Origin: a virus
Strand: one strand, 5' to 3'
DNA length: 50,880 bases
Virus record (IMG/VR): IMGVR_UViG_3300007276_000068
Span: 1 to 50,880 of that record
The translations under genes were made by a program, and so were the position numbers. Numbering within the stretch: the first letter of the stretch is position 1; each line of letters begins with the position of its first letter. The notes under the pieces are model-generated. The model searched no databases. It was not told where the DNA came from and was given only the letters and a program-made list of their open reading frames with translations. Below, in pieces: positions 1 to 50,880 of this stretch.

Positions 1-13
1 TCACAATAATGAA

Positions 14-1171
14 CTATTTCTTTTTCGCTTTCGATTTTCCCGATTTCATGTTTGCTAACCAATGTGCCATCCTTTGCTTTTCACCACTTGAACTCTTAGC
101 AGTTTTCCTTAAACTGCTAACACTTGCTTTGGTATTTACACCACTGCGCTTTGCTAGTCCTTTTCGTCCTGGATTTTTACCATCTGCAAAGTTTTCTTCT
201 ATAGGACCTGCACTTATAAATCTATCAGCATTAACAGGATTAGCTATTAGTAAATGTCCAGTATCACTGTATGCTCTGTATATTTTGTCTTTGGGTTCTA
301 TCTTAAATGAAATTTCGTCTCCAAACCAGCCTCCTGATTTAGTACTAACAAAAATACCTTTTGGTGTACGCCAATCTTTACCTGCTCGTAAATCAAATAG
401 GGCAAACTCGCGTTCTCCCGATGTGTCGGCCCTTGGTCGAAGACCTCCGGACTGTAATATATTGTTTAGTTTTTTAGTTTGATGATAAACTACAGTTCCG
501 TTTAATTTGTTTCGATCTTCAGGAGATAATTCAAAAACATTAAGACCTACAGTATTCCCTGGCGGCGAAATAACATTTCCTCCTTTTTTATCTTTAGCAA
601 AGTTTTCTGCTAGTGTTGCCACTTCATCAGGTTCAACAGCATATTTTTCAGAAAATATTCTAAAGTTTTCTTCCATGATAGCCAACCCTGGATCAGGTTT
701 TTTAATATCGTCTAAACTGTGCCCGCCCTGAATAATTGACCATTCATATGCAGTATATCGTGCTTCTTCTTTAACTACACGAGTTCTAGTCGTAGGAGGA
801 ACTCCGTCTTTTGTGACAGAGTTTCCAAATTTCGCGGCTTGTGTTTTAATTTCGTTCGGGCCCACATCAACAGTTGTGTTAACTCCCTTTACAACTCTTC
901 CCCATTCATTTATCTTCGATTCATTCATGTATTTTTTTCGATACATTTGTTCTAGTTCTTTTGGATGAATAGCATTGCCTATCATTCGTCCGACATCAAA
1001 CGCATATCCGCCCAAGCTTTGGCGGTCTCCATCAGTTTGAACTAGTTCATGCATTTTGCTAAGAATTTTATCTATATATGCCTTTTCTCTTTTTTCCTGC
1101 ATTCTAGCAATTAATTCATCTCTAGATATACCTTCAAATAAGCTTGATAACATTAATTCATATATTTTCAT
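14..1171 (-). CDS. Putative head-packaged ADP-ribosyltransferase-like protein (385 aa)
   Basis: I do not recognise the full-length protein. Residues about 225-325 look like the core of an ADP-ribosyltransferase fold of the KptA/DarT/PARP type: a strand ending in VVYHQT, a helix with ILQSGGLRPRA, then GIFVSTKSGGWFG and a strand EISFKIEP. The His-x-Thr and the GIFVS element are the parts seen in that superfamily; the third catalytic position is unclear. The N-terminus, MKIYELMLSSLFE followed by G, resembles T4 internal-head-protein leaders (MKTYQEFIAE), which gp21 protease cuts after [LI]-x-E; LFE would be such a site. T4 Alt, an injected ADP-ribosyltransferase, is the precedent. The C-terminus is very Lys-rich. 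It is last in a leftward cluster of small proteins with similar leaders. The function is inference only. Confidence 0.5.
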   Translation of the reverse strand: MKIYELMLSSLFEGISRDELIARMQEKREKAYIDKILSKMHELVQTDGDRQSLGGYAFDVGRMIGNAIHPKELEQMYRKKYMNESKINEWGRVVKGVNTTVDVGPNEIKTQAAKFGNSVTKDGVPPTTRTRVVKEEARYTAYEWSIIQGGHSLDDIKKPDPGLAIMEENFRIFSEKYAVEPDEVATLAENFAKDKKGGNVISPPGNTVGLNVFELSPEDRNKLNGTVVYHQTKKLNNILQSGGLRPRADTSGEREFALFDLRAGKDWRTPKGIFVSTKSGGWFGDEISFKIEPKDKIYRAYSDTGHLLIANPVNADRFISAGPIEENFADGKNPGRKGLAKRSGVNTKASVSSLRKTAKSSSGEKQRMAHWLANMKSGKSKAKKK

Positions 1172-1180
1172 ATTACATTC

Positions 1181-1657
1181 CTACCATTTGCGGCAACTCC
1201 AATAGCGTGCCTTTGTTCTAGGTCCAGGATTGTCACAATTATGTCTTGCACGAAAACTCTTTCGGCGTGCTGGATTAGACTTTTTAATACGCATGGTTGG
1301 ATCGCCAAAATTGACTTTTTTAACATTGCCAGTACTTGGGTCTTTTACATATACTTTAAATTTTTTAACATCACCCTGCATTGGCTTACCAAGTTGCACA
1401 TTGCGTCCTTGATATTCTGCTTCATCTATAATTTCGTCTTCATTAACCCATAAATCACCATATGCTTCATAAAAGTCATCACCATCATAAGTTTCCTCGA
1501 TGGCATTTTCTTCGTCACTCGTGTCTCCAGTAACTTTATATGTTTTATTACCAACAGTAAATGTATCAGATCCTGCCTTAATAGCATTCATACGAGCATC
1601 AGTGAATGGATTTGACTCAACTTGATGATATTTGGAATCAATTTCATTTATTTTCAT
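1181..1657 (-). CDS. Conserved T4-like marine phage protein with Arg/Cys-rich C-terminus (158 aa)
   Basis: The last 45 residues (FGDPTMRIKKSNPARRKSF, then RARHNCDN and ARYWSCRKW) form a module I know as a recurring C-terminus in marine T4-like phages, usually beside head genes; its function is not known. The two cysteines and the many Arg/Lys suggest nucleic-acid or metal binding. The first 70 residues are acidic and probably disordered. The N-terminus MKINEI resembles the leaders of its neighbours. It overlaps the upstream ParB-like gene by 4 nt, which indicates translational coupling. Confidence 0.7.
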   Translation of the reverse strand: MKINEIDSKYHQVESNPFTDARMNAIKAGSDTFTVGNKTYKVTGDTSDEENAIEETYDGDDFYEAYGDLWVNEDEIIDEAEYQGRNVQLGKPMQGDVKKFKVYVKDPSTGNVKKVNFGDPTMRIKKSNPARRKSFRARHNCDNPGPRTKARYWSCRKW

Positions 1658-2163
1658 AAGTATTTTTCCTCGAGATAATCTAGATCAATCACTTCAGCTT
1701 TTATTTGCTTTTCGCCTCTAAGTCTCGCAGCTAGTACAGCATGATGTCCGTCTCTTATAAAAAAATGATCAGCAAACTTAATAACCACTATATCCTTAGA
1801 CGAAGAAACTTTTTTCTTTAATATCTCTCGATCTTCTATTCTTACAAATGGTTGAGTGGCACTTAATTTATTAATTGGCAAAGATTTTATTGATTTGGCT
1901 TCATTATCTAGTTTTAATCGTACTTTAACTCTGTCAGCTGCTGACAAATTGTAGAAATCGAAAGATTTATATACATCGTTAAAGACTGACTCCATCTCAT
2001 TTACCCAATCGTCGTTATAACTTTTTAATGGAATATAATCTCCCGGCACAGTATCACTTGAGTAATACCCGTAGTCTTTTTCTGTCCCGTATCGTTTTCC
2101 GACTCGATTTGCTAGATTTATAGGATTAATCTTTCTTTCATCTAATATATCTCTGATCTTCAT
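1654..2163 (-). CDS. ParB/sulfiredoxin-fold-like small protein (169 aa)
   Basis: Residues about 105-162 resemble the ParB N-terminal nuclease-like fold: a hydrophobic strand (IVVIKFADHFFI), the turn RDGHHAVLAARLRG at 137-150, then a strand KAEVIDLD. DGHHR-x-x-A-A is the usual signature of this fold; here the Arg is replaced by Ala (DGHHAVLAA). Family members bind nucleotides, hydrolyse CTP or cut DNA; which of these applies cannot be read. The N-terminus MKIRDILDE fits the capsid-targeting-like pattern (L-x-E at 7-9). It overlaps both neighbours by 4 nt. Confidence 0.65.
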   Translation of the reverse strand: MKIRDILDERKINPINLANRVGKRYGTEKDYGYYSSDTVPGDYIPLKSYNDDWVNEMESVFNDVYKSFDFYNLSAADRVKVRLKLDNEAKSIKSLPINKLSATQPFVRIEDREILKKKVSSSKDIVVIKFADHFFIRDGHHAVLAARLRGEKQIKAEVIDLDYLEEKYL

Positions 2164-2387
2164 TTTTTACGACCTCTAAATCCTTGGGGCATGTTCATCT
2201 GACCATGCATCTTTGGTAGACCAAACCAGAGCTCAAACCATTCTTTATCACCTGGTTTTATATTTTGCTCACGTTCTTTTTTACGATTGGCCGTTGCAGC
2301 ATCGCTGATGTTTTCCAAAGTGTATTCAGTATATCCTTTGAATTCATTTACACCAGCAAGTTTTTTGATATATTCCAGTTCATCCAT
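2160..2387 (-). CDS. Small conserved phage protein with EWFELWFGLP motif (75 aa)
   Basis: A small protein of a type common in marine T4-like phages: a short helical N-terminus ending in LAGVNEF, a charged linker, then the conserved PGDKEWFELWFGLP and a basic tail (GFRGRKK). No enzymatic motif is visible. G-V-N-E could be a prohead-protease-type cleavage site by analogy with its neighbours, but this is weak. It overlaps the nucleotidyltransferase gene by 8 nt and the ParB-like gene by 4 nt, so it lies inside one translational unit. Confidence 0.65.
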   Translation of the reverse strand: MDELEYIKKLAGVNEFKGYTEYTLENISDAATANRKKEREQNIKPGDKEWFELWFGLPKMHGQMNMPQGFRGRKK

Positions 2388-2961
2388 GATACAACTCCGT
2401 CTCTACACCCATGCCATTGCGCACAGCATCGTACATGGTCTTTGCTAGCTTCTTGTTGGGCACACCTTGTACAAATGTTTGAAAGTCACCACTTGCAGCA
2501 GCCGCTCTGAGCTTACTAGCACTTATGCCAGCCGCATCATCTGAGTCTGGATCACGTTCGCCTGCACTTACAACTTGAATACTTTTAAAATTGTATTCTT
2601 TTCCATTGTAATCACCGATTAATTTTTTAAATTGTTCTAACCTATCACTGCCTGCCACGAATACTATATTGTCGTATCCCAGTGATTCAATTTTTTTAAG
2701 TGCTTGAATAACCGTTTTGACATTTTGATCGCCTACATTAACTGTGGGGAAAAATGATTTAACAAATTTTAATTTGGTCGGAAAGTCCAATGGATCTGTT
2801 TTGGGCTTTTGTGTATGACTTAAAAAAATATAAGAGTCGCCTGGAATACTATGAATTTTATCTGCAAGTTTCTTATGGCCAATTGTTGGAGGATTCATTC
2901 TTCCAAATGCCACTACCGCAGTTTTGTTCTTTTGTTTTTCAAAGACTTCTCTTAAAAACAT
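2380..2961 (-). CDS. Nucleotidyltransferase, cytidylyltransferase-like/NMNAT superfamily (193 aa)
   Basis: Clear HIGH-type nucleotidyltransferase. It has the N-terminal AFGRMNPPTIGHKKL with the TxGH motif at 26-29, a central VFVAGSDRLEQF, and the C-terminal signature GISASKLRAAA at 145-155, equivalent to ISSTxxR. Such enzymes join a nucleoside triphosphate to a phosphorylated small molecule (NMN, phosphopantetheine, glycerol-3-phosphate); the substrate cannot be told from sequence. Stand-alone copies are common in marine myoviruses. The leader MFLREVFEK, ahead of the first strand, resembles the leaders of the other genes in this cluster and may be removed if the protein is packaged. Confidence 0.85.
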   Translation of the reverse strand: MFLREVFEKQKNKTAVVAFGRMNPPTIGHKKLADKIHSIPGDSYIFLSHTQKPKTDPLDFPTKLKFVKSFFPTVNVGDQNVKTVIQALKKIESLGYDNIVFVAGSDRLEQFKKLIGDYNGKEYNFKSIQVVSAGERDPDSDDAAGISASKLRAAAASGDFQTFVQGVPNKKLAKTMYDAVRNGMGVETELYHG

Positions 2962-3293
2962 TAATAAATTCCCTTGCGAACATTTGTCATTTCTTCAGAG
3001 TAAATTTTTTGCAATAACGCTTTGCGATCGTTGTCATCCATAATTTCGTCTGGACGTTTTGGAATATTAAACTTAATGCAATATGTTTTGGTAGCTTGAT
3101 CAATCATTTGTCCAAAATGTTTTTCAGGGTTGATTTGCTTCTTTCCTTTGACCATATCACGCATTCTGGTCATTGCTGGGAAGAAATGTTTTCTATAAAA
3201 CATAGGATCATTGCGCATGAAAACTGCAAGGTCATCAACTACATCAAATGGCAAACTGTCATCAACGGGCTTATCAAAATCTTCTATACGCAT
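2961..3293 (-). CDS. Conserved T4-like phage protein, unknown function (110 aa)
   Basis: Recognisable as a widespread marine T4-like protein from its N-terminal RIEDFDKPVDDSLPFDVVDD and the following FMRNDPMFYRKHFFPAMTRM. It is mostly helical and has no membrane segment or catalytic motif. In related genomes it sits next to the nucleotidyltransferase, as here, where its stop meets the start of that gene (shared base 2961). A GAGGAA ribosome binding site precedes its ATG. Confidence 0.75.
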   Translation of the reverse strand: MRIEDFDKPVDDSLPFDVVDDLAVFMRNDPMFYRKHFFPAMTRMRDMVKGKKQINPEKHFGQMIDQATKTYCIKFNIPKRPDEIMDDNDRKALLQKIYSEEMTNVRKGIY

Positions 3294-3296
3294 AAC

Positions 3297-3536
3297 TTAT
3301 TCCTCGTCCATTGATATTTCGATATCAAAATCTTGATATCCTTGTTCAAACATATACTCTGCTAATCTGTTTGCATATTCATCTGATTCATCATCATTTA
3401 ATGCTCTTGTTAGCGCAATTTCTATAACAGGGGCACCTGAGGTAGTTTCTAAAAATTGCTGTTCAGGAAAAATAGATTCATCAAGTTTTTCAACTTCATC
3501 AAGTTTTTCAAAAATAATTCTTACAAAATGTTCCAT
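3297..3536 (-). CDS. Small acidic protein, unknown (79 aa)
   Basis: Not recognised. It is acidic, with an N-terminal helix (VRIIFEKLDEVEKLDES) and a C-terminal half reading ANRLAEYMFEQGYQDFDIEI, which looks like an alpha/beta mini-domain. It is separated from the gene below by 3 nt and shares its operon. IIFE at 7-10 could be a prohead-protease site by analogy with its neighbours, but support is thin. Confidence 0.6.
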   Translation of the reverse strand: MEHFVRIIFEKLDEVEKLDESIFPEQQFLETTSGAPVIEIALTRALNDDESDEYANRLAEYMFEQGYQDFDIEISMDEE

Positions 3537-3545
3537 ATTTTTACC

Positions 3546-3884
3546 TTAATTATTCATTGTTATTGAAGTCACAGAACCATTAGTGTATATTAATTTTGGT
3601 CTTACCCACACATAGTTTCCTGTAAAATTCTGTATTACACTAGCAGTCTGATTAATAACAGTATAAGTGTATACAGTAAACCAATCTTCTTCTAATGGTT
3701 CCACTGCTAACGTAGCCTGAATATATACTGAGCCACTAAGGCCGTCAACACTGCATTGTATTGAGTGAAGACCATCGCTTCGACCATAAAAGCCGTCGCC
3801 TTTGAACATATCACCAGTAACGGTGATTGTTTCACCGTTACCAGGATGTGTTTGTTGAGTTAAAATTGTTGTACTAGTTGTCAT
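3546..3884 (-). CDS. Virion-type beta-rich protein (112 aa)
   Basis: A beta-rich, Thr/Ser-rich small protein with the conserved blocks GDGFYGRSDGLHSIQ, EEDWFTVYTYT and FTGNYVWVRPK. This combination recurs in T4-like marine phages as a virion-associated protein. I chose the ATG at 3884 (MTTSTTIL) over an in-frame one 21 nt upstream, because the longer version would run into the preceding gene and the stretch before 3884 carries a late promoter element. No Shine-Dalgarno sequence precedes 3884; GATAAATA ends 5 nt before it, so the message may be leaderless. Confidence 0.7.
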   Translation of the reverse strand: MTTSTTILTQQTHPGNGETITVTGDMFKGDGFYGRSDGLHSIQCSVDGLSGSVYIQATLAVEPLEEDWFTVYTYTVINQTASVIQNFTGNYVWVRPKLIYTNGSVTSITMNN

Positions 3885-3885
3885 G

Positions 3886-4590
3886 CTAGTATTTATCAAT
3901 ATCACCTTTGTAAACTAATTTCTCTATGCGCCTAATGTTTTTACTAATATACATTTGCACCATCAACAATACCTTTTCATCTCTTACATAAAAATATGCG
4001 TTGCCATTATACATCGAGTGCTTGATATTGCCCAGTGTGTAAACTCCTACTTTACTTTTGTCATTGTTTACTTCTAACCAGGAGGCAAAACTTGGATCAC
4101 ACTTTTTGTTGTTCAAATATATTTTGAATTCCATATCTGGTGGAGTATCAACTAAAACAACATCATGTTTTAATGACAAGAACTTCAGCATTTCGGGCTG
4201 TGGTTTCCATAATTCAGCACCAGAAGATCTAAACTTTTTAGCAATCCCGTTTGCAAGATCCAAGTCATTCGTTGCAATACTTAATGTATTTTGTTCACAT
4301 CGTATTCTATAATCATCAGTAGTTTGTTTTAATAAAGAATATATGTCCATTGCATCCAAAAAATCAAATTCACTGATTGTTTGCTTGGTTCGATATAATT
4401 GCCTCACCAAAGGTTGGTTTCTTTCGTACAACCCATTAATTTCATCCAACACGGACTTGGCAAATGAAAGAGTTTTTGTTCTTTGATTGCTGGTTCTAAA
4501 CGCATACGCAAGCGTACTGGGAAGTACTATTTTGTATAAGTACTTCCCATAGTGTAGCTTACGAGTTTCACGCAGTTTCAATGATTTCAT
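3886..4590 (-). CDS. Conserved marine T4-like protein, unknown function (about 234 aa)
   Basis: A protein family I recognise from marine T4-like phages without known function. Its blocks are LHYGKYLYKIVLPSTLAYAF near the start, DPSFASWLEVNND near residue 165, then NAYFYVRDEKVLLMVQMY and IRRIEKLVYKGDIDKY at the end. No nucleotide-binding or catalytic motif is evident. The start is either a GTG at 4599 or this ATG; both lie inside the 3' end of the clpA-like gene, and neither has a strong ribosome binding site. It ends 1 nt before the ATG of the next gene. Confidence 0.7.
   Translation of the reverse strand: MKSLKLRETRKLHYGKYLYKIVLPSTLAYAFRTSNQRTKTLSFAKSVLDEINGLYERNQPLVRQLYRTKQTISEFDFLDAMDIYSLLKQTTDDYRIRCEQNTLSIATNDLDLANGIAKKFRSSGAELWKPQPEMLKFLSLKHDVVLVDTPPDMEFKIYLNNKKCDPSFASWLEVNNDKSKVGVYTLGNIKHSMYNGNAYFYVRDEKVLLMVQMYISKNIRRIEKLVYKGDIDKY
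3890..3897 (-). promoter_or_regulatory. Late promoter element GATAAATA, 5 nt before ATG
   Basis: Minus-strand GATAAATA followed by CTAGC and the ATG at 3884. In T4 the TATAAATA element occupies about -13 to -6, so transcription would start at the A of the ATG. The element lies inside the last codons of the upstream gene. Confidence 0.5.
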
Positions 4591-6808
4591 GTGGCTCACA
4601 CTTTAAAAATAGTTGTTCATCTTTGATGTCAACTGTCATTTTTCCACCATTTTTAAGATTACCAAACAGTATCTCTCTTGACATTGGGCGCTTGACCTCT
4701 TTATCAATAACACGTTGTAGCGGACGGGCACCCATTTTTGGATCAAAGCCCTTGTCTACAAGATAATCCAATGCTTCATCAGTTACTGTAATTGAAATAT
4801 CCTTTTCCTTGACCATGTTTTTAAGCTCTAGTAGGAACTTACCAACAATTTTCATCATTACTTCTTTGCTCAGCTTGGCAAATGTAATGGTTCCGTCAAG
4901 TCTATTACGGAATTCTGGAGAGAAGAACTTCTTAAGTTCAGCATCTTCATATTGCCCTTCAAGAGAACTCCCAAACCCAATGTTATTCTTCTCTGCTGCC
5001 TTGGCTCCGAGATTGGTTGTTAGGATAAGTATACAGTTGCGAGCATCTGCTTCTTTACCATTGCTACCAGTTACTTTGCCATTATCCATTACTTGAAGAA
5101 GAATGCTACTTACATCAGGATGTGCTTTTTCAATTTCATCCATCAACAATACGCAATTGGGATTTTCTTGAATCTTTGTGATAAGTTGTCCTGCATTGTC
5201 TTCATGACCAACATACCCTGGAGGAGATCCAATCAATTTACTGACGCTGTGCTTCTCCTGGTATTCACTCATATCAAAGCGTACGAGTTTTACACCCAAC
5301 TGCGAAGCCAGTTGTTTTGCAGTTTCAGTCTTTCCTGTGCCAGTTGGTCCCATGAATACAAAACTTCCAACTGGTTTATCATCAGGCTTGAGACCTGCTT
5401 GACTTACTAGAATTTTATCCACAATGCTTTCAATTGCACTGTCCTGACCGTATACAACTTTCTTGAGATTTTCTTCAAGCTTTACAAGATTGTCAGTTTC
5501 TTTTTCTGCAACTTGTTCAGTTGGAAGGTTAATCATTTTTGCAAGTTCAAACTGGATTTCTTTCTCAGTAACAACTTTATTTTCGGTTTGCTCATTGAGT
5601 TTAAATCTAGAACATGCAACATCAATTAGGTCAATTGCTTTATCAGGAAGCTTTTTGTCAGTTTGATATTTTACACTGAGCTTAACAGCAGCGTTGATTG
5701 CATCCTGAGTAATTTCAGTATTATGATAGTCTTCATAATACGTTTTAATACCAGTTAAGATATCCTTTGTAACTTCAGGAGTGGGCTCTTCAACAGTAAC
5801 ACGTTGGAATCGTCGCATAAGAGCACGATCCTTTTCAAAGTACTTGCGATATTCTTCCCAAGTAGTTGATGCAACAACCTTTAAGTCGCCTTTTGTAAGT
5901 GCTGGTTTAAGCATGTTGGCAAGATCATTGCTTCCAGCTTGACCACCTGCACCAGCACCATTCATCATATGTGCCTCGTCAATAAACATAATAGTCTTAC
6001 CTTTCTTGGTAAGTGCTTGCAACACAAGTTTAAAACGTTCTTCAAAGTCACCACGATACTTGGATCCAGCAAGCATTGCACCAATATCCAGGTTGTATAC
6101 TTGGTATTCTTGTAGGAACGATGGAACATTTCCGCTGACAATGTTATATGCCAAGCCTTCAGCAATTGCTGTTTTGCCCACACCAGGGTCACCAACCAGC
6201 ATTACGTTGTTTTTGCTTCTACGCCCCAACGCCAGTGCAACTTTGTCAAGTTCCTCACTGCGTCCAATAATAGGATCGATTCGTTTGTTCTTTGCTTGGT
6301 CATTAAGATTAACAGTAAAGCTTTTAAGTGCTCTACGTGCATCAGCGCTGAGTTCTTCTTCAGCAATTTCACCTTCTGCTTCTTCATTAATAAATTCTGC
6401 AAATTTTGTTTTGTCAATGTTTGCTTTATTCAAGAAGTATACAGCAATTGAACGTTTTTCAGTAAGAAGACTTACTAATACGTCTTCTACTTGTATATGA
6501 CTACGTCCTGCAAACAATACTTGTGTGAACGCTCTGTTAAGAACACGTTCAACTGTTTGTGTTTTCTTTGGTTTTAACTTTTCTTGATCAGTTTTGATAT
6601 CATCTGAGTTATTCTTAAGATGATACTCAAGGTTTGTTTTAACAAAGTCAACATCAGACCCATATGCAGTAAGCATATTGACAAAGTTGTCTTCGCATAA
6701 CATTGCGTAAAGCAGATGTTCAAGTGTAACATACTCATGCTTGAGTTTTTGTGCATCTTTGACAGCTTTGTCAAAAACTAATTGAAGCGCTTTAGACGGT
6801 TCTACCAT
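4568..6808 (-). CDS. clpA: ClpA-type AAA+ unfoldase (746 aa)
   Basis: A full-length ClpA-type protein, close to the E. coli ClpA length. It has a Clp N-domain (residues about 1-140), AAA-1 with Walker A GDPGVGKT (206-213) and DEAH (277-280), and AAA-2 with Walker A GPTGTGKT (487-494) and DEIE (557-560), plus the ClpB-small C-terminal domain ([18 protein letters not shown]). The region between the AAA modules is short, so the ClpB middle domain is absent. An IGF tripeptide at 610-612, before [11 protein letters not shown], sits where ClpA carries its ClpP-docking loop (IGL), so it could dock a host or phage ClpP. It probably remodels or degrades host or phage proteins. It overlaps the DnaJ-like gene by 17 nt. 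Confidence 0.93.
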
Positions 6809-7640
6809 TTATTGTATTTTCCTCTATATTTTGTTTTAGTTCTGATAGTTTTTGTAAAATTTCTGTGTCATCTATCTTTGGAATAACTGTTTCTATTTGA
6901 ACATACAAGTTGCCTCGACGTTGTGTATGTATATCAGGTATTCCATATCCAGTAATACTCAGAATGGTTCCAGGTTTTGTGCCTTTAGGGACTGTAAGTT
7001 TTACTTTACGATCATCTAACGTCTCTATTACTATAACACATCCTAATAGTAAGTCAAACACATTTATCGTTCGTTTGGTTGCTATATTATTCATGTCTCT
7101 GACCCAATCAGGATGATCATTGACTACAACTTTAATTAACAAATCGCCTCTGGGCGCATTGGTATGTGAATCATCACCAAGCCCTTGATACCGTATGTTA
7201 TCACCTGTCTTTGCACCTGCAGGAATATTTAAGTTAATGTTCTCAATGCTTCCGCTATTTAAATTGTATCTCAAATTGGTTTGTTTGCCAGTGAATACGT
7301 CCTTAAGGTCAACAGACACCCTAAGTGTTATATCTCTATTTCGTTGCATCCTGCTCTGTCCGAATCCTTGAGAAAACATATTACTGAATATAGACTCAGC
7401 AAAGGTGTTGCTTCCTCCTCTAAAGTCAGAAGAATTGAAATTAAAATGTGTATGAGGATTGTCGTGTTCTTGTCTTTTATCAGGATCTTTGAGAATTTCA
7501 TAAGCTTCATTCAATTGCTTAAATTTCTCAGGATCGCCACCTTTGTCAGGATGGTGTTCCATCACTAGTTTTCTATATGATTTTTTGATATCTTCTTGTG
7601 TTGCAGTGCGTTCAATGCCCAGTATTTTGTAATAATCCAT
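6792..7640 (-). CDS. dnaJ: DnaJ/CbpA-type J-domain co-chaperone (282 aa)
   Basis: J-domain at 1-65 with the HPD motif at 30-32 (HHPDKGG). A short Gly/Ser/Phe-rich linker follows ([20 protein letters not shown]), then two beta-domains like the DnaJ C-terminal substrate-binding region ([19 protein letters not shown] and [19 protein letters not shown]). The CXXCXGXG zinc repeats are missing, making it class II like CbpA. It would stimulate a DnaK ATPase and hand over clients. The stop lies inside the clpA-like gene, implying co-expression. A clear ribosome binding site is not seen. Confidence 0.92.
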
Positions 7641-7652
7641 ACAAATACTTAG

Positions 7653-8057
7653 TTACTCAGGAGGGCCCTTGCTTCCAGAACCGACATACAGTCCAAACCA
7701 TGCAGCACCTGCCCCTACGACAACTGATATAAGACCAGATTGCTCCATACTAGGATCTGGAAGAGCAGTGTACCATTCGATTACACTATAAAGAATAAAA
7801 ATATAGATAGTAATAAATAACCTTGGAAAAGGTCTCCAAGCATCAACTGCTCTTGCCAAATATATTGATTTAGCATATGGATTTTTCTTTAAATTTTCAT
7901 TTGATTCAGCAGTTTTTGAACCAATTTTTACTGATTTGGTTGATCCATCATTGTTGGATTCAATTTCAACGTCATGCGTTTTACCATTGGAACTAGTATT
8001 ACCATTGGGATTGTAATCATCGTTAGGAGAAAAATCATCATCGTAGTCGTTGTTCAT
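7653..8057 (-). CDS. Putative holin (134 aa, two membrane segments)
   Basis: A hydrophilic Asn/Asp/Ser-rich N-terminal 75 residues is followed by two membrane segments, about 80-98 (LFITIYIFILYSVIEW) and 106-125 (SGLISVVVGAGAAWFGLYV). The signature AWRPFPRLF...ALPDPSMEQSG...VVGAGAAWFGLYV is the one found in putative holins of marine T4-like phages. Its position next to spanins and an endolysin supports the call. A GAGGAAAG ribosome binding site and an upstream TATAAATA late element fit late expression. Confidence 0.75.
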   Translation of the reverse strand: MNNDYDDDFSPNDDYNPNGNTSSNGKTHDVEIESNNDGSTKSVKIGSKTAESNENLKKNPYAKSIYLARAVDAWRPFPRLFITIYIFILYSVIEWYTALPDPSMEQSGLISVVVGAGAAWFGLYVGSGSKGPPE

Positions 8058-8115
8058 ATCACTTTCCTCTGAACAAGACTGTTATTACTATTTCAAGACT
8101 TGCCCTTCTTAGTAT

Positions 8116-8123
8116 TATTTATA
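8116..8123 (-). promoter_or_regulatory. Late promoter TATAAATA before holin gene
   Basis: A perfect T4 late consensus TATAAATA on the minus strand, 58 nt before the holin ATG at 8057 and just after the stop of the lipoprotein gene. Confidence 0.65.
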
Positions 8124-8522
8124 CTAATTCTGTGAAGGCAGCACTGCTTGGCCTAGAATTCTATCGCTTTCCACGTAGTAGTTTCTGTATGCAACAATTA
8201 TGGCATTTAATTGTTCAACTTGAGAACGCAAATCGTTTAAATTAAGAGACATTGCCTCGTACCCATCAGCAGTTACCGCAAAAAATACAACTGGTAATCC
8301 TTTGGCTTCGAGTTCTGCTATTTTAGATTCAAAATTATCCACAGTAATAACAGTCCATGTAACCGTCTTTAAGTTAAGTTCATCAACATTTGGAATGGTT
8401 AATGATGGGCGCTGTACTGGCGTTGTTGATATTTCAATTGGGTCAACAGTTGCTCCACAAGCACTAAGGCTGAACAATATTGTTAAAAAGCCAAGGACAT
8501 TCAGTATTGAATTCTGTACCAT
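8124..8522 (-). CDS. Outer-membrane lipoprotein, o-spanin-like (132 aa)
   Basis: Signal peptide with a lipobox LSAC (Cys22) after a hydrophobic core (ILNVLGFLTILFSL), so a lipoprotein. The body contains VTWTVITVDNFESKIAEL and YEAMSLNLNDLRSQVEQLN, a pattern seen in small lipoproteins of marine T4-like lysis cassettes. With the membrane-anchored coiled-coil protein encoded upstream and overlapping by 59 nt, it would form a two-component spanin that fuses inner and outer membranes at lysis. Overlapping i-/o-spanin genes are typical. Confidence 0.75.
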   Translation of the reverse strand: MVQNSILNVLGFLTILFSLSACGATVDPIEISTTPVQRPSLTIPNVDELNLKTVTWTVITVDNFESKIAELEAKGLPVVFFAVTADGYEAMSLNLNDLRSQVEQLNAIIVAYRNYYVESDRILGQAVLPSQN

Positions 8523-8925
8523 TTGTTGCGTTTCTTTCTTTGTCAGTTAACTCAGCACCGGATAATAACTCCATGCAACGAAATGCATTTTCAGTACCTC
8601 TGTTAATAATTCGTTCAATTAATTCTGGTCTGTTTTCAGCTAAAAATCCCAAATCATTGTTGGCAAACTTTTCAACTAATAAACTATTTCTACGACGTAT
8701 TGCAGTATTTTCATCGTTCAGTCGAATAACTTCTTGCTGTGCTAAATTATAGTCAGTTTGCAATTGTGAAATAGTTTGCTCATTTAAATCTATACCAGTT
8801 TGAAGATTTGCATTATTTGTTGTAAGTGTTTGTATACGAGCCTGTGAGTCTTTATAATACAAATACCCAAGACCACTGGCAGTAAACATAATAATAGCAA
8901 AAATTCCAATTAATTTAAAATTCAT
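8464..8925 (-). CDS. Inner-membrane coiled-coil protein, i-spanin-like (153 aa)
   Basis: An N-terminal membrane anchor (residues about 5-23, IGIFAIIMFTASGLGYLYY) is followed by a periplasmic coiled coil (about 28-88, rich in Gln/Asn/Leu: LQTDYNLAQQEVIRLNDEN). The C-terminal block has two cysteines (RCMELLSGAELTDKE and FNTECPWLF), conserved in related phage proteins. Membrane topology, coiled coil and the overlapping lipoprotein gene downstream support the Rz-like role. It overlaps the endolysin gene by 4 nt. Confidence 0.75.
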   Translation of the reverse strand: MNFKLIGIFAIIMFTASGLGYLYYKDSQARIQTLTTNNANLQTGIDLNEQTISQLQTDYNLAQQEVIRLNDENTAIRRRNSLLVEKFANNDLGFLAENRPELIERIINRGTENAFRCMELLSGAELTDKERNATNGTEFNTECPWLFNNIVQP

Positions 8926-9773
8926 ATCAATCTTAACTTTTTCAATGTGTTTGAACCTGCTATGCCATCAGAAACCATTCCATGCATAGATTGCCACTGT
9001 TTCAATGCCTGTTCAGTACCACGTCCAAAGTCTCCATCTGCACTAATTCCCAATGCTTTTTGCAGTTTTATAACTTCAGGTCCTTTTGAACCAATTCGCA
9101 ATACTTTGATTGATTTCGTTGTTGCTTCAGTATGCACTGTAGCCTTGCCATCTAATATTGCAAGAGCAGAATTCCAGCGTCTAGTACGATCGTCTAATCC
9201 TATTGTACCACCGTTAATACGCTTTGACATTCCTACTATGTCACCTCTATCTGCATATGCAGCAATGTTATTTGTTTTCCAAAACCAGCAAGCACTTTCA
9301 AACGCACCTTGCTTTGTAGCTACATATTCAGCAGCTTCTTCCGCAGTCATTCCTACTGATTTTGCAAATGCTGAGTAGTTATTACGGCCTGTGAGTTGCT
9401 TAATGCCACGACCCCTAAATCTCCAACCATCTCCGGTATTAGTGTTACCAAGAGCACCTCGTTTAGATCTAAATTTATCTTGATAAACATAGTTTGCAAT
9501 CTTTTCAGGATTACGAGCATATTCTTTAGCATTTCTTTTTCCTGGTCCAAAGTATCTTCCAAATACTGAATTAAGTGCTTTTTCACTATAATTAAGATTC
9601 TCTTCAAGAGACTTGAATTCATTTGACTCATGAGCACACTGCGCCATAAATCCTGCTATACGATTTTTAGTTGTAATATCGTATTTCTCAAATAAATCAA
9701 CGGCGATTTTATACCATTCATCTGCTTCTTTATTACTAGGAATCATTGCACTAAATTGTTGTATTGTAATCAT
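8922..9773 (-). CDS. Endolysin: GH19 chitinase-like domain plus peptidoglycan-binding domain (283 aa)
   Basis: The catalytic domain of the GH19/lysozyme-like type spans about 1-200: MAQCAHESNEFKSLEENL with Glu49 as probable catalytic acid, then WRFRGRGIKQLTGRNNY at 117-133 and FESACWFW. The C-terminal 65 residues form a PG_binding_1 domain (LRIGSKGPEVIKLQKALG and DGDFGRGTEQALKQWQ). It cleaves cell-wall glycan strands. No signal peptide, so release should need the holin. A strong AAGGAG site precedes the ATG. Confidence 0.92.
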   Translation of the reverse strand: MITIQQFSAMIPSNKEADEWYKIAVDLFEKYDITTKNRIAGFMAQCAHESNEFKSLEENLNYSEKALNSVFGRYFGPGKRNAKEYARNPEKIANYVYQDKFRSKRGALGNTNTGDGWRFRGRGIKQLTGRNNYSAFAKSVGMTAEEAAEYVATKQGAFESACWFWKTNNIAAYADRGDIVGMSKRINGGTIGLDDRTRRWNSALAILDGKATVHTEATTKSIKVLRIGSKGPEVIKLQKALGISADGDFGRGTEQALKQWQSMHGMVSDGIAGSNTLKKLRLI

Positions 9774-9787
9774 AAATTACTCCTTGA

Positions 9788-10507
9788 CTATGTTTGAATG
9801 CGAGTTAACACAAGAGTTTTGTCTTGATTTTCAAATGTTAGTTTGTTGCCATATTTTGTAATATTATAATCACCAATATACTTTGATAAAAATATTACTT
9901 CAGCAAACTCATTAAAATTTAAACTTTCAGTTAAATCATTCATAATTTGCGTTTTATCACCAAAATCAATAAACTTAAAGTAAACTGGGTCTGCAAATTT
10001 TTTCTTAATTTTTATAATGTCATCCCACATATCAATTGATTCAACAAAACTTCGATTAAAGAAGTTTTTGTAATTATCCATATTAGATTCATTGACTTTA
10101 TTTTTATAACTTTCTGAATCAATAGGGACTGTTGCAGTCAATGTTTCTAAATTTAATGGCATAGATTTGAAATTTTTATAATACCGAAATTTTAAATCAT
10201 CAAGATTAGAAAGTTTCTTTACGCCATCGATGATTTCTAAAATTTCTTCTGGTGCATTTCTTGATCTTTCAATTTCAACGAATACTTTGTAAGTACCATC
10301 GCTTTGCTCACCAGCAGTAGCATCCGAATCCAATACAAACTCATATCCCTTTTCAATAAAAACCATTAAATCATCAGCAGATTCTTTAGTGCTAGTGCTA
10401 AAACTTAATGTAATTATATCTTTATCACTTCCCATCTTTGATTTGTATGAGTCTATTTCCATGATATGATGTAATAAGTCCTTTAAATCTCCAGTCTTTA
10501 AAGTCAT
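9788..10507 (-). CDS. Conserved late protein, unknown (239 aa)
   Basis: Not assigned a function. The N-terminus TLKTGDLKDLLHHIMEID and the middle part (VFVEIERSRNAPEEILEIIDGVKK) read as an alternating alpha/beta protein without a signal peptide or membrane segment. It starts on the last base of the gene upstream (shared base 10507), and both follow one late promoter at 11084-11091. Such gene pairs lie near structural genes in related phages, so a virion or assembly role is possible. Confidence 0.65.
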   Translation of the reverse strand: MTLKTGDLKDLLHHIMEIDSYKSKMGSDKDIITLSFSTSTKESADDLMVFIEKGYEFVLDSDATAGEQSDGTYKVFVEIERSRNAPEEILEIIDGVKKLSNLDDLKFRYYKNFKSMPLNLETLTATVPIDSESYKNKVNESNMDNYKNFFNRSFVESIDMWDDIIKIKKKFADPVYFKFIDFGDKTQIMNDLTESLNFNEFAEVIFLSKYIGDYNITKYGNKLTFENQDKTLVLTRIQT

Positions 10508-11061
10508 TACAGTCCTCCTTCAAGACCGACATCACCGCCGCCCTCGCCGCCGACACCAGCATCCATACCTTCTGCTGACAACTCGTCTGCGGACTGTGCT
10601 TGACTTGGAATTTTAAGTTCATCAACTGGTTCTTTGTTTATTTCATCAATGTATCCAGAGTAAATATCAGATATTAATTTTTTGGGCATTTGAATCTTAA
10701 CTAACCATATAGAACTTTCGTCCAATTTTCCTTTTTTAGACCCAGGCCTAATATCATCAGGTTTTTTAATTTTTCTAGGAGTAATTAATGTACTCCTCTT
10801 GTATCCAACTTTGCAATCATAATCTAGTAAACGTTTTGCACCCATTGGATCAGGCATATTAGCTTCAGGCCACATGAATGTACATGTAACCCAATGACGT
10901 TCAATAATTGGTCCTTCAGCTAATTCACCCTCGGCCCAATTTTTGTAAACATATAAATCTAATTCATCTATCACTCTTTCAAAGTCCTTTAATACCCCAA
11001 AAGAAGTATTTGAATCATATATTGATTCAATATTTTTAATAATATCTAAAACATCTTGCAT
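10507..11061 (-). CDS. Conserved late/virion-associated protein (184 aa)
   Basis: Contains the blocks ELAEGPIIERHWVTCTFMWP and MPDPMGAKRLLDYDCKVGY, which I associate with a conserved protein of T4-like cyanophages and pelagiphages of unknown function. The last 40 residues are low-complexity, Gly/Glu-rich (GVGGEGGGDVGLEGGL). It is first in a two-gene unit behind the late element at 11084-11091, with a CAAGGAAG ribosome binding site. Confidence 0.65.
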   Translation of the reverse strand: MQDVLDIIKNIESIYDSNTSFGVLKDFERVIDELDLYVYKNWAEGELAEGPIIERHWVTCTFMWPEANMPDPMGAKRLLDYDCKVGYKRSTLITPRKIKKPDDIRPGSKKGKLDESSIWLVKIQMPKKLISDIYSGYIDEINKEPVDELKIPSQAQSADELSAEGMDAGVGGEGGGDVGLEGGL

Positions 11062-11083
11062 TTGAATCTTCCTTGCTTATACT

Positions 11084-11091
11084 TATTTATC
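11084..11091 (-). promoter_or_regulatory. Late promoter GATAAATA
   Basis: Minus-strand GATAAATA 22 nt before the ATG at 11061, with a CAAGGAAG ribosome binding site between them. Confidence 0.6.
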
Positions 11092-11134
11092 GGCAAAACT
11101 AGTAATGTATTAATTTTATTCAACCCTCCAATGA

Positions 11135-11141
11135 CTAAATA
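11135..11141 (+). promoter_or_regulatory. Candidate late promoter CTAAATA for phoH
   Basis: Plus-strand CTAAATA about 65 nt before the phoH start. Transcription would begin near 11147, placing the hairpin at 11148-11178 at the extreme 5' end of the mRNA. Confidence 0.4.
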
Positions 11142-11147
11142 CATTGC

Positions 11148-11178
11148 GGGGAGAATTTCCCTAACCGGAAATTGCCCC
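11148..11178 (+). promoter_or_regulatory. 5' leader hairpin of phoH
   Basis: GGGG-AG-AATTTCC, loop CTAACC, GGAAATT-G-CCCC: a 7-bp plus 4-bp stem with a small internal loop. It ends about 13 nt before the AAGGAGG ribosome binding site. It may protect the mRNA 5' end or tune translation; there is no T-run, so it is not a terminator. Confidence 0.5.
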
Positions 11179-11206
11179 TCTACAGTAACCCCAAGGAGGA
11201 CACTTA

Positions 11207-11935
11207 ATGGGTGCACCAAAACGAGCTTCTAGAAAGCGCAATAGTTCTACAACACATAATAACAATGTTGTAGACATTAAACAATTTACCAAAAAGCAAA
11301 TTGTAAATATTATTCCAAGAAATAAAAACCAAGAAACTTACGTGTTAACACTGTTAGACGAGCAAAAAGACATAGTCTTCGGGATAGGTCCAGCAGGAAC
11401 AGGCAAAACACTTTTGGCTGTGCAAGTAGCGGTTAAATTATTTAAGGAAGGAAAAGTTGATAAAATTATTGTAACTAGACCAGCAGTCTCAGTTGATGAA
11501 GACTTAGGTCACTTACCAGGCACACTAGAAGAAAAGATGGCACCATGGACTCGTCCCATTTTCGATGTATTAAAAGAATACTTTAATGCAAGAGAACTTC
11601 AAGGCATGATTGAAGAAGGTATCATTGAAATATCACCACTTGCATATATGCGCGGTAGAACTTTTAAGAATAGTTTTATTCTTGCAGATGAAATGCAAAA
11701 CGCAACACCCAATCAAATGAAAATGTTATTAACTCGTTTGGGTGAAGGGGCAATGATGGCTGTAACAGGAGACCTGAATCAAGCAGATCGTCTAAAAGAT
11801 AATGGATTGATTGATTTTACCAGACGGTTAGAAAAATTCAACCAACCATGTTTGGAAGTTGTGCGCTTCAATCAAGGAGATATTGAAAGACACAATGCAG
11901 TTAAAGCAGTACTCAACGTGTACGGTGATGAATAA
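11207..11935 (+). CDS. phoH: PhoH-like P-loop ATPase (242 aa)
   Basis: PhoH family: Walker A GPAGTGKT (61-68), TRPAVSVDEDLGHLPG, Walker B-type ILADEMQNATPNQMK, and the sensor-like VTGDLNQADR. PhoH proteins are ATPases linked to RNA helicase/nuclease functions and are very common in marine phages; their role in infection is unsettled. The N-terminal 40 residues are basic and probably disordered. One of only three plus-strand genes here, it has its own leader, an AAGGAGG ribosome binding site and a terminator. Confidence 0.93.
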   Translation: MGAPKRASRKRNSSTTHNNNVVDIKQFTKKQIVNIIPRNKNQETYVLTLLDEQKDIVFGIGPAGTGKTLLAVQVAVKLFKEGKVDKIIVTRPAVSVDEDLGHLPGTLEEKMAPWTRPIFDVLKEYFNARELQGMIEEGIIEISPLAYMRGRTFKNSFILADEMQNATPNQMKMLLTRLGEGAMMAVTGDLNQADRLKDNGLIDFTRRLEKFNQPCLEVVRFNQGDIERHNAVKAVLNVYGDE

Positions 11936-11942
11936 CTAAAAT

Positions 11943-11975
11943 AAAAGGCAGTGTAAATTAATACACTGCCTTTTT
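11943..11975. terminator. Strong bidirectional intrinsic terminator between convergent genes
   Basis: AAAAGGCAGTGTA, a 6-nt loop, TACACTGCCTTTTT. The stem is perfect, flanked by A-run and T-run, so it works on both strands. It ends phoH on plus, and the minus-strand gene's stop codon lies in the loop. Confidence 0.9.
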
Positions 11976-12245
11976 AATTGCACTACCACCTGTTGGTGGT
12001 TTGGGTTCTTTTTTAGGATTTTTAATCTGCCAAACCAAATATTCATTTTCTGTTAAAGTATGATGCCATGCAAGCCCTTTCATAGGTGGCTTTCCATTTT
12101 CGTCACAATATGTAGAAATTATATAGTAACGTCGGTTCCATACCCATTTTTCGCTAGTAGTTTTTACAGGTATCCATGCCCATTTTTCAAAAACGTCTCG
12201 TTCTGGCATGGGCTGATATCCTCCAGTATAATTACCACCAAACAT
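11958..12245 (-). CDS. Small aromatic-rich protein, unknown (95 aa)
   Basis: Not recognised. Rich in Trp and Tyr (FEKWAWIPVKTTSEKWVWNR), with a basic Pro-rich end (KNPKKEPKPPTGG). It has no membrane segment. It is the last gene of the leftward operon that begins upstream of thyA; its ATG shares a base with the thyA stop and its own stop lies in the terminator loop. Confidence 0.65.
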   Translation of the reverse strand: MFGGNYTGGYQPMPERDVFEKWAWIPVKTTSEKWVWNRRYYIISTYCDENGKPPMKGLAWHHTLTENEYLVWQIKNPKKEPKPPTGGSAIKKAVY

Positions 12246-13111
12246 TAAACTGCCATTGGTGCAGGGATACTGGGCATTGGATCATAACCTATAAGTTTAT
12301 AGTCTAAAGGCTTAGTAGCAGTCAGTTCTTCTAAATTCGTGAACCCTGGTAAAATTAGCAATGGACCAGGCTGCGGCACTCTTTTAAGTTGTTCACGTAC
12401 TTGGTCCATGTGATTTTGGTATATATGGCAATCTCCACCTGTCCAAACAAAATCACCCACTTTTAGATTTAATATCTGTGCAAACATATGAGTAAGTAAA
12501 CTGTAACTTGCAATATTAAACGGGACACCCAAGAACATATCAGCACTGCGCTGATATAGTTGACAGCTTAGTTCTCCGTCCTGTACATGAAATTGAAACA
12601 TAGTATGACACGGCGGAAGTGCCATTACATTTACTTGATCAGCGTTCCATGCACTAACAATATGTCTACGGCTTTCTGGGGCATAATGTAGTCCATCAAG
12701 CAAGTCTGCTATCTGATCTACATGACCTATTTTTGCATCCCAACTGCGCCATTGGCTTCCATAAACTGGGCCTAACTCTTTTACCGTATCAGTGTTTGTG
12801 TATCCCAAATCTTTGGCTTGTTTGTCAGCGTTAGCAGTCCAGATAGTAGTTTTGCCTACCAGATCTTCTCTGGGTTTTCCATAATGAATTTCAGCAAGAC
12901 GTCTTTCATCACTGCTCCCTTCCAAAAACCAAAGAAGTTCACTTACAACACTGCGCCAAGCAAGTTTCTTTGTGGTAACTGCTGGGAATTCTTTGCGTAA
13001 GTCAAAACGCATTTGGTAACCAAAAACTCCACGTGTGCCGGTATTTGTCCTATCATCTCTATCTTTACCATGTTCTAAAATGTGGTGCAGTGCCTCTAAA
13101 TATTGTTTCAT
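12245..13111 (-). CDS. thyA: Thymidylate synthase ThyA (288 aa)
   Basis: Classical ThyA, converting dUMP to dTMP with methylene-tetrahydrofolate. Visible are the catalytic Cys168 in LPPCHTMFQFHV, the folate/dUMP motifs YGSQWRSW, RRHIVSAWN and CQLYQRSADMFLGVPFNIAS, and the C-terminal PMPSIPAPMAV. Its length matches T4 Td. Since it leaves dihydrofolate, the adjacent DHFR gene completes the cycle; the two overlap by 4 nt. Confidence 0.97.
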   Translation of the reverse strand: MKQYLEALHHILEHGKDRDDRTNTGTRGVFGYQMRFDLRKEFPAVTTKKLAWRSVVSELLWFLEGSSDERRLAEIHYGKPREDLVGKTTIWTANADKQAKDLGYTNTDTVKELGPVYGSQWRSWDAKIGHVDQIADLLDGLHYAPESRRHIVSAWNADQVNVMALPPCHTMFQFHVQDGELSCQLYQRSADMFLGVPFNIASYSLLTHMFAQILNLKVGDFVWTGGDCHIYQNHMDQVREQLKRVPQPGPLLILPGFTNLEELTATKPLDYKLIGYDPMPSIPAPMAV

Positions 13112-13581
13112 TTTTTACTCCATTTCGAAACTATTCCGAAACTTTTAATTTCAGAATGTTCAATTTTAAACATTTTGTTTATTTTCTTTACTGGTAAGAA
13201 CGTATCGCAGTCATAGTCCCCATCCACATTGTTAAGCCATAATTCATCTATAATGTCTAAAGAACTTTCGACCAACTGTGCGCCGCCGATAATCCAAACA
13301 GGGAATTCAAAACTAATTTCAGTTAGAACTCCATTAAGCACATCATCATGCGTATATGTATATGTGGCGTCTTGAACTTCACTAGAACTTATTACTATGT
13401 TCTTTCTGTTTGGCAGTGGTTTGACTGGCAAGCTTTCCCAGGTTTTTCGTCCCATGACCACTGCACACCCATTAGTACATTCTTTAAACCATTGCAAATC
13501 TTTACTGTTCTTAGGCCAGGGTAGTGTACCGTTCTTACCAATTCCATAATGTGCATCATGTGCTAATATTGCTCTAATCAC
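13108..13581 (-). CDS. folA: Dihydrofolate reductase (157 aa, GTG start)
   Basis: DHFR fold: [20 protein letters not shown] at the start, the substrate helix [11 protein letters not shown], the NADPH motifs [12 protein letters not shown] and [10 protein letters not shown], and [10 protein letters not shown] place the start at the GTG at 13581, because an upstream in-frame extension has no DHFR homology and would run 75 nt further into the ferredoxin gene. GTG gives 157 aa, near the E. coli length (159). It regenerates tetrahydrofolate for ThyA. It overlaps the ferredoxin stop by 8 nt. Confidence 0.92.
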
Positions 13582-13915
13582 CTTTTCCAGGCTCCTCACT
13601 GAAATATTTAATTTTTCCCGGTACATCATGCCAATCAGCTGCATCAGTTGGAACATCCTCTGGCCTTATTTGAGTAATATTGGGCCAGATATCTGAATAC
13701 TTTTGATTAAACTCTACCCATTTATCAGCACCATCCACTGTATCAGCAGTAATTGCATCTGCGGGACATTCAGGCTCACACACCCCACAATCAATACATT
13801 CAGTTGGATTAATTACCAACATGTTTTCACCTTCGTAAAAACAGTCTACAGGGCATACACTTACACAATCCATGTGTTTGCATTTAATGCAACTATCGTT
13901 TACAACGTAAGTCAT
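13574..13915 (-). CDS. fdxA: FdxA-type 7Fe ferredoxin ([3Fe-4S][4Fe-4S], 113 aa)
   Basis: The cysteine pattern is that of Azotobacter FdI/bacterial FdxA: Cys9, 17 and 50 fit the 3Fe-4S cluster and Cys21, 40, 43 and 46 the 4Fe-4S cluster, in [18 protein letters not shown] and [17 protein letters not shown]; Cys12 and Cys25 match further conserved cysteines of FdI. The C-terminal tail ([11 protein letters not shown]) is also FdxA-like and the length is normal. It is an electron carrier; the partner is unknown. Lying inside a nucleotide-metabolism operon and translationally coupled to DHFR and the clamp loader, it looks like an auxiliary metabolic gene acquired from a host. Confidence 0.93.
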
Positions 13916-14829
13916 TACAGTCTTGCCAATCTAATGAGTGTAGCAGCAAGATTTATTTCAGGATCGACCACCAGTGCATGGTCTACAAGTCCTTGCTTAA
14001 TGATTAGCACTGCACTATCCTGCTGCTCTTCATCGCCAAATACTTCTAGATTATCATAAAGCCAGCGATAAATGTCTTCCATTTCTTCTGTTGTGGCCTG
14101 AGAACAAATTAGTTTTCTAGCTTCCAATATTTTACCTGATTTAAACAAATCAACCATCTGTATTTTATAATCACTAGAGCTTGACCCAACCGTAGGAGCA
14201 ACCAACGATCCTGTTTGACTATTCATTTCAACAGTATTGATACATTTGCGCAAATCAGGGTAATATGCCTTAACATACGTATCCAGTACATCAAGGTCAA
14301 ACTCTACATTTTCAGTAATTAGTATTTCTGCAACTCTAGCAGTATACTCTGTCTGATCAATTTTTTCAAAATGCATGTGCTGACATCTACTGTGTATTGC
14401 AGGCATAATTTTGTTAGGGTAGTTGCAAGTAAGGATAAACCTAACATCAGTGCTGTAATCTTCCATAAGATTGCGCAATGCTGGCTGCACTGAATTGATA
14501 TTCATATAATCTGCTTCATCAATAAGCACAATTTTAAAATCACCAAAAGGCATTGTTTGGCAGAAACTAATGAGTTTATCAACCCATTCAATTTTTCGTG
14601 CTTCCTTACTACCATTTGCAATCATCAAATCAATGTCTTGTACATCAAGCTGATTGATTAAGATTTTTGCAATAGTGGTTTTGCCAATTCCAGCAGATCC
14701 ACTTAGTAACAGATGAGGAATCGATCCCTGTTTGATCCATCCTTCAATTTGTTCCTTTTGAGACTGATCTCTAAACACATACCCATCAAGAGTGTTTGGT
14801 CGATATTTGTCTACCCATATTTTCTTCAT
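13915..14829 (-). CDS. 44: Sliding-clamp loader large subunit, T4 gp44-like (304 aa)
   Basis: AAA+ clamp loader. It begins with [14 protein letters not shown], has Walker A GSAGIGKT (44-51), Walker [11 protein letters not shown] (101-110) and the SRC motif ([12 protein letters not shown]), followed by a C-terminal helical collar. With gp62 (not seen here) it loads the phage sliding clamp. Its length matches T4 gp44. The stop shares base 13915 with the ferredoxin start. Confidence 0.93.
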
Positions 14830-15005
14830 TCAACTACCTTGTCTTTTGTTTTTGCTATTTGACGTTTGATAAATCCCATAGAAATGCTGGGATTTAAGTT
14901 TCTCAATTCCTGATCAGTGTATGTATCAGGTTGACGTATTCCATATTTTTGGATCTGATCAGTTGTCCATTGTTCAAACTCTTTTCGATTACTAAAGCCT
15001 TGCAT
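14826..15005 (-). CDS. Small hydrophilic protein (59 aa)
   Basis: An open frame from ATG at 15005 to TGA at 14826-14828, overlapping the clamp-loader start by 4 nt (ATGA). The translation runs MQGFSNRKEFEQWTTDQI to [13 protein letters not shown]: basic, helical, Gln-rich. The family is not recognised. The tight coupling and the absence of another gene here support it as real. It begins directly after the stop of the preceding frame. Confidence 0.6.
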   Translation of the reverse strand: MQGFSNRKEFEQWTTDQIQKYGIRQPDTYTDQELRNLNPSISMGFIKRQIAKTKDKVVE

Positions 15006-15176
15006 TTACCACCATCCTAAGTTGTGTCCATTGTGGACTATTATGAAAAAACAGGTAATAATATGTACTACCCACCAAAATGTTCTAACCAATGCCACTG
15101 CATTCGCTTGGGAATCAGTGTCGCCGACTTTCTCACCCAGGCTTTTGGCCCAGATCCTCCACCACTTCTTCAACAA
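15006..15176 (-). CDS. Small membrane protein, probable TTG start (56 aa)
   Basis: An open frame between stop codons that contains a transmembrane stretch (VRTFWWVVHIITCFFIIV) preceded by GEKVGDTDSQANAVA and ended by HNGHNLGWW. The pattern resembles small single-span proteins of marine T4-like phages. There is no ATG; the first possible starts are TTG codons at 15176 and 15173, inside the MazG-like gene, so the exact start is uncertain. Its TAA directly precedes the ATG of the next gene. Confidence 0.5.
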   Translation of the reverse strand: MLKKWWRIWAKSLGEKVGDTDSQANAVALVRTFWWVVHIITCFFIIVHNGHNLGWW

Positions 15177-15468
15177 TTAAATTGCTCCAAGTTTTTAATT
15201 TATCTCGCTTCTCAAGCACTCTAACAGCCAGCTCGTGGTCTGTCAAGATTCCGTGCTCAACCATTAGCTCAATCATACAAAGTACATCCCCTGCTTCTTC
15301 AATTAGCTTGGTGCGATTGACGCTTGCTCGAGTTGTATCTTCAAGTGCTTCGTCAATAGTATTAAATTTGCGAATAGTTTTGCTGCATTGTTGCACAAGC
15401 TCTCCACATTCTTCCATGGTAATAACCATTAGTTGTTGTAATTTATTTAACGGGCTGTTATTCTCCAC
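15133..15468 (-). CDS. mazG: MazG-like nucleotide pyrophosphohydrolase (111 aa)
   Basis: All-alpha NTP pyrophosphatase pattern: the metal-binding EECGELVQQ (19-27) and LIEEAGDVLCMIELM (55-69), followed by EKRDKLKTW as in phage MazG-like proteins. It would hydrolyse (d)NTPs or related nucleotides; phage MazG has been proposed to alter host stringent signalling, but the substrate is not known here. The gene upstream overlaps it by 11 nt. Confidence 0.85.
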   Translation of the reverse strand: MENNSPLNKLQQLMVITMEECGELVQQCSKTIRKFNTIDEALEDTTRASVNRTKLIEEAGDVLCMIELMVEHGILTDHELAVRVLEKRDKLKTWSNLIVEEVVEDLGQKPG

Positions 15469-15652
15469 GTTTGATCTCCTGTCTTAATCTAAATGTGCAA
15501 TAATCGTGGGTCCAAAATTGCAAAGTCATACCTGCTACAAACCCATAGAACAAGGGGTGCCACCATGTCACGGCTACGAATCCTGCAAATAAAAAACTTG
15601 TTATAAAGTCTGCTGCTATAACAGCAACGACATAATCATACCATCGTATCAT
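15458..15652 (-). CDS. Small two-span membrane protein (64 aa)
   Basis: MIRWYDYVVAVIAADFITSF opens the protein, followed by two hydrophobic segments (about 6-29 and 32-50) and a charged end (YCTFRLRQEIKRGE). I recognise this pattern in marine T4-like phages; function unknown. The start at 15652 was chosen because AAGGTGG, contributed by the last codons of the upstream gene, lies at Shine-Dalgarno distance. Confidence 0.65.
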   Translation of the reverse strand: MIRWYDYVVAVIAADFITSFLFAGFVAVTWWHPLFYGFVAGMTLQFWTHDYCTFRLRQEIKRGE

Positions 15653-15831
15653 GATGACCACCTTAGTAAAAATAGAGTTGCATGTTTTGGGTTTCTAAAA
15701 CAAATATGTTGTAACCCTTTTAATTTCCATAATCCACTGTCTGCAGATCCATATTGCTGCACCACCCATTGCAAAGCGTTCCATCGATGATTGACATCAT
15801 TTCCCACTAGCGCAAGGTCAACATCAATCAT
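15649..15831 (-). CDS. Small protein with C-terminal LFLLRWSS tail (60 aa)
   Basis: Ends in FRNPKHATLFLLRWSS, the same tail as a group of genes at 47-49 kb more than 30 kb away. The N-terminal half (RWNALQWVVQQYGSADS) is not recognised. Its terminal codons AGG-TGG provide the ribosome binding site of the following gene. It overlaps both neighbours by 4 nt. Confidence 0.65.
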   Translation of the reverse strand: MIDVDLALVGNDVNHRWNALQWVVQQYGSADSGLWKLKGLQHICFRNPKHATLFLLRWSS

Positions 15832-16013
15832 TCTTCTTCTTTACCCTCTTGCGCTTTTTTCTTGCGTCTCTGATAAAAACCGCCAGTATATTCTATGTCT
15901 TCAGTTCTTGCCCCATATTTCTTTTGGGTAACAGAACCTCCATTATTAAAAAATTCTTCCACTAACTTCTTTTCTTCGTCAGATAGTGATCTTGGTGCTG
16001 GTGTCATACTCAT
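15828..16013 (-). CDS. Small basic conserved protein (61 aa)
   Basis: Contains LVEEFFNNGGSVTQKKYG and the C-terminal IEYTGGFYQRRKKKAQ, a combination I have seen in small marine T4-like proteins without function. Probably a helix-turn fold with a basic tail. It overlaps the exonuclease gene and the gene below by 4 nt each. Confidence 0.65.
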   Translation of the reverse strand: MSMTPAPRSLSDEEKKLVEEFFNNGGSVTQKKYGARTEDIEYTGGFYQRRKKKAQEGKEEE

Positions 16014-16546
16014 TTTGTAAATCCAAAGTGGCTAAAAATTTGTTGTACTGATTTTGCTTGAAAATAAGCATCAGCAAGTGCATTATGCAAACTAGATTGC
16101 ATGGCTTTGCGGGGGTCCTGTGGCATACGCTTTGTAATAGTTCTACTATCTGATATCTGCCAAAAGTTCCATGGTATGGGTTTTCCTACCATTTTATATA
16201 AGTTTTCAAGTATACCTATGTCAAACCCATAACCATGACCCCAAATTTCATCAACACCCACAAGCCATTTGTTGAGTGCTGTCAATACTTCATCAATGCT
16301 AACTCTGTTTTCATCAGAAAATGCATCAGCTTGAATCTCTGGAGGTTGCTGTGACCACCAAGCAATCGTAGATTCCGATACAGTGCGCCCTAGTACATCC
16401 TGTTCATCAATAGAAATTTTAAAGTACAGTTCGCTATGCGGCTCATCAGCTGTTAGCGGATCAAATTTTACTGCACCTAATGTTAGAATAGTAGATGTTG
16501 GAGTTGTATCCAACGTTTCAAGGTCTATCATACCATGAATAGCCAT
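16010..16546 (-). CDS. DnaQ-superfamily 3'-5' exonuclease (178 aa)
   Basis: DEDDh exonuclease: Exo I MIDLETLDT with Asp8 and Glu10, Exo II IWGHGYGFDIGILENL, and Exo III HNALADAYFQAK with the catalytic His and Asp. The stretch ILTLGAVKFDP and the WWSQQPPE motif match the Rv2179c-type 3'-5' exoribonuclease subfamily common in phages. It may trim RNA or degrade nucleic acid for nucleotide recycling. Confidence 0.88.
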   Translation of the reverse strand: MAIHGMIDLETLDTTPTSTILTLGAVKFDPLTADEPHSELYFKISIDEQDVLGRTVSESTIAWWSQQPPEIQADAFSDENRVSIDEVLTALNKWLVGVDEIWGHGYGFDIGILENLYKMVGKPIPWNFWQISDSRTITKRMPQDPRKAMQSSLHNALADAYFQAKSVQQIFSHFGFTK

Positions 16547-16728
16547 TATTGTGTTACCTTTCTGTTTTCACGCCCGATGCCTGCAAGTATCAAAAACACG
16601 TAAAGTATGGGCCAAGCCCATCCAGTTAGATGTCCTAAAATATGTAATATCATTAGAGCAATGCCGGCGGCACCTGCTGTAGTAATTCCATTTTGAATTA
16701 CTGTTATTTCCGGCTGTGGTAATTTCAT
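16546..16728 (-). CDS. Small membrane protein (60 aa)
   Basis: ATG at 16728 with an AAGGAG ribosome binding site; MKLPQPEITV is followed by a long hydrophobic region (GAAGIALMILHILGHL and WAWPILYVFLILAGI) that would make two spans. No known family. It shares a base with the exonuclease start. Confidence 0.6.
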   Translation of the reverse strand: MKLPQPEITVIQNGITTAGAAGIALMILHILGHLTGWAWPILYVFLILAGIGRENRKVTQ

Positions 16729-16751
16729 AATAACTCCTTGCAATCCATACT

Positions 16752-16780
16752 AGATTAACATGTAAATTGCAAAGAGTCAA
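16752..16780 (-). promoter_or_regulatory. sigma70-like promoter TTGACT-N17-TAATCT
   Basis: Minus strand: -35 TTGACT at 16780-16775 and -10 TAATCT at 16757-16752. It lies between two genes and could drive 16728 leftwards. It fits the other early-type promoters in the window. Confidence 0.45.
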
Positions 16781-16788
16781 TAGTTAAA

Positions 16789-17145
16789 TTATTTTACAAA
16801 CTGTGCTAGCTGTGGTGGTTGCCAACCTTCTGGCTTGAGCACCTTTCCGTCTGCACGTTTAATAACTTTGCCTGTGTCTGGATCAATCTTTGCAAAGTTT
16901 GTGCGCATAACCTCCTGCCAAGCTGCTTCTCCGTCCCATCCTGCTGCACGAATTGCACCTATAGTAACAACTAGGATATCTATCAATGCATCCAACTGTT
17001 CTACACGGTCGTTTGCTTCTACAGCCTCTCGAAGTTCTGTGTATTCTTCATCAATAAGGCTCAGATACATGGTATAATTATCTGCACTGGGTGGTTGATC
17101 CATTGCTGTTGCAAATGTATCAATTTCTTTAAATGGGTTTGTCAT
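16789..17145 (-). CDS. MazG/PRA-PH-like pyrophosphohydrolase (118 aa)
   Basis: Phosphoribosyl-ATP pyrophosphohydrolase-like fold: IDEEYTELREAVEAND and QLDALIDILVVTIGAI supply the ExxE...D metal ligands, followed by the typical TNFAKIDPDTGKVIKRADG. It is a second all-alpha pyrophosphatase besides the one at 15133; the two are not close copies. It probably acts on nucleotides. Confidence 0.82.
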   Translation of the reverse strand: MTNPFKEIDTFATAMDQPPSADNYTMYLSLIDEEYTELREAVEANDRVEQLDALIDILVVTIGAIRAAGWDGEAAWQEVMRTNFAKIDPDTGKVIKRADGKVLKPEGWQPPQLAQFVK

Positions 17146-17155
17146 ATTTTTCCTT

Positions 17156-17566
17156 TTATATTCCTGGTCTTACAAATGATGATGGGTCTACTGTTGCGTG
17201 TTCATTGTCTGCATATTCTGCACCAATTTGAACACCCGATGGTTGCTCGTCGCTGTACATCAAAATACTTTCAGTTTCAATCATACGCAATTCAATATTT
17301 CCGTCGCCTTCATTGATAGTAACACTTCGAGTCCAGCGACCATGTTCAATAAGAATCCAATCACCAACCTCATACGGATCAGTGTTTGCAGGGCCTTTTG
17401 CATGTACACGACCCCAGCGTGGATAAATTCCACGAGTTGAACCATTATCGTCTCTAATAATTAGTCCATATTTAGTCTTTTGCTCACCGAAATACATATC
17501 ACTTACAATTACACGGTTACCAACAGGTTTTAATTTACCTTTGATAATATTGAGATTAATACTCAT
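17156..17566 (-). CDS. GroES-like co-chaperonin (136 aa)
   Basis: Chaperonin-10-like: LKPVGNRVIVSDMYFGEQKT with a mobile-loop-like YGLIIRDDNG, then WGRVHAKGPA, VGDWILIEHGRWTR and ESILMYSDEQ. Length and pattern match phage co-chaperonins of marine myoviruses. T4 gp31 is the functional precedent, working with host GroEL to fold the capsid protein. The C-terminal 25 residues are an extension. No GroEL is present here. Confidence 0.82.
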   Translation of the reverse strand: MSINLNIIKGKLKPVGNRVIVSDMYFGEQKTKYGLIIRDDNGSTRGIYPRWGRVHAKGPANTDPYEVGDWILIEHGRWTRSVTINEGDGNIELRMIETESILMYSDEQPSGVQIGAEYADNEHATVDPSSFVRPGI

Positions 17567-17958
17567 TTAACACCTTTTCTAGTTGTTGTAGGTTTTACAG
17601 TGGTTGGCTTAATAAAATTACCTTGGTCATCTTCAACCCAATCGTCATCTTCAAATAGCTCTTTTTCCGAGGAAGTTAACTCTGAAAGTCCTTCCTTGCT
17701 AATTACTGAATTTACTGCATTATTAATCCCAGTAACTTCATCTATTACTTCTTTTGTTCCGTTGTTATAAAACTCTTTAACTACTTGATCACGTGTCTTT
17801 ACAATTTTACCACCAGCACCTAGTACATCACCACGAGCATTTACTCTGGCATTACCAATAGCAGGGGTCAATTCGTTCTTTTTTTGCAACAGATCCATAT
17901 CAACAATTTTACCTCTCATTGAGCGATGTTGCGTTTTACCTTTTTGTGTTTTAGCCAT
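17563..17958 (-). CDS. Conserved T4-like protein with MRGKIVDMDLL motif (131 aa)
   Basis: The N-terminal half (SMRGKIVDMDLLQKKNELTP, then GNARVNARGDVLGAGGKI) is a strongly conserved block in marine T4-like phages; function unknown. The C-terminus is acidic (FEDDDWVEDDQGNFIKP), then Thr/Pro/Lys-rich. An AGGAGG ribosome binding site and a CTAAATA element lie upstream; late expression suggests a structural or assembly role. Confidence 0.7.
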   Translation of the reverse strand: MAKTQKGKTQHRSMRGKIVDMDLLQKKNELTPAIGNARVNARGDVLGAGGKIVKTRDQVVKEFYNNGTKEVIDEVTGINNAVNSVISKEGLSELTSSEKELFEDDDWVEDDQGNFIKPTTVKPTTTRKGVK

Positions 17959-17981
17959 AATAGCCTCCTATAATATACACA

Positions 17982-17988
17982 TATTTAG
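17982..17988 (-). promoter_or_regulatory. Late promoter element CTAAATA
   Basis: CTAAATA on the minus strand, 23 nt before the ATG at 17958, overlapping the stop codon of the upstream gene. Confidence 0.45.
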
Positions 17989-18545
17989 TCGCGTAAGAAT
18001 TCACGCCAATCTAAATTGTATTTCAAACTATCAATTTTATGTACTCCGATGAGAAATAATACATAACTTGCTACACTTGAACCACGTCCTACACCCCATA
18101 CAATATCATTCTCACGCATAAAGTCTACTAGATAGATCATATAGCGTAGCAAGTTGTACATATCACGCTCAGCGAACTCTTCAAGTTCTTCTTGTACTCT
18201 ACTCCATTCTGGCCAGCTAATTACAGCACTTGGATGAGTTACATTTTTTATCTTCATCAGTTTACGCATACAAAAATCGTCTACATCAATCTTTTTGTAT
18301 TCATCAGGCATAAACCATTCACTTTGTAAAGCGCTGTCAAAAGTTTTTTCGTCTACATCCAAAGGAATGTACTTCGTAAGTTCAGGAAGACGCTGTTCAC
18401 GCATCGCTGCATTAAACTTTTCAATATCGTCACTGGGATCACATAATACAACGTGACACTTGTCAACATGACCACTGTAAATCATATCAACAAGATCTTG
18501 ATTAGTAAATCGTGGAATTCCCAGGTTGTCTGTTTTTATAAGCAT
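17985..18545 (-). CDS. DNA polymerase III alpha-like fragment (186 aa)
   Basis: The C-terminal 40 residues match the start of the bacterial DnaE polymerase core: VWGVGRGSSVASYVLFLIG, then KIDSLKYNLDWREFLRD, equivalent to GRGSGAGSLVAY...DPLxxxLLFERFLN of DnaE. In DnaE the catalytic Asp residues (PDFDxDF) follow immediately; here the protein stops just before them. It therefore cannot be an active polymerase alone. The upstream part (LPELTKYIPLDVDEKTFDS) resembles the DnaE segment before the palm. Possibly a conserved remnant with another role. No good ribosome binding site is seen. Confidence 0.75.
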   Translation of the reverse strand: MLIKTDNLGIPRFTNQDLVDMIYSGHVDKCHVVLCDPSDDIEKFNAAMREQRLPELTKYIPLDVDEKTFDSALQSEWFMPDEYKKIDVDDFCMRKLMKIKNVTHPSAVISWPEWSRVQEELEEFAERDMYNLLRYMIYLVDFMRENDIVWGVGRGSSVASYVLFLIGVHKIDSLKYNLDWREFLRD

Positions 18546-18554
18546 ACATACAGT

Positions 18555-18797
18555 TTAACTTACATTTATTAAACTGTCAAGATCTGAATTGCCAATTCCC
18601 ATTTGATCACGTTGTTTTTGTGCAGCAATTAATCGTCTGTGCTGTAATTCTTCTTTGTATATTTCCAGAGCACTTGCAATTTGCCATTGCAAATCTGGAT
18701 TATTGGTTTGAAAGTATTTACGTTGAAGATCGTTAATTCGATCTTCAACTTGTGTATCAGTATAGGTTGCTAAGTCTGTTATTAGCGGATGGTGCAT
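18555..18797 (-). CDS. Small conserved helical protein (80 aa)
   Basis: HHPLITDLATYTDTQVEDRI, DLQRKYFQTNNPDLQWQI and EELQHRRLIAAQ form a helical protein I recognise from marine T4-like tail regions, unknown function. Its ATG overlaps the stop of the gene upstream (TAATG), so it is coupled to a tail-fibre-type gene. Confidence 0.65.
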   Translation of the reverse strand: MHHPLITDLATYTDTQVEDRINDLQRKYFQTNNPDLQWQIASALEIYKEELQHRRLIAAQKQRDQMGIGNSDLDSLINVS

Positions 18798-19387
18798 TAC
18801 ACAAACTGTCCTATATAGTTTGCAAAAACAGTATCACCTGCATCATATGTCCAAAACTCTACAACTATAGGATTGATAGAGTCGCTAATAAGGAACTCTG
18901 TAGGCCAGTTTGAACTATACTTAATAGTTCCTCCGCCTTCAACAGCCCAAGTTACAGCTTTTGCTAGGCCACCAGCACTGAGCAGTTCCACACGCATGGA
19001 CGCATGACGGTCTGTTGCAGGCCAATCAGCAAGTGCAAATTGGATATTTTCCACTTGGTTAGCCAATGTTAATGTTTGATAATGCCCATTTGAAAAGCTA
19101 ATATTCATTCCAGTGATAACAGTACCAATTGCATCAAATGCATCAGTAACTGCTAACAATTCTGCATTAACTATTGCATTGCCTAAAAGATCATTATCAA
19201 CCGTACTATCTTCTGATAGTGATGTTTTTAAAACAACACTAGCTTGCAATGCATCAATTTCAGCTTTAGCTGCTGCAAAGTTGGTTTTTATAATATTGAA
19301 ATTATCTCTGAACCCTTGAGTATCGTTGTCAACACCAGCAACTGGATACGTTTCATCAATGGTTGTACTAATTATGTTACTAGTCAT
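18797..19387 (-). CDS. Small tail-fibre/virion protein (196 aa)
   Basis: The N-terminus (YPVAGVDNDTQGFRDNF, NIIKTNF) is a variant of the fibre-family start seen in the three genes upstream. A short coiled region (AAAKAEIDALQAS) follows, then a beta-rich domain (ISFSNGHYQTLTLANQ, EFWTYDAGDTVFANYIG). Probably a baseplate- or fibre-attached protein. Late element and AGAGGAAA ribosome binding site upstream. Confidence 0.7.
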   Translation of the reverse strand: MTSNIISTTIDETYPVAGVDNDTQGFRDNFNIIKTNFAAAKAEIDALQASVVLKTSLSEDSTVDNDLLGNAIVNAELLAVTDAFDAIGTVITGMNISFSNGHYQTLTLANQVENIQFALADWPATDRHASMRVELLSAGGLAKAVTWAVEGGGTIKYSSNWPTEFLISDSINPIVVEFWTYDAGDTVFANYIGQFV

Positions 19388-19405
19388 TTTTTTTCCTCTT
19401 TTTAA

Positions 19406-19413
19406 TATTTATT
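19406..19413 (-). promoter_or_regulatory. Late promoter AATAAATA
   Basis: AATAAATA on the minus strand, ending 18 nt before the ATG at 19387, with an AGAGGAAA ribosome binding site between. Confidence 0.6.
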
Positions 19414-19417
19414 GCAA

Positions 19418-22400
19418 TCATACATTGAATTGATAATTTGCGAATAATATATATTGCTCTTGGTTAGTTCCTTCAGATCGCTTTACAATATAACGATCAA
19501 TTTCAAAATTTATAGACTTGACATCAAAGTTTGAATTTTTTATATTTAATAAAATACCATCAGCTGTTCCTGGTTTACAATAACATACTGGAATAGCTGA
19601 CACAAAATCCAATTCCTGATATCCAGCTTGGGGAGTTCTCATCCACAGTGGTAAATACTCTCGTTCTCTATTACCAACCTGCTTGATATTATCACGCATG
19701 TTGTTAATACTACTAATATATCTTTTCTGATCTTTTGCATCAGAAACTTTAACTGCATCACTATCTGTTTTTATTGTATTCGTTGTAGGCCGATGTCTCT
19801 GCGGCTCACTATCGCTTAATGCCAATTCTACAGTTATAACTCCATCACTTCTAACATCAATTGTGAAATCATTGTTATCAATATCGAAGAATATGTCACT
19901 ATTTCTAGTTTCCATTAAGAGTTTACCACCATCAGGGAAAAGAAATCTAACAGTTTGTCTACCATATATTGGAAGCTCTGTTCCGCCTAGCCCCAATTTG
20001 GTGAAATCATCCTTTGCTGTATATTGAATACTGTCAACTGTAATTTTATTTGTCGTTGAAATGTTAAAATTATTTCTAGTTTTCCCAATCTTTGCATTAG
20101 CTGGATCAATCACGTCAATATAAATTACTTCATAAACAGTGTCAGTAGTACCAGGCTGTCTTGCAATTGCTTTTTTAAAATCACCTAATATATATTTTTT
20201 ACGTTTATGATTTTTTGCCGCTGCACTAACAAATTTGTCAATACTTTTTGCTTCAATTCCAGCATAAATTAGCATCTCAATCTGTTGTTGAATTCCAAAT
20301 TCTGGATCATCTGGTCTATAGATATAATCATGTGGAAATGTATTTGAATTAATAACAAAATTCTTATAAAGATCTCTTTGCTCAGGTACTAGCATCGGCC
20401 TTGCTACAATATCAGTATATTGAGTGTTGTCCAAGTCAATTACATCTAGCACAAATTCCCGTTCGATTGCTGTATAATTGAATCTATCTTTAGCTTCTAT
20501 AGTAAATCTGTATTGTCTATCAAATGTTGTCTCTCCAGGGTTATTGCCATCCCATGCTACAGTTTTATTATCAAATGTTGTAAGACCAAGTGTAGTATCG
20601 TCGGCAAATTGATTAGCTGCCCCAACAATTTCACCTGAGTATGTTAAGCTCATACCATATGGTAGTTTGCCATCTACCAATCGATAAAGCATTCGAGTGT
20701 CCGGGACTGTTGTTTGGGCTTCAACTTTCAAAGTACTTGTATAATTTGCATTAATACTTCCCAAGTATGAGTCAGTCAACCATTCAATGTTGGTATCAAT
20801 TTCTCCAATAACGTTAACTTCAAATGTTTTCACACTGCTTGGTAAATCAACAATGTCAGTACTTGAAATTAGAATATCTTCATAAAAGAAGTCATTCTTA
20901 AATAACGCAATTCCAGTATTTCTACCCTGTTCTAGTTGTCTTAATAACGTAGCTGAGTTAGCGAATTTTATACGATCTTCATTGTCACGTAGTAATGTCA
21001 CTACTACTGGAGAAGCACTAGCTGAATTGGCAAAGAAGTCTTTGATGTTTGTTATAATTCTTGAATCAGAAGTACTTCTCAGTCTTATTTTCCATAAGTT
21101 TGTCGCAATAACTTCAACATATGCATTTCCGCCAAATTCAGCTTCCAATGCTTGTATTGTTGCCGTTACACGGTCATCCAATGGAACACTTTCCAGTGAT
21201 TCTGCAATTTCTTCCCAATCGCTTGAGTTGATATCAACATCAATTTGTATAACGCCATTGACTTCGATTGGGGTGTTTTCTATGTCTAATTGTGGTTGAA
21301 TTATTGTAAACGAATCACCTACATATTTGTATATTTTATCATTACCACCAACTTCTTCAGTATATATAACGTATACATTTGGATCAATTTGCTGGTAAAC
21401 AGTTAATGATATTGGTGATCCTTGTGGTAAAATTGGATCACTGGTTGATAACGGTTGTTCAATTTGATATTCAATATAAGGTATAATTTCACTAATAGTA
21501 TAATATTCAGTATCAGTAAAGTTTAACTTACTGCTCTGATATTTTTCTTTTTCATTTTCTGAAAGTCTGTTAACGAATATTTCTTCGTCACCAACGTCAG
21601 CAGTTCTACTAAGTATTAATGAAATTTTTGGTGCAAGAGTTGAGTCAATGTGAATTACATCATAATCAGCGTTAGAATCATCCACTAGAATAACTTTATA
21701 AATTCCGTTGTTGATTAAAATGTCTCTGCCTGAAAGTTCATATAAATCATTGATGCCATCAAGTGTGCCAGTCAAATCTATTTTATATACTTTAAAACTG
21801 GTTTTACCCAATAATACGTCTTCATAAAAAGTTGCATATATTGACAGTGTGTCCAAATCACCAGTGTCCCTGGTCGCTTTAACAGTAAACTTGTAATTTT
21901 CTGTAATAGCAGGCTGATAAGGAATACGTCCATAAACTTCACCAGTATTTCTGTCAAGAGTCATTCCTTTTGGAAGTTCACTTATACTACCATCATCATT
22001 TAAGTTTTCTAAAGTATAATACACTGCGCCACTTAGTGTTTCATTATCTATTATTTCTAAAAATAAAGTTTGGTAATTATTTGCACGACGAAATCCTAGA
22101 TCTGTAGGCGTAATCCATTTGGGAGTTCGTATATGGGTGTTATCAGCTCTGAAAACTCCAGTGCTAACTGACATTATGGTGTTATCAGCTCTTAAGTAAT
22201 CATCACCGACCAAATATATTTTAAATTCTCTTCTAACAAATGTGTCACCATCTGTTACTGTAACTGCAAACGGATAATACCTATTTAATTTTTTAAGACT
22301 TTGAGAGTTATAATATATACTTTGTGCGTCAGCATAGTCAAAAGGTATTTCACCATAGGGCTGTGCATCGTAGCCGCCATCTTGATAGCGTTGATCAAGT

Positions 22401-22909
22401 GCCAGCAGCGGCTCAGTGATGCCCTGTAATTTACCAGTTCTGCTTAATGTGATGCCTGGAGGTAATACTCCGTCATCATTTGCAATATAATAATCAAGAA
22501 CATCACCTGCTGGGATATCTGGATCATTTGCCAATAATTGATAATCTATAATTTCATTATCTAAAATGAACAAGGTTTCGTTACTGCCTATAGGAAGTAA
22601 CCCTGGGTTTGTTATCCAAACTGGTGCATCTGCACCAGTTACTACAATTTTTAATGTCCTATCATCAAAGTTGCCCATCCAATGAGCACGTATTACCGCA
22701 GTAAATACCGTATCAGTTACGACTTCAAATGCAGTACCTACAATTTTTATACCATCAAGTCTTGTACCAGTTGGCAAACTTCCACCTATCAATTCAAGTT
22801 CTATGCCTGTATAATTGTTTGCCACTGGTAATAATATTTCAACCGGCGTTCTTTCAATTAGTAGTGATATTTGACTACCAGTTGTTATATTCCATAAAGA
22901 TACTGTCAT
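19418..22909 (-). CDS. Large tail-fibre protein with putative Ig-like repeats (1163 aa)
   Basis: Contains repeated putative-Ig (He_PIG-type) modules, recognised by LPxG[IM]TL...G.[LV].G: GVLPPGITLSRTGKLQG, LPKGMTLDRNTGEVYG, KLPYGMSLTYSGEIVGA, each followed by a YxFTVxAxD-type strand (YKFTVKATRDTGDLDTL). An N-terminal LPTGTRLDGIKIVGTA is a further copy. The C-terminal 250 residues differ (RFLFPDGGKLLMETRNSD). Probably a virion surface protein. No catalytic motif. Late promoter plus AAAGGAA ribosome binding site. Confidence 0.8.
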   Translation of the reverse strand: MTVSLWNITTGSQISLLIERTPVEILLPVANNYTGIELELIGGSLPTGTRLDGIKIVGTAFEVVTDTVFTAVIRAHWMGNFDDRTLKIVVTGADAPVWITNPGLLPIGSNETLFILDNEIIDYQLLANDPDIPAGDVLDYYIANDDGVLPPGITLSRTGKLQGITEPLLALDQRYQDGGYDAQPYGEIPFDYADAQSIYYNSQSLKKLNRYYPFAVTVTDGDTFVRREFKIYLVGDDYLRADNTIMSVSTGVFRADNTHIRTPKWITPTDLGFRRANNYQTLFLEIIDNETLSGAVYYTLENLNDDGSISELPKGMTLDRNTGEVYGRIPYQPAITENYKFTVKATRDTGDLDTLSIYATFYEDVLLGKTSFKVYKIDLTGTLDGINDLYELSGRDILINNGIYKVILVDDSNADYDVIHIDSTLAPKISLILSRTADVGDEEIFVNRLSENEKEKYQSSKLNFTDTEYYTISEIIPYIEYQIEQPLSTSDPILPQGSPISLTVYQQIDPNVYVIYTEEVGGNDKIYKYVGDSFTIIQPQLDIENTPIEVNGVIQIDVDINSSDWEEIAESLESVPLDDRVTATIQALEAEFGGNAYVEVIATNLWKIRLRSTSDSRIITNIKDFFANSASASPVVVTLLRDNEDRIKFANSATLLRQLEQGRNTGIALFKNDFFYEDILISSTDIVDLPSSVKTFEVNVIGEIDTNIEWLTDSYLGSINANYTSTLKVEAQTTVPDTRMLYRLVDGKLPYGMSLTYSGEIVGAANQFADDTTLGLTTFDNKTVAWDGNNPGETTFDRQYRFTIEAKDRFNYTAIEREFVLDVIDLDNTQYTDIVARPMLVPEQRDLYKNFVINSNTFPHDYIYRPDDPEFGIQQQIEMLIYAGIEAKSIDKFVSAAAKNHKRKKYILGDFKKAIARQPGTTDTVYEVIYIDVIDPANAKIGKTRNNFNISTTNKITVDSIQYTAKDDFTKLGLGGTELPIYGRQTVRFLFPDGGKLLMETRNSDIFFDIDNNDFTIDVRSDGVITVELALSDSEPQRHRPTTNTIKTDSDAVKVSDAKDQKRYISSINNMRDNIKQVGNREREYLPLWMRTPQAGYQELDFVSAIPVCYCKPGTADGILLNIKNSNFDVKSINFEIDRYIVKRSEGTNQEQYILFANYQFNV

Positions 22910-22927
22910 TTCACGATTCCTTTTTAA

Positions 22928-22935
22928 TATTTATC
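22928..22935 (-). promoter_or_regulatory. Late promoter GATAAATA
   Basis: GATAAATA ending 18 nt before the ATG at 22909; an AAAGGAA site lies between. Confidence 0.65.
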
Positions 22936-22948
22936 GTAAATTAGAATA

Positions 22949-23659
22949 TCAAATAGCACCTAGATCAACAGTTCTTGCATCAGGAGTAGTAAAAGTTCCA
23001 AAGTCTATATTGGCATCATACGCTATCCATTCAACTATGTTTGATATTGTTCCAGACACCTGCCCAAAGTCAAAATAGTTATTAATATAGTCCAAGTCAC
23101 GTACATCTATACCATATACTGTACCAGTCAGTGCTCCGTATATTTCACCACCTGATATTATTTCAGCATCCACTGCATTAATATTTATAATACTATTTCC
23201 GTCACCATTTAGTTCTCCTCCAAGAACTGGATTAGTGTCATCTGATAATTGTGTCCAACCGGTGTAATTGATTGTTAAATTATTTCCAACCAATGATGTC
23301 CCAATCTCATTAGTTCCTAAAATATTTAATTCTGCAATTTCTTGAAGTATACTGCTTCCAGAGTTTGTTCCAACTAATATGCTTTTTAGACCGCCATTTG
23401 CAGATAAAGTAATTTGATCATCAGTAGAAGTTATGATAATATCAGTACTTGCTACTAATTTTTTAAATTGCAGGTCATATCCAATCTTATTGGCAAAAAC
23501 CCCTGTACCAACTGCTCCTATGTTACTGGCAGTAGTTTGCTCATCATCCCTAAGATCAAGATCTTCAAAGTTTTGATTTACTTTGATAAATGCCTCTCTA
23601 AGATCATCCCCAGTTCCATCGTTTGCTGAGTTACCTATATTAATTAGTTGTACTGCCAT
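22949..23659 (-). CDS. Tail-fibre-family protein (236 aa)
   Basis: Opens with the family signature INIGNSANDGTGDDLREAF, then KVNQNFEDL, shared with the genes at 24653 and 24916. The rest is beta-rich and Asn/Gly/Thr-rich (LNILGTNEIGTSLVGNNLTI, GGELNGDGNSIININA), typical of phage fibres. It is probably attached to the baseplate by the N-terminal module. It has its own late promoter. Confidence 0.78.
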   Translation of the reverse strand: MAVQLINIGNSANDGTGDDLREAFIKVNQNFEDLDLRDDEQTTASNIGAVGTGVFANKIGYDLQFKKLVASTDIIITSTDDQITLSANGGLKSILVGTNSGSSILQEIAELNILGTNEIGTSLVGNNLTINYTGWTQLSDDTNPVLGGELNGDGNSIININAVDAEIISGGEIYGALTGTVYGIDVRDLDYINNYFDFGQVSGTISNIVEWIAYDANIDFGTFTTPDARTVDLGAI

Positions 23660-23677
23660 GTCAATCCCCGTTTCTTA

Positions 23678-23685
23678 TATTTATC
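23678..23685 (-). promoter_or_regulatory. Late promoter GATAAATA
   Basis: GATAAATA ending 18 nt before the ATG at 23659, the same spacing as at 19406, 22928 and 32477. Confidence 0.65.
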
Positions 23686-23693
23686 ACAATCTG

Positions 23694-24629
23694 TTAAAGA
23701 GCTGCGATCCTAGATTGGAAATCTGCAAAATCTGTACTTGCTGCAACTAACGTTTTTAAGTCTGAAATACTAATTGATGCTCCGGTTTGAACACTGTTAT
23801 CTGGAAATGTTAATGAGCCATCGGTATCAAATGTCCATTCTTGAGGACTAGCTTCATTTGATGCAATAATTACTTCATTTGCACTGGTTATAACCATGAT
23901 TCCAGCAGCATCGTTTCTCGGTGTGCTGATATAAGAACGATCATTAACAGTATTTTTAGATGTATAGAACGTTCCGTCGCTCATAAACTCAAACAAATTA
24001 TTTTCGTTTTCTGAGTCAGTACGAAAATTAATACTACTTGAAGAAACAATAGTTAAATCACTTCCATCAATATTAATGTTAATGTCGTTAGCTGTTATGT
24101 ATCCAGCATCATTAGTAAACTCACCAAGATCAGTTGGAGCACCAAAAATAGCAGCATACGATATTTGGTTAGTACTTCCGTCAAAAACCAGTGTGCCATT
24201 GTCACCACGCAGGCTGCCAACAAATGATTGTGCATAAACTTGATCAAATCTAAGGTCTTCAGAACCAATGTCCAATGCATCAGTTGTATCAGGAAGTATT
24301 GAACCATTCATAGTAACATTATCTAATGTTATATCACCAAAATCAGTAAATGGAGCAAATACTAAGCCTGTTCCACTACTATTAACTTTTACAAGAGTAT
24401 TTGCAGCGCTCGAATATGAATTTGGGGTGTCGCTTAATCCTAGAAAATACGCAGATAACACTGATTCGCCATTGACTGCAATTGCAGCAGCATTTATAGT
24501 TCCCAAGGCGTTAATATCCTGAACTTCACTGATACTGCTATTTCTAAGATAAAGGTCGTCACCTTCTGGTAATTCTTTGAGTTTATTGCCATCAGTGGTA
24601 TCCAGTATCAGTGGGTATCTATTTGCCAT
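23694..24629 (-). CDS. Tail-fibre-family protein (311 aa)
   Basis: I place the start at ATG 24629 (MANRYPLILDTTDGNKLKEL) rather than 42 nt upstream; it is preceded by TAGGATTAATGAC and a late element. The N-terminal KELPEGDDLYLRNSSI and the module DALDIGSEDLRFDQVYAQSF, then VGSLRG, are fibre motifs; the second also occurs in the 2387-aa fibre as YNIGSDTLKYDKIYANEFVG. The rest is beta-rich. Confidence 0.75.
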   Translation of the reverse strand: MANRYPLILDTTDGNKLKELPEGDDLYLRNSSISEVQDINALGTINAAAIAVNGESVLSAYFLGLSDTPNSYSSAANTLVKVNSSGTGLVFAPFTDFGDITLDNVTMNGSILPDTTDALDIGSEDLRFDQVYAQSFVGSLRGDNGTLVFDGSTNQISYAAIFGAPTDLGEFTNDAGYITANDININIDGSDLTIVSSSSINFRTDSENENNLFEFMSDGTFYTSKNTVNDRSYISTPRNDAAGIMVITSANEVIIASNEASPQEWTFDTDGSLTFPDNSVQTGASISISDLKTLVAASTDFADFQSRIAAL

Positions 24630-24649
24630 GTCATTAATCCTATTTCTAA

Positions 24650-24656
24650 TATTTAG
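24650..24656 (-). promoter_or_regulatory. Late promoter element CTAAATA
   Basis: CTAAATA ending 20 nt before the ATG at 24629; it overlaps the stop of the small upstream gene. Confidence 0.5.
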
Positions 24657-24904
24657 TGTAAATCTATCCATCCAGGACTGCCCAGACCTGAATCTGGGAC
24701 ATATCCTTGGAATTTGCCGGTTGTGGTATTATACACAAATAATCCATTAGCAGCAGTTAGCTCGTTAATTTCAGTCTGTGTATACTGTGGTGGACCAGTA
24801 TACACTTCTGAAAAATTTTCATTTATTTTTGTAAAAGCAGTTCTAAGCGGGTCTCCGTCACCTTGGTTATCACCACTGCCAATGTTTATAGTCTGTTTTG
24901 CCAT
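24653..24904 (-). CDS. Short fibre-family protein (83 aa)
   Basis: Consists almost only of the shared N-terminal module (INIGSGDNQGDGDPLRTAF, TKINENFSEV) and a short tail (YVPDSGLGSPGWIDLH). It may be a stump of a longer fibre or a connector. AAGGATC precedes the ATG. It lies between the giant fibre gene and the 311-aa fibre gene. Confidence 0.7.
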   Translation of the reverse strand: MAKQTINIGSGDNQGDGDPLRTAFTKINENFSEVYTGPPQYTQTEINELTAANGLFVYNTTTGKFQGYVPDSGLGSPGWIDLH

Positions 24905-24915
24905 TTATTTGATCC

Positions 24916-27900
24916 TTAATGTTTGCCCACGACAACTTCAATGATGCCGCGTTCTGTATCTGTTTTATTTTCAAGTGATTTTCCAATAACTGTGCCAGCA
25001 GTTGGGGTATTGTTTACACATGCAAACCCTGGGATAGCACTGGTAACTAGAATATCACCTTTTTCTACTTTTCCAACAACTTTACATGGAACACGACCTT
25101 GAAGAGCAACTCCTATAACATGATCACCTGTTAATGCACTGTTCATCAAGTGTGCTGGATTAGTCGTAACAATACCTGCAGCACGGTGATCGTTCTTTCT
25201 AGCTGTTTGAGTAACTTCAAATTCACCACCAAATACCAAAACAGTTCCCGGTTCATAATCAGCATCGCCCAAATAGTTTTCTGCAAGGTCAGCATAATAT
25301 GCTTGTGTTGCAGTACCACTGAATAATGTTGCATATACAGTATTCCACACCAAACTACTTGAGCCTAGATTTCTAACATTTGAAGAACTTGGTACTATGT
25401 TGGTATTGAGCCTTCCAGAAAAGCTTATAGTATCAGTTGTTGCGTTTCCAAATGTGGTATTTCCACCAAACTGTGCAGCCCCATTTACAGCAAGATCTCC
25501 AGTGACGGTTAACGAATCAGTGCTTGGATTATAATATAACCCAGAATCAGTATACAGCAGTTCAGCAGTTGACGAAGTATTATTTGAATCAACAAATGTT
25601 ATATAATGATTGGAGTTAATAGAAGTTGAAACTGTTTCTACTTGAGTTGCACTGCCACCAATTGCGCCAACAAACTCATTAGCATAAATTTTATCATACT
25701 TGAGGGTGTCACTTCCAATATTATAAACATCTGGAACATCTGGAAGAATCGCAGTTTCAGTTACTTTGAACGGCATACTTCCCCCAACTACCAATCCAAT
25801 TTGGTCAGCAATTGTAAATCCATTGTTTGCACCCAATGCTATACCAGTTGAATTAACATCACCTTCACCATATGCTTCAATAAATGCAGTTTTGATCCAA
25901 CTTGCACCAATTCTACTATTATTGGCCAATGGAGAGTTTGATTGGAATATGGTTTGTGTAACACTTGAACCATCAATTGACAAACTTCCAGGAATATTAA
26001 CAGTTGGATCAGTGCCACCAGTTGCAGTGAGCACAACCCCCTGTGCTGGAGTTTTCATTATTAATTGAGTACCAGATAATGATAAGATTTCGTAAGTAGA
26101 ATCAGACCCTAATATCAAGCTGTTTGCTTGAATACTACCATTTGACCTAGTTTTTACTATTTTACTATTTTCACCAATTATGGTAGTCTGCTCAATACTA
26201 TATGTATCAGTTCCAGTTCTACTAATCATCCCGAGGATTGTTCCTGGAATATCAGTGTGCATGATTGCACCACCAGCATCGGCAATTGTTGAGAATGATA
26301 TTTCACTTACACTGCCAGTTCCAGCGGCACTTCTGCCAAGAACAGTTCCAGTTGATATTTGTTGTATTTTGGAAATTGTAATACCATTATCTTTTACACT
26401 TACCCAACCGTTTGTTGATTCAAATGCTACGCTATCAAATGCTGCCAAACCAAGATCATTTTGTGTTATGCCACTTGCTGATGTTAAGTCTGCCGCGGCA
26501 GAATTCATTGATAATTTACTTTGCACTATTCCTGCAGAAGCGTTAATATCAGAATTAACAATAGTATTTGCTTTAATACCAGCATTTAGTGTGATGTATC
26601 TGTCAGTAACTTCGCCAGCAACAATAGTTATTACTCTGTCAGTTGTTACTTCTATATCGCTTGCAGCATCCCAGATTCCATTTGCCCATTCTGCATAAGG
26701 ACCATCGATTACCAGTCCAGAAACTCCACCACCTGTAGTAATAGTGTCCTGACCAGCACCCACATCATCACCTGCACTAAATGCACCCGATGTTGCAGTA
26801 TAAATGATGTTAACAAGATCACCGCGATAATCCTGCGCAGTATATACATCAATAATTGTACCAGTTGCACTACTTTCTGATCCGGTAATAACATCACCAA
26901 TGTTAAACTCTCCGCCCACTATAGTGGTGGCTTGTATGACAATTTTAAATTTACCTGTTGACACTAGTAGTTGGTCATTTTCTAGGTTATTAATTTCGAC
27001 ATCTTGTAATGATTCAATTGTTGTAACAACAGTATCTCTGATATTATCAGCATAATCTTTAGTTGCGGCATCTGATCCCTGAACTGGTGCCGCCAAGTTA
27101 GAAACTGTATTTCCGTTAGCATTTAAATTACCAGTCATTGGTGTAGATCCAGACAGTGATAATGCACCTGATCCTATCTTATTAGCAACAGGTATATCGT
27201 TAAGATCAAAACCCAATCTTCTGTTTACATATCCTCTGACAGCACTTTCCGTAGGAATAGTATCAGTAGCGTTGTCACCCATTGAACTATCTGTTGAGAA
27301 TTCTGAAATAACAACTCCACGCTTAAATCCAAGTCCATCAACATCACTGAGTGCAAGACTTGCACTAAATGTCACAGTTCCTGTTCCTTGATCGACACTA
27401 AAGAATCTACCCACACGGAAAATACCATCTTGGTCAGTACTCACATAGAAAACTCTTCCCTTTCCACGCTCATCAACCTCATTGGCTTGATCTGCTTCTC
27501 TTGGTGCACCGTATATAACATTTGGATAATTGGATTGGTTAAATCCGCCAGTTCCAACTTCCAGGAAATCATGGCTTGTAGCACGACATGTTGATATATT
27601 TTTTGTCACATCACCCAATGCACCTGCTTTTAATCCTGCTCGCAATGTGATAGTTTCAGTGCCACGAATTACTGGACTTTCCAATCCAGTAGCAGCAGTT
27701 GTTTGATTGATGTCTTCTCCAACTTCTGCAATCTCTACTATAGCATATGCATTGTCTTCAGCAATTGCAATAATATTGTCATCACTATCCACACCTTGAT
27801 AGTTGAACACATAATGTTTTTTTCCGCCCCATACAAATATAGGTGCTTCTTCAGTTAATGTATCCACAGTCCAGCCAGCAGGTCTGTTAGCCTCAGGAGT

Positions 27901-30900
27901 TCTAGTATTATTATTTAAGCGATATATTTCATTAAAATCTGCGCTAGCAATTACTGCAATAACATCATCACCAATTGTGGCACCTTTGGTTGTTCCACCA
28001 GCACCAGCTAGTGCAGTTTCAGCAGCTCTAACTGGATCAACGATCAATCTTATATAATCGTAACTGCTATCCAAACCAACTTGTAAGGCATCAGCAGCTA
28101 AATCATTTCCAATACTGTCACTACTTAAGAAACTAATAGAGCGATAAACAGTATCTGGGCTTTCAGCAAACACAACCGCAGTACTTGGACGGATAGTTAA
28201 TGAGTTTATTTCTGCGATGTCAGATATAATATGTGTTTGGTTTCGACGGTAGTTAATTATTTCTCCCCAAGGAACAGTTGCCAAAAGTCCATTAATACTA
28301 AACTGAGCATCTGTTGTAGTGAAGTTTAACTTGTATACGATACCACTATATTTTGGAGTTGAAGGATCAACTGCTATTGTACCTGCAACACTTGCTCCTG
28401 TAATAACACCTGCAGTCACTTCAGTAACGGTAATAACAGCATCGTTAGTTAATGTTACACCACTTAAAAGTGAACCATCAACAGTAATAGTATCGTTAAC
28501 AGCATAGTCAGTGCCACCACTTTCAATATTTACTGTATATCCGTCAGCAATAGTTTTATATATACTGAACACGGCTCCTGCTCCAGCTGTTGAAACAGTT
28601 GTTGCTGGTATTACATCATTGATTGACTGGAATCGTCCTATATGAATACCTGAAACACTTACACTTGCGATTTCGTAACGTGCAAATGATGGACGTGATG
28701 GATGCCACACATCAATTTCTGATCTGTTTGACGGAGGATCTATCATATCATATGCGTGTATATACAAAGATTCCACTGCGTTATCATAACCAGTGTTGTC
28801 AACATCATAAGGGACGCTGTTGGCTCCAAGTGATACTGATAATACTTCAATTTCGTCACTTGTATTAAAAATACCAGTGGTGTTTATCAAATATACAACA
28901 CTGCTTCCATTTGCACCCGTGCTAACTGACACTGTACCAGTAGCACCTGACGTTTGTTGTACTAATACATCATCTGCATCCACGACCACTGGACCTGCTA
29001 GATATAAGACACTATCAGATGAGACAGTTCTAGCTGACATCACCATGTCTTGCCCAAGAACAACTGCATCAGGTACTTCATTTGGATCAGCACCTTCTGC
29101 GATCAATCCATATTCACCATAGCACGAGCTACCAGTAAGTGAACGAATCTGTGAACCATTTAATGCATAATAACTGGTCCAGCAATAATATGTAAACATA
29201 CTAACGTTTTCAGATAATGCACCGTTATTACACACCAACCCATACCCCAAATCATTGATTTGAGTAAAGTCGTTTGCCAGCATACTTCTGTTACCAGCTG
29301 TTTGAATCGTTATGTCAATTGGTGATGTAAAATCATCAAGATCTACACCAGTTGACAACGAACTAGTTACCCCAGTAAATCCTGTACCACCATTTGAATT
29401 ACTTGATAATATAAGTTCTGCAGTTCCCAATTCAGGATCGTATGCACTTATGACATCAATTTGGAAACGTCTTCCATCGATATAAAACGGGGAAGGAGTT
29501 TGTGGTTTTCTTAAAAATAGACCTTGATTTGGCAAACTTGCCACGCTCAGTCTAAATGGGTTCCCATCAACTCTTTCAATAACTTGTACGGCTGAGTTTC
29601 CAGTAAACGCATCAATATACAAACCACCACGGAATGCCTGACGATTTAAACTTTTAGAAAAACTGGAACCAGTTTGTATATATGGTGATTTTGTTAATAT
29701 CTGGCCGTCAGGGTCAAGTACACACATAAATCCACCGTGACCTTGAACTGTTAAATTACGGATAATAGTTGCATCGTTCATCAAGAATACATCCATATCA
29801 TCGTTGGATTTTGGAGTACTATCTGGATCAGTTGGATCAGTCAAATAGTGATATCCAAAATATCCATCCACTGTTTCAGTTAATGGATTAGTAAATGCAA
29901 CACCGTCAGATGCAATAGTCAAACCGTCAAAGACTGCATCTCTGTAGAAAAACGATTGCGAGTATCTTGATTCAGAAACTCCTGCTTTTGGTCTAATAAT
30001 GCATCTTCTAAATTCATCACCAACAACTGATACGTTTTCACTTATTTTAATTGGAAGATGTTCTTGGTATATTCCCGATTCTACAAGAATTGAAATTTGC
30101 TTGTTTTTAACCAAGTTTCCATATTCTAATGCTTCACCATCTAAAAATTCAATAGGTTCCAATAGTTGTACTTCAATTTCATCAGTTCCTGGTAATGTAA
30201 CTGGAGTTCCGCCATCTTCTGCAAGGTATTCTATAATACGGCCAATTGCTCCAGATGTTTTACCTCTGATTACTTTTCCAGGAATAATATCTGAAGATAT
30301 AGGAGTTGCTTGGTCAATAAACCCAGTTCCGCCATTATCAACATTTACCCTATAGTTTCTAGGACCGTCAGCAACTGGTGGACTTAAAAATACACCAACA
30401 TTTATAATATCAATAACTATATTTAATTTTGCAGTTAGTACACTTTCAGCATTTGCATCAGGATCAAGGCTTAAATTTTTATATTGCAAAACAGCATCTT
30501 GATATAACACTGGTAAATCAGTACTAGATATTATCAATGGCAATATTGATTTTACATAATTTATTGCCGCAAGTGTCTCTGTTCTTTGAGTAGTAATTGC
30601 TCTAGTTGAACTTGGGTTTGAATAATATCTAATACCAGCTTGTCGTGAAAGATAGTTTGCATTGTCACCCATTAACGAATCAAGTGTTATCGACTCTAGT
30701 ATATAATCAATATCACGTTCATAAGTTTCAGTATCGTATAAAAAATCTGGATAGCTATCGTTAATATAAGCAATAACTTCTTTTTGTATAAATTCTTTAT
30801 TCTCAACCACCATTGCTCTGGCATTTGTACGGCCAGCAGGAGGCGCATCAGCCCCAGCACCAGATACTACACCATTAGAAGCGCCCGCATTGTATGTCAT

Positions 30901-32079
30901 AGTTTGCATATACGGGCCAGGTTCATAAGGTGCAGCTATCATCAGCTCTTCTGCTTTCTGTGCGGCAGCATTGATGGTCTGGTATGCATAAGCTGGGCTA
31001 CGCCCCTCTTTTCCTGGCGGAGTTGATGTGTGTAGATCGTCCCCAGTTGTACTTACATACAAGTTAACTTGACTATAAGTTGTAGCATTATCAACATATA
31101 ACTTTGTCACCGCTTGTAGGTCATCATCGCCATTTGGCGTACCAATCCCTGCAAGGTCCCCAGGGTGATCAAACAAATTAAGTGCGCCAGTCATAGTATC
31201 ACCTTCACGGCGAACTATTGATGTTCTTGGCAACGCATTATTTGCCAACCAATTACCTTCAAGTGTTGAATCATATGCTTCATCAGATATTGTAAATGGT
31301 GCATCACCACCACTGATCAGGATTCTGTTAGATCCATTTATCGCATCAGGTGCCGTTGAGTGTAATGATAATTTTGTATCATCAACAACATTTATGTAAT
31401 ATGTATTTCCACTAATAACCCCAAAAGGATCATCACCAGCTGAGTTGAAAACAAATGCTGCTCCATTATACTCAGAAGTAAATCCATGTTCTAAGTTAAA
31501 ATAACCACCAGATACGTCTGATGTAATCTTTACATATGCATCAGTGTTTGATGGCTCATATGGTAGACGAAGCCCTCCACCTGCTACAACTTTAGCTTGA
31601 TAACTAGCATCAGCATATCCTTTAGTAATTACCAAATCATCAATGGTTATAGGATTCGTGCTATGAACAGTGTTATATGTATCCACTGCGGCTTGATCAA
31701 TTGAAACATTTGCAATTGGCTGTGTTCCAGCATTTAACGGTCCAGTTAAAACCGGTTCAGGATCATTGGCCAGCTTGGAAACCAACTGTCTAATTATAAG
31801 CTTCCCTTCAACTGAAAAGTCAAAACCAATAGTACCGTCACTTGCAAGTTCTAAAAAGTTAGTATTAGTACCAACACTATTTGTAGCCAAGACCTTGTTT
31901 TCATTACCCTCATATGTATCAGGAGTATCGCTTAGATCAATAATTGATATTTGGCCTCCAATTCCAAAAACTGCATAAAGTTCCTGAAAATTCTCATTTA
32001 CTTTACGGAAACTTTCACGAATACTGTCTCCAGTTCCATCATTGCCTTCAATACCAATGTCTATTTTTTGGTTTGCCAT
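24916..32079 (-). CDS. Giant tail-fibre protein (2387 aa)
   Basis: Begins with the shared attachment signature (IDIGIEGNDGTGDSIRESF, RKVNENFQEL). Beyond it come long beta-rich stretches with a right-handed beta-helix look (IRNLTVQGHGGFMCVLDPDG, FTQINDLGYGLVCNNGALS), a conserved cyanophage/pelagiphage fibre block (GRVFYVSTDQDGIFRVGRFF) and the STPMTGNLNANGNTVSNLA repeat. The C-terminal domain (YYADLAENYLGDADYEPGTV, NDHRAAGIVTTNPAHLMN) resembles fibre C-termini that end in a chaperone/peptidase-like region; I see no certain catalytic residues. Probably the main host-range fibre. GGAGTAAAG precedes the ATG. Confidence 0.88.
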   Translation of the reverse strand: MANQKIDIGIEGNDGTGDSIRESFRKVNENFQELYAVFGIGGQISIIDLSDTPDTYEGNENKVLATNSVGTNTNFLELASDGTIGFDFSVEGKLIIRQLVSKLANDPEPVLTGPLNAGTQPIANVSIDQAAVDTYNTVHSTNPITIDDLVITKGYADASYQAKVVAGGGLRLPYEPSNTDAYVKITSDVSGGYFNLEHGFTSEYNGAAFVFNSAGDDPFGVISGNTYYINVVDDTKLSLHSTAPDAINGSNRILISGGDAPFTISDEAYDSTLEGNWLANNALPRTSIVRREGDTMTGALNLFDHPGDLAGIGTPNGDDDLQAVTKLYVDNATTYSQVNLYVSTTGDDLHTSTPPGKEGRSPAYAYQTINAAAQKAEELMIAAPYEPGPYMQTMTYNAGASNGVVSGAGADAPPAGRTNARAMVVENKEFIQKEVIAYINDSYPDFLYDTETYERDIDYILESITLDSLMGDNANYLSRQAGIRYYSNPSSTRAITTQRTETLAAINYVKSILPLIISSTDLPVLYQDAVLQYKNLSLDPDANAESVLTAKLNIVIDIINVGVFLSPPVADGPRNYRVNVDNGGTGFIDQATPISSDIIPGKVIRGKTSGAIGRIIEYLAEDGGTPVTLPGTDEIEVQLLEPIEFLDGEALEYGNLVKNKQISILVESGIYQEHLPIKISENVSVVGDEFRRCIIRPKAGVSESRYSQSFFYRDAVFDGLTIASDGVAFTNPLTETVDGYFGYHYLTDPTDPDSTPKSNDDMDVFLMNDATIIRNLTVQGHGGFMCVLDPDGQILTKSPYIQTGSSFSKSLNRQAFRGGLYIDAFTGNSAVQVIERVDGNPFRLSVASLPNQGLFLRKPQTPSPFYIDGRRFQIDVISAYDPELGTAELILSSNSNGGTGFTGVTSSLSTGVDLDDFTSPIDITIQTAGNRSMLANDFTQINDLGYGLVCNNGALSENVSMFTYYCWTSYYALNGSQIRSLTGSSCYGEYGLIAEGADPNEVPDAVVLGQDMVMSARTVSSDSVLYLAGPVVVDADDVLVQQTSGATGTVSVSTGANGSSVVYLINTTGIFNTSDEIEVLSVSLGANSVPYDVDNTGYDNAVESLYIHAYDMIDPPSNRSEIDVWHPSRPSFARYEIASVSVSGIHIGRFQSINDVIPATTVSTAGAGAVFSIYKTIADGYTVNIESGGTDYAVNDTITVDGSLLSGVTLTNDAVITVTEVTAGVITGASVAGTIAVDPSTPKYSGIVYKLNFTTTDAQFSINGLLATVPWGEIINYRRNQTHIISDIAEINSLTIRPSTAVVFAESPDTVYRSISFLSSDSIGNDLAADALQVGLDSSYDYIRLIVDPVRAAETALAGAGGTTKGATIGDDVIAVIASADFNEIYRLNNNTRTPEANRPAGWTVDTLTEEAPIFVWGGKKHYVFNYQGVDSDDNIIAIAEDNAYAIVEIAEVGEDINQTTAATGLESPVIRGTETITLRAGLKAGALGDVTKNISTCRATSHDFLEVGTGGFNQSNYPNVIYGAPREADQANEVDERGKGRVFYVSTDQDGIFRVGRFFSVDQGTGTVTFSASLALSDVDGLGFKRGVVISEFSTDSSMGDNATDTIPTESAVRGYVNRRLGFDLNDIPVANKIGSGALSLSGSTPMTGNLNANGNTVSNLAAPVQGSDAATKDYADNIRDTVVTTIESLQDVEINNLENDQLLVSTGKFKIVIQATTIVGGEFNIGDVITGSESSATGTIIDVYTAQDYRGDLVNIIYTATSGAFSAGDDVGAGQDTITTGGGVSGLVIDGPYAEWANGIWDAASDIEVTTDRVITIVAGEVTDRYITLNAGIKANTIVNSDINASAGIVQSKLSMNSAAADLTSASGITQNDLGLAAFDSVAFESTNGWVSVKDNGITISKIQQISTGTVLGRSAAGTGSVSEISFSTIADAGGAIMHTDIPGTILGMISRTGTDTYSIEQTTIIGENSKIVKTRSNGSIQANSLILGSDSTYEILSLSGTQLIMKTPAQGVVLTATGGTDPTVNIPGSLSIDGSSVTQTIFQSNSPLANNSRIGASWIKTAFIEAYGEGDVNSTGIALGANNGFTIADQIGLVVGGSMPFKVTETAILPDVPDVYNIGSDTLKYDKIYANEFVGAIGGSATQVETVSTSINSNHYITFVDSNNTSSTAELLYTDSGLYYNPSTDSLTVTGDLAVNGAAQFGGNTTFGNATTDTISFSGRLNTNIVPSSSNVRNLGSSSLVWNTVYATLFSGTATQAYYADLAENYLGDADYEPGTVLVFGGEFEVTQTARKNDHRAAGIVTTNPAHLMNSALTGDHVIGVALQGRVPCKVVGKVEKGDILVTSAIPGFACVNNTPTAGTVIGKSLENKTDTERGIIEVVVGKH

Positions 32080-32092
32080 CTACTTTACTCCA

Positions 32093-32458
32093 TTAAATTG
32101 TTGGACTGGATAATTCATCCATATTAAAATTCACACTAACGCCACAACCACAACTTGATTGTGCATTAGGATTTTTTATTTCGAAACTTGCACCAACCAG
32201 ACTTTTTACATAGTCTAATTCCGTGCCAATTAAAAACATTAAACTGGATGCACCTACAACAAACCTGCCAGCACCATCAGTTTGAACTATCTCATCACCA
32301 GGTGCCAAATCACTAGGGTGATTCACAGTTCCCCAGTCATATTCAAACCCAGCACAACCGCCACCTTTAATGTTTAAACTGATTGCATAGCAATTGTTTT
32401 CAACACAAAGATAGTCGATTTGTTTTTTAGCTGTTTCAGTTAATTTGCAAATGTTCAT
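32093..32458 (-). CDS. A-type iron-sulfur carrier, IscA/ErpA/HesB-like (121 aa)
   Basis: The three metal-ligand cysteines of the family are present: Cys35 in IKGGGCAGFEYDW and Cys103/Cys105 in SSCGCGVSVNF. The body LTETAKKQIDYL, then LIGTELDYVKSLVGASFEI, is typical. Such proteins carry Fe-S clusters to apo-proteins. Related genes occur in marine phages. Late promoter TATAAATA 18 nt before the start, so it is probably made late. It may serve Fe-S proteins such as the phage ferredoxin, but this is inference. Confidence 0.9.
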   Translation of the reverse strand: MNICKLTETAKKQIDYLCVENNCYAISLNIKGGGCAGFEYDWGTVNHPSDLAPGDEIVQTDGAGRFVVGASSLMFLIGTELDYVKSLVGASFEIKNPNAQSSCGCGVSVNFNMDELSSPTI

Positions 32459-32476
32459 GTTTTTCTCTCTTAATGA

Positions 32477-32484
32477 TATTTATA
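32477..32484 (-). promoter_or_regulatory. Late promoter TATAAATA
   Basis: A perfect TATAAATA, ending 18 nt before the ATG at 32458, with AAGAGAG between. Confidence 0.7.
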
Positions 32485-32504
32485 CTAGATTTCTATAATC
32501 TTAA

Positions 32505-32512
32505 TGTAAATA
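32505..32512 (+). promoter_or_regulatory. Late-type element TGTAAATA, 5 nt before ATG
   Basis: TGTAAATA, TATAG-type 5-nt spacer (TATAGTT region), ATG at 32518; no Shine-Dalgarno. Predicts a leaderless plus-strand mRNA, divergent from the late promoter at 32477. Confidence 0.45.
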
Positions 32513-32517
32513 TAGTT

Positions 32518-32805
32518 ATGTTTATAAAAGAATACACTGAGCAAACACGACATGTTCGTAAATCAAAAAATGGAGAAGAACATTGGTATCACCGTACTAA
32601 AACAATGGTTCTTTTTAGATGCGATTGTTGTGATGCAGAATTCGTCCGTCCACGTGGAAGCATGGACCCCAAGAGATTAAGTAACAATTATTTTCATGTT
32701 TGTGAAAACTGCGACGTCAAAAGATTTGCACAGAAAAAAGGTGTTGAACGAAAACAAATTTGGAATTTATCTGCTAGCAGTAACTTGCCTATTGGGAAAC
32801 TATAG
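32518..32805 (+). CDS. Conserved zinc-ribbon protein (95 aa)
   Basis: Two CxxC knuckles, Cys35-x2-Cys38 (FRCDCCDAEF) and Cys62-x2-Cys65 (VCENCDVKRF), form a probable zinc ribbon. The flanks EYTEQTRHVRKSKNGEEHWY and RKQIWNLSASSNLPIGKL are conserved in marine T4-like phages; function unknown, possibly nucleic-acid binding. I chose the ATG at 32518 because conservation begins at KEYTEQ; an upstream in-frame ATG adds 15 unrelated residues. The stop meets a convergent gene. Confidence 0.75.
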   Translation: MFIKEYTEQTRHVRKSKNGEEHWYHRTKTMVLFRCDCCDAEFVRPRGSMDPKRLSNNYFHVCENCDVKRFAQKKGVERKQIWNLSASSNLPIGKL

Positions 32806-32979
32806 TTATTCTTTTTTCCAAATAGTCCAAACACCGTAAGCTATTGCAGCATACGCTACAAATACAGCAATTGGCTTCAATACCAGATATGCAACCCCTG
32901 CACCAATTAATATTGCACCATCATATGTTGTGCGCTCTTTTAGTCTGTTTAATATCCAAGTTTTTGCCAATTCAATCAT
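32806..32979 (-). CDS. Small membrane protein (57 aa)
   Basis: Open frame from ATG at 32979 (AAAGGAATTGAATT upstream) to TAA at 32806. The translation starts MIELAKTWILNRLKERTTYD, then has hydrophobic segments (GAILIGAGVAYLVLKPIAVF and VAYAAIAYGVW) and ends TIWKKE. This is a pattern I know from small marine phage membrane proteins. It is convergent with, and immediately adjacent to, the zinc-ribbon gene. Confidence 0.65.
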   Translation of the reverse strand: MIELAKTWILNRLKERTTYDGAILIGAGVAYLVLKPIAVFVAYAAIAYGVWTIWKKE

Positions 32980-33011
32980 AATTCAATTCCTTTAATTTTT
33001 AATTGCATATA

Positions 33012-33018
33012 TATTTAA
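33012..33018 (-). promoter_or_regulatory. Late promoter element TTAAATA
   Basis: TTAAATA, 32 nt before the ATG at 32979 on the minus strand, followed by an AAAGGAA site. Confidence 0.4.
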
Positions 33019-33046
33019 CACAATAACACAAAATAGGAGTGTACAC

Positions 33047-33280
33047 ATGTTAAAATGGATTAAAGAATTTTTTACAAGTAAAAAAGAACCTTTGGTATTA
33101 ACTGATCCAATTCAGTTTAAAGAAGAAAAAAAGGTAGTTGAAAGACCGCCCACACCAACCCCAACTGTTCCAGCAGCTGAAAAGAAGCCACGAAAGCCAA
33201 GACAGAAAAAAGCAGCAGAGGTTGTTGAAACTCCTGCTGCTCCTAAAAAACGTGGTAGGAAACCTAAGACTTCCGAATAA
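33047..33280 (+). CDS. Small basic protein with AT-hook-like end (77 aa)
   Basis: A helical start (MLKWIKEFFTSKKEPL) is followed by a Pro/Lys/Ala-rich disordered body (KKPRKPRQKKAAEVVE) and the end KKRGRKPKTSE. RGRKPK resembles the AT-hook core (RGRP), suggesting DNA binding. It has an AGGAG ribosome binding site. The stop overlaps the convergent gene by 17 nt. Confidence 0.65.
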   Translation: MLKWIKEFFTSKKEPLVLTDPIQFKEEKKVVERPPTPTPTVPAAEKKPRKPRQKKAAEVVETPAAPKKRGRKPKTSE

Positions 33281-33545
33281 AACTTTCAATTGCTTGAATT
33301 GAACTATCCTGGCGGGCCAGCTTTCTTTCTAAAACATTGATCGCTGCCCGCTGTTTTCTTATCTGTTCTTCTAAACTTTGAACATAACGCTGTGTTGGTA
33401 TTTTTTGAACTGCACCATCCTCGCCTAACATTTCAAAGTGATCAGCACCTTGAGCTTTTAGCCCTCCAGAAACTCTATTGGGATTTTTATCTACACTTGC
33501 GGGTTCAGAAGGCTTGCGCCCATACATTCGATTTATATAAGTCAT
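33264..33545 (-). CDS. Conserved coiled-coil protein (93 aa)
   Basis: The N-terminus TYINRMYGRKPSEPASVDKN, then VSGGLKAQGADHFEMLGEDG, is conserved in marine T4-like phages; the C-terminal 45 residues are a coiled coil (QSLEEQIRKQRAAINVLERK). Function unknown; it may be a structural or assembly factor. Its 3' end overlaps the plus-strand basic protein by 17 nt. Confidence 0.7.
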   Translation of the reverse strand: MTYINRMYGRKPSEPASVDKNPNRVSGGLKAQGADHFEMLGEDGAVQKIPTQRYVQSLEEQIRKQRAAINVLERKLARQDSSIQAIESFIRKS

Positions 33546-33552
33546 ACAGTAT

Positions 33553-33960
33553 TTATTGTTTCATCAACCATAGCGTATAATGTTTGGGTGAAAAATAAAA
33601 CTTTTCTCTTACAGAATCACCAGGTCCGTCAATTTTTGTATGCACAACTGTAACAGGTTTTAAAAACAGCCTTTTTCCACTGGCCCAACAAAATGCTCGA
33701 AAATTAAAACAAACGGGCTTTTCTTCGGATCTTACTCTACGTTCGAGAATCATCCAATCAGCAATTTCTTCAGTATCAGGGTTATACATTTTACGACCTA
33801 TAGTTCTCATTTCATATAATTTTAACCGTTGTGACCAGTAATAAGTTTTGTAATCATTTTTTTCTAGCCAAAGTTTTTTTGCCCAACCGTTTTTAGTCCT
33901 TGTTTTGGTAGATTCTCGAAATTTATTCATACGTATCTGATCAAACATACTGTTTGGCAT
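33553..33960 (-). CDS. Basic protein, unknown (about 135 aa)
   Basis: Not recognised. Basic, with KTRTKNGWAKKLWLEKNDYK, then YYWSQRLKLYEMRTIGRKMY and PGDSVREKFYFSPKHYTLWL. The ATG at 33960 follows GTGGGAA; another in-frame ATG at 33948 is possible, and a longer start at 33984 would overlap uvdE by 44 nt. A nucleic-acid-binding role would fit the charge, but nothing shows it. Confidence 0.55.
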   Translation of the reverse strand: MPNSMFDQIRMNKFRESTKTRTKNGWAKKLWLEKNDYKTYYWSQRLKLYEMRTIGRKMYNPDTEEIADWMILERRVRSEEKPVCFNFRAFCWASGKRLFLKPVTVVHTKIDGPGDSVREKFYFSPKHYTLWLMKQ

Positions 33961-34960
33961 ATTCCCACAGTTTGCCGCTGGCAAGGTTCTTTGCCTTTGC
34001 TTCTACCATAATATCAGCAGTGTCCCAAAAACTCAATGCCCAATCGTTCACAGCAGAATTCCACATAAAATCACTGTGCGCACGAAGCTTTCCTTTTTTA
34101 TAACCAGTTTCCAACAGTACAGACATGTCAGGCAATACACAATCTGAATGATTAACCAACAAATCTTCACGTGACATTGAATAATGCATAGCAGGACGAA
34201 CGCCTCTCCAACTGTCAACAACTCGCTTGACTCTATCGTCAGTGGGACTTAGGTACTCTCCTTCGCGACACCAGTGATGATGTATATCAATTACCAGTGC
34301 GACATCCTTTTCCAGTTCCAAGCTAGCATCAAGGCCCCATGCATTTTCATCATTTTCAATGGTGATAGTATTTCTAGCTTCAGGTGAAAGTTTGGGCAGT
34401 GCTGCCCTGATGCCTGCTGGACCCAGTTTACCTGAAATATGAACATTGCATTTAAAGTCTTGAAACGATTTACCGTAACCCATCCAGCGAATTAAATCAG
34501 CATGGTATTCAAATTCTTCTATACTACGAAGGACAATATCTGGATTATCACTTGCGAGAACAGTAAACTGACCAGGGTGCATAGACAGGCGAACATCAAG
34601 CCGACGTGCAGCTTCACCCACGCGACTAAACTCTCGTTCACAGAACTCTCTGACGTCAGGCTTGCGCCAAAAATAACTCCAATCACGCTGAGTATAAACA
34701 GGAAGCTGATTACTCCCAAGGCGGACCATTCGTAACTCATGTGGTAAACTCCCTACGTATTCTACAAGTTTTTTTGCTGCGGCTGCATTATGTACCATAA
34801 TGTCCCATAACCGTTCTTCAGCAACTTCTCGAGTTTGTCGATTGAGCCACTGCACCGTCGTTGAACGTTCACTATAGGATCTTTGTAGTTCTGCTAGTGT
34901 TTTTTTGGGTAGCTGCTGGTCAGGGTGCATATACTTACATGCAAAACCGATTCTTTTCAT
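33941..34960 (-). CDS. uvdE: UV DNA damage endonuclease UvdE/UvsE (339 aa)
   Basis: A TIM-barrel endonuclease of the UvdE family: RIGFACKYMHP at the start, LPVYTQRDWSYFWRK, the metal-site blocks RLSMHPGQFTVLASD, KCNVHISGK, NTITIENDENAWG and LVIDIHHHW, and PAMHYSMS. It nicks DNA 5' of UV photoproducts. A repair enzyme fits a sunlit marine habitat. T4 uses DenV for a similar purpose; here the unrelated UvdE takes that place. Confidence 0.93.
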   Translation of the reverse strand: MKRIGFACKYMHPDQQLPKKTLAELQRSYSERSTTVQWLNRQTREVAEERLWDIMVHNAAAAKKLVEYVGSLPHELRMVRLGSNQLPVYTQRDWSYFWRKPDVREFCEREFSRVGEAARRLDVRLSMHPGQFTVLASDNPDIVLRSIEEFEYHADLIRWMGYGKSFQDFKCNVHISGKLGPAGIRAALPKLSPEARNTITIENDENAWGLDASLELEKDVALVIDIHHHWCREGEYLSPTDDRVKRVVDSWRGVRPAMHYSMSREDLLVNHSDCVLPDMSVLLETGYKKGKLRAHSDFMWNSAVNDWALSFWDTADIMVEAKAKNLASGKLWEYAKQYV

Positions 34961-35178
34961 TGTGCGCTCGCTTTTATAATAGTAAGAATACTGTGATAAG
35001 ATGTCTTACATTGTTTCAGTGCCCAGCTTAACTGGTTAGCTGGCATGGTGTCAACAACTAAATTGATATCTTTGTCCAAGTCTTTAGGAGAATACATGCG
35101 CAAAAAAACAAGACGATTGCCGTCTTCCAGTTTACTTAGAATACGTTTAATTTCTTTTCGTTTTTCTTTAGCAGTCAT
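34957..35178 (-). CDS. Small basic protein (73 aa)
   Basis: I place the start at ATG 35178 (MTAKEKRKEIKRILSKLEDG); a longer frame begins inside the glycosyltransferase gene and passes through the promoter. AGGAGA precedes it, and an in-frame TTG at 35184 is better spaced. Helical, no known family. It overlaps uvdE by 4 nt. Confidence 0.6.
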   Translation of the reverse strand: MTAKEKRKEIKRILSKLEDGNRLVFLRMYSPKDLDKDINLVVDTMPANQLSWALKQCKTSYHSILTIIKASAQ

Positions 35179-35208
35179 ATGCAACCAATTCTCCTGTATA
35201 TCAATTAG

Positions 35209-35237
35209 TATATACACTATGATAAAATTGATGTCAA
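35209..35237 (-). promoter_or_regulatory. sigma70-like promoter TTGACA-N17-TATATA
   Basis: Minus strand: -35 TTGACA at 35237-35232, -10 TATATA at 35214-35209. It precedes the small gene at 35178 and uvdE, and overlaps the glycosyltransferase 3' end. Confidence 0.65.
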
Positions 35238-35971
35238 CCCCAATTACGCTTGCACCACTTGTCAATACAATCGTGTGGATTTGGTTCGCCATGAAAAACG
35301 GCAATACTTGTTTCTTTTAAAATTGTTGGATATTCAGAAACTTTAAAATTTTGTTTACCGTTGGTCTTTATCAATTTATCACGCCCTCGCATTTCCCATT
35401 TATAGCTTTGAATCCAGTCATCTGGCCAATAAGAAAAATCAGTGGTCACACAATGCCTGATCCAATCCTGGTCACCTCGGAATCTAGTTGATAAAGATTT
35501 AGCATTTTTTATAAATTCATTATACACAATCGGATGATCACCAGTATTAAGTCTGAATACACTACTGTTAAATTTATTATAATTTTTTATATAATGTCTG
35601 TTAAAATCTCGTATAATACAGAATTTTCCAGGATTGTAAGTAAACAGATAGTCAATGTTTTTGAACACAATTATGTCAAGATCCAAAAACAATATTGTTC
35701 CAGTCAATACAAGTTCTGGATTAAAAAAATAAGGTTTGAACCACCAACCAGTCACTGGCAGTGATGGCAGTGGTTCAATTCTTATATCATAGTCAATGCC
35801 ATCTGGATCATCAGTAAAGCATACAAACTCATATGGCAAAGTTAAATGTCGCTTCACCATACTGTTGAGTTTGTTTACATATTCTGAACTATATTTGTCT
35901 CCCCACTTGAGGCAAACAACATAATTAGGCAATGGATTATTCCCTATGGTATATTGCGCTGTTAGCACCAT
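35234..35971 (-). CDS. Glycosyltransferase-like protein (about 245 aa)
   Basis: Resembles a family of marine-phage GT8/GT-A-type transferases: YVVCLKWGDKYSSEYVNKL at the start, FVCFTDDPDGI, WWFKPYFFNPEL, a DxD-type motif DLD (about 100-102 of the longer frame) in ILFLDLDIIVF, FRGDQDWIRHC and the C-terminal VFHGEPNPHDC. It may glycosylate DNA, a virion protein or a host surface structure; the substrate is unknown. Start at 35971 or 35980, both within queD. Confidence 0.7.
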   Translation of the reverse strand: MVLTAQYTIGNNPLPNYVVCLKWGDKYSSEYVNKLNSMVKRHLTLPYEFVCFTDDPDGIDYDIRIEPLPSLPVTGWWFKPYFFNPELVLTGTILFLDLDIIVFKNIDYLFTYNPGKFCIIRDFNRHYIKNYNKFNSSVFRLNTGDHPIVYNEFIKNAKSLSTRFRGDQDWIRHCVTTDFSYWPDDWIQSYKWEMRGRDKLIKTNGKQNFKVSEYPTILKETSIAVFHGEPNPHDCIDKWCKRNWG

Positions 35972-36386
35972 GCTCTGCACATTCTACGCTTTCGCACCAG
36001 CACCTGTTATCAGTTTTTTCACGTATAAGTGCATCTGCAAACTTCCAAGCATGATACGCAAATCGCTCTGTGCCAACACCGTCAAATACACGGATTGCTG
36101 CCAGGTCCAGTTCTTCAAGTTCACGAAGTTTTTCCAAGTGTGGATCATTGATGTCCAGTGCAACTCTGTGATCAAAGTTATCTTCTAGCCATGCTTTAAG
36201 CGGTTTAAGGCCACCGAAGTCCACTGCCCAGTTTTTATTGTCTAGTTCACTACAACCAAATGTAAACTTGAATTGTAAACTGTAACCATGCAGCAAGTGA
36301 CAATGTGAATGATCTGCGTTGGGTTGACGAAACACTGCACTTAGTCCAATGTTATGTCCATATGTTTTAGTTGAATAATATGCCAT
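35937..36386 (-). CDS. queD: QueD/6-pyruvoyltetrahydropterin synthase family (149 aa)
   Basis: QueD family: ADHSHCHLLHGYSLQFKFTF carries His26, 28, 30 and 33 and the likely catalytic Cys29; WAVDFGGLKPLKAWLEDNFD and FDHRVALD match the dimer and zinc-site regions; GVGTERFAYHAWKF carries the conserved Glu. QueD makes 6-carboxy-tetrahydropterin toward preQ0, used for queuosine or 7-deazaguanine DNA modification. Unlike E. coli QueD, the first His motif (AAH) is not obvious. Other pathway genes (folE, queE, queC) are not in this window. Confidence 0.87.
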   Translation of the reverse strand: MAYYSTKTYGHNIGLSAVFRQPNADHSHCHLLHGYSLQFKFTFGCSELDNKNWAVDFGGLKPLKAWLEDNFDHRVALDINDPHLEKLRELEELDLAAIRVFDGVGTERFAYHAWKFADALIREKTDNRCWCESVECAEHGANSAIYHRE

Positions 36387-36399
36387 TAAAATCTCCTAT

Positions 36400-36449
36400 T
36401 ATGGAGTGTGCGGAATTTTTATAGTGGGAACGAACACCAAGTCCACTTA
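36400..36449 (-). promoter_or_regulatory. Structured queD leader, possible preQ1-I-like element
   Basis: Near the predicted mRNA 5' end: AGTGG (36447-36443), a 15-nt loop, CCACT (36427-36423), then an A-rich tail AT-AAAAA-TTCCG. Further on, CTCC pairs with the GGAG of the Shine-Dalgarno. The order P1-loop-A-rich tail resembles the preQ1-I riboswitch, and the gene below is queD. The pseudoknot is weak (about 3 bp), so this is speculative. Confidence 0.3.
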
Positions 36450-36455
36450 AACTTT

Positions 36456-36483
36456 AATATATACTATTATTTACAAAAGTCAA
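36456..36483 (-). promoter_or_regulatory. sigma70-like promoter TTGACT-N16-TATATT for queD
   Basis: Minus strand: -35 TTGACT at 36483-36478, -10 TATATT at 36461-36456. Predicted start near 36449; the leader carries an AGGAG site before the ATG at 36386. Confidence 0.6.
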
Positions 36484-36493
36484 TATATTTTGT

Positions 36494-36823
36494 TTAATCT
36501 ATCTCATGATTGGGATTTATTGATTTTAAATCTTGATGAATAGATCTGAATTCTTGTTTGACTTCCAGCATTATAGATGTTGCTCGTGTAAGTGATCTAA
36601 TTAAGAACTTGATATTATACAATGTCCAAGCCCACCAAAATAATGAAGTTATTACAAATACCGATGAGCCAATAATTATTAGTAACTTAATGTCAACTAT
36701 ATCAAACCAATATGAAACTCCACAAAACAAAAAGAAAGCAATAGGAGAATATCTTGCAAGAAGATCCCAATATTCTGATTGCTTTTCAATTTGTTTAAGT
36801 TTGTCTAAATATTCTTGTTCCAT
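36494..36823 (-). CDS. Membrane protein with coiled-coil flanks (109 aa)
   Basis: ATG at 36823 (MEQEYLDKLKQIEKQSEYWD), then two membrane segments (YSPIAFFLFCGVSYWF and LLIIIGSSVFVITSLFWWAW) and a helical C-terminus (LRSIHQ-type: EVKQEFRSIHQDLKSIN). Not recognised. An upstream in-frame ATG at 36895 lies inside the fibre-like gene and lacks support. An ATTAAATA element 5 nt before ATG predicts a leaderless late mRNA. Confidence 0.6.
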   Translation of the reverse strand: MEQEYLDKLKQIEKQSEYWDLLARYSPIAFFLFCGVSYWFDIVDIKLLIIIGSSVFVITSLFWWAWTLYNIKFLIRSLTRATSIMLEVKQEFRSIHQDLKSINPNHEID

Positions 36824-36828
36824 ACTAT

Positions 36829-36836
36829 TATTTAAT
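36829..36836 (-). promoter_or_regulatory. Late-type element ATTAAATA, 5 nt before ATG
   Basis: ATTAAATA-ATAGT-ATG on the minus strand; no Shine-Dalgarno sequence. One of four cases with this exact geometry. Confidence 0.45.
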
Positions 36837-36864
36837 AGGAATTTAGGATATTTAATACTGTAGT

Positions 36865-37983
36865 TTATAGACTTATTTGCCCAAATGGGTTCCAAACACC
36901 TGGTGTCCCAGATCTAGTGCATATCCAACCTACATGTCCTGATGGTTTTGGTGCACTGTTCCACACAATATCACCGATGTTATATGCCCCAGTTGCAGGA
37001 ATGGAATCACCAACTTCTTGACGCTTTCCTTGAAACTTTACTGGTCCAGCAGTAGAAATGTCACAATCGGGATTTTTAATATTAACACCCAATTTACCAA
37101 CTATCTGTGTTTTAGTTTCAATTGAACTTCCAATTGTTACATTGCCCATTGATGAAATAGAAATTCTAGGAGTATCATCAGTAACAATTATTAAGTCATT
37201 GGTGGTCCAATTCCCAATTTTTGACACTTTACTTCCAACGTCAATAATAAACTCAGTGTCCAAGCTAGCAATACTGATATTACCATTTGGAGCATCAGTT
37301 CCTATACCAATGCGTTGTGTAGAACTTTCGTAAAATACATATCCGTCAATGGTCAAATTTCCCTGCGTGGTCAAGTCACGCAATGTTCCCACTGTTACTA
37401 GACTTGAATTTCTAACTGAGCTGCCTAATTCTTTCTTAGTGATTACAGGAATACCAGATATTGAATAGTATGCCTCATCATGTAAATCAATACTCTCTGA
37501 GCTCCAAATGCGGTCTGGGTTCTCTCTGTATATGAATTGTTTGGTAGGGCCCTGACCAGCCCAATGAATGCCTTTTCCGTATATTCCAGCTTCACCCTCT
37601 GCTGTAAATACCAACGGTGTTGTTCTTTCCAATCTAACATCTGCTGTTATTTCATTAACATGCAATTTAGTTGCTGTGATTTCCCCATCAACATTTAGGT
37701 TACCCTTGACTAACGTATCACCAAGCAGTGCTTCTGTTTTGATAGTTTTAGTACTAATACCTCTGTCTGAAATCACTAATGACAGCTTTGATGAATTATC
37801 CTTGATCCCTACACTTTGGAATTCTGTAATTTTTCCTCCATGGATATGATCACCACTGAGGCTTCTAAAAAGTATAGTTGGTTCTTTGGGGTCACGTGTG
37901 GCGATGCTCTCTACAGCTTTGTAAAGAGAATCGATGCCTTGTCTTAAATTCAAAAGGTCTATGTCAACAAAATTATCACTCAT
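36865..37983 (-). CDS. Tail-fibre/spike-like virion protein (372 aa)
   Basis: A helical N-terminus (LLNLRQGIDSLYKAVESIAT), then beta-rich modules with the fibre motif LVKGNLNVDGEITATKLHVN and STQRIGIGTDAPNGNISI. The C-terminal SIPATGAYNIGDIVWNSAPK, then GHVGWICTRSGTPGVWNPFG, is a domain common at the end of phage tail-fibre/spike proteins. A virion surface role is likely. The start has no ribosome binding site; GATAAATA ends 5 nt before it. Confidence 0.78.
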   Translation of the reverse strand: MSDNFVDIDLLNLRQGIDSLYKAVESIATRDPKEPTILFRSLSGDHIHGGKITEFQSVGIKDNSSKLSLVISDRGISTKTIKTEALLGDTLVKGNLNVDGEITATKLHVNEITADVRLERTTPLVFTAEGEAGIYGKGIHWAGQGPTKQFIYRENPDRIWSSESIDLHDEAYYSISGIPVITKKELGSSVRNSSLVTVGTLRDLTTQGNLTIDGYVFYESSTQRIGIGTDAPNGNISIASLDTEFIIDVGSKVSKIGNWTTNDLIIVTDDTPRISISSMGNVTIGSSIETKTQIVGKLGVNIKNPDCDISTAGPVKFQGKRQEVGDSIPATGAYNIGDIVWNSAPKPSGHVGWICTRSGTPGVWNPFGQISL

Positions 37984-37988
37984 ATAAC

Positions 37989-37996
37989 TATTTATC
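37989..37996 (-). promoter_or_regulatory. Late promoter GATAAATA, 5 nt before ATG
   Basis: GATAAATA-GTTAT-ATG at 37983; it overlaps the TGA of the gene upstream. No Shine-Dalgarno sequence, so a leaderless mRNA is predicted. Confidence 0.5.
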
Positions 37997-39185
37997 AGTT
38001 TACACGAAGAATAACCGTATCTGAATTAAGCCTGCCGTTGAGTTTAGTTTCAGTAGTTGTAATAGTATCCATGAAAGTTCTTAATTTTACTTTTCCAACT
38101 TTCTTAAATTCTTTCAAAACTTCTTCTGGTTTACGCAAGGTTTTTTGCACAGATTTTGTATCATCAAACCCAATCAGAGTTGATCCTTTTATAGACATGG
38201 TCCTAGCATCTTCTGCTGCAACATACTTACCAAGTTTCCTGGTTTTGGAGTTAAAGATCCATATTTCAGTACTGTCTAGTAACTCTAATGGATTTACTGA
38301 AACCAATTGGTACTTCTCATCAGTGTCTTTGTATTTGAGACCTGCAACCAGTTTCTCTTTACTGGGTGCTTTTTTCAATCTAGGTTTACGTGCTGCTTTG
38401 CTCGCATCAATCACTAAGTTACAGGCGCCAGCAAGGGTTTCAAGAGCTTCCAGGTATCTCTGTGCATCAGCCTTCTTGATGTGTCCATAGCCCTCTCTGA
38501 GCTGCAATGCATAGTCAGCTTCTCGTTCATCCTTTATTTTTTTGATTTCACCAGGAGTGGGAAGCTTTATAATAAGTCCAGCTTCTTCTAGTTCACCCTG
38601 ATACATACTCAGTATTTTTCTTGCATGTGCTTGAGAAACATTATGTTTTGCAAAATGCGATTTAAAATCAAAACCCTTGGGATCAAAGGTTGCACGGTCA
38701 GTGACAAATCCTTCAAGCCATTCTTCAATGGCTTCACATGCTTCCTGTGATTGTGCAAATATTCTTTCTTGAATTGTAGGAACATGTACATTTTTAGCAA
38801 TACTCTGACCATCTTCTTGAGCTTTTGTTTCAATTAAAACTGAAGCTTGCTCAAGGAGATTTTCAATCAGTTTTTTGATACCAGTTTTATAAGCTTCTGG
38901 TACAATTTCTGGATTTTGAGTTAACATTTCCACAGTAGTTGGCCAGTGACTGCCACTGCAAATTTTCCAATCAGGAAGTTTGTTAATAGCAGCCGCTTGT
39001 TCTTTGGTACAATTCTTTTTTATGTACTCTTTGACTTTCATTAACCAGTCTTTGCTCTCAATTTCATGATGAACAAAATGCTTTGCCTTATGCCAATTAT
39101 CAGTGGGCATCAAACCATAGCCACTGAGTCTACGGCTCACTCTTACTGTTTTTTTCTTCTTGGGTGCGGTAGTTCTCTTGGCCAT
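37995..39185 (-). CDS. Conserved marine T4-like protein, unknown (396 aa)
   Basis: A basic N-terminus (RTTAPKKKKTVRVSRRLSGY) leads to a helical, charged body (DWLMKVKEYIKKNCTKEQAA, KNVHVPTIQERIFAQSQEAC) and a beta-containing C-terminal third (STEIWIFNSKTRKLGKYVA, KGSTLIGFDDTKSVQKTLRK). I have seen this family in large marine phages but know no function. No P-loop, nuclease or membrane motif. AAAGGAGAT ribosome binding site and a TTAAATA element upstream. Confidence 0.7.
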   Translation of the reverse strand: MAKRTTAPKKKKTVRVSRRLSGYGLMPTDNWHKAKHFVHHEIESKDWLMKVKEYIKKNCTKEQAAAINKLPDWKICSGSHWPTTVEMLTQNPEIVPEAYKTGIKKLIENLLEQASVLIETKAQEDGQSIAKNVHVPTIQERIFAQSQEACEAIEEWLEGFVTDRATFDPKGFDFKSHFAKHNVSQAHARKILSMYQGELEEAGLIIKLPTPGEIKKIKDEREADYALQLREGYGHIKKADAQRYLEALETLAGACNLVIDASKAARKPRLKKAPSKEKLVAGLKYKDTDEKYQLVSVNPLELLDSTEIWIFNSKTRKLGKYVAAEDARTMSIKGSTLIGFDDTKSVQKTLRKPEEVLKEFKKVGKVKLRTFMDTITTTETKLNGRLNSDTVILRVN

Positions 39186-39197
39186 GGTTATCTCCTT

Positions 39198-40106
39198 TTA
39201 GTATTTAATGTTAACATAAGGGCTACGGCTGGTGCGGTATGCCTTTTCATGTTCCATTGCACAGGCCTGTGCTTCTTGAATATCATCAAACATGGACTTA
39301 CTTAGTTTATTTCTAAATTTGTCAAGGCTTGCTGGATCTGGAATCACGTCCCATTGCATTTCAGGACAATCCTTCCAGTCGTTGTAGTGGAAACTGCTGC
39401 ATACTCTGCCTTTGGATTTCTTCCTGAGTTCTTTTTCAAGTCTATTATAAAACGGAGGCCAGCTTCCTGGAAATGTTGCAATGGCCAACAGGTAGTGATC
39501 AACAAATACACCCACTGCCATTTTATACTTTGCTACTTCCAACAGTTTATGCTCAGTGATGTCATTAAAGGTGCCACCAAATGTCGCTTTGCTATTGTCT
39601 GATGACATTGTAACACTGTTTGTTTTGATTTCCCAAGGAGCAGCATTGTCGTCATATGCATCGGGACCATTGATATCCTTGCAGTGGAACAGGTCAAGAA
39701 CAGCTGACACCATTTCCTCTTTGGCAAAGTAACTGGTGGGACTTCCCAGAGTATGTTTTAGTAGGTCAACGTAGCTGGATTTCAAAGTGCTGTCAGTATG
39801 AGCATCAAGTATTTGATTGATGTTGAACGGATCAAACATTGTTGTTTTTGTTACGTTCATATTTGCTAATTTAGCAGTTGGTGTTTTCGGCGCAGCCATT
39901 GATGGTGTGGATGTTTTCCCGTTGGACCTATATCCCTTGGAAACTACTTGCATACATGGCTTGCATTTAGCAGCCGTGTCATATTTACCACCAACTTTCT
40001 TATGGTATTCAGTTAATGGTTTTGTTACTCCGCATCTAGTACAAGCTTTTTGAACGTTACCAGTTTGAGATATGGAAGTAAAGTTTAATATATTTGCCTT
40101 GATCAT
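39198..40106 (-). CDS. Zinc-knuckle protein with PD-(D/E)XK nuclease signature (302 aa)
   Basis: The N-terminus has a four-Cys zinc knuckle, Cys22/25 and Cys48/51 (KACTRCGVTKPLTEYHKK, AKCKPCMQ), of the type found in front of phage endonucleases. Residues 148-161 read PDAYDDNAAPWEIK, a literal PD-x9-E-x-K, the PD-(D/E)XK catalytic pattern, with a helix before it (EEMVSAVLDLFHCKD) and a strand after. The protein is conserved in marine phages without a described role. A DNA endonuclease is plausible; the fold is unproven. Confidence 0.6.
   Translation of the reverse strand: MIKANILNFTSISQTGNVQKACTRCGVTKPLTEYHKKVGGKYDTAAKCKPCMQVVSKGYRSNGKTSTPSMAAPKTPTAKLANMNVTKTTMFDPFNINQILDAHTDSTLKSSYVDLLKHTLGSPTSYFAKEEMVSAVLDLFHCKDINGPDAYDDNAAPWEIKTNSVTMSSDNSKATFGGTFNDITEHKLLEVAKYKMAVGVFVDHYLLAIATFPGSWPPFYNRLEKELRKKSKGRVCSSFHYNDWKDCPEMQWDVIPDPASLDKFRNKLSKSMFDDIQEAQACAMEHEKAYRTSRSPYVNIKY
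39202..39208 (-). promoter_or_regulatory. Late promoter element TTAAATA
   Basis: TTAAATA ending 16 nt before the ATG at 39185; it lies in the last codons of the upstream gene (AAA-TAC-TAA), with AAAGGAGAT following. Confidence 0.45.
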
Positions 40107-40179
40107 ATAATTGCCTTTCTATAGTTGCCTATATAATATGTTTATGTTATTACTAATTTTGAATTTGTCGATCTATTTT

Positions 40180-40467
40180 TTAACGACCGTGGTATTGCCA
40201 CATTACGGCATTACAATATGCATGTACTGCACCCTCAGTTAGATCAGTATCATGATTGTGCTGGAGATGTACTGGATTTCTTAAAAATCCTTGTGGAAAC
40301 AGTTTCCAGTTTATCTTCTTTTCTGTAATGTGCTTGGGTGCAGCGCCAGTCAGTGGGTGCTTGCACCAATAACAAAGTCCGTTTTGTTCACGAACATATT
40401 GTTCTCTCACTGCCCTGCGCTGCTTGGCATCCGCACGACTGTATAGTATTGGTAGTTTATTGTCCAT
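40180..40467 (-). CDS. HNH/endonuclease VII-like protein (95 aa)
   Basis: A zinc-binding pair Cys32/Cys35 (LCYWCKHPL) and the core HLQHNHDTDLTEGAVHAYCN, then AVMWQYHGR, resemble the endonuclease VII-type HNH motif (DHdHxTGxxRGLLCNxCN), with His70/His72 and Asn86. T4 endonuclease VII resolves branched DNA during packaging; a small HNH nuclease for DNA processing is likely here. It is shorter than T4 gp49 (157 aa). Confidence 0.7.
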   Translation of the reverse strand: MDNKLPILYSRADAKQRRAVREQYVREQNGLCYWCKHPLTGAAPKHITEKKINWKLFPQGFLRNPVHLQHNHDTDLTEGAVHAYCNAVMWQYHGR

Positions 40468-40723
40468 CGTTATATTTTAACCTATACAAAGTTTCGTATT
40501 TACCTTCAAGTTCAAATCCCACTATATGCGTAGTCAGATAGGCTGGTGCATTATAATAAGTATCTAATACTTTTATTTCAGTGGCGTGGTCTGCAAGGTA
40601 TTTAAACCAGGGCATGGTTTTGTAAGCATTGTCCAAAGTGCTTCCAAGTGCAGAAGTATCCAAGTCTACATCACGTTGGCTTGAGACATGATTACCTTCT
40701 ACATCAAAAGGAACTTTAATCAT
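40457..40723 (-). CDS. Small protein, unknown (88 aa)
   Basis: Not recognised. It contains ALGSTLDNAYKTMPWFKYLA and ends LEGKYETLYRLKYNDGQ; alpha/beta, soluble, no motif. It overlaps both neighbours by 8-11 nt, so it is part of a coupled run of small genes below the ligase gene. Confidence 0.6.
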   Translation of the reverse strand: MIKVPFDVEGNHVSSQRDVDLDTSALGSTLDNAYKTMPWFKYLADHATEIKVLDTYYNAPAYLTTHIVGFELEGKYETLYRLKYNDGQ

Positions 40724-41093
40724 AGTGACTTTTGGTCATTTGCAAGATCAGTTGATAATTTTCGTATGCTTTTTGTGCCGCAGGGTTAGCTTTTCGAATA
40801 CGTAATTCGTGTTCATGGTCTTCTACAATATCTTTTGCAAAGCCGCCGTATTCGTTAAAATCTCGCCATTTCAACTTTTCTTCAAAGTATGATTCCATCT
40901 CAATCAGCGTTTGAAAATCACGTTTAGTCATATCAATTTGAACACCGCTTTCGTACTCGAAGTTGAGATCAAACGGCTCGTGGCTGGGACTTAGTGGATC
41001 CATACTCAATCGTTTTGGCACAGCATACCGTCTTTGTCCATCTTGTACGTGAGCTCGATATTTTTTCTTAAAATTTTCTACATCATCTGTCAT
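40716..41093 (-). CDS. Hydrophilic protein, unknown (125 aa)
   Basis: Charged and helical: ENFKKKYRAHVQDGQRRYAV, FEEKLKWRDFNEYGGFAKDI and a C-terminal YENYQLILQMTKSHYD. No family recognised. It overlaps the gene upstream by 4 nt (ATGA). Confidence 0.6.
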   Translation of the reverse strand: MTDDVENFKKKYRAHVQDGQRRYAVPKRLSMDPLSPSHEPFDLNFEYESGVQIDMTKRDFQTLIEMESYFEEKLKWRDFNEYGGFAKDIVEDHEHELRIRKANPAAQKAYENYQLILQMTKSHYD

Positions 41094-41368
41094 TTTTCTT
41101 CACTATTTTTAATAACATCAATTAACATTACTTCGCTATACGTATCGGATATACGGTCATATGCTTTTTGTAAATCATCAATTTGAGTTTTAAGATATTG
41201 CATCTTGGTTCTGCTCAACCCCCTTAATGCCGATAAGGTTTCAGCTGCTTTGCGTATTTCGTATTCAACACCGATTTCGATTTTAAGTTCACTGTTTAAT
41301 TCTCGCAACTCAAATGAATCTACTTCCGCGAGCCATTTATTATTGCCTGCGCTTGCTATAATCTTCAT
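41090..41368 (-). CDS. Small coiled-coil protein, conserved (92 aa)
   Basis: Starts KIIASAGNNKWLAEVDSFEL and continues into a long helix (ETLSALRGLSRTKMQYLKTQ, IDDLQKAYDRISDTYSE). The ALRGLSR block recurs in related marine phage proteins of unknown role. Coupled to its downstream neighbour. Confidence 0.62.
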   Translation of the reverse strand: MKIIASAGNNKWLAEVDSFELRELNSELKIEIGVEYEIRKAAETLSALRGLSRTKMQYLKTQIDDLQKAYDRISDTYSEVMLIDVIKNSEEK

Positions 41369-41371
41369 AGA

Positions 41372-41704
41372 TTACGACCATCCTCCCCAATTATATCCTA
41401 TCTTATTAAAATATTTTTCAAAGTCGTCTCGAGTACCTATCATTACAGTTACAGTTCCACAATCTTCAATAACTAAAAACTTAACTGAAAGATCAAACAG
41501 AGTTTGACTATTTTCAAAAAGTCTATAAGTTGTAGCGTTGTGTTTTTTAATGGCACGGCGCTTCCAGTTACTGCTACGAGTATGCCCTTGTGAAAGAATC
41601 TTTAGTCGTTTTTCGCCAACAAACTCCCAATCTCCTTTGGGAATATCATCGTAGTTGTTAGTAGTCCATTCTACTAGAGCGTTAACGCATTCTTTAGAAG
41701 TCAT
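41372..41704 (-). CDS. Small protein, unknown (110 aa)
   Basis: Not recognised. VNALVEWTTNNYDDIPKGDW opens a basic middle (GHTRSSNWKRRAIKKHNATT) and a beta-rich C-terminal part (FLVIEDCGTVTVMIGTRDDF). It overlaps the ligase gene by 4 nt and is probably translated with it. Confidence 0.6.
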   Translation of the reverse strand: MTSKECVNALVEWTTNNYDDIPKGDWEFVGEKRLKILSQGHTRSSNWKRRAIKKHNATTYRLFENSQTLFDLSVKFLVIEDCGTVTVMIGTRDDFEKYFNKIGYNWGGWS

Positions 41705-43020
41705 AGTTTTTCACCAGGTGCAAATCCACGGAATGTTTTAAATCGAGGGAAGCGTAGGCTGTAGGTGCCGTCTTGATTTTGAGTCACAGCGTCTGCCCTA
41801 ACTTCAACAAGATTACCAATGACAGCATCACGATCAGCCCAAAACTGGGATCGGTGATCATCCGTAAAGCCACTGCCAACATTGACCCCAATATCCTTCC
41901 CGTCATCCTGCCCAGCGCATACAAAAGCCCCGAGTCGTCCTTTATTTTTGCCTGTTCCTTCTTCAACTGCAATTACCTCCAATGTAACTTCAATAAATGG
42001 TTTTGCTTTAAGCCAACTGTGGCTACGCTTACACTCATACGGTGCGTCAACATCCTTGATCATAACCCCCTCATAGCCACCAGCTACGGCCGCTTTATTG
42101 AGCTCCACGAAGCGTTGTTCACCTTCGATGGTATCTAGGTCCACAGTTTCCCATTCCAGTGCTGTCACATGCTTTAGAACGCCGCTGTGTTGTTGCACCC
42201 AGTGTTTTGTAACCATACTTCTCCAAACCTGCGGCTTGTCATATTTTCCCTCTTGAAATTCTTTTAGAGGTATCATATCAAACAGATGCAGAACTGCATC
42301 GCTGTTTTGCACAGTTTCTTTTCGTTGAAGTTGTTTCATCAAGTCTTGAAAACTGGCACTCATTACTTCACCATCTAACACAAGTGGATAAGGCACAGGA
42401 TAGTCTTTGATCACGGCTTCAATTTCTCGAATGATATGATCAAAGTTATGAAATTGTTTTCCGTTTCGACTGAACATTTCCACTTTGTTGCCTTGAACAA
42501 TTGTGATGACACGAACACCGTCCAGTTTAATTTCAATTTGTTTTTTGCCAGTCATCTTCTTTTCATGATTGGCACTGTCGTGTGCCAGCATACACTCAAA
42601 TACTTGTACACCCAGTTCAGGGCGTTTTAGTTTTTTTACAACTTTGTTTACTGTCTTTTCACTCATACCACATCGAAGATCCTTGATAAGGATGCGTCGA
42701 TACCAATCGTTCCACTGAGCAATTGTGGCAGTGTCCATACAAAGTTGTATGGCATCTCGTGCTGCGTGACCAGTGAGCTCACGCGAAATTAATTTGTCAG
42801 TAAGATCCTTAAATACATTCCAGGGCAAGCCTTGGCCATTAACTGTGGCAGTTGGTACTTGTTTGACTCCAAACGTAATCATGGCATCCAGTGCAAGTCG
42901 TAACCCGTCAAAAAATTCAGGAACTCCTTCAGCAACGGCATCTGATAAAATAGCTTCTTTATCAAGTCTGCTAGGATGTTGTTCTAGACGTCGAATATAA
43001 CAATCAGGTTGTGTGCGCAT
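41701..43020 (-). CDS. 30: ATP-dependent DNA ligase, T4 gp30-like (439 aa)
   Basis: Nucleotidyltransferase motif I EIKLDGVR with catalytic Lys165, motif III-type VEMFSRNGKQF, motif IV VLDGEVMS, motif IIIa/IV region, motif V EGVMIKDVDAPYECKRSHSWLKAK and the C-terminal OB-domain (LVEVRADAVTQNQDGTYSLR). It seals nicks in replication and repair. Length is near T4 DNA ligase (487 aa). It starts directly below a small 59-aa gene. Confidence 0.93.
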   Translation of the reverse strand: MRTQPDCYIRRLEQHPSRLDKEAILSDAVAEGVPEFFDGLRLALDAMITFGVKQVPTATVNGQGLPWNVFKDLTDKLISRELTGHAARDAIQLCMDTATIAQWNDWYRRILIKDLRCGMSEKTVNKVVKKLKRPELGVQVFECMLAHDSANHEKKMTGKKQIEIKLDGVRVITIVQGNKVEMFSRNGKQFHNFDHIIREIEAVIKDYPVPYPLVLDGEVMSASFQDLMKQLQRKETVQNSDAVLHLFDMIPLKEFQEGKYDKPQVWRSMVTKHWVQQHSGVLKHVTALEWETVDLDTIEGEQRFVELNKAAVAGGYEGVMIKDVDAPYECKRSHSWLKAKPFIEVTLEVIAVEEGTGKNKGRLGAFVCAGQDDGKDIGVNVGSGFTDDHRSQFWADRDAVIGNLVEVRADAVTQNQDGTYSLRFPRFKTFRGFAPGEKL

Positions 43021-43200
43021 TTAAATATCTTCCTCTGCCCATTTTATCTTTTTTACTGTGTATGTCACGGCACCCCATTTTTCAGGGGAACCAAACTTAA
43101 TGATAGTCTTAGCAAGTGCATCACTTTCTTCAACAGCATATTCATATCCCAGGAACTCATTACCAACAAATACTTCCCAGGTGCGTTGCACTGCCCACAT
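43021..43200 (-). CDS. Small protein preceding ligase (59 aa)
   Basis: Open frame from ATG at 43200 to TAA at 43021; the translation begins MWAVQRTWEVFVGNEFLGYE, continues ALAKTIIKFGSPEKWGAVTY and ends KKIKWAEEDI. It has the look of a small alpha/beta domain. The stop directly abuts the ligase ATG. A sigma70-like promoter lies just upstream. Family not known. Confidence 0.65.
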   Translation of the reverse strand: MWAVQRTWEVFVGNEFLGYEYAVEESDALAKTIIKFGSPEKWGAVTYTVKKIKWAEEDI

Positions 43201-43206
43201 TACAAT

Positions 43207-43235
43207 ATCCTATACTGATTTTTATTCTTTGTCAA
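43207..43235 (-). promoter_or_regulatory. sigma70-like promoter TTGACA-N17-TAGGAT
   Basis: -35 TTGACA at 43235-43230, -10 TAGGAT at 43212-43207, inside the last codons of the membrane-protein gene. The predicted start falls at the ATG at 43200; AGGAT could alternatively be the ribosome binding site of a longer transcript. Confidence 0.5.
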
Positions 43236-43797
43236 GAATCTTGTCTGACACTCTTGCGCCAACTCTATCAAGTGCTTTGCCTGCAAATGTGTACATGTTG
43301 TTGTACATAAAGCGTAACGGCTTGTGACTCAGGTCCCAAAATACGGCCCAGGGCCACATCATCACCCATGCTGCAATACGGTCTGCATTGTACTTTGGTG
43401 TGAACTCTGTATACGTAGATGAGTTACGGAATTGGTCGCGTGTTGGAGTTGCGTCTTTGCCATGCTCTTTTTTGTAGCTGATTTGGAAATCGCCCCACTT
43501 CATTTTAATGTCGCCTGCTCTGCGTTTTAGGAAGTCTGCATAGCGATACATCACTGCATATGCTAGTCCAACAGCAATGTAAGCAACAACACCTACAATT
43601 AGCAATAGCGGATTGGCAAGAATTAACGAAAACACTGGATACCCAAACAGCACATCCGCGCCGATTGCCAGCAAGACGAGTGTAATAGCGCCGCCAAACA
43701 TATTGTCAGTTTCAGCTGACAAAATGCCACATGCAAAAATGGCAAGTACAAATAAGAAGAACCAAAATCCTCCCAGTAGTGCAAAAAATTCAAACAT
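43222..43797 (-). CDS. Polytopic membrane protein (191 aa)
   Basis: Three to four hydrophobic segments in the first 90 residues (FFALLGGFWFFLFVLAIFAC, GGAITLVLLAIGADVLFGY, LLLIVGVVAYIAVGLAYAV), then a cytosolic region (FQISYKKEHGKDATPTRDQF) and a last hydrophobic patch (AAWVMMWPWAVFWDL). Not recognised. GGAAAGATACC is a reasonable ribosome binding site. A role in host membrane modification is possible but unsupported. Confidence 0.65.
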   Translation of the reverse strand: MFEFFALLGGFWFFLFVLAIFACGILSAETDNMFGGAITLVLLAIGADVLFGYPVFSLILANPLLLIVGVVAYIAVGLAYAVMYRYADFLKRRAGDIKMKWGDFQISYKKEHGKDATPTRDQFRNSSTYTEFTPKYNADRIAAWVMMWPWAVFWDLSHKPLRFMYNNMYTFAGKALDRVGARVSDKILDKE

Positions 43798-43809
43798 GGT
43801 ATCTTTCCT

Positions 43810-44364
43810 TTATTTGACCCGTAGGTCTTCGATGTTTACTGGAGTGTAGTCAATTGCTTCAACACTCATATTACGGTAAGGCCCTTCTGGGCTTGGATTT
43901 TGATGAATATGCCCATGAACGTTAAGTAATGAAATACAATCGTCAGGCCATTTTCCATTTTTTTCTTTAAGACGCAGTAAGTTACTGGTGTGCAGTGGAA
44001 CATGGCTGAACATCAGTCCAAATTCTGGCCACATGCGCCACATGCTAACTTTAGCAAAGAACCCACCGCTGGCCAAGAATGGAATGTCATCGTGATTGCC
44101 AACAATAAGTCGTTTACTGCCACGAAGTCTGGGCCAGTTCTTCTTGAACCATTCTTTATCTCCCATCACAACGTCACCCAGATGATAAACGATGTCACCC
44201 TGCTTCACGACACTGTTCCAGCGATCAATCATGTGTTCATCCATCTCGTCCACGTCTTTAAAACGGTCGCCTCTGACCAATGTGCCAGAGGCGCTGTCCT
44301 TGAAAGTTAGGATATTTTTGTGACGAAAATGAGTATCACTGATTACCCAAATATCTCTGCTCAT
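43810..44364 (-). CDS. Calcineurin-like metallophosphoesterase (184 aa)
   Basis: All metallophosphoesterase motifs are in order: WVISDTHFRHKN (Asp10, His12), YHLGDVVMGD, LIVGNHDD, FSHVPLHT and VHGHIHQN. Cleaves phosphoesters with two metals; phage members act on nucleotides, RNA ends or phosphoproteins. It overlaps the upstream gene by 4 nt. Confidence 0.9.
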   Translation of the reverse strand: MSRDIWVISDTHFRHKNILTFKDSASGTLVRGDRFKDVDEMDEHMIDRWNSVVKQGDIVYHLGDVVMGDKEWFKKNWPRLRGSKRLIVGNHDDIPFLASGGFFAKVSMWRMWPEFGLMFSHVPLHTSNLLRLKEKNGKWPDDCISLLNVHGHIHQNPSPEGPYRNMSVEAIDYTPVNIEDLRVK

Positions 44365-44915
44365 TGATCCAGTGGTTCCGTCTTGATTTTAACACCGTCA
44401 AAATACTTGTTGGCTTTTTCACTTTTGGTGTTTACTGCTGTAACCTGACCAATGGTGATTCCTTTTCCTTTGGTGCCATCAGTTTTCAACAACAGATCAC
44501 CAATCTCCACTGTGCCTTCTTTACCAAGGTATGCATACTCAGTTCCAGCACCGTTGAATTTCACACCATATGTAAATGGCATAACAACTTCAACTTCTTT
44601 TTTGTCAAAGATCTCAAGCTCACTGGTGCCTTTCATTTCAAGCACATACTTGCCACTGCTGTTTACTGCAAGGCCCACACCAAATCGTGGTGTTTCTTCT
44701 TTAGTTTGGAAGAGTTTGCCCTTCATAATAAAATTTCCTTTTCTTTTCATATCATTATCTACTTTTACCAGTCCATACAAGCCCATTCTACCAGTGCTTG
44801 CACCTGAATCAATGTATTTTCCATAAACACAGTTTCCAAATACTTCGTTAACTCGAATATGTTTGGTTCCACTGGCTTTACGAACAATATCACCAACTTC
44901 AAAATTATTTGCCAT
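44361..44915 (-). CDS. Beta-barrel-like conserved protein (184 aa)
   Basis: Beta-rich with SH3-like repeats: NFEVGDIVRKASGTKHIRVN, then GNFIMKGKLFQTKEETPRFG, LEIFDKKEVEVVMPFTYGV and EGTVEIGDLLLKTDGTKGKG. I have seen this in marine phages but do not know its function. It is first in a short unit behind the promoter at 44939-44967, followed by the phosphoesterase and membrane protein. Confidence 0.65.
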   Translation of the reverse strand: MANNFEVGDIVRKASGTKHIRVNEVFGNCVYGKYIDSGASTGRMGLYGLVKVDNDMKRKGNFIMKGKLFQTKEETPRFGVGLAVNSSGKYVLEMKGTSELEIFDKKEVEVVMPFTYGVKFNGAGTEYAYLGKEGTVEIGDLLLKTDGTKGKGITIGQVTAVNTKSEKANKYFDGVKIKTEPLDQ

Positions 44916-44938
44916 AGTTCTTGTCTTTCCTTTTTGTT

Positions 44939-44967
44939 ATTCTAACACTGATTATCTCTGATGTCAA
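44939..44967 (-). promoter_or_regulatory. sigma70-like promoter TTGACA-N17-TAGAAT
   Basis: -35 TTGACA at 44967-44962, -10 TAGAAT at 44944-44939, 24 nt before the ATG at 44915, with AAAGGAAAG between. Near-consensus. Confidence 0.7.
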
Positions 44968-45218
44968 TCTTCATACTCAAAGCATCCTCTGCCTGTCTGG
45001 TGTTCCCAGGTCAGCAAGCCTGCTCTGGGAGCAATTGGATTACGGCATACTCCCCAATCACTGCCCAGATCTCCATCCAGTGGAACAAAGTATTTACAAC
45101 CACAACTGCAATCAGGATAACTGCCATTGTCTGCCCAACGTTCAACTGATCCACCATAGTCAGTGTAATCAGTGGGCAGACGTATCAACACATCAAAAAG
45201 ATCCACTGTTTTACTCAT
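44964..45218 (-). CDS. Small Cys-rich conserved protein (84 aa)
   Basis: The core CSCGCKYFVPLDGDLGSDWG, then VCRNPIAPRAGLLTWEHQ and a final CFEYED, is a pattern in small marine phage proteins; the cysteines (four to five) suggest a metal site. Function unknown. Its 3' end carries the -35 box of the next promoter. Confidence 0.65.
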   Translation of the reverse strand: MSKTVDLFDVLIRLPTDYTDYGGSVERWADNGSYPDCSCGCKYFVPLDGDLGSDWGVCRNPIAPRAGLLTWEHQTGRGCFEYED

Positions 45219-45694
45219 TTGGGCTTAAACACTCCCAGGCCTAATTTACTCTCTGGCTGACGAAGACCAGCACGGATGGTCATATCACCAGCATCAGTAT
45301 AACAGATCAACCAGTTCAAATAATCCTGAGACCAAAGAGGAATGTTGGTGATCCTGCGCAGCATATCTTTGGGATACTGGTGCATGGCATACTGATCACC
45401 CAGATACTTTTTTCCTTTGAGATAAAACCAGGTGCTGCGGCGTTCAAAATATTCTTGAGTCAGAGGTTTAAAGGAAACATCATATGCTTTGCGAACATCA
45501 GCTGGCAGTTTCTTGATGTCACTCTCACGTATAATGTAATGCTTTTTATAAGTCCCTTTGGATCTATTTTTTACATCATTTCGGTGAGTTGCTGTCTGTT
45601 GTCTACTCAACATATCAGTTTCCTTTCTGTAGTATTCAGCTTCTAACTTTTCATATTCTTCAGCTAGATTATTTTCAATTTGGTTAAAAAGCAT
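45215..45694 (-). CDS. Hydrophilic protein, unknown (159 aa)
   Basis: A helical, charged N-terminus (LAEEYEKLEAEYYRKETDML) leads to NRSKGTYKKHYIIRESDIKK and an aromatic-rich second half (EYFERRSTWFYLKGKKYLGD, NIPLWSQDYLNWLICYTDAG). Not recognised. It overlaps the Cys-rich gene by 4 nt. Confidence 0.6.
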   Translation of the reverse strand: MLFNQIENNLAEEYEKLEAEYYRKETDMLSRQQTATHRNDVKNRSKGTYKKHYIIRESDIKKLPADVRKAYDVSFKPLTQEYFERRSTWFYLKGKKYLGDQYAMHQYPKDMLRRITNIPLWSQDYLNWLICYTDAGDMTIRAGLRQPESKLGLGVFKPK

Positions 45695-45711
45695 TATTAT
45701 TCTCTTCGTTG

Positions 45712-46467
45712 TTAGCGGAAATATCTGGGAGTGCCATACTTAAAAGTATGTGAAAAAGTTCGCATTCCTTTTCCTGATACTGCTCTGAATGTATTTTCTC
45801 GGTCAAGGGCGTCAAGTTGCTCGTTCACCATTTTACCAAGCCCGGGCCAATCTTCCAGAAACATTTTGCAATCGTAACCATAACGATTTTCCTTTATCCC
45901 ACCGCCTGTCCCAGTGTTGAATCCGGTGCCGCGCATGACATCACTTCCAAAACCGATATCATGGCTCATCTGATATTCAATCTTACCATGCCATCCAGGA
46001 TAACCTCTGGGTGCTGGTGTACCGTCAGCCAATGTTTCCCGCCCGGCCCAGTTGGTGCGTTTGCCGCGTGGAGCGCTGTGAGTAATACTCACACTATCGG
46101 AATAGCTGAGATCAAGATAGGTGATCTTAACCCAAAACTCATCACGAATATGGGCCCTGCGATCGCCCCAACTAGAATGACCAGATTTGATTATTTTATC
46201 AAAAAAGAATTCTGGATTGGTTTCAAACCAATTAATAATGCTCTCAAAATCTGGTTGATTGATAAAGTTGTCAAACTTTCTGTTGGTGATGCGTTGCCTA
46301 GCTGCCTGATGCATACGGCTGTTGCGAAGTTCCTTGAGGTGCTTGCTGTATGCTCGCTTGGTTGCAAAGACTTTTTTGGTCCAGGGACACTGATAAGCTT
46401 TTGCTGTTTTTGCATCGTTAACTGGCATAATCATTCCGTTTGCCTTATAGGCCATAATCGCTGGCAT
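45712..46467 (-). CDS. Protein with zinc-finger-like N-terminus (251 aa)
   Basis: I chose the ATG at 46467, preceded by GGAGG at ideal distance; longer starts overlap the upstream gene. Residues about 24-45 (YQCPWTKKVFATKRAYSKHL) resemble one finger of a C2H2 motif but lack a clear second Cys. The rest is not recognised; it is Gly/Arg/Trp-rich (WGDRRAHIRDEFWVKITYLD, GYPGWHGKIEYQMSHDIGFG) with an aromatic end. It may bind nucleic acid. Confidence 0.6.
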   Translation of the reverse strand: MPAIMAYKANGMIMPVNDAKTAKAYQCPWTKKVFATKRAYSKHLKELRNSRMHQAARQRITNRKFDNFINQPDFESIINWFETNPEFFFDKIIKSGHSSWGDRRAHIRDEFWVKITYLDLSYSDSVSITHSAPRGKRTNWAGRETLADGTPAPRGYPGWHGKIEYQMSHDIGFGSDVMRGTGFNTGTGGGIKENRYGYDCKMFLEDWPGLGKMVNEQLDALDRENTFRAVSGKGMRTFSHTFKYGTPRYFR

Positions 46468-46487
46468 CTCTGCCTCCATGTCTGTGT

Positions 46488-46772
46488 TTACCGTTTTACC
46501 ATAGCACGGCGTTCTTCCATTGTCAATGGCTCTTGTGGTGTTTGTGTCCAATGAGTTGTGTCCCAGCGCCTGCGCTGATTTTCCTCGTAGGTCTCTTCTT
46601 TACTCAGATACTCCCCACTCCAACTATCTATCACATCTGCCATTTCCAATAGTGATCCTATCACATTTTTTCTGTCTGCCCAGCCATATTCCAGGGCAGA
46701 GTTTGATCTGCGATCATTTAAAAAGTTTGCACGGTCACGCATCGCCTGTGCCAGGCTTTTAGTAGTATCCAT
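46488..46772 (-). CDS. Small hydrophilic protein, unknown (94 aa)
   Basis: Helical and charged: TTKSLAQAMRDRANFLNDRR, VIGSLLEMADVIDSWSGEYL and a basic end (EPLTMEERRAMVKR). No family recognised. It overlaps the upstream gene by 14 nt. Confidence 0.58.
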   Translation of the reverse strand: MDTTKSLAQAMRDRANFLNDRRSNSALEYGWADRKNVIGSLLEMADVIDSWSGEYLSKEETYEENQRRRWDTTHWTQTPQEPLTMEERRAMVKR

Positions 46773-47022
46773 ATCTATCTTCTTCTTCTTGTGCTACCAT
46801 CATTAGTTTACCAGGAAACATCAGATGTAATATTGTATCCTGTTTATCACTTGTGGTAGAAATAAAAACATCAGCAAAGAGTAAAACTTTTTGAACACTC
46901 CCCGTGATATCATACAAAGTTTCTGGTTCAGACTCTGAAATTTTTACAGCAATGTTTGCAGCCTGTAATTGACGTACTTGAGCGTTATTAATAGTGTCAA
47001 ATAAACGCCAATGTTTGATCAT
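46759..47022 (-). CDS. Small protein, unknown (87 aa)
   Basis: Start at ATG 47022 (MIKHWRLFDTINNAQVRQLQ): a GGGGA Shine-Dalgarno, made of the terminal codons TGG-GGA of the upstream gene, lies 6 nt before it. An ATG 12 nt upstream is poorer. The body reads VQKVLLFADVFISTTSDKQD and ends in acid plus EEEDRYGYY. Not recognised. Confidence 0.58.
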   Translation of the reverse strand: MIKHWRLFDTINNAQVRQLQAANIAVKISESEPETLYDITGSVQKVLLFADVFISTTSDKQDTILHLMFPGKLMMVAQEEEDRYGYY

Positions 47023-47339
47023 TGTGTTCCCCATTTTAATATAAAAAAGTGTGCATCAGATTCATTTTCAAAATACCAGTAATGTCCAAAACAGTGGTAG
47101 TTGCCTTTGATGCTTCTGTCACGCCATTCTTGAGGAATATCATTCCATCTATTAACTGTCACTTTATGCCAGCCCTGACTGTCCAACAAACTTGACATTA
47201 TCTCATTGTCTATCTCTTGTTGAAGAATTTTAGCAAGATTGTCTTCAATCTCAGATGTTATATCTTGAGCCGTTTCAATAGTATATGTTGCATTTAATTT
47301 TCTAGTTTTTGCCTCTACCACTGTCTTTACCATCTTCAT
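47019..47339 (-). CDS. Small protein with gp23-like segment and FxLKWG tail (106 aa)
   Basis: Residues about 6-47 (VVEAKTRKLNATYTIETAQD, then a short gap and AKILQQEIDNEI) resemble the T4 gp23 segment VIEAKSRQLKAAYSIELAQD...LATEIMLEINREV, with about 13 identities in the first 20 positions by eye. This is a capsid-protein segment out of context. The C-terminal half differs and ends FENESDAHFFILKWGTQ, the tail shared with its neighbours. It overlaps the next gene up by 4 nt. Function unknown; a decoy, regulator or assembly factor could be imagined. Confidence 0.65.
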   Translation of the reverse strand: MKMVKTVVEAKTRKLNATYTIETAQDITSEIEDNLAKILQQEIDNEIMSSLLDSQGWHKVTVNRWNDIPQEWRDRSIKGNYHCFGHYWYFENESDAHFFILKWGTQ

Positions 47340-47611
47340 GCTGTTATCCCATATTTGAGTAAAAAGAAAGTAAGACGTTTGTCATCGCCTGAGAACTTGA
47401 GGTAGCGTTTACCTTCTCGCTGAACCACAGTAAACCCCTGACCATACAACCAATCTTCAAATCGCTGATTGTTAAAGTTACTGCGATATTCACGCTGGTA
47501 ATTCCTATGTCGATCCCAATGACTAGGAACAAAATTACTATCAAGACGTTGTCTATCTTTGATCAACCACTGGGTATAGATCTGATCTAAATATGTTGGC
47601 TCTAGCAACAT
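47336..47611 (-). CDS. Small protein of the F-x-L-[RK]-W tail group (91 aa)
   Basis: Ends in KRYLKFSGDDKRLTFFLLKY, then GITA, a variant of the common tail. The N-terminal part is Arg/Asn-rich (HWDRHRNYQREYRSNF) followed by RFEDWLYGQGFTVVQREGK. No capsid-like segment is visible. Its last codons (TAT-GGG-ATA) place GGGA before the next ATG. Function unknown. Confidence 0.62.
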   Translation of the reverse strand: MLLEPTYLDQIYTQWLIKDRQRLDSNFVPSHWDRHRNYQREYRSNFNNQRFEDWLYGQGFTVVQREGKRYLKFSGDDKRLTFFLLKYGITA

Positions 47612-47612
47612 G

Positions 47613-47831
47613 TTAACTCCACTTCAATACGAACCAAGTGTATTTTGCCTCGTTTTCAAACTCAATCGACCATCCGTCTTCAAAGTTTCCCCGCACTCTA
47701 TCAGATCCTGTTTCACGATATAACCAGTTTAGAAAAGATAGCTGACTATTGCCTTCATCATGATTAATCCAAGCAGTAATCAGCGGATGCTGACTAACGC
47801 TGTGATATGATGACGGGATACGATATTTCAT
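47613..47831 (-). CDS. Small protein of the tail group, ends WFVLKWS (72 aa)
   Basis: Start at ATG 47831 (MKYRIPSSYHSVSQHPLITA), preceded by GGAG that is the TGG-AGT of the upstream gene's Trp-Ser end. The body has SFLNWLYRETGSDRVRGNF and the end IEFENEAKYTWFVLKWS. No catalytic motif. The end again supplies GGAG, 6 nt before the next ATG. Confidence 0.62.
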   Translation of the reverse strand: MKYRIPSSYHSVSQHPLITAWINHDEGNSQLSFLNWLYRETGSDRVRGNFEDGWSIEFENEAKYTWFVLKWS

Positions 47832-47833
47832 TC

Positions 47834-48085
47834 TCAACTCCATCGTAAGATAAACGCAGTATAATGCTTCTCACTTTCAAAGTCAAGATACTTCCAAGCC
47901 GTTGAGCCACTGCCGTTACGTGGGGATATATTGTACTTCTTTTTCCAATTGTATTCCAAAACATTCCAATATCGTCGAGGTGCAGTGCGTGAAAGATGAG
48001 CAGCACCCCCCAAACTAAGAACCAATGCCTCGTGGGCACGATGAAATTGTTGCGTTACGTCTACAATGGGAACTCTATAGGTCAT
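47834..48085 (-). CDS. Small protein of the tail group, ends AFILRWS (83 aa)
   Basis: Start at ATG 48085 (MTYRVPIVDVTQQFHRAHEA), overlapping the upstream stop (ATGA). It contains AHLSRTAPRRYWNVLEYNWK and the end LDFESEKHYTAFILRWS. The source of the N-terminal part is not recognised. Confidence 0.62.
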   Translation of the reverse strand: MTYRVPIVDVTQQFHRAHEALVLSLGGAAHLSRTAPRRYWNVLEYNWKKKYNISPRNGSGSTAWKYLDFESEKHYTAFILRWS

Positions 48086-48492
48086 GACCATCTTAATGCA
48101 AAAAGAGTTGCATCCCTGTCATATGCAAAAACAAATCTGGTGTTGATCATTACAAATGATCCAGGCTTGAGGTTAGCCGTACACCAACGTTTTGCTGGAA
48201 TGGCATTCATAACTGATACTGTAACTAAAGTATATCCTAATTTAACAACATCATCAATTTTGTGATATGTTTTACGGTTATAAACTCTTAAGAAATGTTG
48301 ATAATGTACTTTTTTCATTTTTAAATGATCCAATGTCCAGTTAGAATTAAAAATTTGGCCAACTGGTCCTGTCATAGGTTGCACACCGATGAGATTGCTA
48401 GCAATGATGTTGGGCATTACACGTCGGATCATTGGCAATAACACCTGTGCAGTTGCAGTTACAGCAGCAGCTTGAGATTGATTGTACATCAT
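48082..48492 (-). CDS. Small protein with gp23-like segment and FALRWS tail (136 aa)
   Basis: From the chosen ATG at 48492, residues about 8-48 (AAAVTATAQVLLPMIRRVMP, NIIASNLIGVQPMTGPVGQI) closely resemble the conserved N-terminal gp23 region (GAVTQIGPAVMGMVRRAIPN, LIAFDICGVQPMNSPTGQV in T4), about half identical by eye. No other part resembles gp23. The C-terminus (SFVMINTRFVFAYDRDATLF, ALRWS) carries the group tail. A longer start at 48522 would overlap the upstream gene by 34 nt; the ATGA overlap at 48492 is preferred. Confidence 0.7.
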   Translation of the reverse strand: MMYNQSQAAAVTATAQVLLPMIRRVMPNIIASNLIGVQPMTGPVGQIFNSNWTLDHLKMKKVHYQHFLRVYNRKTYHKIDDVVKLGYTLVTVSVMNAIPAKRWCTANLKPGSFVMINTRFVFAYDRDATLFALRWS

Positions 48493-48701
48493 GTTTTTTG
48501 CTGTCCCAGAGTGTAATCCCATCCTTTACCACCCATGGCTTCAAGTGTTTTCCATTTGTTGGCTTCTTGTTGGCAACTGTCAGGTTGTCCTATTGATCCT
48601 ACCATGGCGCCACACTGGAGACATCTGTACCCCATTTCACTGGGGGTATCAAATATTGCGAGTGCAGCACATGGTAAAAAAATATGATTTGGCGTATTCA
48701 T
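48489..48701 (-). CDS. Small zinc-ribbon-like conserved protein (70 aa)
   Basis: Contains CAALAIFDTPSEMGYRCLQC, then GAMVGSIGQPDSCQQEANKW and ALGG-type MGGKGWDYTLG. The YRCLQCG knuckle and later Cys suggest a small zinc fold; I recognise it from marine phages without function. Start at ATG 48701 after GAGGTGG, which is the tail coding sequence (AGG-TGG-TCA) of the gene upstream. Confidence 0.65.
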   Translation of the reverse strand: MNTPNHIFLPCAALAIFDTPSEMGYRCLQCGAMVGSIGQPDSCQQEANKWKTLEAMGGKGWDYTLGQQKT

Positions 48702-49129
48702 GACCACCTCAGTGTAAATAGTATATAATCTCGTTCGTCCTTAAATCCAAAAAACAGTTTGTCGTATCCACCAATGCCGTTGGGTAGATATTGACCCATA
48801 TGATCCATTATCACACGTTCCCAATGCCAACGATACTTTTTCTTACAGTTACGATCACACCACTCTCGAATATGATCGGCGTTTTCTATTGGACCCCACA
48901 TAGGTTCAAACACAGTTTCCAAATGACGAAACGGTACTAATGCTATGTAGGGATAACCAAACAGTTGATCTCGTACAGTGTAACCAGGTGCGTAGTAATC
49001 CGGATCATTGGCACGGAAATACTGTTCCCAGTGCTTGTACCCACTCTTGTGTGGTACTTTGTCCCAACGCCATTCAAGTATCCTGTACTTGATCCACAGT
49101 AGAGGATTTTTCGGTCTTATGTTGTTCAC
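48698..49129 (-). CDS. Small protein with gp23 C-terminal-like segment and FTLRWS tail (143 aa, GTG start)
   Basis: Residues about 45-80 (YYAPGYTVRDQLFGYPYIAL, VPFRHLETVFEPMWG) resemble the C-terminal part of T4 gp23 (GY...YYAPYVALTPLRGSDPKNFQ, PVMG). The similarity is weaker than in the other two genes but in order. The protein is otherwise aromatic and basic (WRWDKVPHKSGYKHWEQYF) and ends FGFKDERDYILFTLRWS. The first available start is a GTG at 49129, within the upstream gene. Confidence 0.6.
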   Translation of the reverse strand: MNNIRPKNPLLWIKYRILEWRWDKVPHKSGYKHWEQYFRANDPDYYAPGYTVRDQLFGYPYIALVPFRHLETVFEPMWGPIENADHIREWCDRNCKKKYRWHWERVIMDHMGQYLPNGIGGYDKLFFGFKDERDYILFTLRWS

Positions 49130-49409
49130 GGTATCGTTTCATCTCTTGTAGTTGAAGGTAGTAATCTTCAAATGGAACAGGTTTGGATTTTAATTGAATA
49201 GTGAGCATCTCTATTTTTGTAACCTGTGGACGGTGTTCTCTGATGTTTTTTATCTCTGTGATTCGATCAGTTTTCGTATCTACTTTCCAGATACGATGAC
49301 TCTGACTGTCCATGTTTTGCTTGTTTTTTACATCAGTGTCCACTGGCATAGAATAATACTCATACCCGTTGCAAGTTTTTACTTCGTAGTATTCAACAAT
49401 CCGTGCCAT
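49074..49409 (-). CDS. Small hydrophilic protein, unknown (111 aa)
   Basis: ATG at 49409 (MARIVEYYEVKTCNGYEYYS), sharing a base with the stop upstream. Beta-rich start, then SQSHRIWKVDTKTDRITEIK and a charged helical end (DYYLQLQEMKRYREQHKTEK). Not recognised. An in-frame ATG 51 nt upstream is less likely. Confidence 0.58.
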   Translation of the reverse strand: MARIVEYYEVKTCNGYEYYSMPVDTDVKNKQNMDSQSHRIWKVDTKTDRITEIKNIREHRPQVTKIEMLTIQLKSKPVPFEDYYLQLQEMKRYREQHKTEKSSTVDQVQDT

Positions 49410-49762
49410 TAACTGTAATGTACCAAGTTTACCAGACGCCAGGGCTTGCTGTTGAGCCATTCAAACTGATCAGGATACAGTTTTTTAAACTTGTTCATAT
49501 AATCCCAGTGCATTTGATCAAGTACATTATGACTGATATCGACTTCGTTTGAGTTGTACATTTCTCCCCAACGGCTGTCGCCACTATCATACAGTTGAAC
49601 ACCGAATACCATATACTCACAGCTCATACCATCTGTAAGAATATCTACGTCATCTGCAGGATCCAGTTTCATATCGTAAATTTCTTCAATGCGATCACTT
49701 ACTGCTTCATTCCACTCAGTGCGAACACCCCAGTACGAATATACGTTTACATTAATACCCAT
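49409..49762 (-). CDS. Conserved small T4-like protein (117 aa)
   Basis: ATG at 49762 (MGINVNVYSYWGVRTEWNEA). The body has DDVDILTDGMSCEYMVFGVQ and LYDSGDSRWGEMYN, then a helical end (YMNKFKKLYPDQFEWL). Related proteins exist in T4-like phages without function. It shares a base with each neighbour. Confidence 0.63.
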   Translation of the reverse strand: MGINVNVYSYWGVRTEWNEAVSDRIEEIYDMKLDPADDVDILTDGMSCEYMVFGVQLYDSGDSRWGEMYNSNEVDISHNVLDQMHWDYMNKFKKLYPDQFEWLNSKPWRLVNLVHYS

Positions 49763-49968
49763 TAGAACGTGTGCCTTTCGATGCAAGGAGTTTCAAAATC
49801 ACTTTTCCAAATCTGCCAGAATTTCTTTGGTGCTGGAATTACTTCGTTGATCCATCCGTCTATCAATTCTTTGAAACGGTCTTGTGCTTCTTTTCTAGTG
49901 GAAAAGCCACTGCCTTCCCAAACTGTATCTTTATATGCATATTTGTAACCGTGTGTGTTATTACCCAT
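49762..49968 (-). CDS. Small protein, unknown (68 aa)
   Basis: MGNNTHGYKYAYKDTVWEGS, then GFSTRKEAQDRFKELIDGWI, an alpha/beta mini-domain, and an aromatic end. No function seen. It overlaps the first gene of the operon by 8 nt. Confidence 0.6.
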   Translation of the reverse strand: MGNNTHGYKYAYKDTVWEGSGFSTRKEAQDRFKELIDGWINEVIPAPKKFWQIWKSDFETPCIERHTF

Positions 49969-50224
49969 CTTTATAGTCTACCTTCTTTGCCATTTTTGCT
50001 ACACGCACAAGATTATTTGCCCAACTGCCCTTGACTGTAATATAGTGTAGTTCGCCGATTTCGCCAAACACTTTTTCATACTCAAAGTTAAAATCTATTT
50101 CATCTTCCATTAACAGTTTCACAAACTCACGGATTTGCTGGTTGTCACGGAAGTAGAATTCCAGTTCCCAAGTGCAGATACTTGCTCTGCCGTTTACTAC
50201 TGGTTTGTATTCAGGTTTATTCAT
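49961..50224 (-). CDS. First gene of the early-type operon, unknown (87 aa)
   Basis: ASICTWELEFYFRDNQQIRE, FVKLLMEDEIDFNFEYEKVF and YITVKGSWANNLVRVAKMAK read as a ferredoxin-like alpha/beta fold. Not recognised. AAGGAT precedes its ATG, and a near-consensus sigma70 promoter lies about 20 nt further up, so it heads the leftward run of small genes. Confidence 0.62.
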   Translation of the reverse strand: MNKPEYKPVVNGRASICTWELEFYFRDNQQIREFVKLLMEDEIDFNFEYEKVFGEIGELHYITVKGSWANNLVRVAKMAKKVDYKDG

Positions 50225-50244
50225 GTTTTATCCTTTGTTGTGTG

Positions 50245-50273
50245 ATTGTAGCAATATCAGTATCAGTTGTCAA
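50245..50273 (-). promoter_or_regulatory. sigma70-like promoter TTGACA-N17-TACAAT
   Basis: -35 TTGACA at 50273-50268, -10 TACAAT at 50250-50245, 20 nt before the ATG at 50224. The best sigma70-type promoter in the window. Confidence 0.75.
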
Positions 50274-50323
50274 CTGCCATAATCACAGATATCCTTAAAT
50301 CCATTATTGATTTATTGTGTTGT

Positions 50324-50372
50324 GATTAACTGCGTTAATCAGTTAATGATTTCATTTCATTCAATCATTAAC
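50324..50372. repeat. Nested inverted repeats (GATTAAC/GTTAATC family)
   Basis: GATTAAC-TGC-GTTAATC (50324-50340) is a perfect palindrome; ATTAACTG pairs with CAGTTAAT (50325-50347); GTTAATGA pairs with TCATTAAC (50342-50372). The three share arms. It lies about 50 nt behind the -35 box of the early promoter, so it could be an operator or an origin element. Confidence 0.55.
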
Positions 50373-50415
50373 ATTTTCTTTCTTTTGTGATATTCTATCT
50401 AGATTTTGATTCACA

Positions 50416-50437
50416 CTTAGCCTTCTTACAGGCTAAG
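50416..50437. repeat. 7-bp hairpin CTTAGCC/GGCTAAG
   Basis: CTTAGCC, 8-nt loop, GGCTAAG. On the minus strand a T-run precedes the stem, and on plus an A-run follows, so it is not a normal terminator in either direction. Confidence 0.5.
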
Positions 50438-50554
50438 AAAAAAAGTTACTCTATCTGAGTTTCTTCAACACTCTCATATTCAAAAACCTATTATCGTAAG
50501 GGAAAGGCGGTTGCGCGGTACCTTTTTACATTGTGCTCTAACAACGCGGACTCA

Positions 50555-50788
50555 CAAGACAGCAATATGAGCAACTGTCTTGCAATCTGTAGGATCCAAG
50601 TGTCAGGAGAGCCTACTCATTTTCTCTTGTTAGGAGAAACGATTACAACATACAAAGCAGAGTCAAGCTCTACTAGGAACAACGCTAGATCCGCTCCAGT
50701 ACCAGGGTACAGTAGCTCAAAGCGTCCACACTAGGTGGCAGGGTGTCGATATATAGCCTTGATGAGCCTAGTGTGGGAGTGCCTTGAG
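50555..50788 (-). ncRNA. Candidate structured RNA (hairpin chain)
   Basis: Minus-strand reading: CTCAAGGC (50788-50781) pairs with GCTTTGAG (50723-50716) and CCACACTAGG (50776-50767) with CCTAGTGTGG (50735-50726), giving an 18-bp interrupted stem. Then TTTCTC/GAGAAA (50631-50649), GTAGG/CCTAC and CAAGACAG/CTGTCTTG (50555-50582). The outer stem has a G-U pair on minus but an A-C mismatch on plus, which favours minus-strand RNA. The family is not recognised. Confidence 0.35.
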
Positions 50789-50792
50789 TTTT

Positions 50793-50880
50793 TTAAGTGT
50801 TTGCTACTGCACGGGTTCTCACCCGATACATAGCTTGTTTGATTTTGTTGACGTCAGTTTGACCATCTGGAAAAACATCA
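50793..50880 (-). CDS. 3' end of a gene running in from the right (partial)
   Basis: Open frame without stop from the window edge to TAA at 50793-50795: DVFPDGQTDVNKIKQAMYRV, then RTRAVANT. Basic C-terminus; too short to assign. The hairpin candidate starts 4 nt after its stop. Confidence 0.5.
   Translation of the reverse strand, partial: DVFPDGQTDVNKIKQAMYRVRTRAVANT

Follow-up and report, generated by a model that had tools for sequence, protein, structure and literature searches.

Results

Gene block and leader matches in the window

The window, by which we mean the whole stretch of DNA analysed, is a 51-kb fragment (50,880 nucleotides) whose source is a marine T4-like phage. The block at its start comprises seven ORFs, six of which had been assigned capsid-targeting-like leaders in a preliminary description; every N-terminus quoted there was present, on the minus strand. 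The genes and features are as follows, with a slash marking a predicted cut.

14-1171, minus strand: 385-aa fusion protein with leader MKIYELMLSSLFE/G, an insert of ~75 residues, a GRVVKGVNTT module, an ART-like domain and a basic C-terminal ENFADGK module
1133-1171, minus strand: codons for the leader of this 385-aa protein (residues 1-13; Glu13 precedes the predicted cut)
182-604, minus strand: ART-like domain (residues 190-330), from fold comparison of an AlphaFold model
17-202, minus strand: basic C-terminal module ENFADGK...GEKQRMAHWLANMK (residues 324-385)
1181-1657, minus strand: 158-aa protein with leader start MKINEI (codons 1640-1657), no obvious cut Glu and a conserved basic C-terminal module; phrog_7595
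1654-2163, minus strand: 169-aa weakly ParB-like protein with leader MKIRDILDE/R (codons 2137-2163)
2160-2387, minus strand: conserved 75-aa protein, within the block but leaderless
2380-2961, minus strand: 193-aa cytidylyltransferase with leader MFLREVFE/K (codons 2938-2961)
2961-3293, minus strand: conserved 110-aa protein that starts MRIEDF and has no cut Glu
3297-3536, minus strand: 79-aa acidic protein starting MEHFVRIIFEK, a separate N-terminal family

A ribosome-binding-like sequence was found ahead of most block genes, and no late promoter TATAAATA was present directly before the block (three in the whole window vs. 4.9 by chance). Starts of the form M[KR][hydrophobic]x[polar][hydrophobic] occurred in four of the seven ORFs (14-1171, 1181-1657, 1654-2163 and 2961-3293); with the rate taken from outside such clusters, the chance of at least four was ~1e-7. 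When the leader motif was searched over the 81 genes called in the window, its four matches all fell within the block, in line with the clustering described earlier, and equally tight clustering was obtained in 18 of 20,000 shuffles.

A [hydrophobic]xE site followed the leader in 14-1171 (LFE/G, residue 13), 1654-2163 (LDE/R, residue 9) and 2380-2961 (VFE/K, residue 8), so that three of the six quoted leaders stood with both leader and cut site. Neither 1181-1657 nor 2961-3293 had a cut Glu close to its start, and the sixth, that of 3297-3536, is judged from its sequence to be probably not of the capsid-targeting type seen in the block. The 3297-3536 protein is strongly acidic and its family keeps MxHF(I/V)x(I/V); a cut-like Glu was present in 55 of the 77 proteins starting in this way, with D, N or Q in the rest. 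The form of the T4 capsid-targeting sequence (CTS), ~10 residues long with hydrophobics at T4 positions 4, 7 and 8 and Glu at the cut, was seen in MKIRDILDE of 1654-2163, was shorter in 2380-2961 (MFLREVFE), had longer spacing in 14-1171 and was incomplete in 1181-1657 and 2961-3293. A DNA search of the first 8 kb of the window against phage records gave clpA-like matches only, among the matches listed, and a PADLOC search of ten proteins gave no match.

Proteins behind the leaders

The bodies had been described as differing from each other, namely ART-like, ParB-like and nucleotidyltransferase. The last assignment was firm: 2380-2961 matched PF01467 at 25.1 bits (cut-off, 21), with a GRMNPPTIGHKKL motif, and phrog_3041 at 6e-54. 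In most of its relatives M[FLR]LRE[LI][FY]E/AP lies ahead of the first strand of the fold, and a few start without leader. The ParB-like assignment of 1654-2163 was weak, with a match to phrog_33277 (E 2e-4) and scores below the curated cut-offs of PF08857 (14.6 vs. 23.6 bits) and PF23719 (19.6 vs. 27). An alignment-free single-sequence structure model of this protein was unusable, and no homolog was found among the loci compared except that of the same phage in L118. The ART-like assignment had support from fold comparison only. The AlphaFold model of the domain (pLDDT 68, pTM 0.63) gave a best VIA-align Z of 7.1 to Tpt1/KptA, followed by DarT1 and TreX, and the matches listed were mostly folds of the ADP-ribosyltransferase superfamily; Foldseek gave no significant E for the domain, and no solved structure was matched when the fusion protein was searched by sequence.

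In homologs of the 385-aa protein, the leader is placed directly before GRIVKGVNTT (MRLREIFEDGRIVKG, L083) or, in L263 and L264, directly before the ART-like domain, and the ENFADGK module also stands alone behind a leader in relatives. Homologs of the 1181-1657 protein begin MKNFKEYLSE/S, MSKTFKDYLKE, MAKSFKQYLNE/A, MKINEFLSE/S and MKITEILTE/S. The 2160-2387 protein has homologs at the same place beside the cytidylyltransferase in relatives, and the family of 2961-3293 (n = 72) showed a leader start in 39 members and a cut-like Glu in 14.

Leaders in related phages

The corresponding locus of related phages was recognised through its cytidylyltransferase gene. Leaders were present on 22 of the 43 genes inside the locus and on 12 of the 1613 outside it. 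The leader patterns, which were composed after the data had been seen, matched 269 of 4336 N-termini vs. 76 of 19,858 internal Met contexts, a 16-fold difference. Among leader proteins, Glu occupied residue 8 in 41% (background, 4.7%), and Ala directly followed the leader Glu in 36% vs. 7%. Leaders as a class are real and far above chance. At least one full leader was found in 78 of 1914 sequence families, and in 15 by majority. Single-linkage clustering merged unrelated bodies via shared modules and gave way to coverage-limited communities. Cytidylyltransferases occurred both with and without leader. The leader codons showed free synonymous variation, and on the sequence evidence the leader is conserved and selected at the protein level. 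Net charge per 100 aa was +2.2 for the bodies of leader proteins vs. -1.2 for other proteins, the former being basic as are T4 internal proteins. The narrow leader pattern had no match in HTVC008M or Melnitz; at the same place Melnitz has the T4-like variants MQGFKTFLSE/A, MKKFSEIIE/A and MKNFKNHIAE/E. A polymerase-like gene lies ~3 kb downstream of the locus in L118, and in pelagi- and methylophage relatives the locus lies between helicase and primase.

Protease, capsid protein and a shared junction

The gp21 family was found in 9 and the gp23 family in 10 of the 16 records searched, and long relatives encode both. In the 51-kb window, a gp21 gene was not detected, and gp23 was found as captured pieces only. 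The predicted cuts of the capsid proteins are RRYLAE/SATAGATSAG and RKWLNE/TAGAGATSAG. The small leader proteins MRLRELIE/TASAGATSAG and MKISDIVNE/TTTAGATSAG have the E/-TAGATSAG junction in common with their capsid protein, and the same phage on L118 has MKIIEITE/TTSAGSVASV.

Virion proteomes of relatives

In S-CREM2 virions, a SAM hydrolase, a kinase, gp13 and a cytidylyltransferase were detected (PMC10665884 Table 3), and all four carry such leaders. Five S-CREM2 proteins (gp6, 13, 14, 136 and 154) both match the broad T4-CTS pattern and appear in that table; the virion list thus contains 5 of the 8 proteins matching the pattern vs. 21 of the 185 remaining non-structural ones (p = 0.0013). 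By the same table, three pattern proteins were undetected in virions, and many virion proteins are without the pattern. A shorter, looser pattern, with 6 matches in the virion list and 13 outside it (p = 0.28 across all proteins), loses discrimination, and the longer pattern alone was used as S-CREM2 evidence. The S-CREM2 authors allow for carry-over of proteins highly expressed in infection (PMC10665884).

The cytidylyltransferase S-SZBM1_140, listed as present in virions (PMC9146016 Table 1), begins MRFRQFIIE/A, and its DUF6267 neighbour is without leader and absent from the virion table of that paper. Likewise, the T4-GC190 cytidylyltransferase was detected in S-SM1 virions (PMC3037559), and its S-BM3 ortholog begins MKTLKFFLE/S. 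In these publications on virion-detected leader relatives (PMC10665884, PMC9146016 and PMC3037559), we found no report of processing after Glu.

Discussion

Probable head cargo and competing explanations

The block most likely encodes head-borne, host-entering proteins because unrelated neighbours have in common a short N-terminal tag, removable and of the type by which T4 loads proteins into its head. A block of T4-type leaders on unrelated bodies, as first described, is supported by the enrichment, the independence from the body, the cut signature, gp21 and gp23 of relatives, the junction found also in the capsid protein, and the virion mass spectrometry of S-CREM2 and S-SZBM1. We consider it quite probable that this is a head cargo locus, whose CTS-tagged bodies are cut by a gp21-family protease, kept with the packaged DNA and brought into the host. 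True members would carry an N-terminal CTS of 8-13 residues (Met, 1-3 residues, a hydrophobic, 2 residues, 1-2 hydrophobics, x-Glu) through which, as in T4, the protein would attach to the scaffold core while the prohead grows. A gp21-family protease (Peptidase S77) would cut after Glu, and the released body would stay beside the packaged DNA and enter the host at infection. Body swaps behind the tag would give each phage a different passenger set, which may include cytidylyltransferase, 5'-nucleotidase (NT5C), ART-like, ParB-like, DUF6267, amidoligase-like and many unknown proteins. For the window phage we infer packaging, cleavage, injection and activity of the cargo in the host, and the labels "effector" and "injected" given earlier to the block proteins are likewise predictions.

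MKI and MKK starts are frequent in AT-rich phages, and some leader genes have modules in common and may be paralogs, which would suit shared N-termini that arose by chance, by composition (AT-rich start contexts favouring Lys and Ile) or by inheritance from related proteins. This explanation is very improbable and already contradicted by the data, given the 16-fold excess over internal Met contexts, the contrast between locus and remainder of the same genomes, the presence of the leader on unrelated bodies and its absence from some homologs of the same body, the sharp Glu peak and the Ala preference.

The position of the locus near replication genes, outside the head gene block, would fit a leader that serves not head packaging but another purpose: it might tune translation, act as an N-degron or bind the protein to a cytosolic phage complex, for example the replication machinery encoded nearby. 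We regard this as unlikely, since the free synonymous variation speaks against an RNA-level role, the site of Glu followed by a small residue fits prohead-protease logic, virion proteomes contain leader-bearing relatives, and in two relatives leader genes lie near head genes (G004 130765-131592 and G003 27891-30867). Somewhat less probable still is a leader that only fine-tunes virion entry, with the proteins arriving instead via the tail or baseplate, through DNA binding by their bodies (which are indeed basic), or as the carry-over named by the S-CREM2 authors; against it stand the excess of leader-pattern proteins, relative to other non-structural proteins, in the S-CREM2 virion list and the fact that several independent phages have yielded the cytidylyltransferase in their virions.

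The tag mechanism is known from T4, and novelty appears to lie in the locus, its range of cargo and the variants of the leader. Coliphage T4 is the source of most injected phage proteins known. With a tag that can be read, the cargo in the heads of marine and freshwater phages not in culture could be predicted from sequence alone, and hundreds of genes of unknown function could be tested as injected proteins. It may also explain the recurring cytidylyltransferase, kinase and SAM hydrolase in cyanophage virion proteomes, which could otherwise be carry-over. A broader proposal, which we put forward tentatively and hold to be rather doubtful, is that, across a large aquatic group of T4-like phages, changing sets of enzymes are shipped into hosts from a dedicated cargo locus by means of one portable head-loading tag common to the whole family, and that the small leader proteins with a mature N-terminus copying the arm of the capsid protein itself (E/TAGATSAG) are a new class of capsid-arm mimics, active in the prohead or after injection.

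Comparison with known systems

The T-even internal proteins IPI, IPII and IPIII have a 10-residue CTS (PMC9026906, PMC3012670 and PMC12373910). As in these, the leader here is short and N-terminal, with hydrophobic spacing and Glu before the cut, one leader is found on unrelated basic bodies, and the accessory genes are clustered. However, the leader here is often two residues shorter (M[FLR]LRE[LI]FE/A) and nearer to the gp24 propeptide, the bodies include enzymes and multi-module fusions, and the locus adjoins replication genes; the bodies themselves were compared with those of T4 through family searches only. Among the T4 yardsticks (ipIII MKTYQEFIAE/A, gp24 MAKINELLRE/S and gp23 SFLTE65/A), the leader resembles the ipIII and gp24 propeptides, that of gp24 being closest to MKIRDILDE, MKISDIVNE and MKIHEILAE, although the gp24 vertex protein is a shell protein and no cargo.

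T4 Alt is a head-packaged ADP-ribosyltransferase cut at ITE-6 and LTE-619 (PMC5694885), and similarly a putative ART domain lies here behind a predicted cleavable leader. On the other hand, the ART-like domain had no match to the Alt family, its fold matches are modest and on the Tpt1/KptA, DarT and TreX side of the superfamily, and it is fused to other modules. The cytidylyltransferase/NMNAT-like protein of cyanophage virions (T4-GC190) is of the same enzyme family and begins with a leader of this kind in S-CREM2, S-SZBM1 and S-BM3; the accessible text of the publications lists it as a virion or metabolic protein and leaves the leader unmentioned. Finally, the polyvalent proteins of phages and conjugative elements are multi-domain, predicted to be co-delivered with DNA, and include ART and ParB-like domains (PMC5512222); the proteins described here are likewise predicted to travel with DNA and include putative ART-like and weakly ParB-like candidates. 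That class is set by domain architecture and not by a cleavable leader.

Composition of the proposed cargo block

The virus record spanned by the window comprises 50,880 bases and carries the T4-like genes for a clamp loader, PhoH and DNA ligase. Seven genes form one run on the minus strand at 14-3536, and the preliminary description took this block for a cluster with T4-like leaders, that is, short N-terminal capsid-targeting tags. The claim stood for part of the block, since leader and predicted cut site (written here as a slash) occur together in only 3 of the 7 genes. The others are as follows.

1181-1657, minus strand, leader start present without a cut site
2961-3293, minus strand, leader start present without a cut site
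3297-3536, minus strand, apparently a separate family
2160-2387, minus strand, no leader

L118, another contig from this virus population, overlaps the left end of the window (99.85% identity over 2720 bases) and extends past it. Upstream of the block lie genes for a ClpA/B-like ATPase (4568-6808) and a DnaJ-like protein (6792-7640), and this pair was seen at the same place in several relatives (L083, L089, L091 and L005).

Among the bodies proposed earlier, the nucleotidyltransferase proved firmest, gene 2380-2961 being solidly assigned from its sequence as a cytidylyltransferase. The ART-like domain of the 385-aa fusion (14-1171) gave a moderate structure model (pLDDT 68), for which VIA-align ranked Tpt1/KptA first (Z 7.1 and below), followed by DarT1, TreX and further folds of the ADP-ribosyltransferase type; these model-based matches are coherent, at a level below that excluding a common arrangement. 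The ParB-likeness of gene 1654-2163 is weak. The T4 IP and Alt proteins suggest, by analogy, that such cargo would most likely serve counter-defence or host modification in the host (PMC12373910, PMC5512222).

Distribution of the leader

Genes were called in related loci, six long relatives, HTVC008M and Melnitz-3, and a six-residue start pattern (M, K/R, hydrophobic, any, polar, hydrophobic) was scored. It matched 269 of 4336 distinct N-termini versus 76 of 19,858 internal Met contexts. The motif search across genomes bore out the association with the locus: in long contigs, where the locus was placed via its cytidylyltransferase gene and its exact borders were drawn by eye, 22 of 43 locus genes carried the pattern versus 12 of 1613 elsewhere. 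Within eight consecutive genes fell all 5 leader genes of the long relative G005 (181 genes in total) and 5 of the 8 in G003 (225 genes), and 0 of 20,000 shuffles were as clustered in either case. Among 374 distinct genes, chosen by a slightly wider start pattern, 41% had Glu as residue 8, against a background of 4.7%, and 36% had Ala directly after the putative cut, against 7%. Leader codons differ synonymously among relatives, indicating that selection acts on the peptide. In a validation set of 80 further loci, found with the window fusion protein, the pattern occurred on 15 of 46 ENFADGK-module proteins versus 73 of 634 others (p=0.0003), and many MRAxEF[IV]xE variants there were missed by it.

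The leader precedes unrelated bodies, including cytidylyltransferase, NT5C 5'-nucleotidase, DUF6267, amidoligase-like proteins and many unknown ones. Cytidylyltransferases that carry it have it ahead of the fold's first strand (M[FLR]LRE[LI][FY]EAP...AFGRMNPPT); the enzyme of a few relatives lacks it (MKKVVIAFGRMNPPT). In the 385-aa protein the leader is still N-terminal, about 75 residues ahead of a GRVVKGVNTT module that in relatives stands directly behind the leader, without this spacing. The ART-like domain recurs in loci L263 and L264 behind their own leader-like starts.

Virion proteins of cyanophages

Mass spectrometry of S-CREM2 virions detected a SAM hydrolase, an APH-like kinase, a cytidylyltransferase and small unknown proteins, with carry-over allowed for by the authors (PMC10665884). 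The three enzymes start MKDFDSFLEE, VKRFDAFLTE and MKNFSSFLTE, respectively, and two small virion proteins start MKDLHSFLTE and MNFSEFNE. The Cas9-like virion protein gp12 (OR473000 7704-10313) has a good leader, LRFASFMAE/A, 16 residues inside its annotated start. A broad T4-type pattern, composed after some S-CREM2 sequences had been seen, matched 8 proteins of the whole gene set, 5 of which (gp6, 13, 14, 136 and 154) are on the virion list, versus 21 of 185 other non-structural proteins (Fisher p=0.0013). Two further reports give the cytidylyltransferase in S-SZBM1 virions (PMC9146016), where it starts MRFRQFIIE/A, and the same enzyme group in S-SM1 virions (PMC3037559). The DUF6267 neighbour in S-SZBM1 has no leader and is absent from the virion list (PMC9146016).

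Protease and capsid junctions

No Peptidase S77 (gp21, prohead protease) gene was found in the 50,880-base window; among the 16 records searched, 9 had this gene and 10 a match to the capsid protein gp23. Predicted capsid cut junctions (RRYLAE/SATAGATSAG, RKWLNE/TAGAGATSAG, QKYLAE/AASAGATGAG) recur at the cargo locus, where some small leader proteins have them (MRLRELIE/TASAGATSAGSVAAVANP, MKISDIVNE/TTTAGATSAG). In the small leader proteins listed here (57-88 aa) the sequence past the predicted cut copies the mature N-terminal arm of the phage's capsid protein (TAGATSAG...).

L029, 13120-13293, small capsid-arm-like leader protein
L083, 12679-12897, small capsid-arm-like leader protein
L052, 17018-17284, small capsid-arm-like leader protein
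L118, about 2700-3040, small capsid-arm-like leader protein

In the S-CREM2 virion protein gp160 (OR473000 128342-129235), GATGFTGAAAPEGPVAGYDPLM closely resembles the capsid segment GADGFTGAAAPGGPNAGFDPVM past the predicted cut. Leader genes also lie near head genes in the long relatives G004 and G003 (MKISDITNE/S, MKVHQIISE/S). Directly upstream of gp21 is a 66-82-aa gene with a leader-like start (MILRELF, MRYKELKE or MILNEIYE), which may code for a core protein occupying the place of gp67/gp68.

G004, 137908-138156, gene upstream of gp21
G003, 21915-22163, gene upstream of gp21
L170, 127-327, gene upstream of gp21
L171, 247-465, gene upstream of gp21

No complete copy of gp23 turned up in the window. 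Its minus strand at 46759-49786 holds a run of small ORFs, at least four with similar hydrophobic-FxL(R/K)W(S/G) tails; in two ORFs (48082-48522 and 47019-47339) gp23 fragments are fused to this tail.

Comparison with T4

T4 ipIII starts MKTYQEFIAE/A, the vertex protein gp24 starts MAKINELLRE/S, and the gp23 propeptide ends in SFLTE at residue 65. Cleavage of gp24 after the Glu of MAKINELLRE is established for T4 and accords with the propeptides of 10-20 residues stated in PMC5694885. The window leader MKIRDILDE is closest to the gp24 type, and homologs of window gene 1181-1657 bear IP-like leaders such as MKNFKEYLSE/S and MSKTFKDYLKE. Melnitz leaders read MQGFKTFLSE/A and MKNFKNHIAE/E. The first ten residues of IPIII are enough for packaging, positions 4 and 7 serving targeting and 8 and 10 processing, as reviewed in PMC9026906, where the T4 mechanism was also proposed as a general route for loading varied proteins. 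T4 Alt is cut at ITE-6 (PMC5694885). Among open-access journal papers containing 'capsid targeting sequence', none of the titles and abstracts listed describes the marine cargo locus. The targeting mechanism itself is known from T4, and the marine locus looks like a new form of it.
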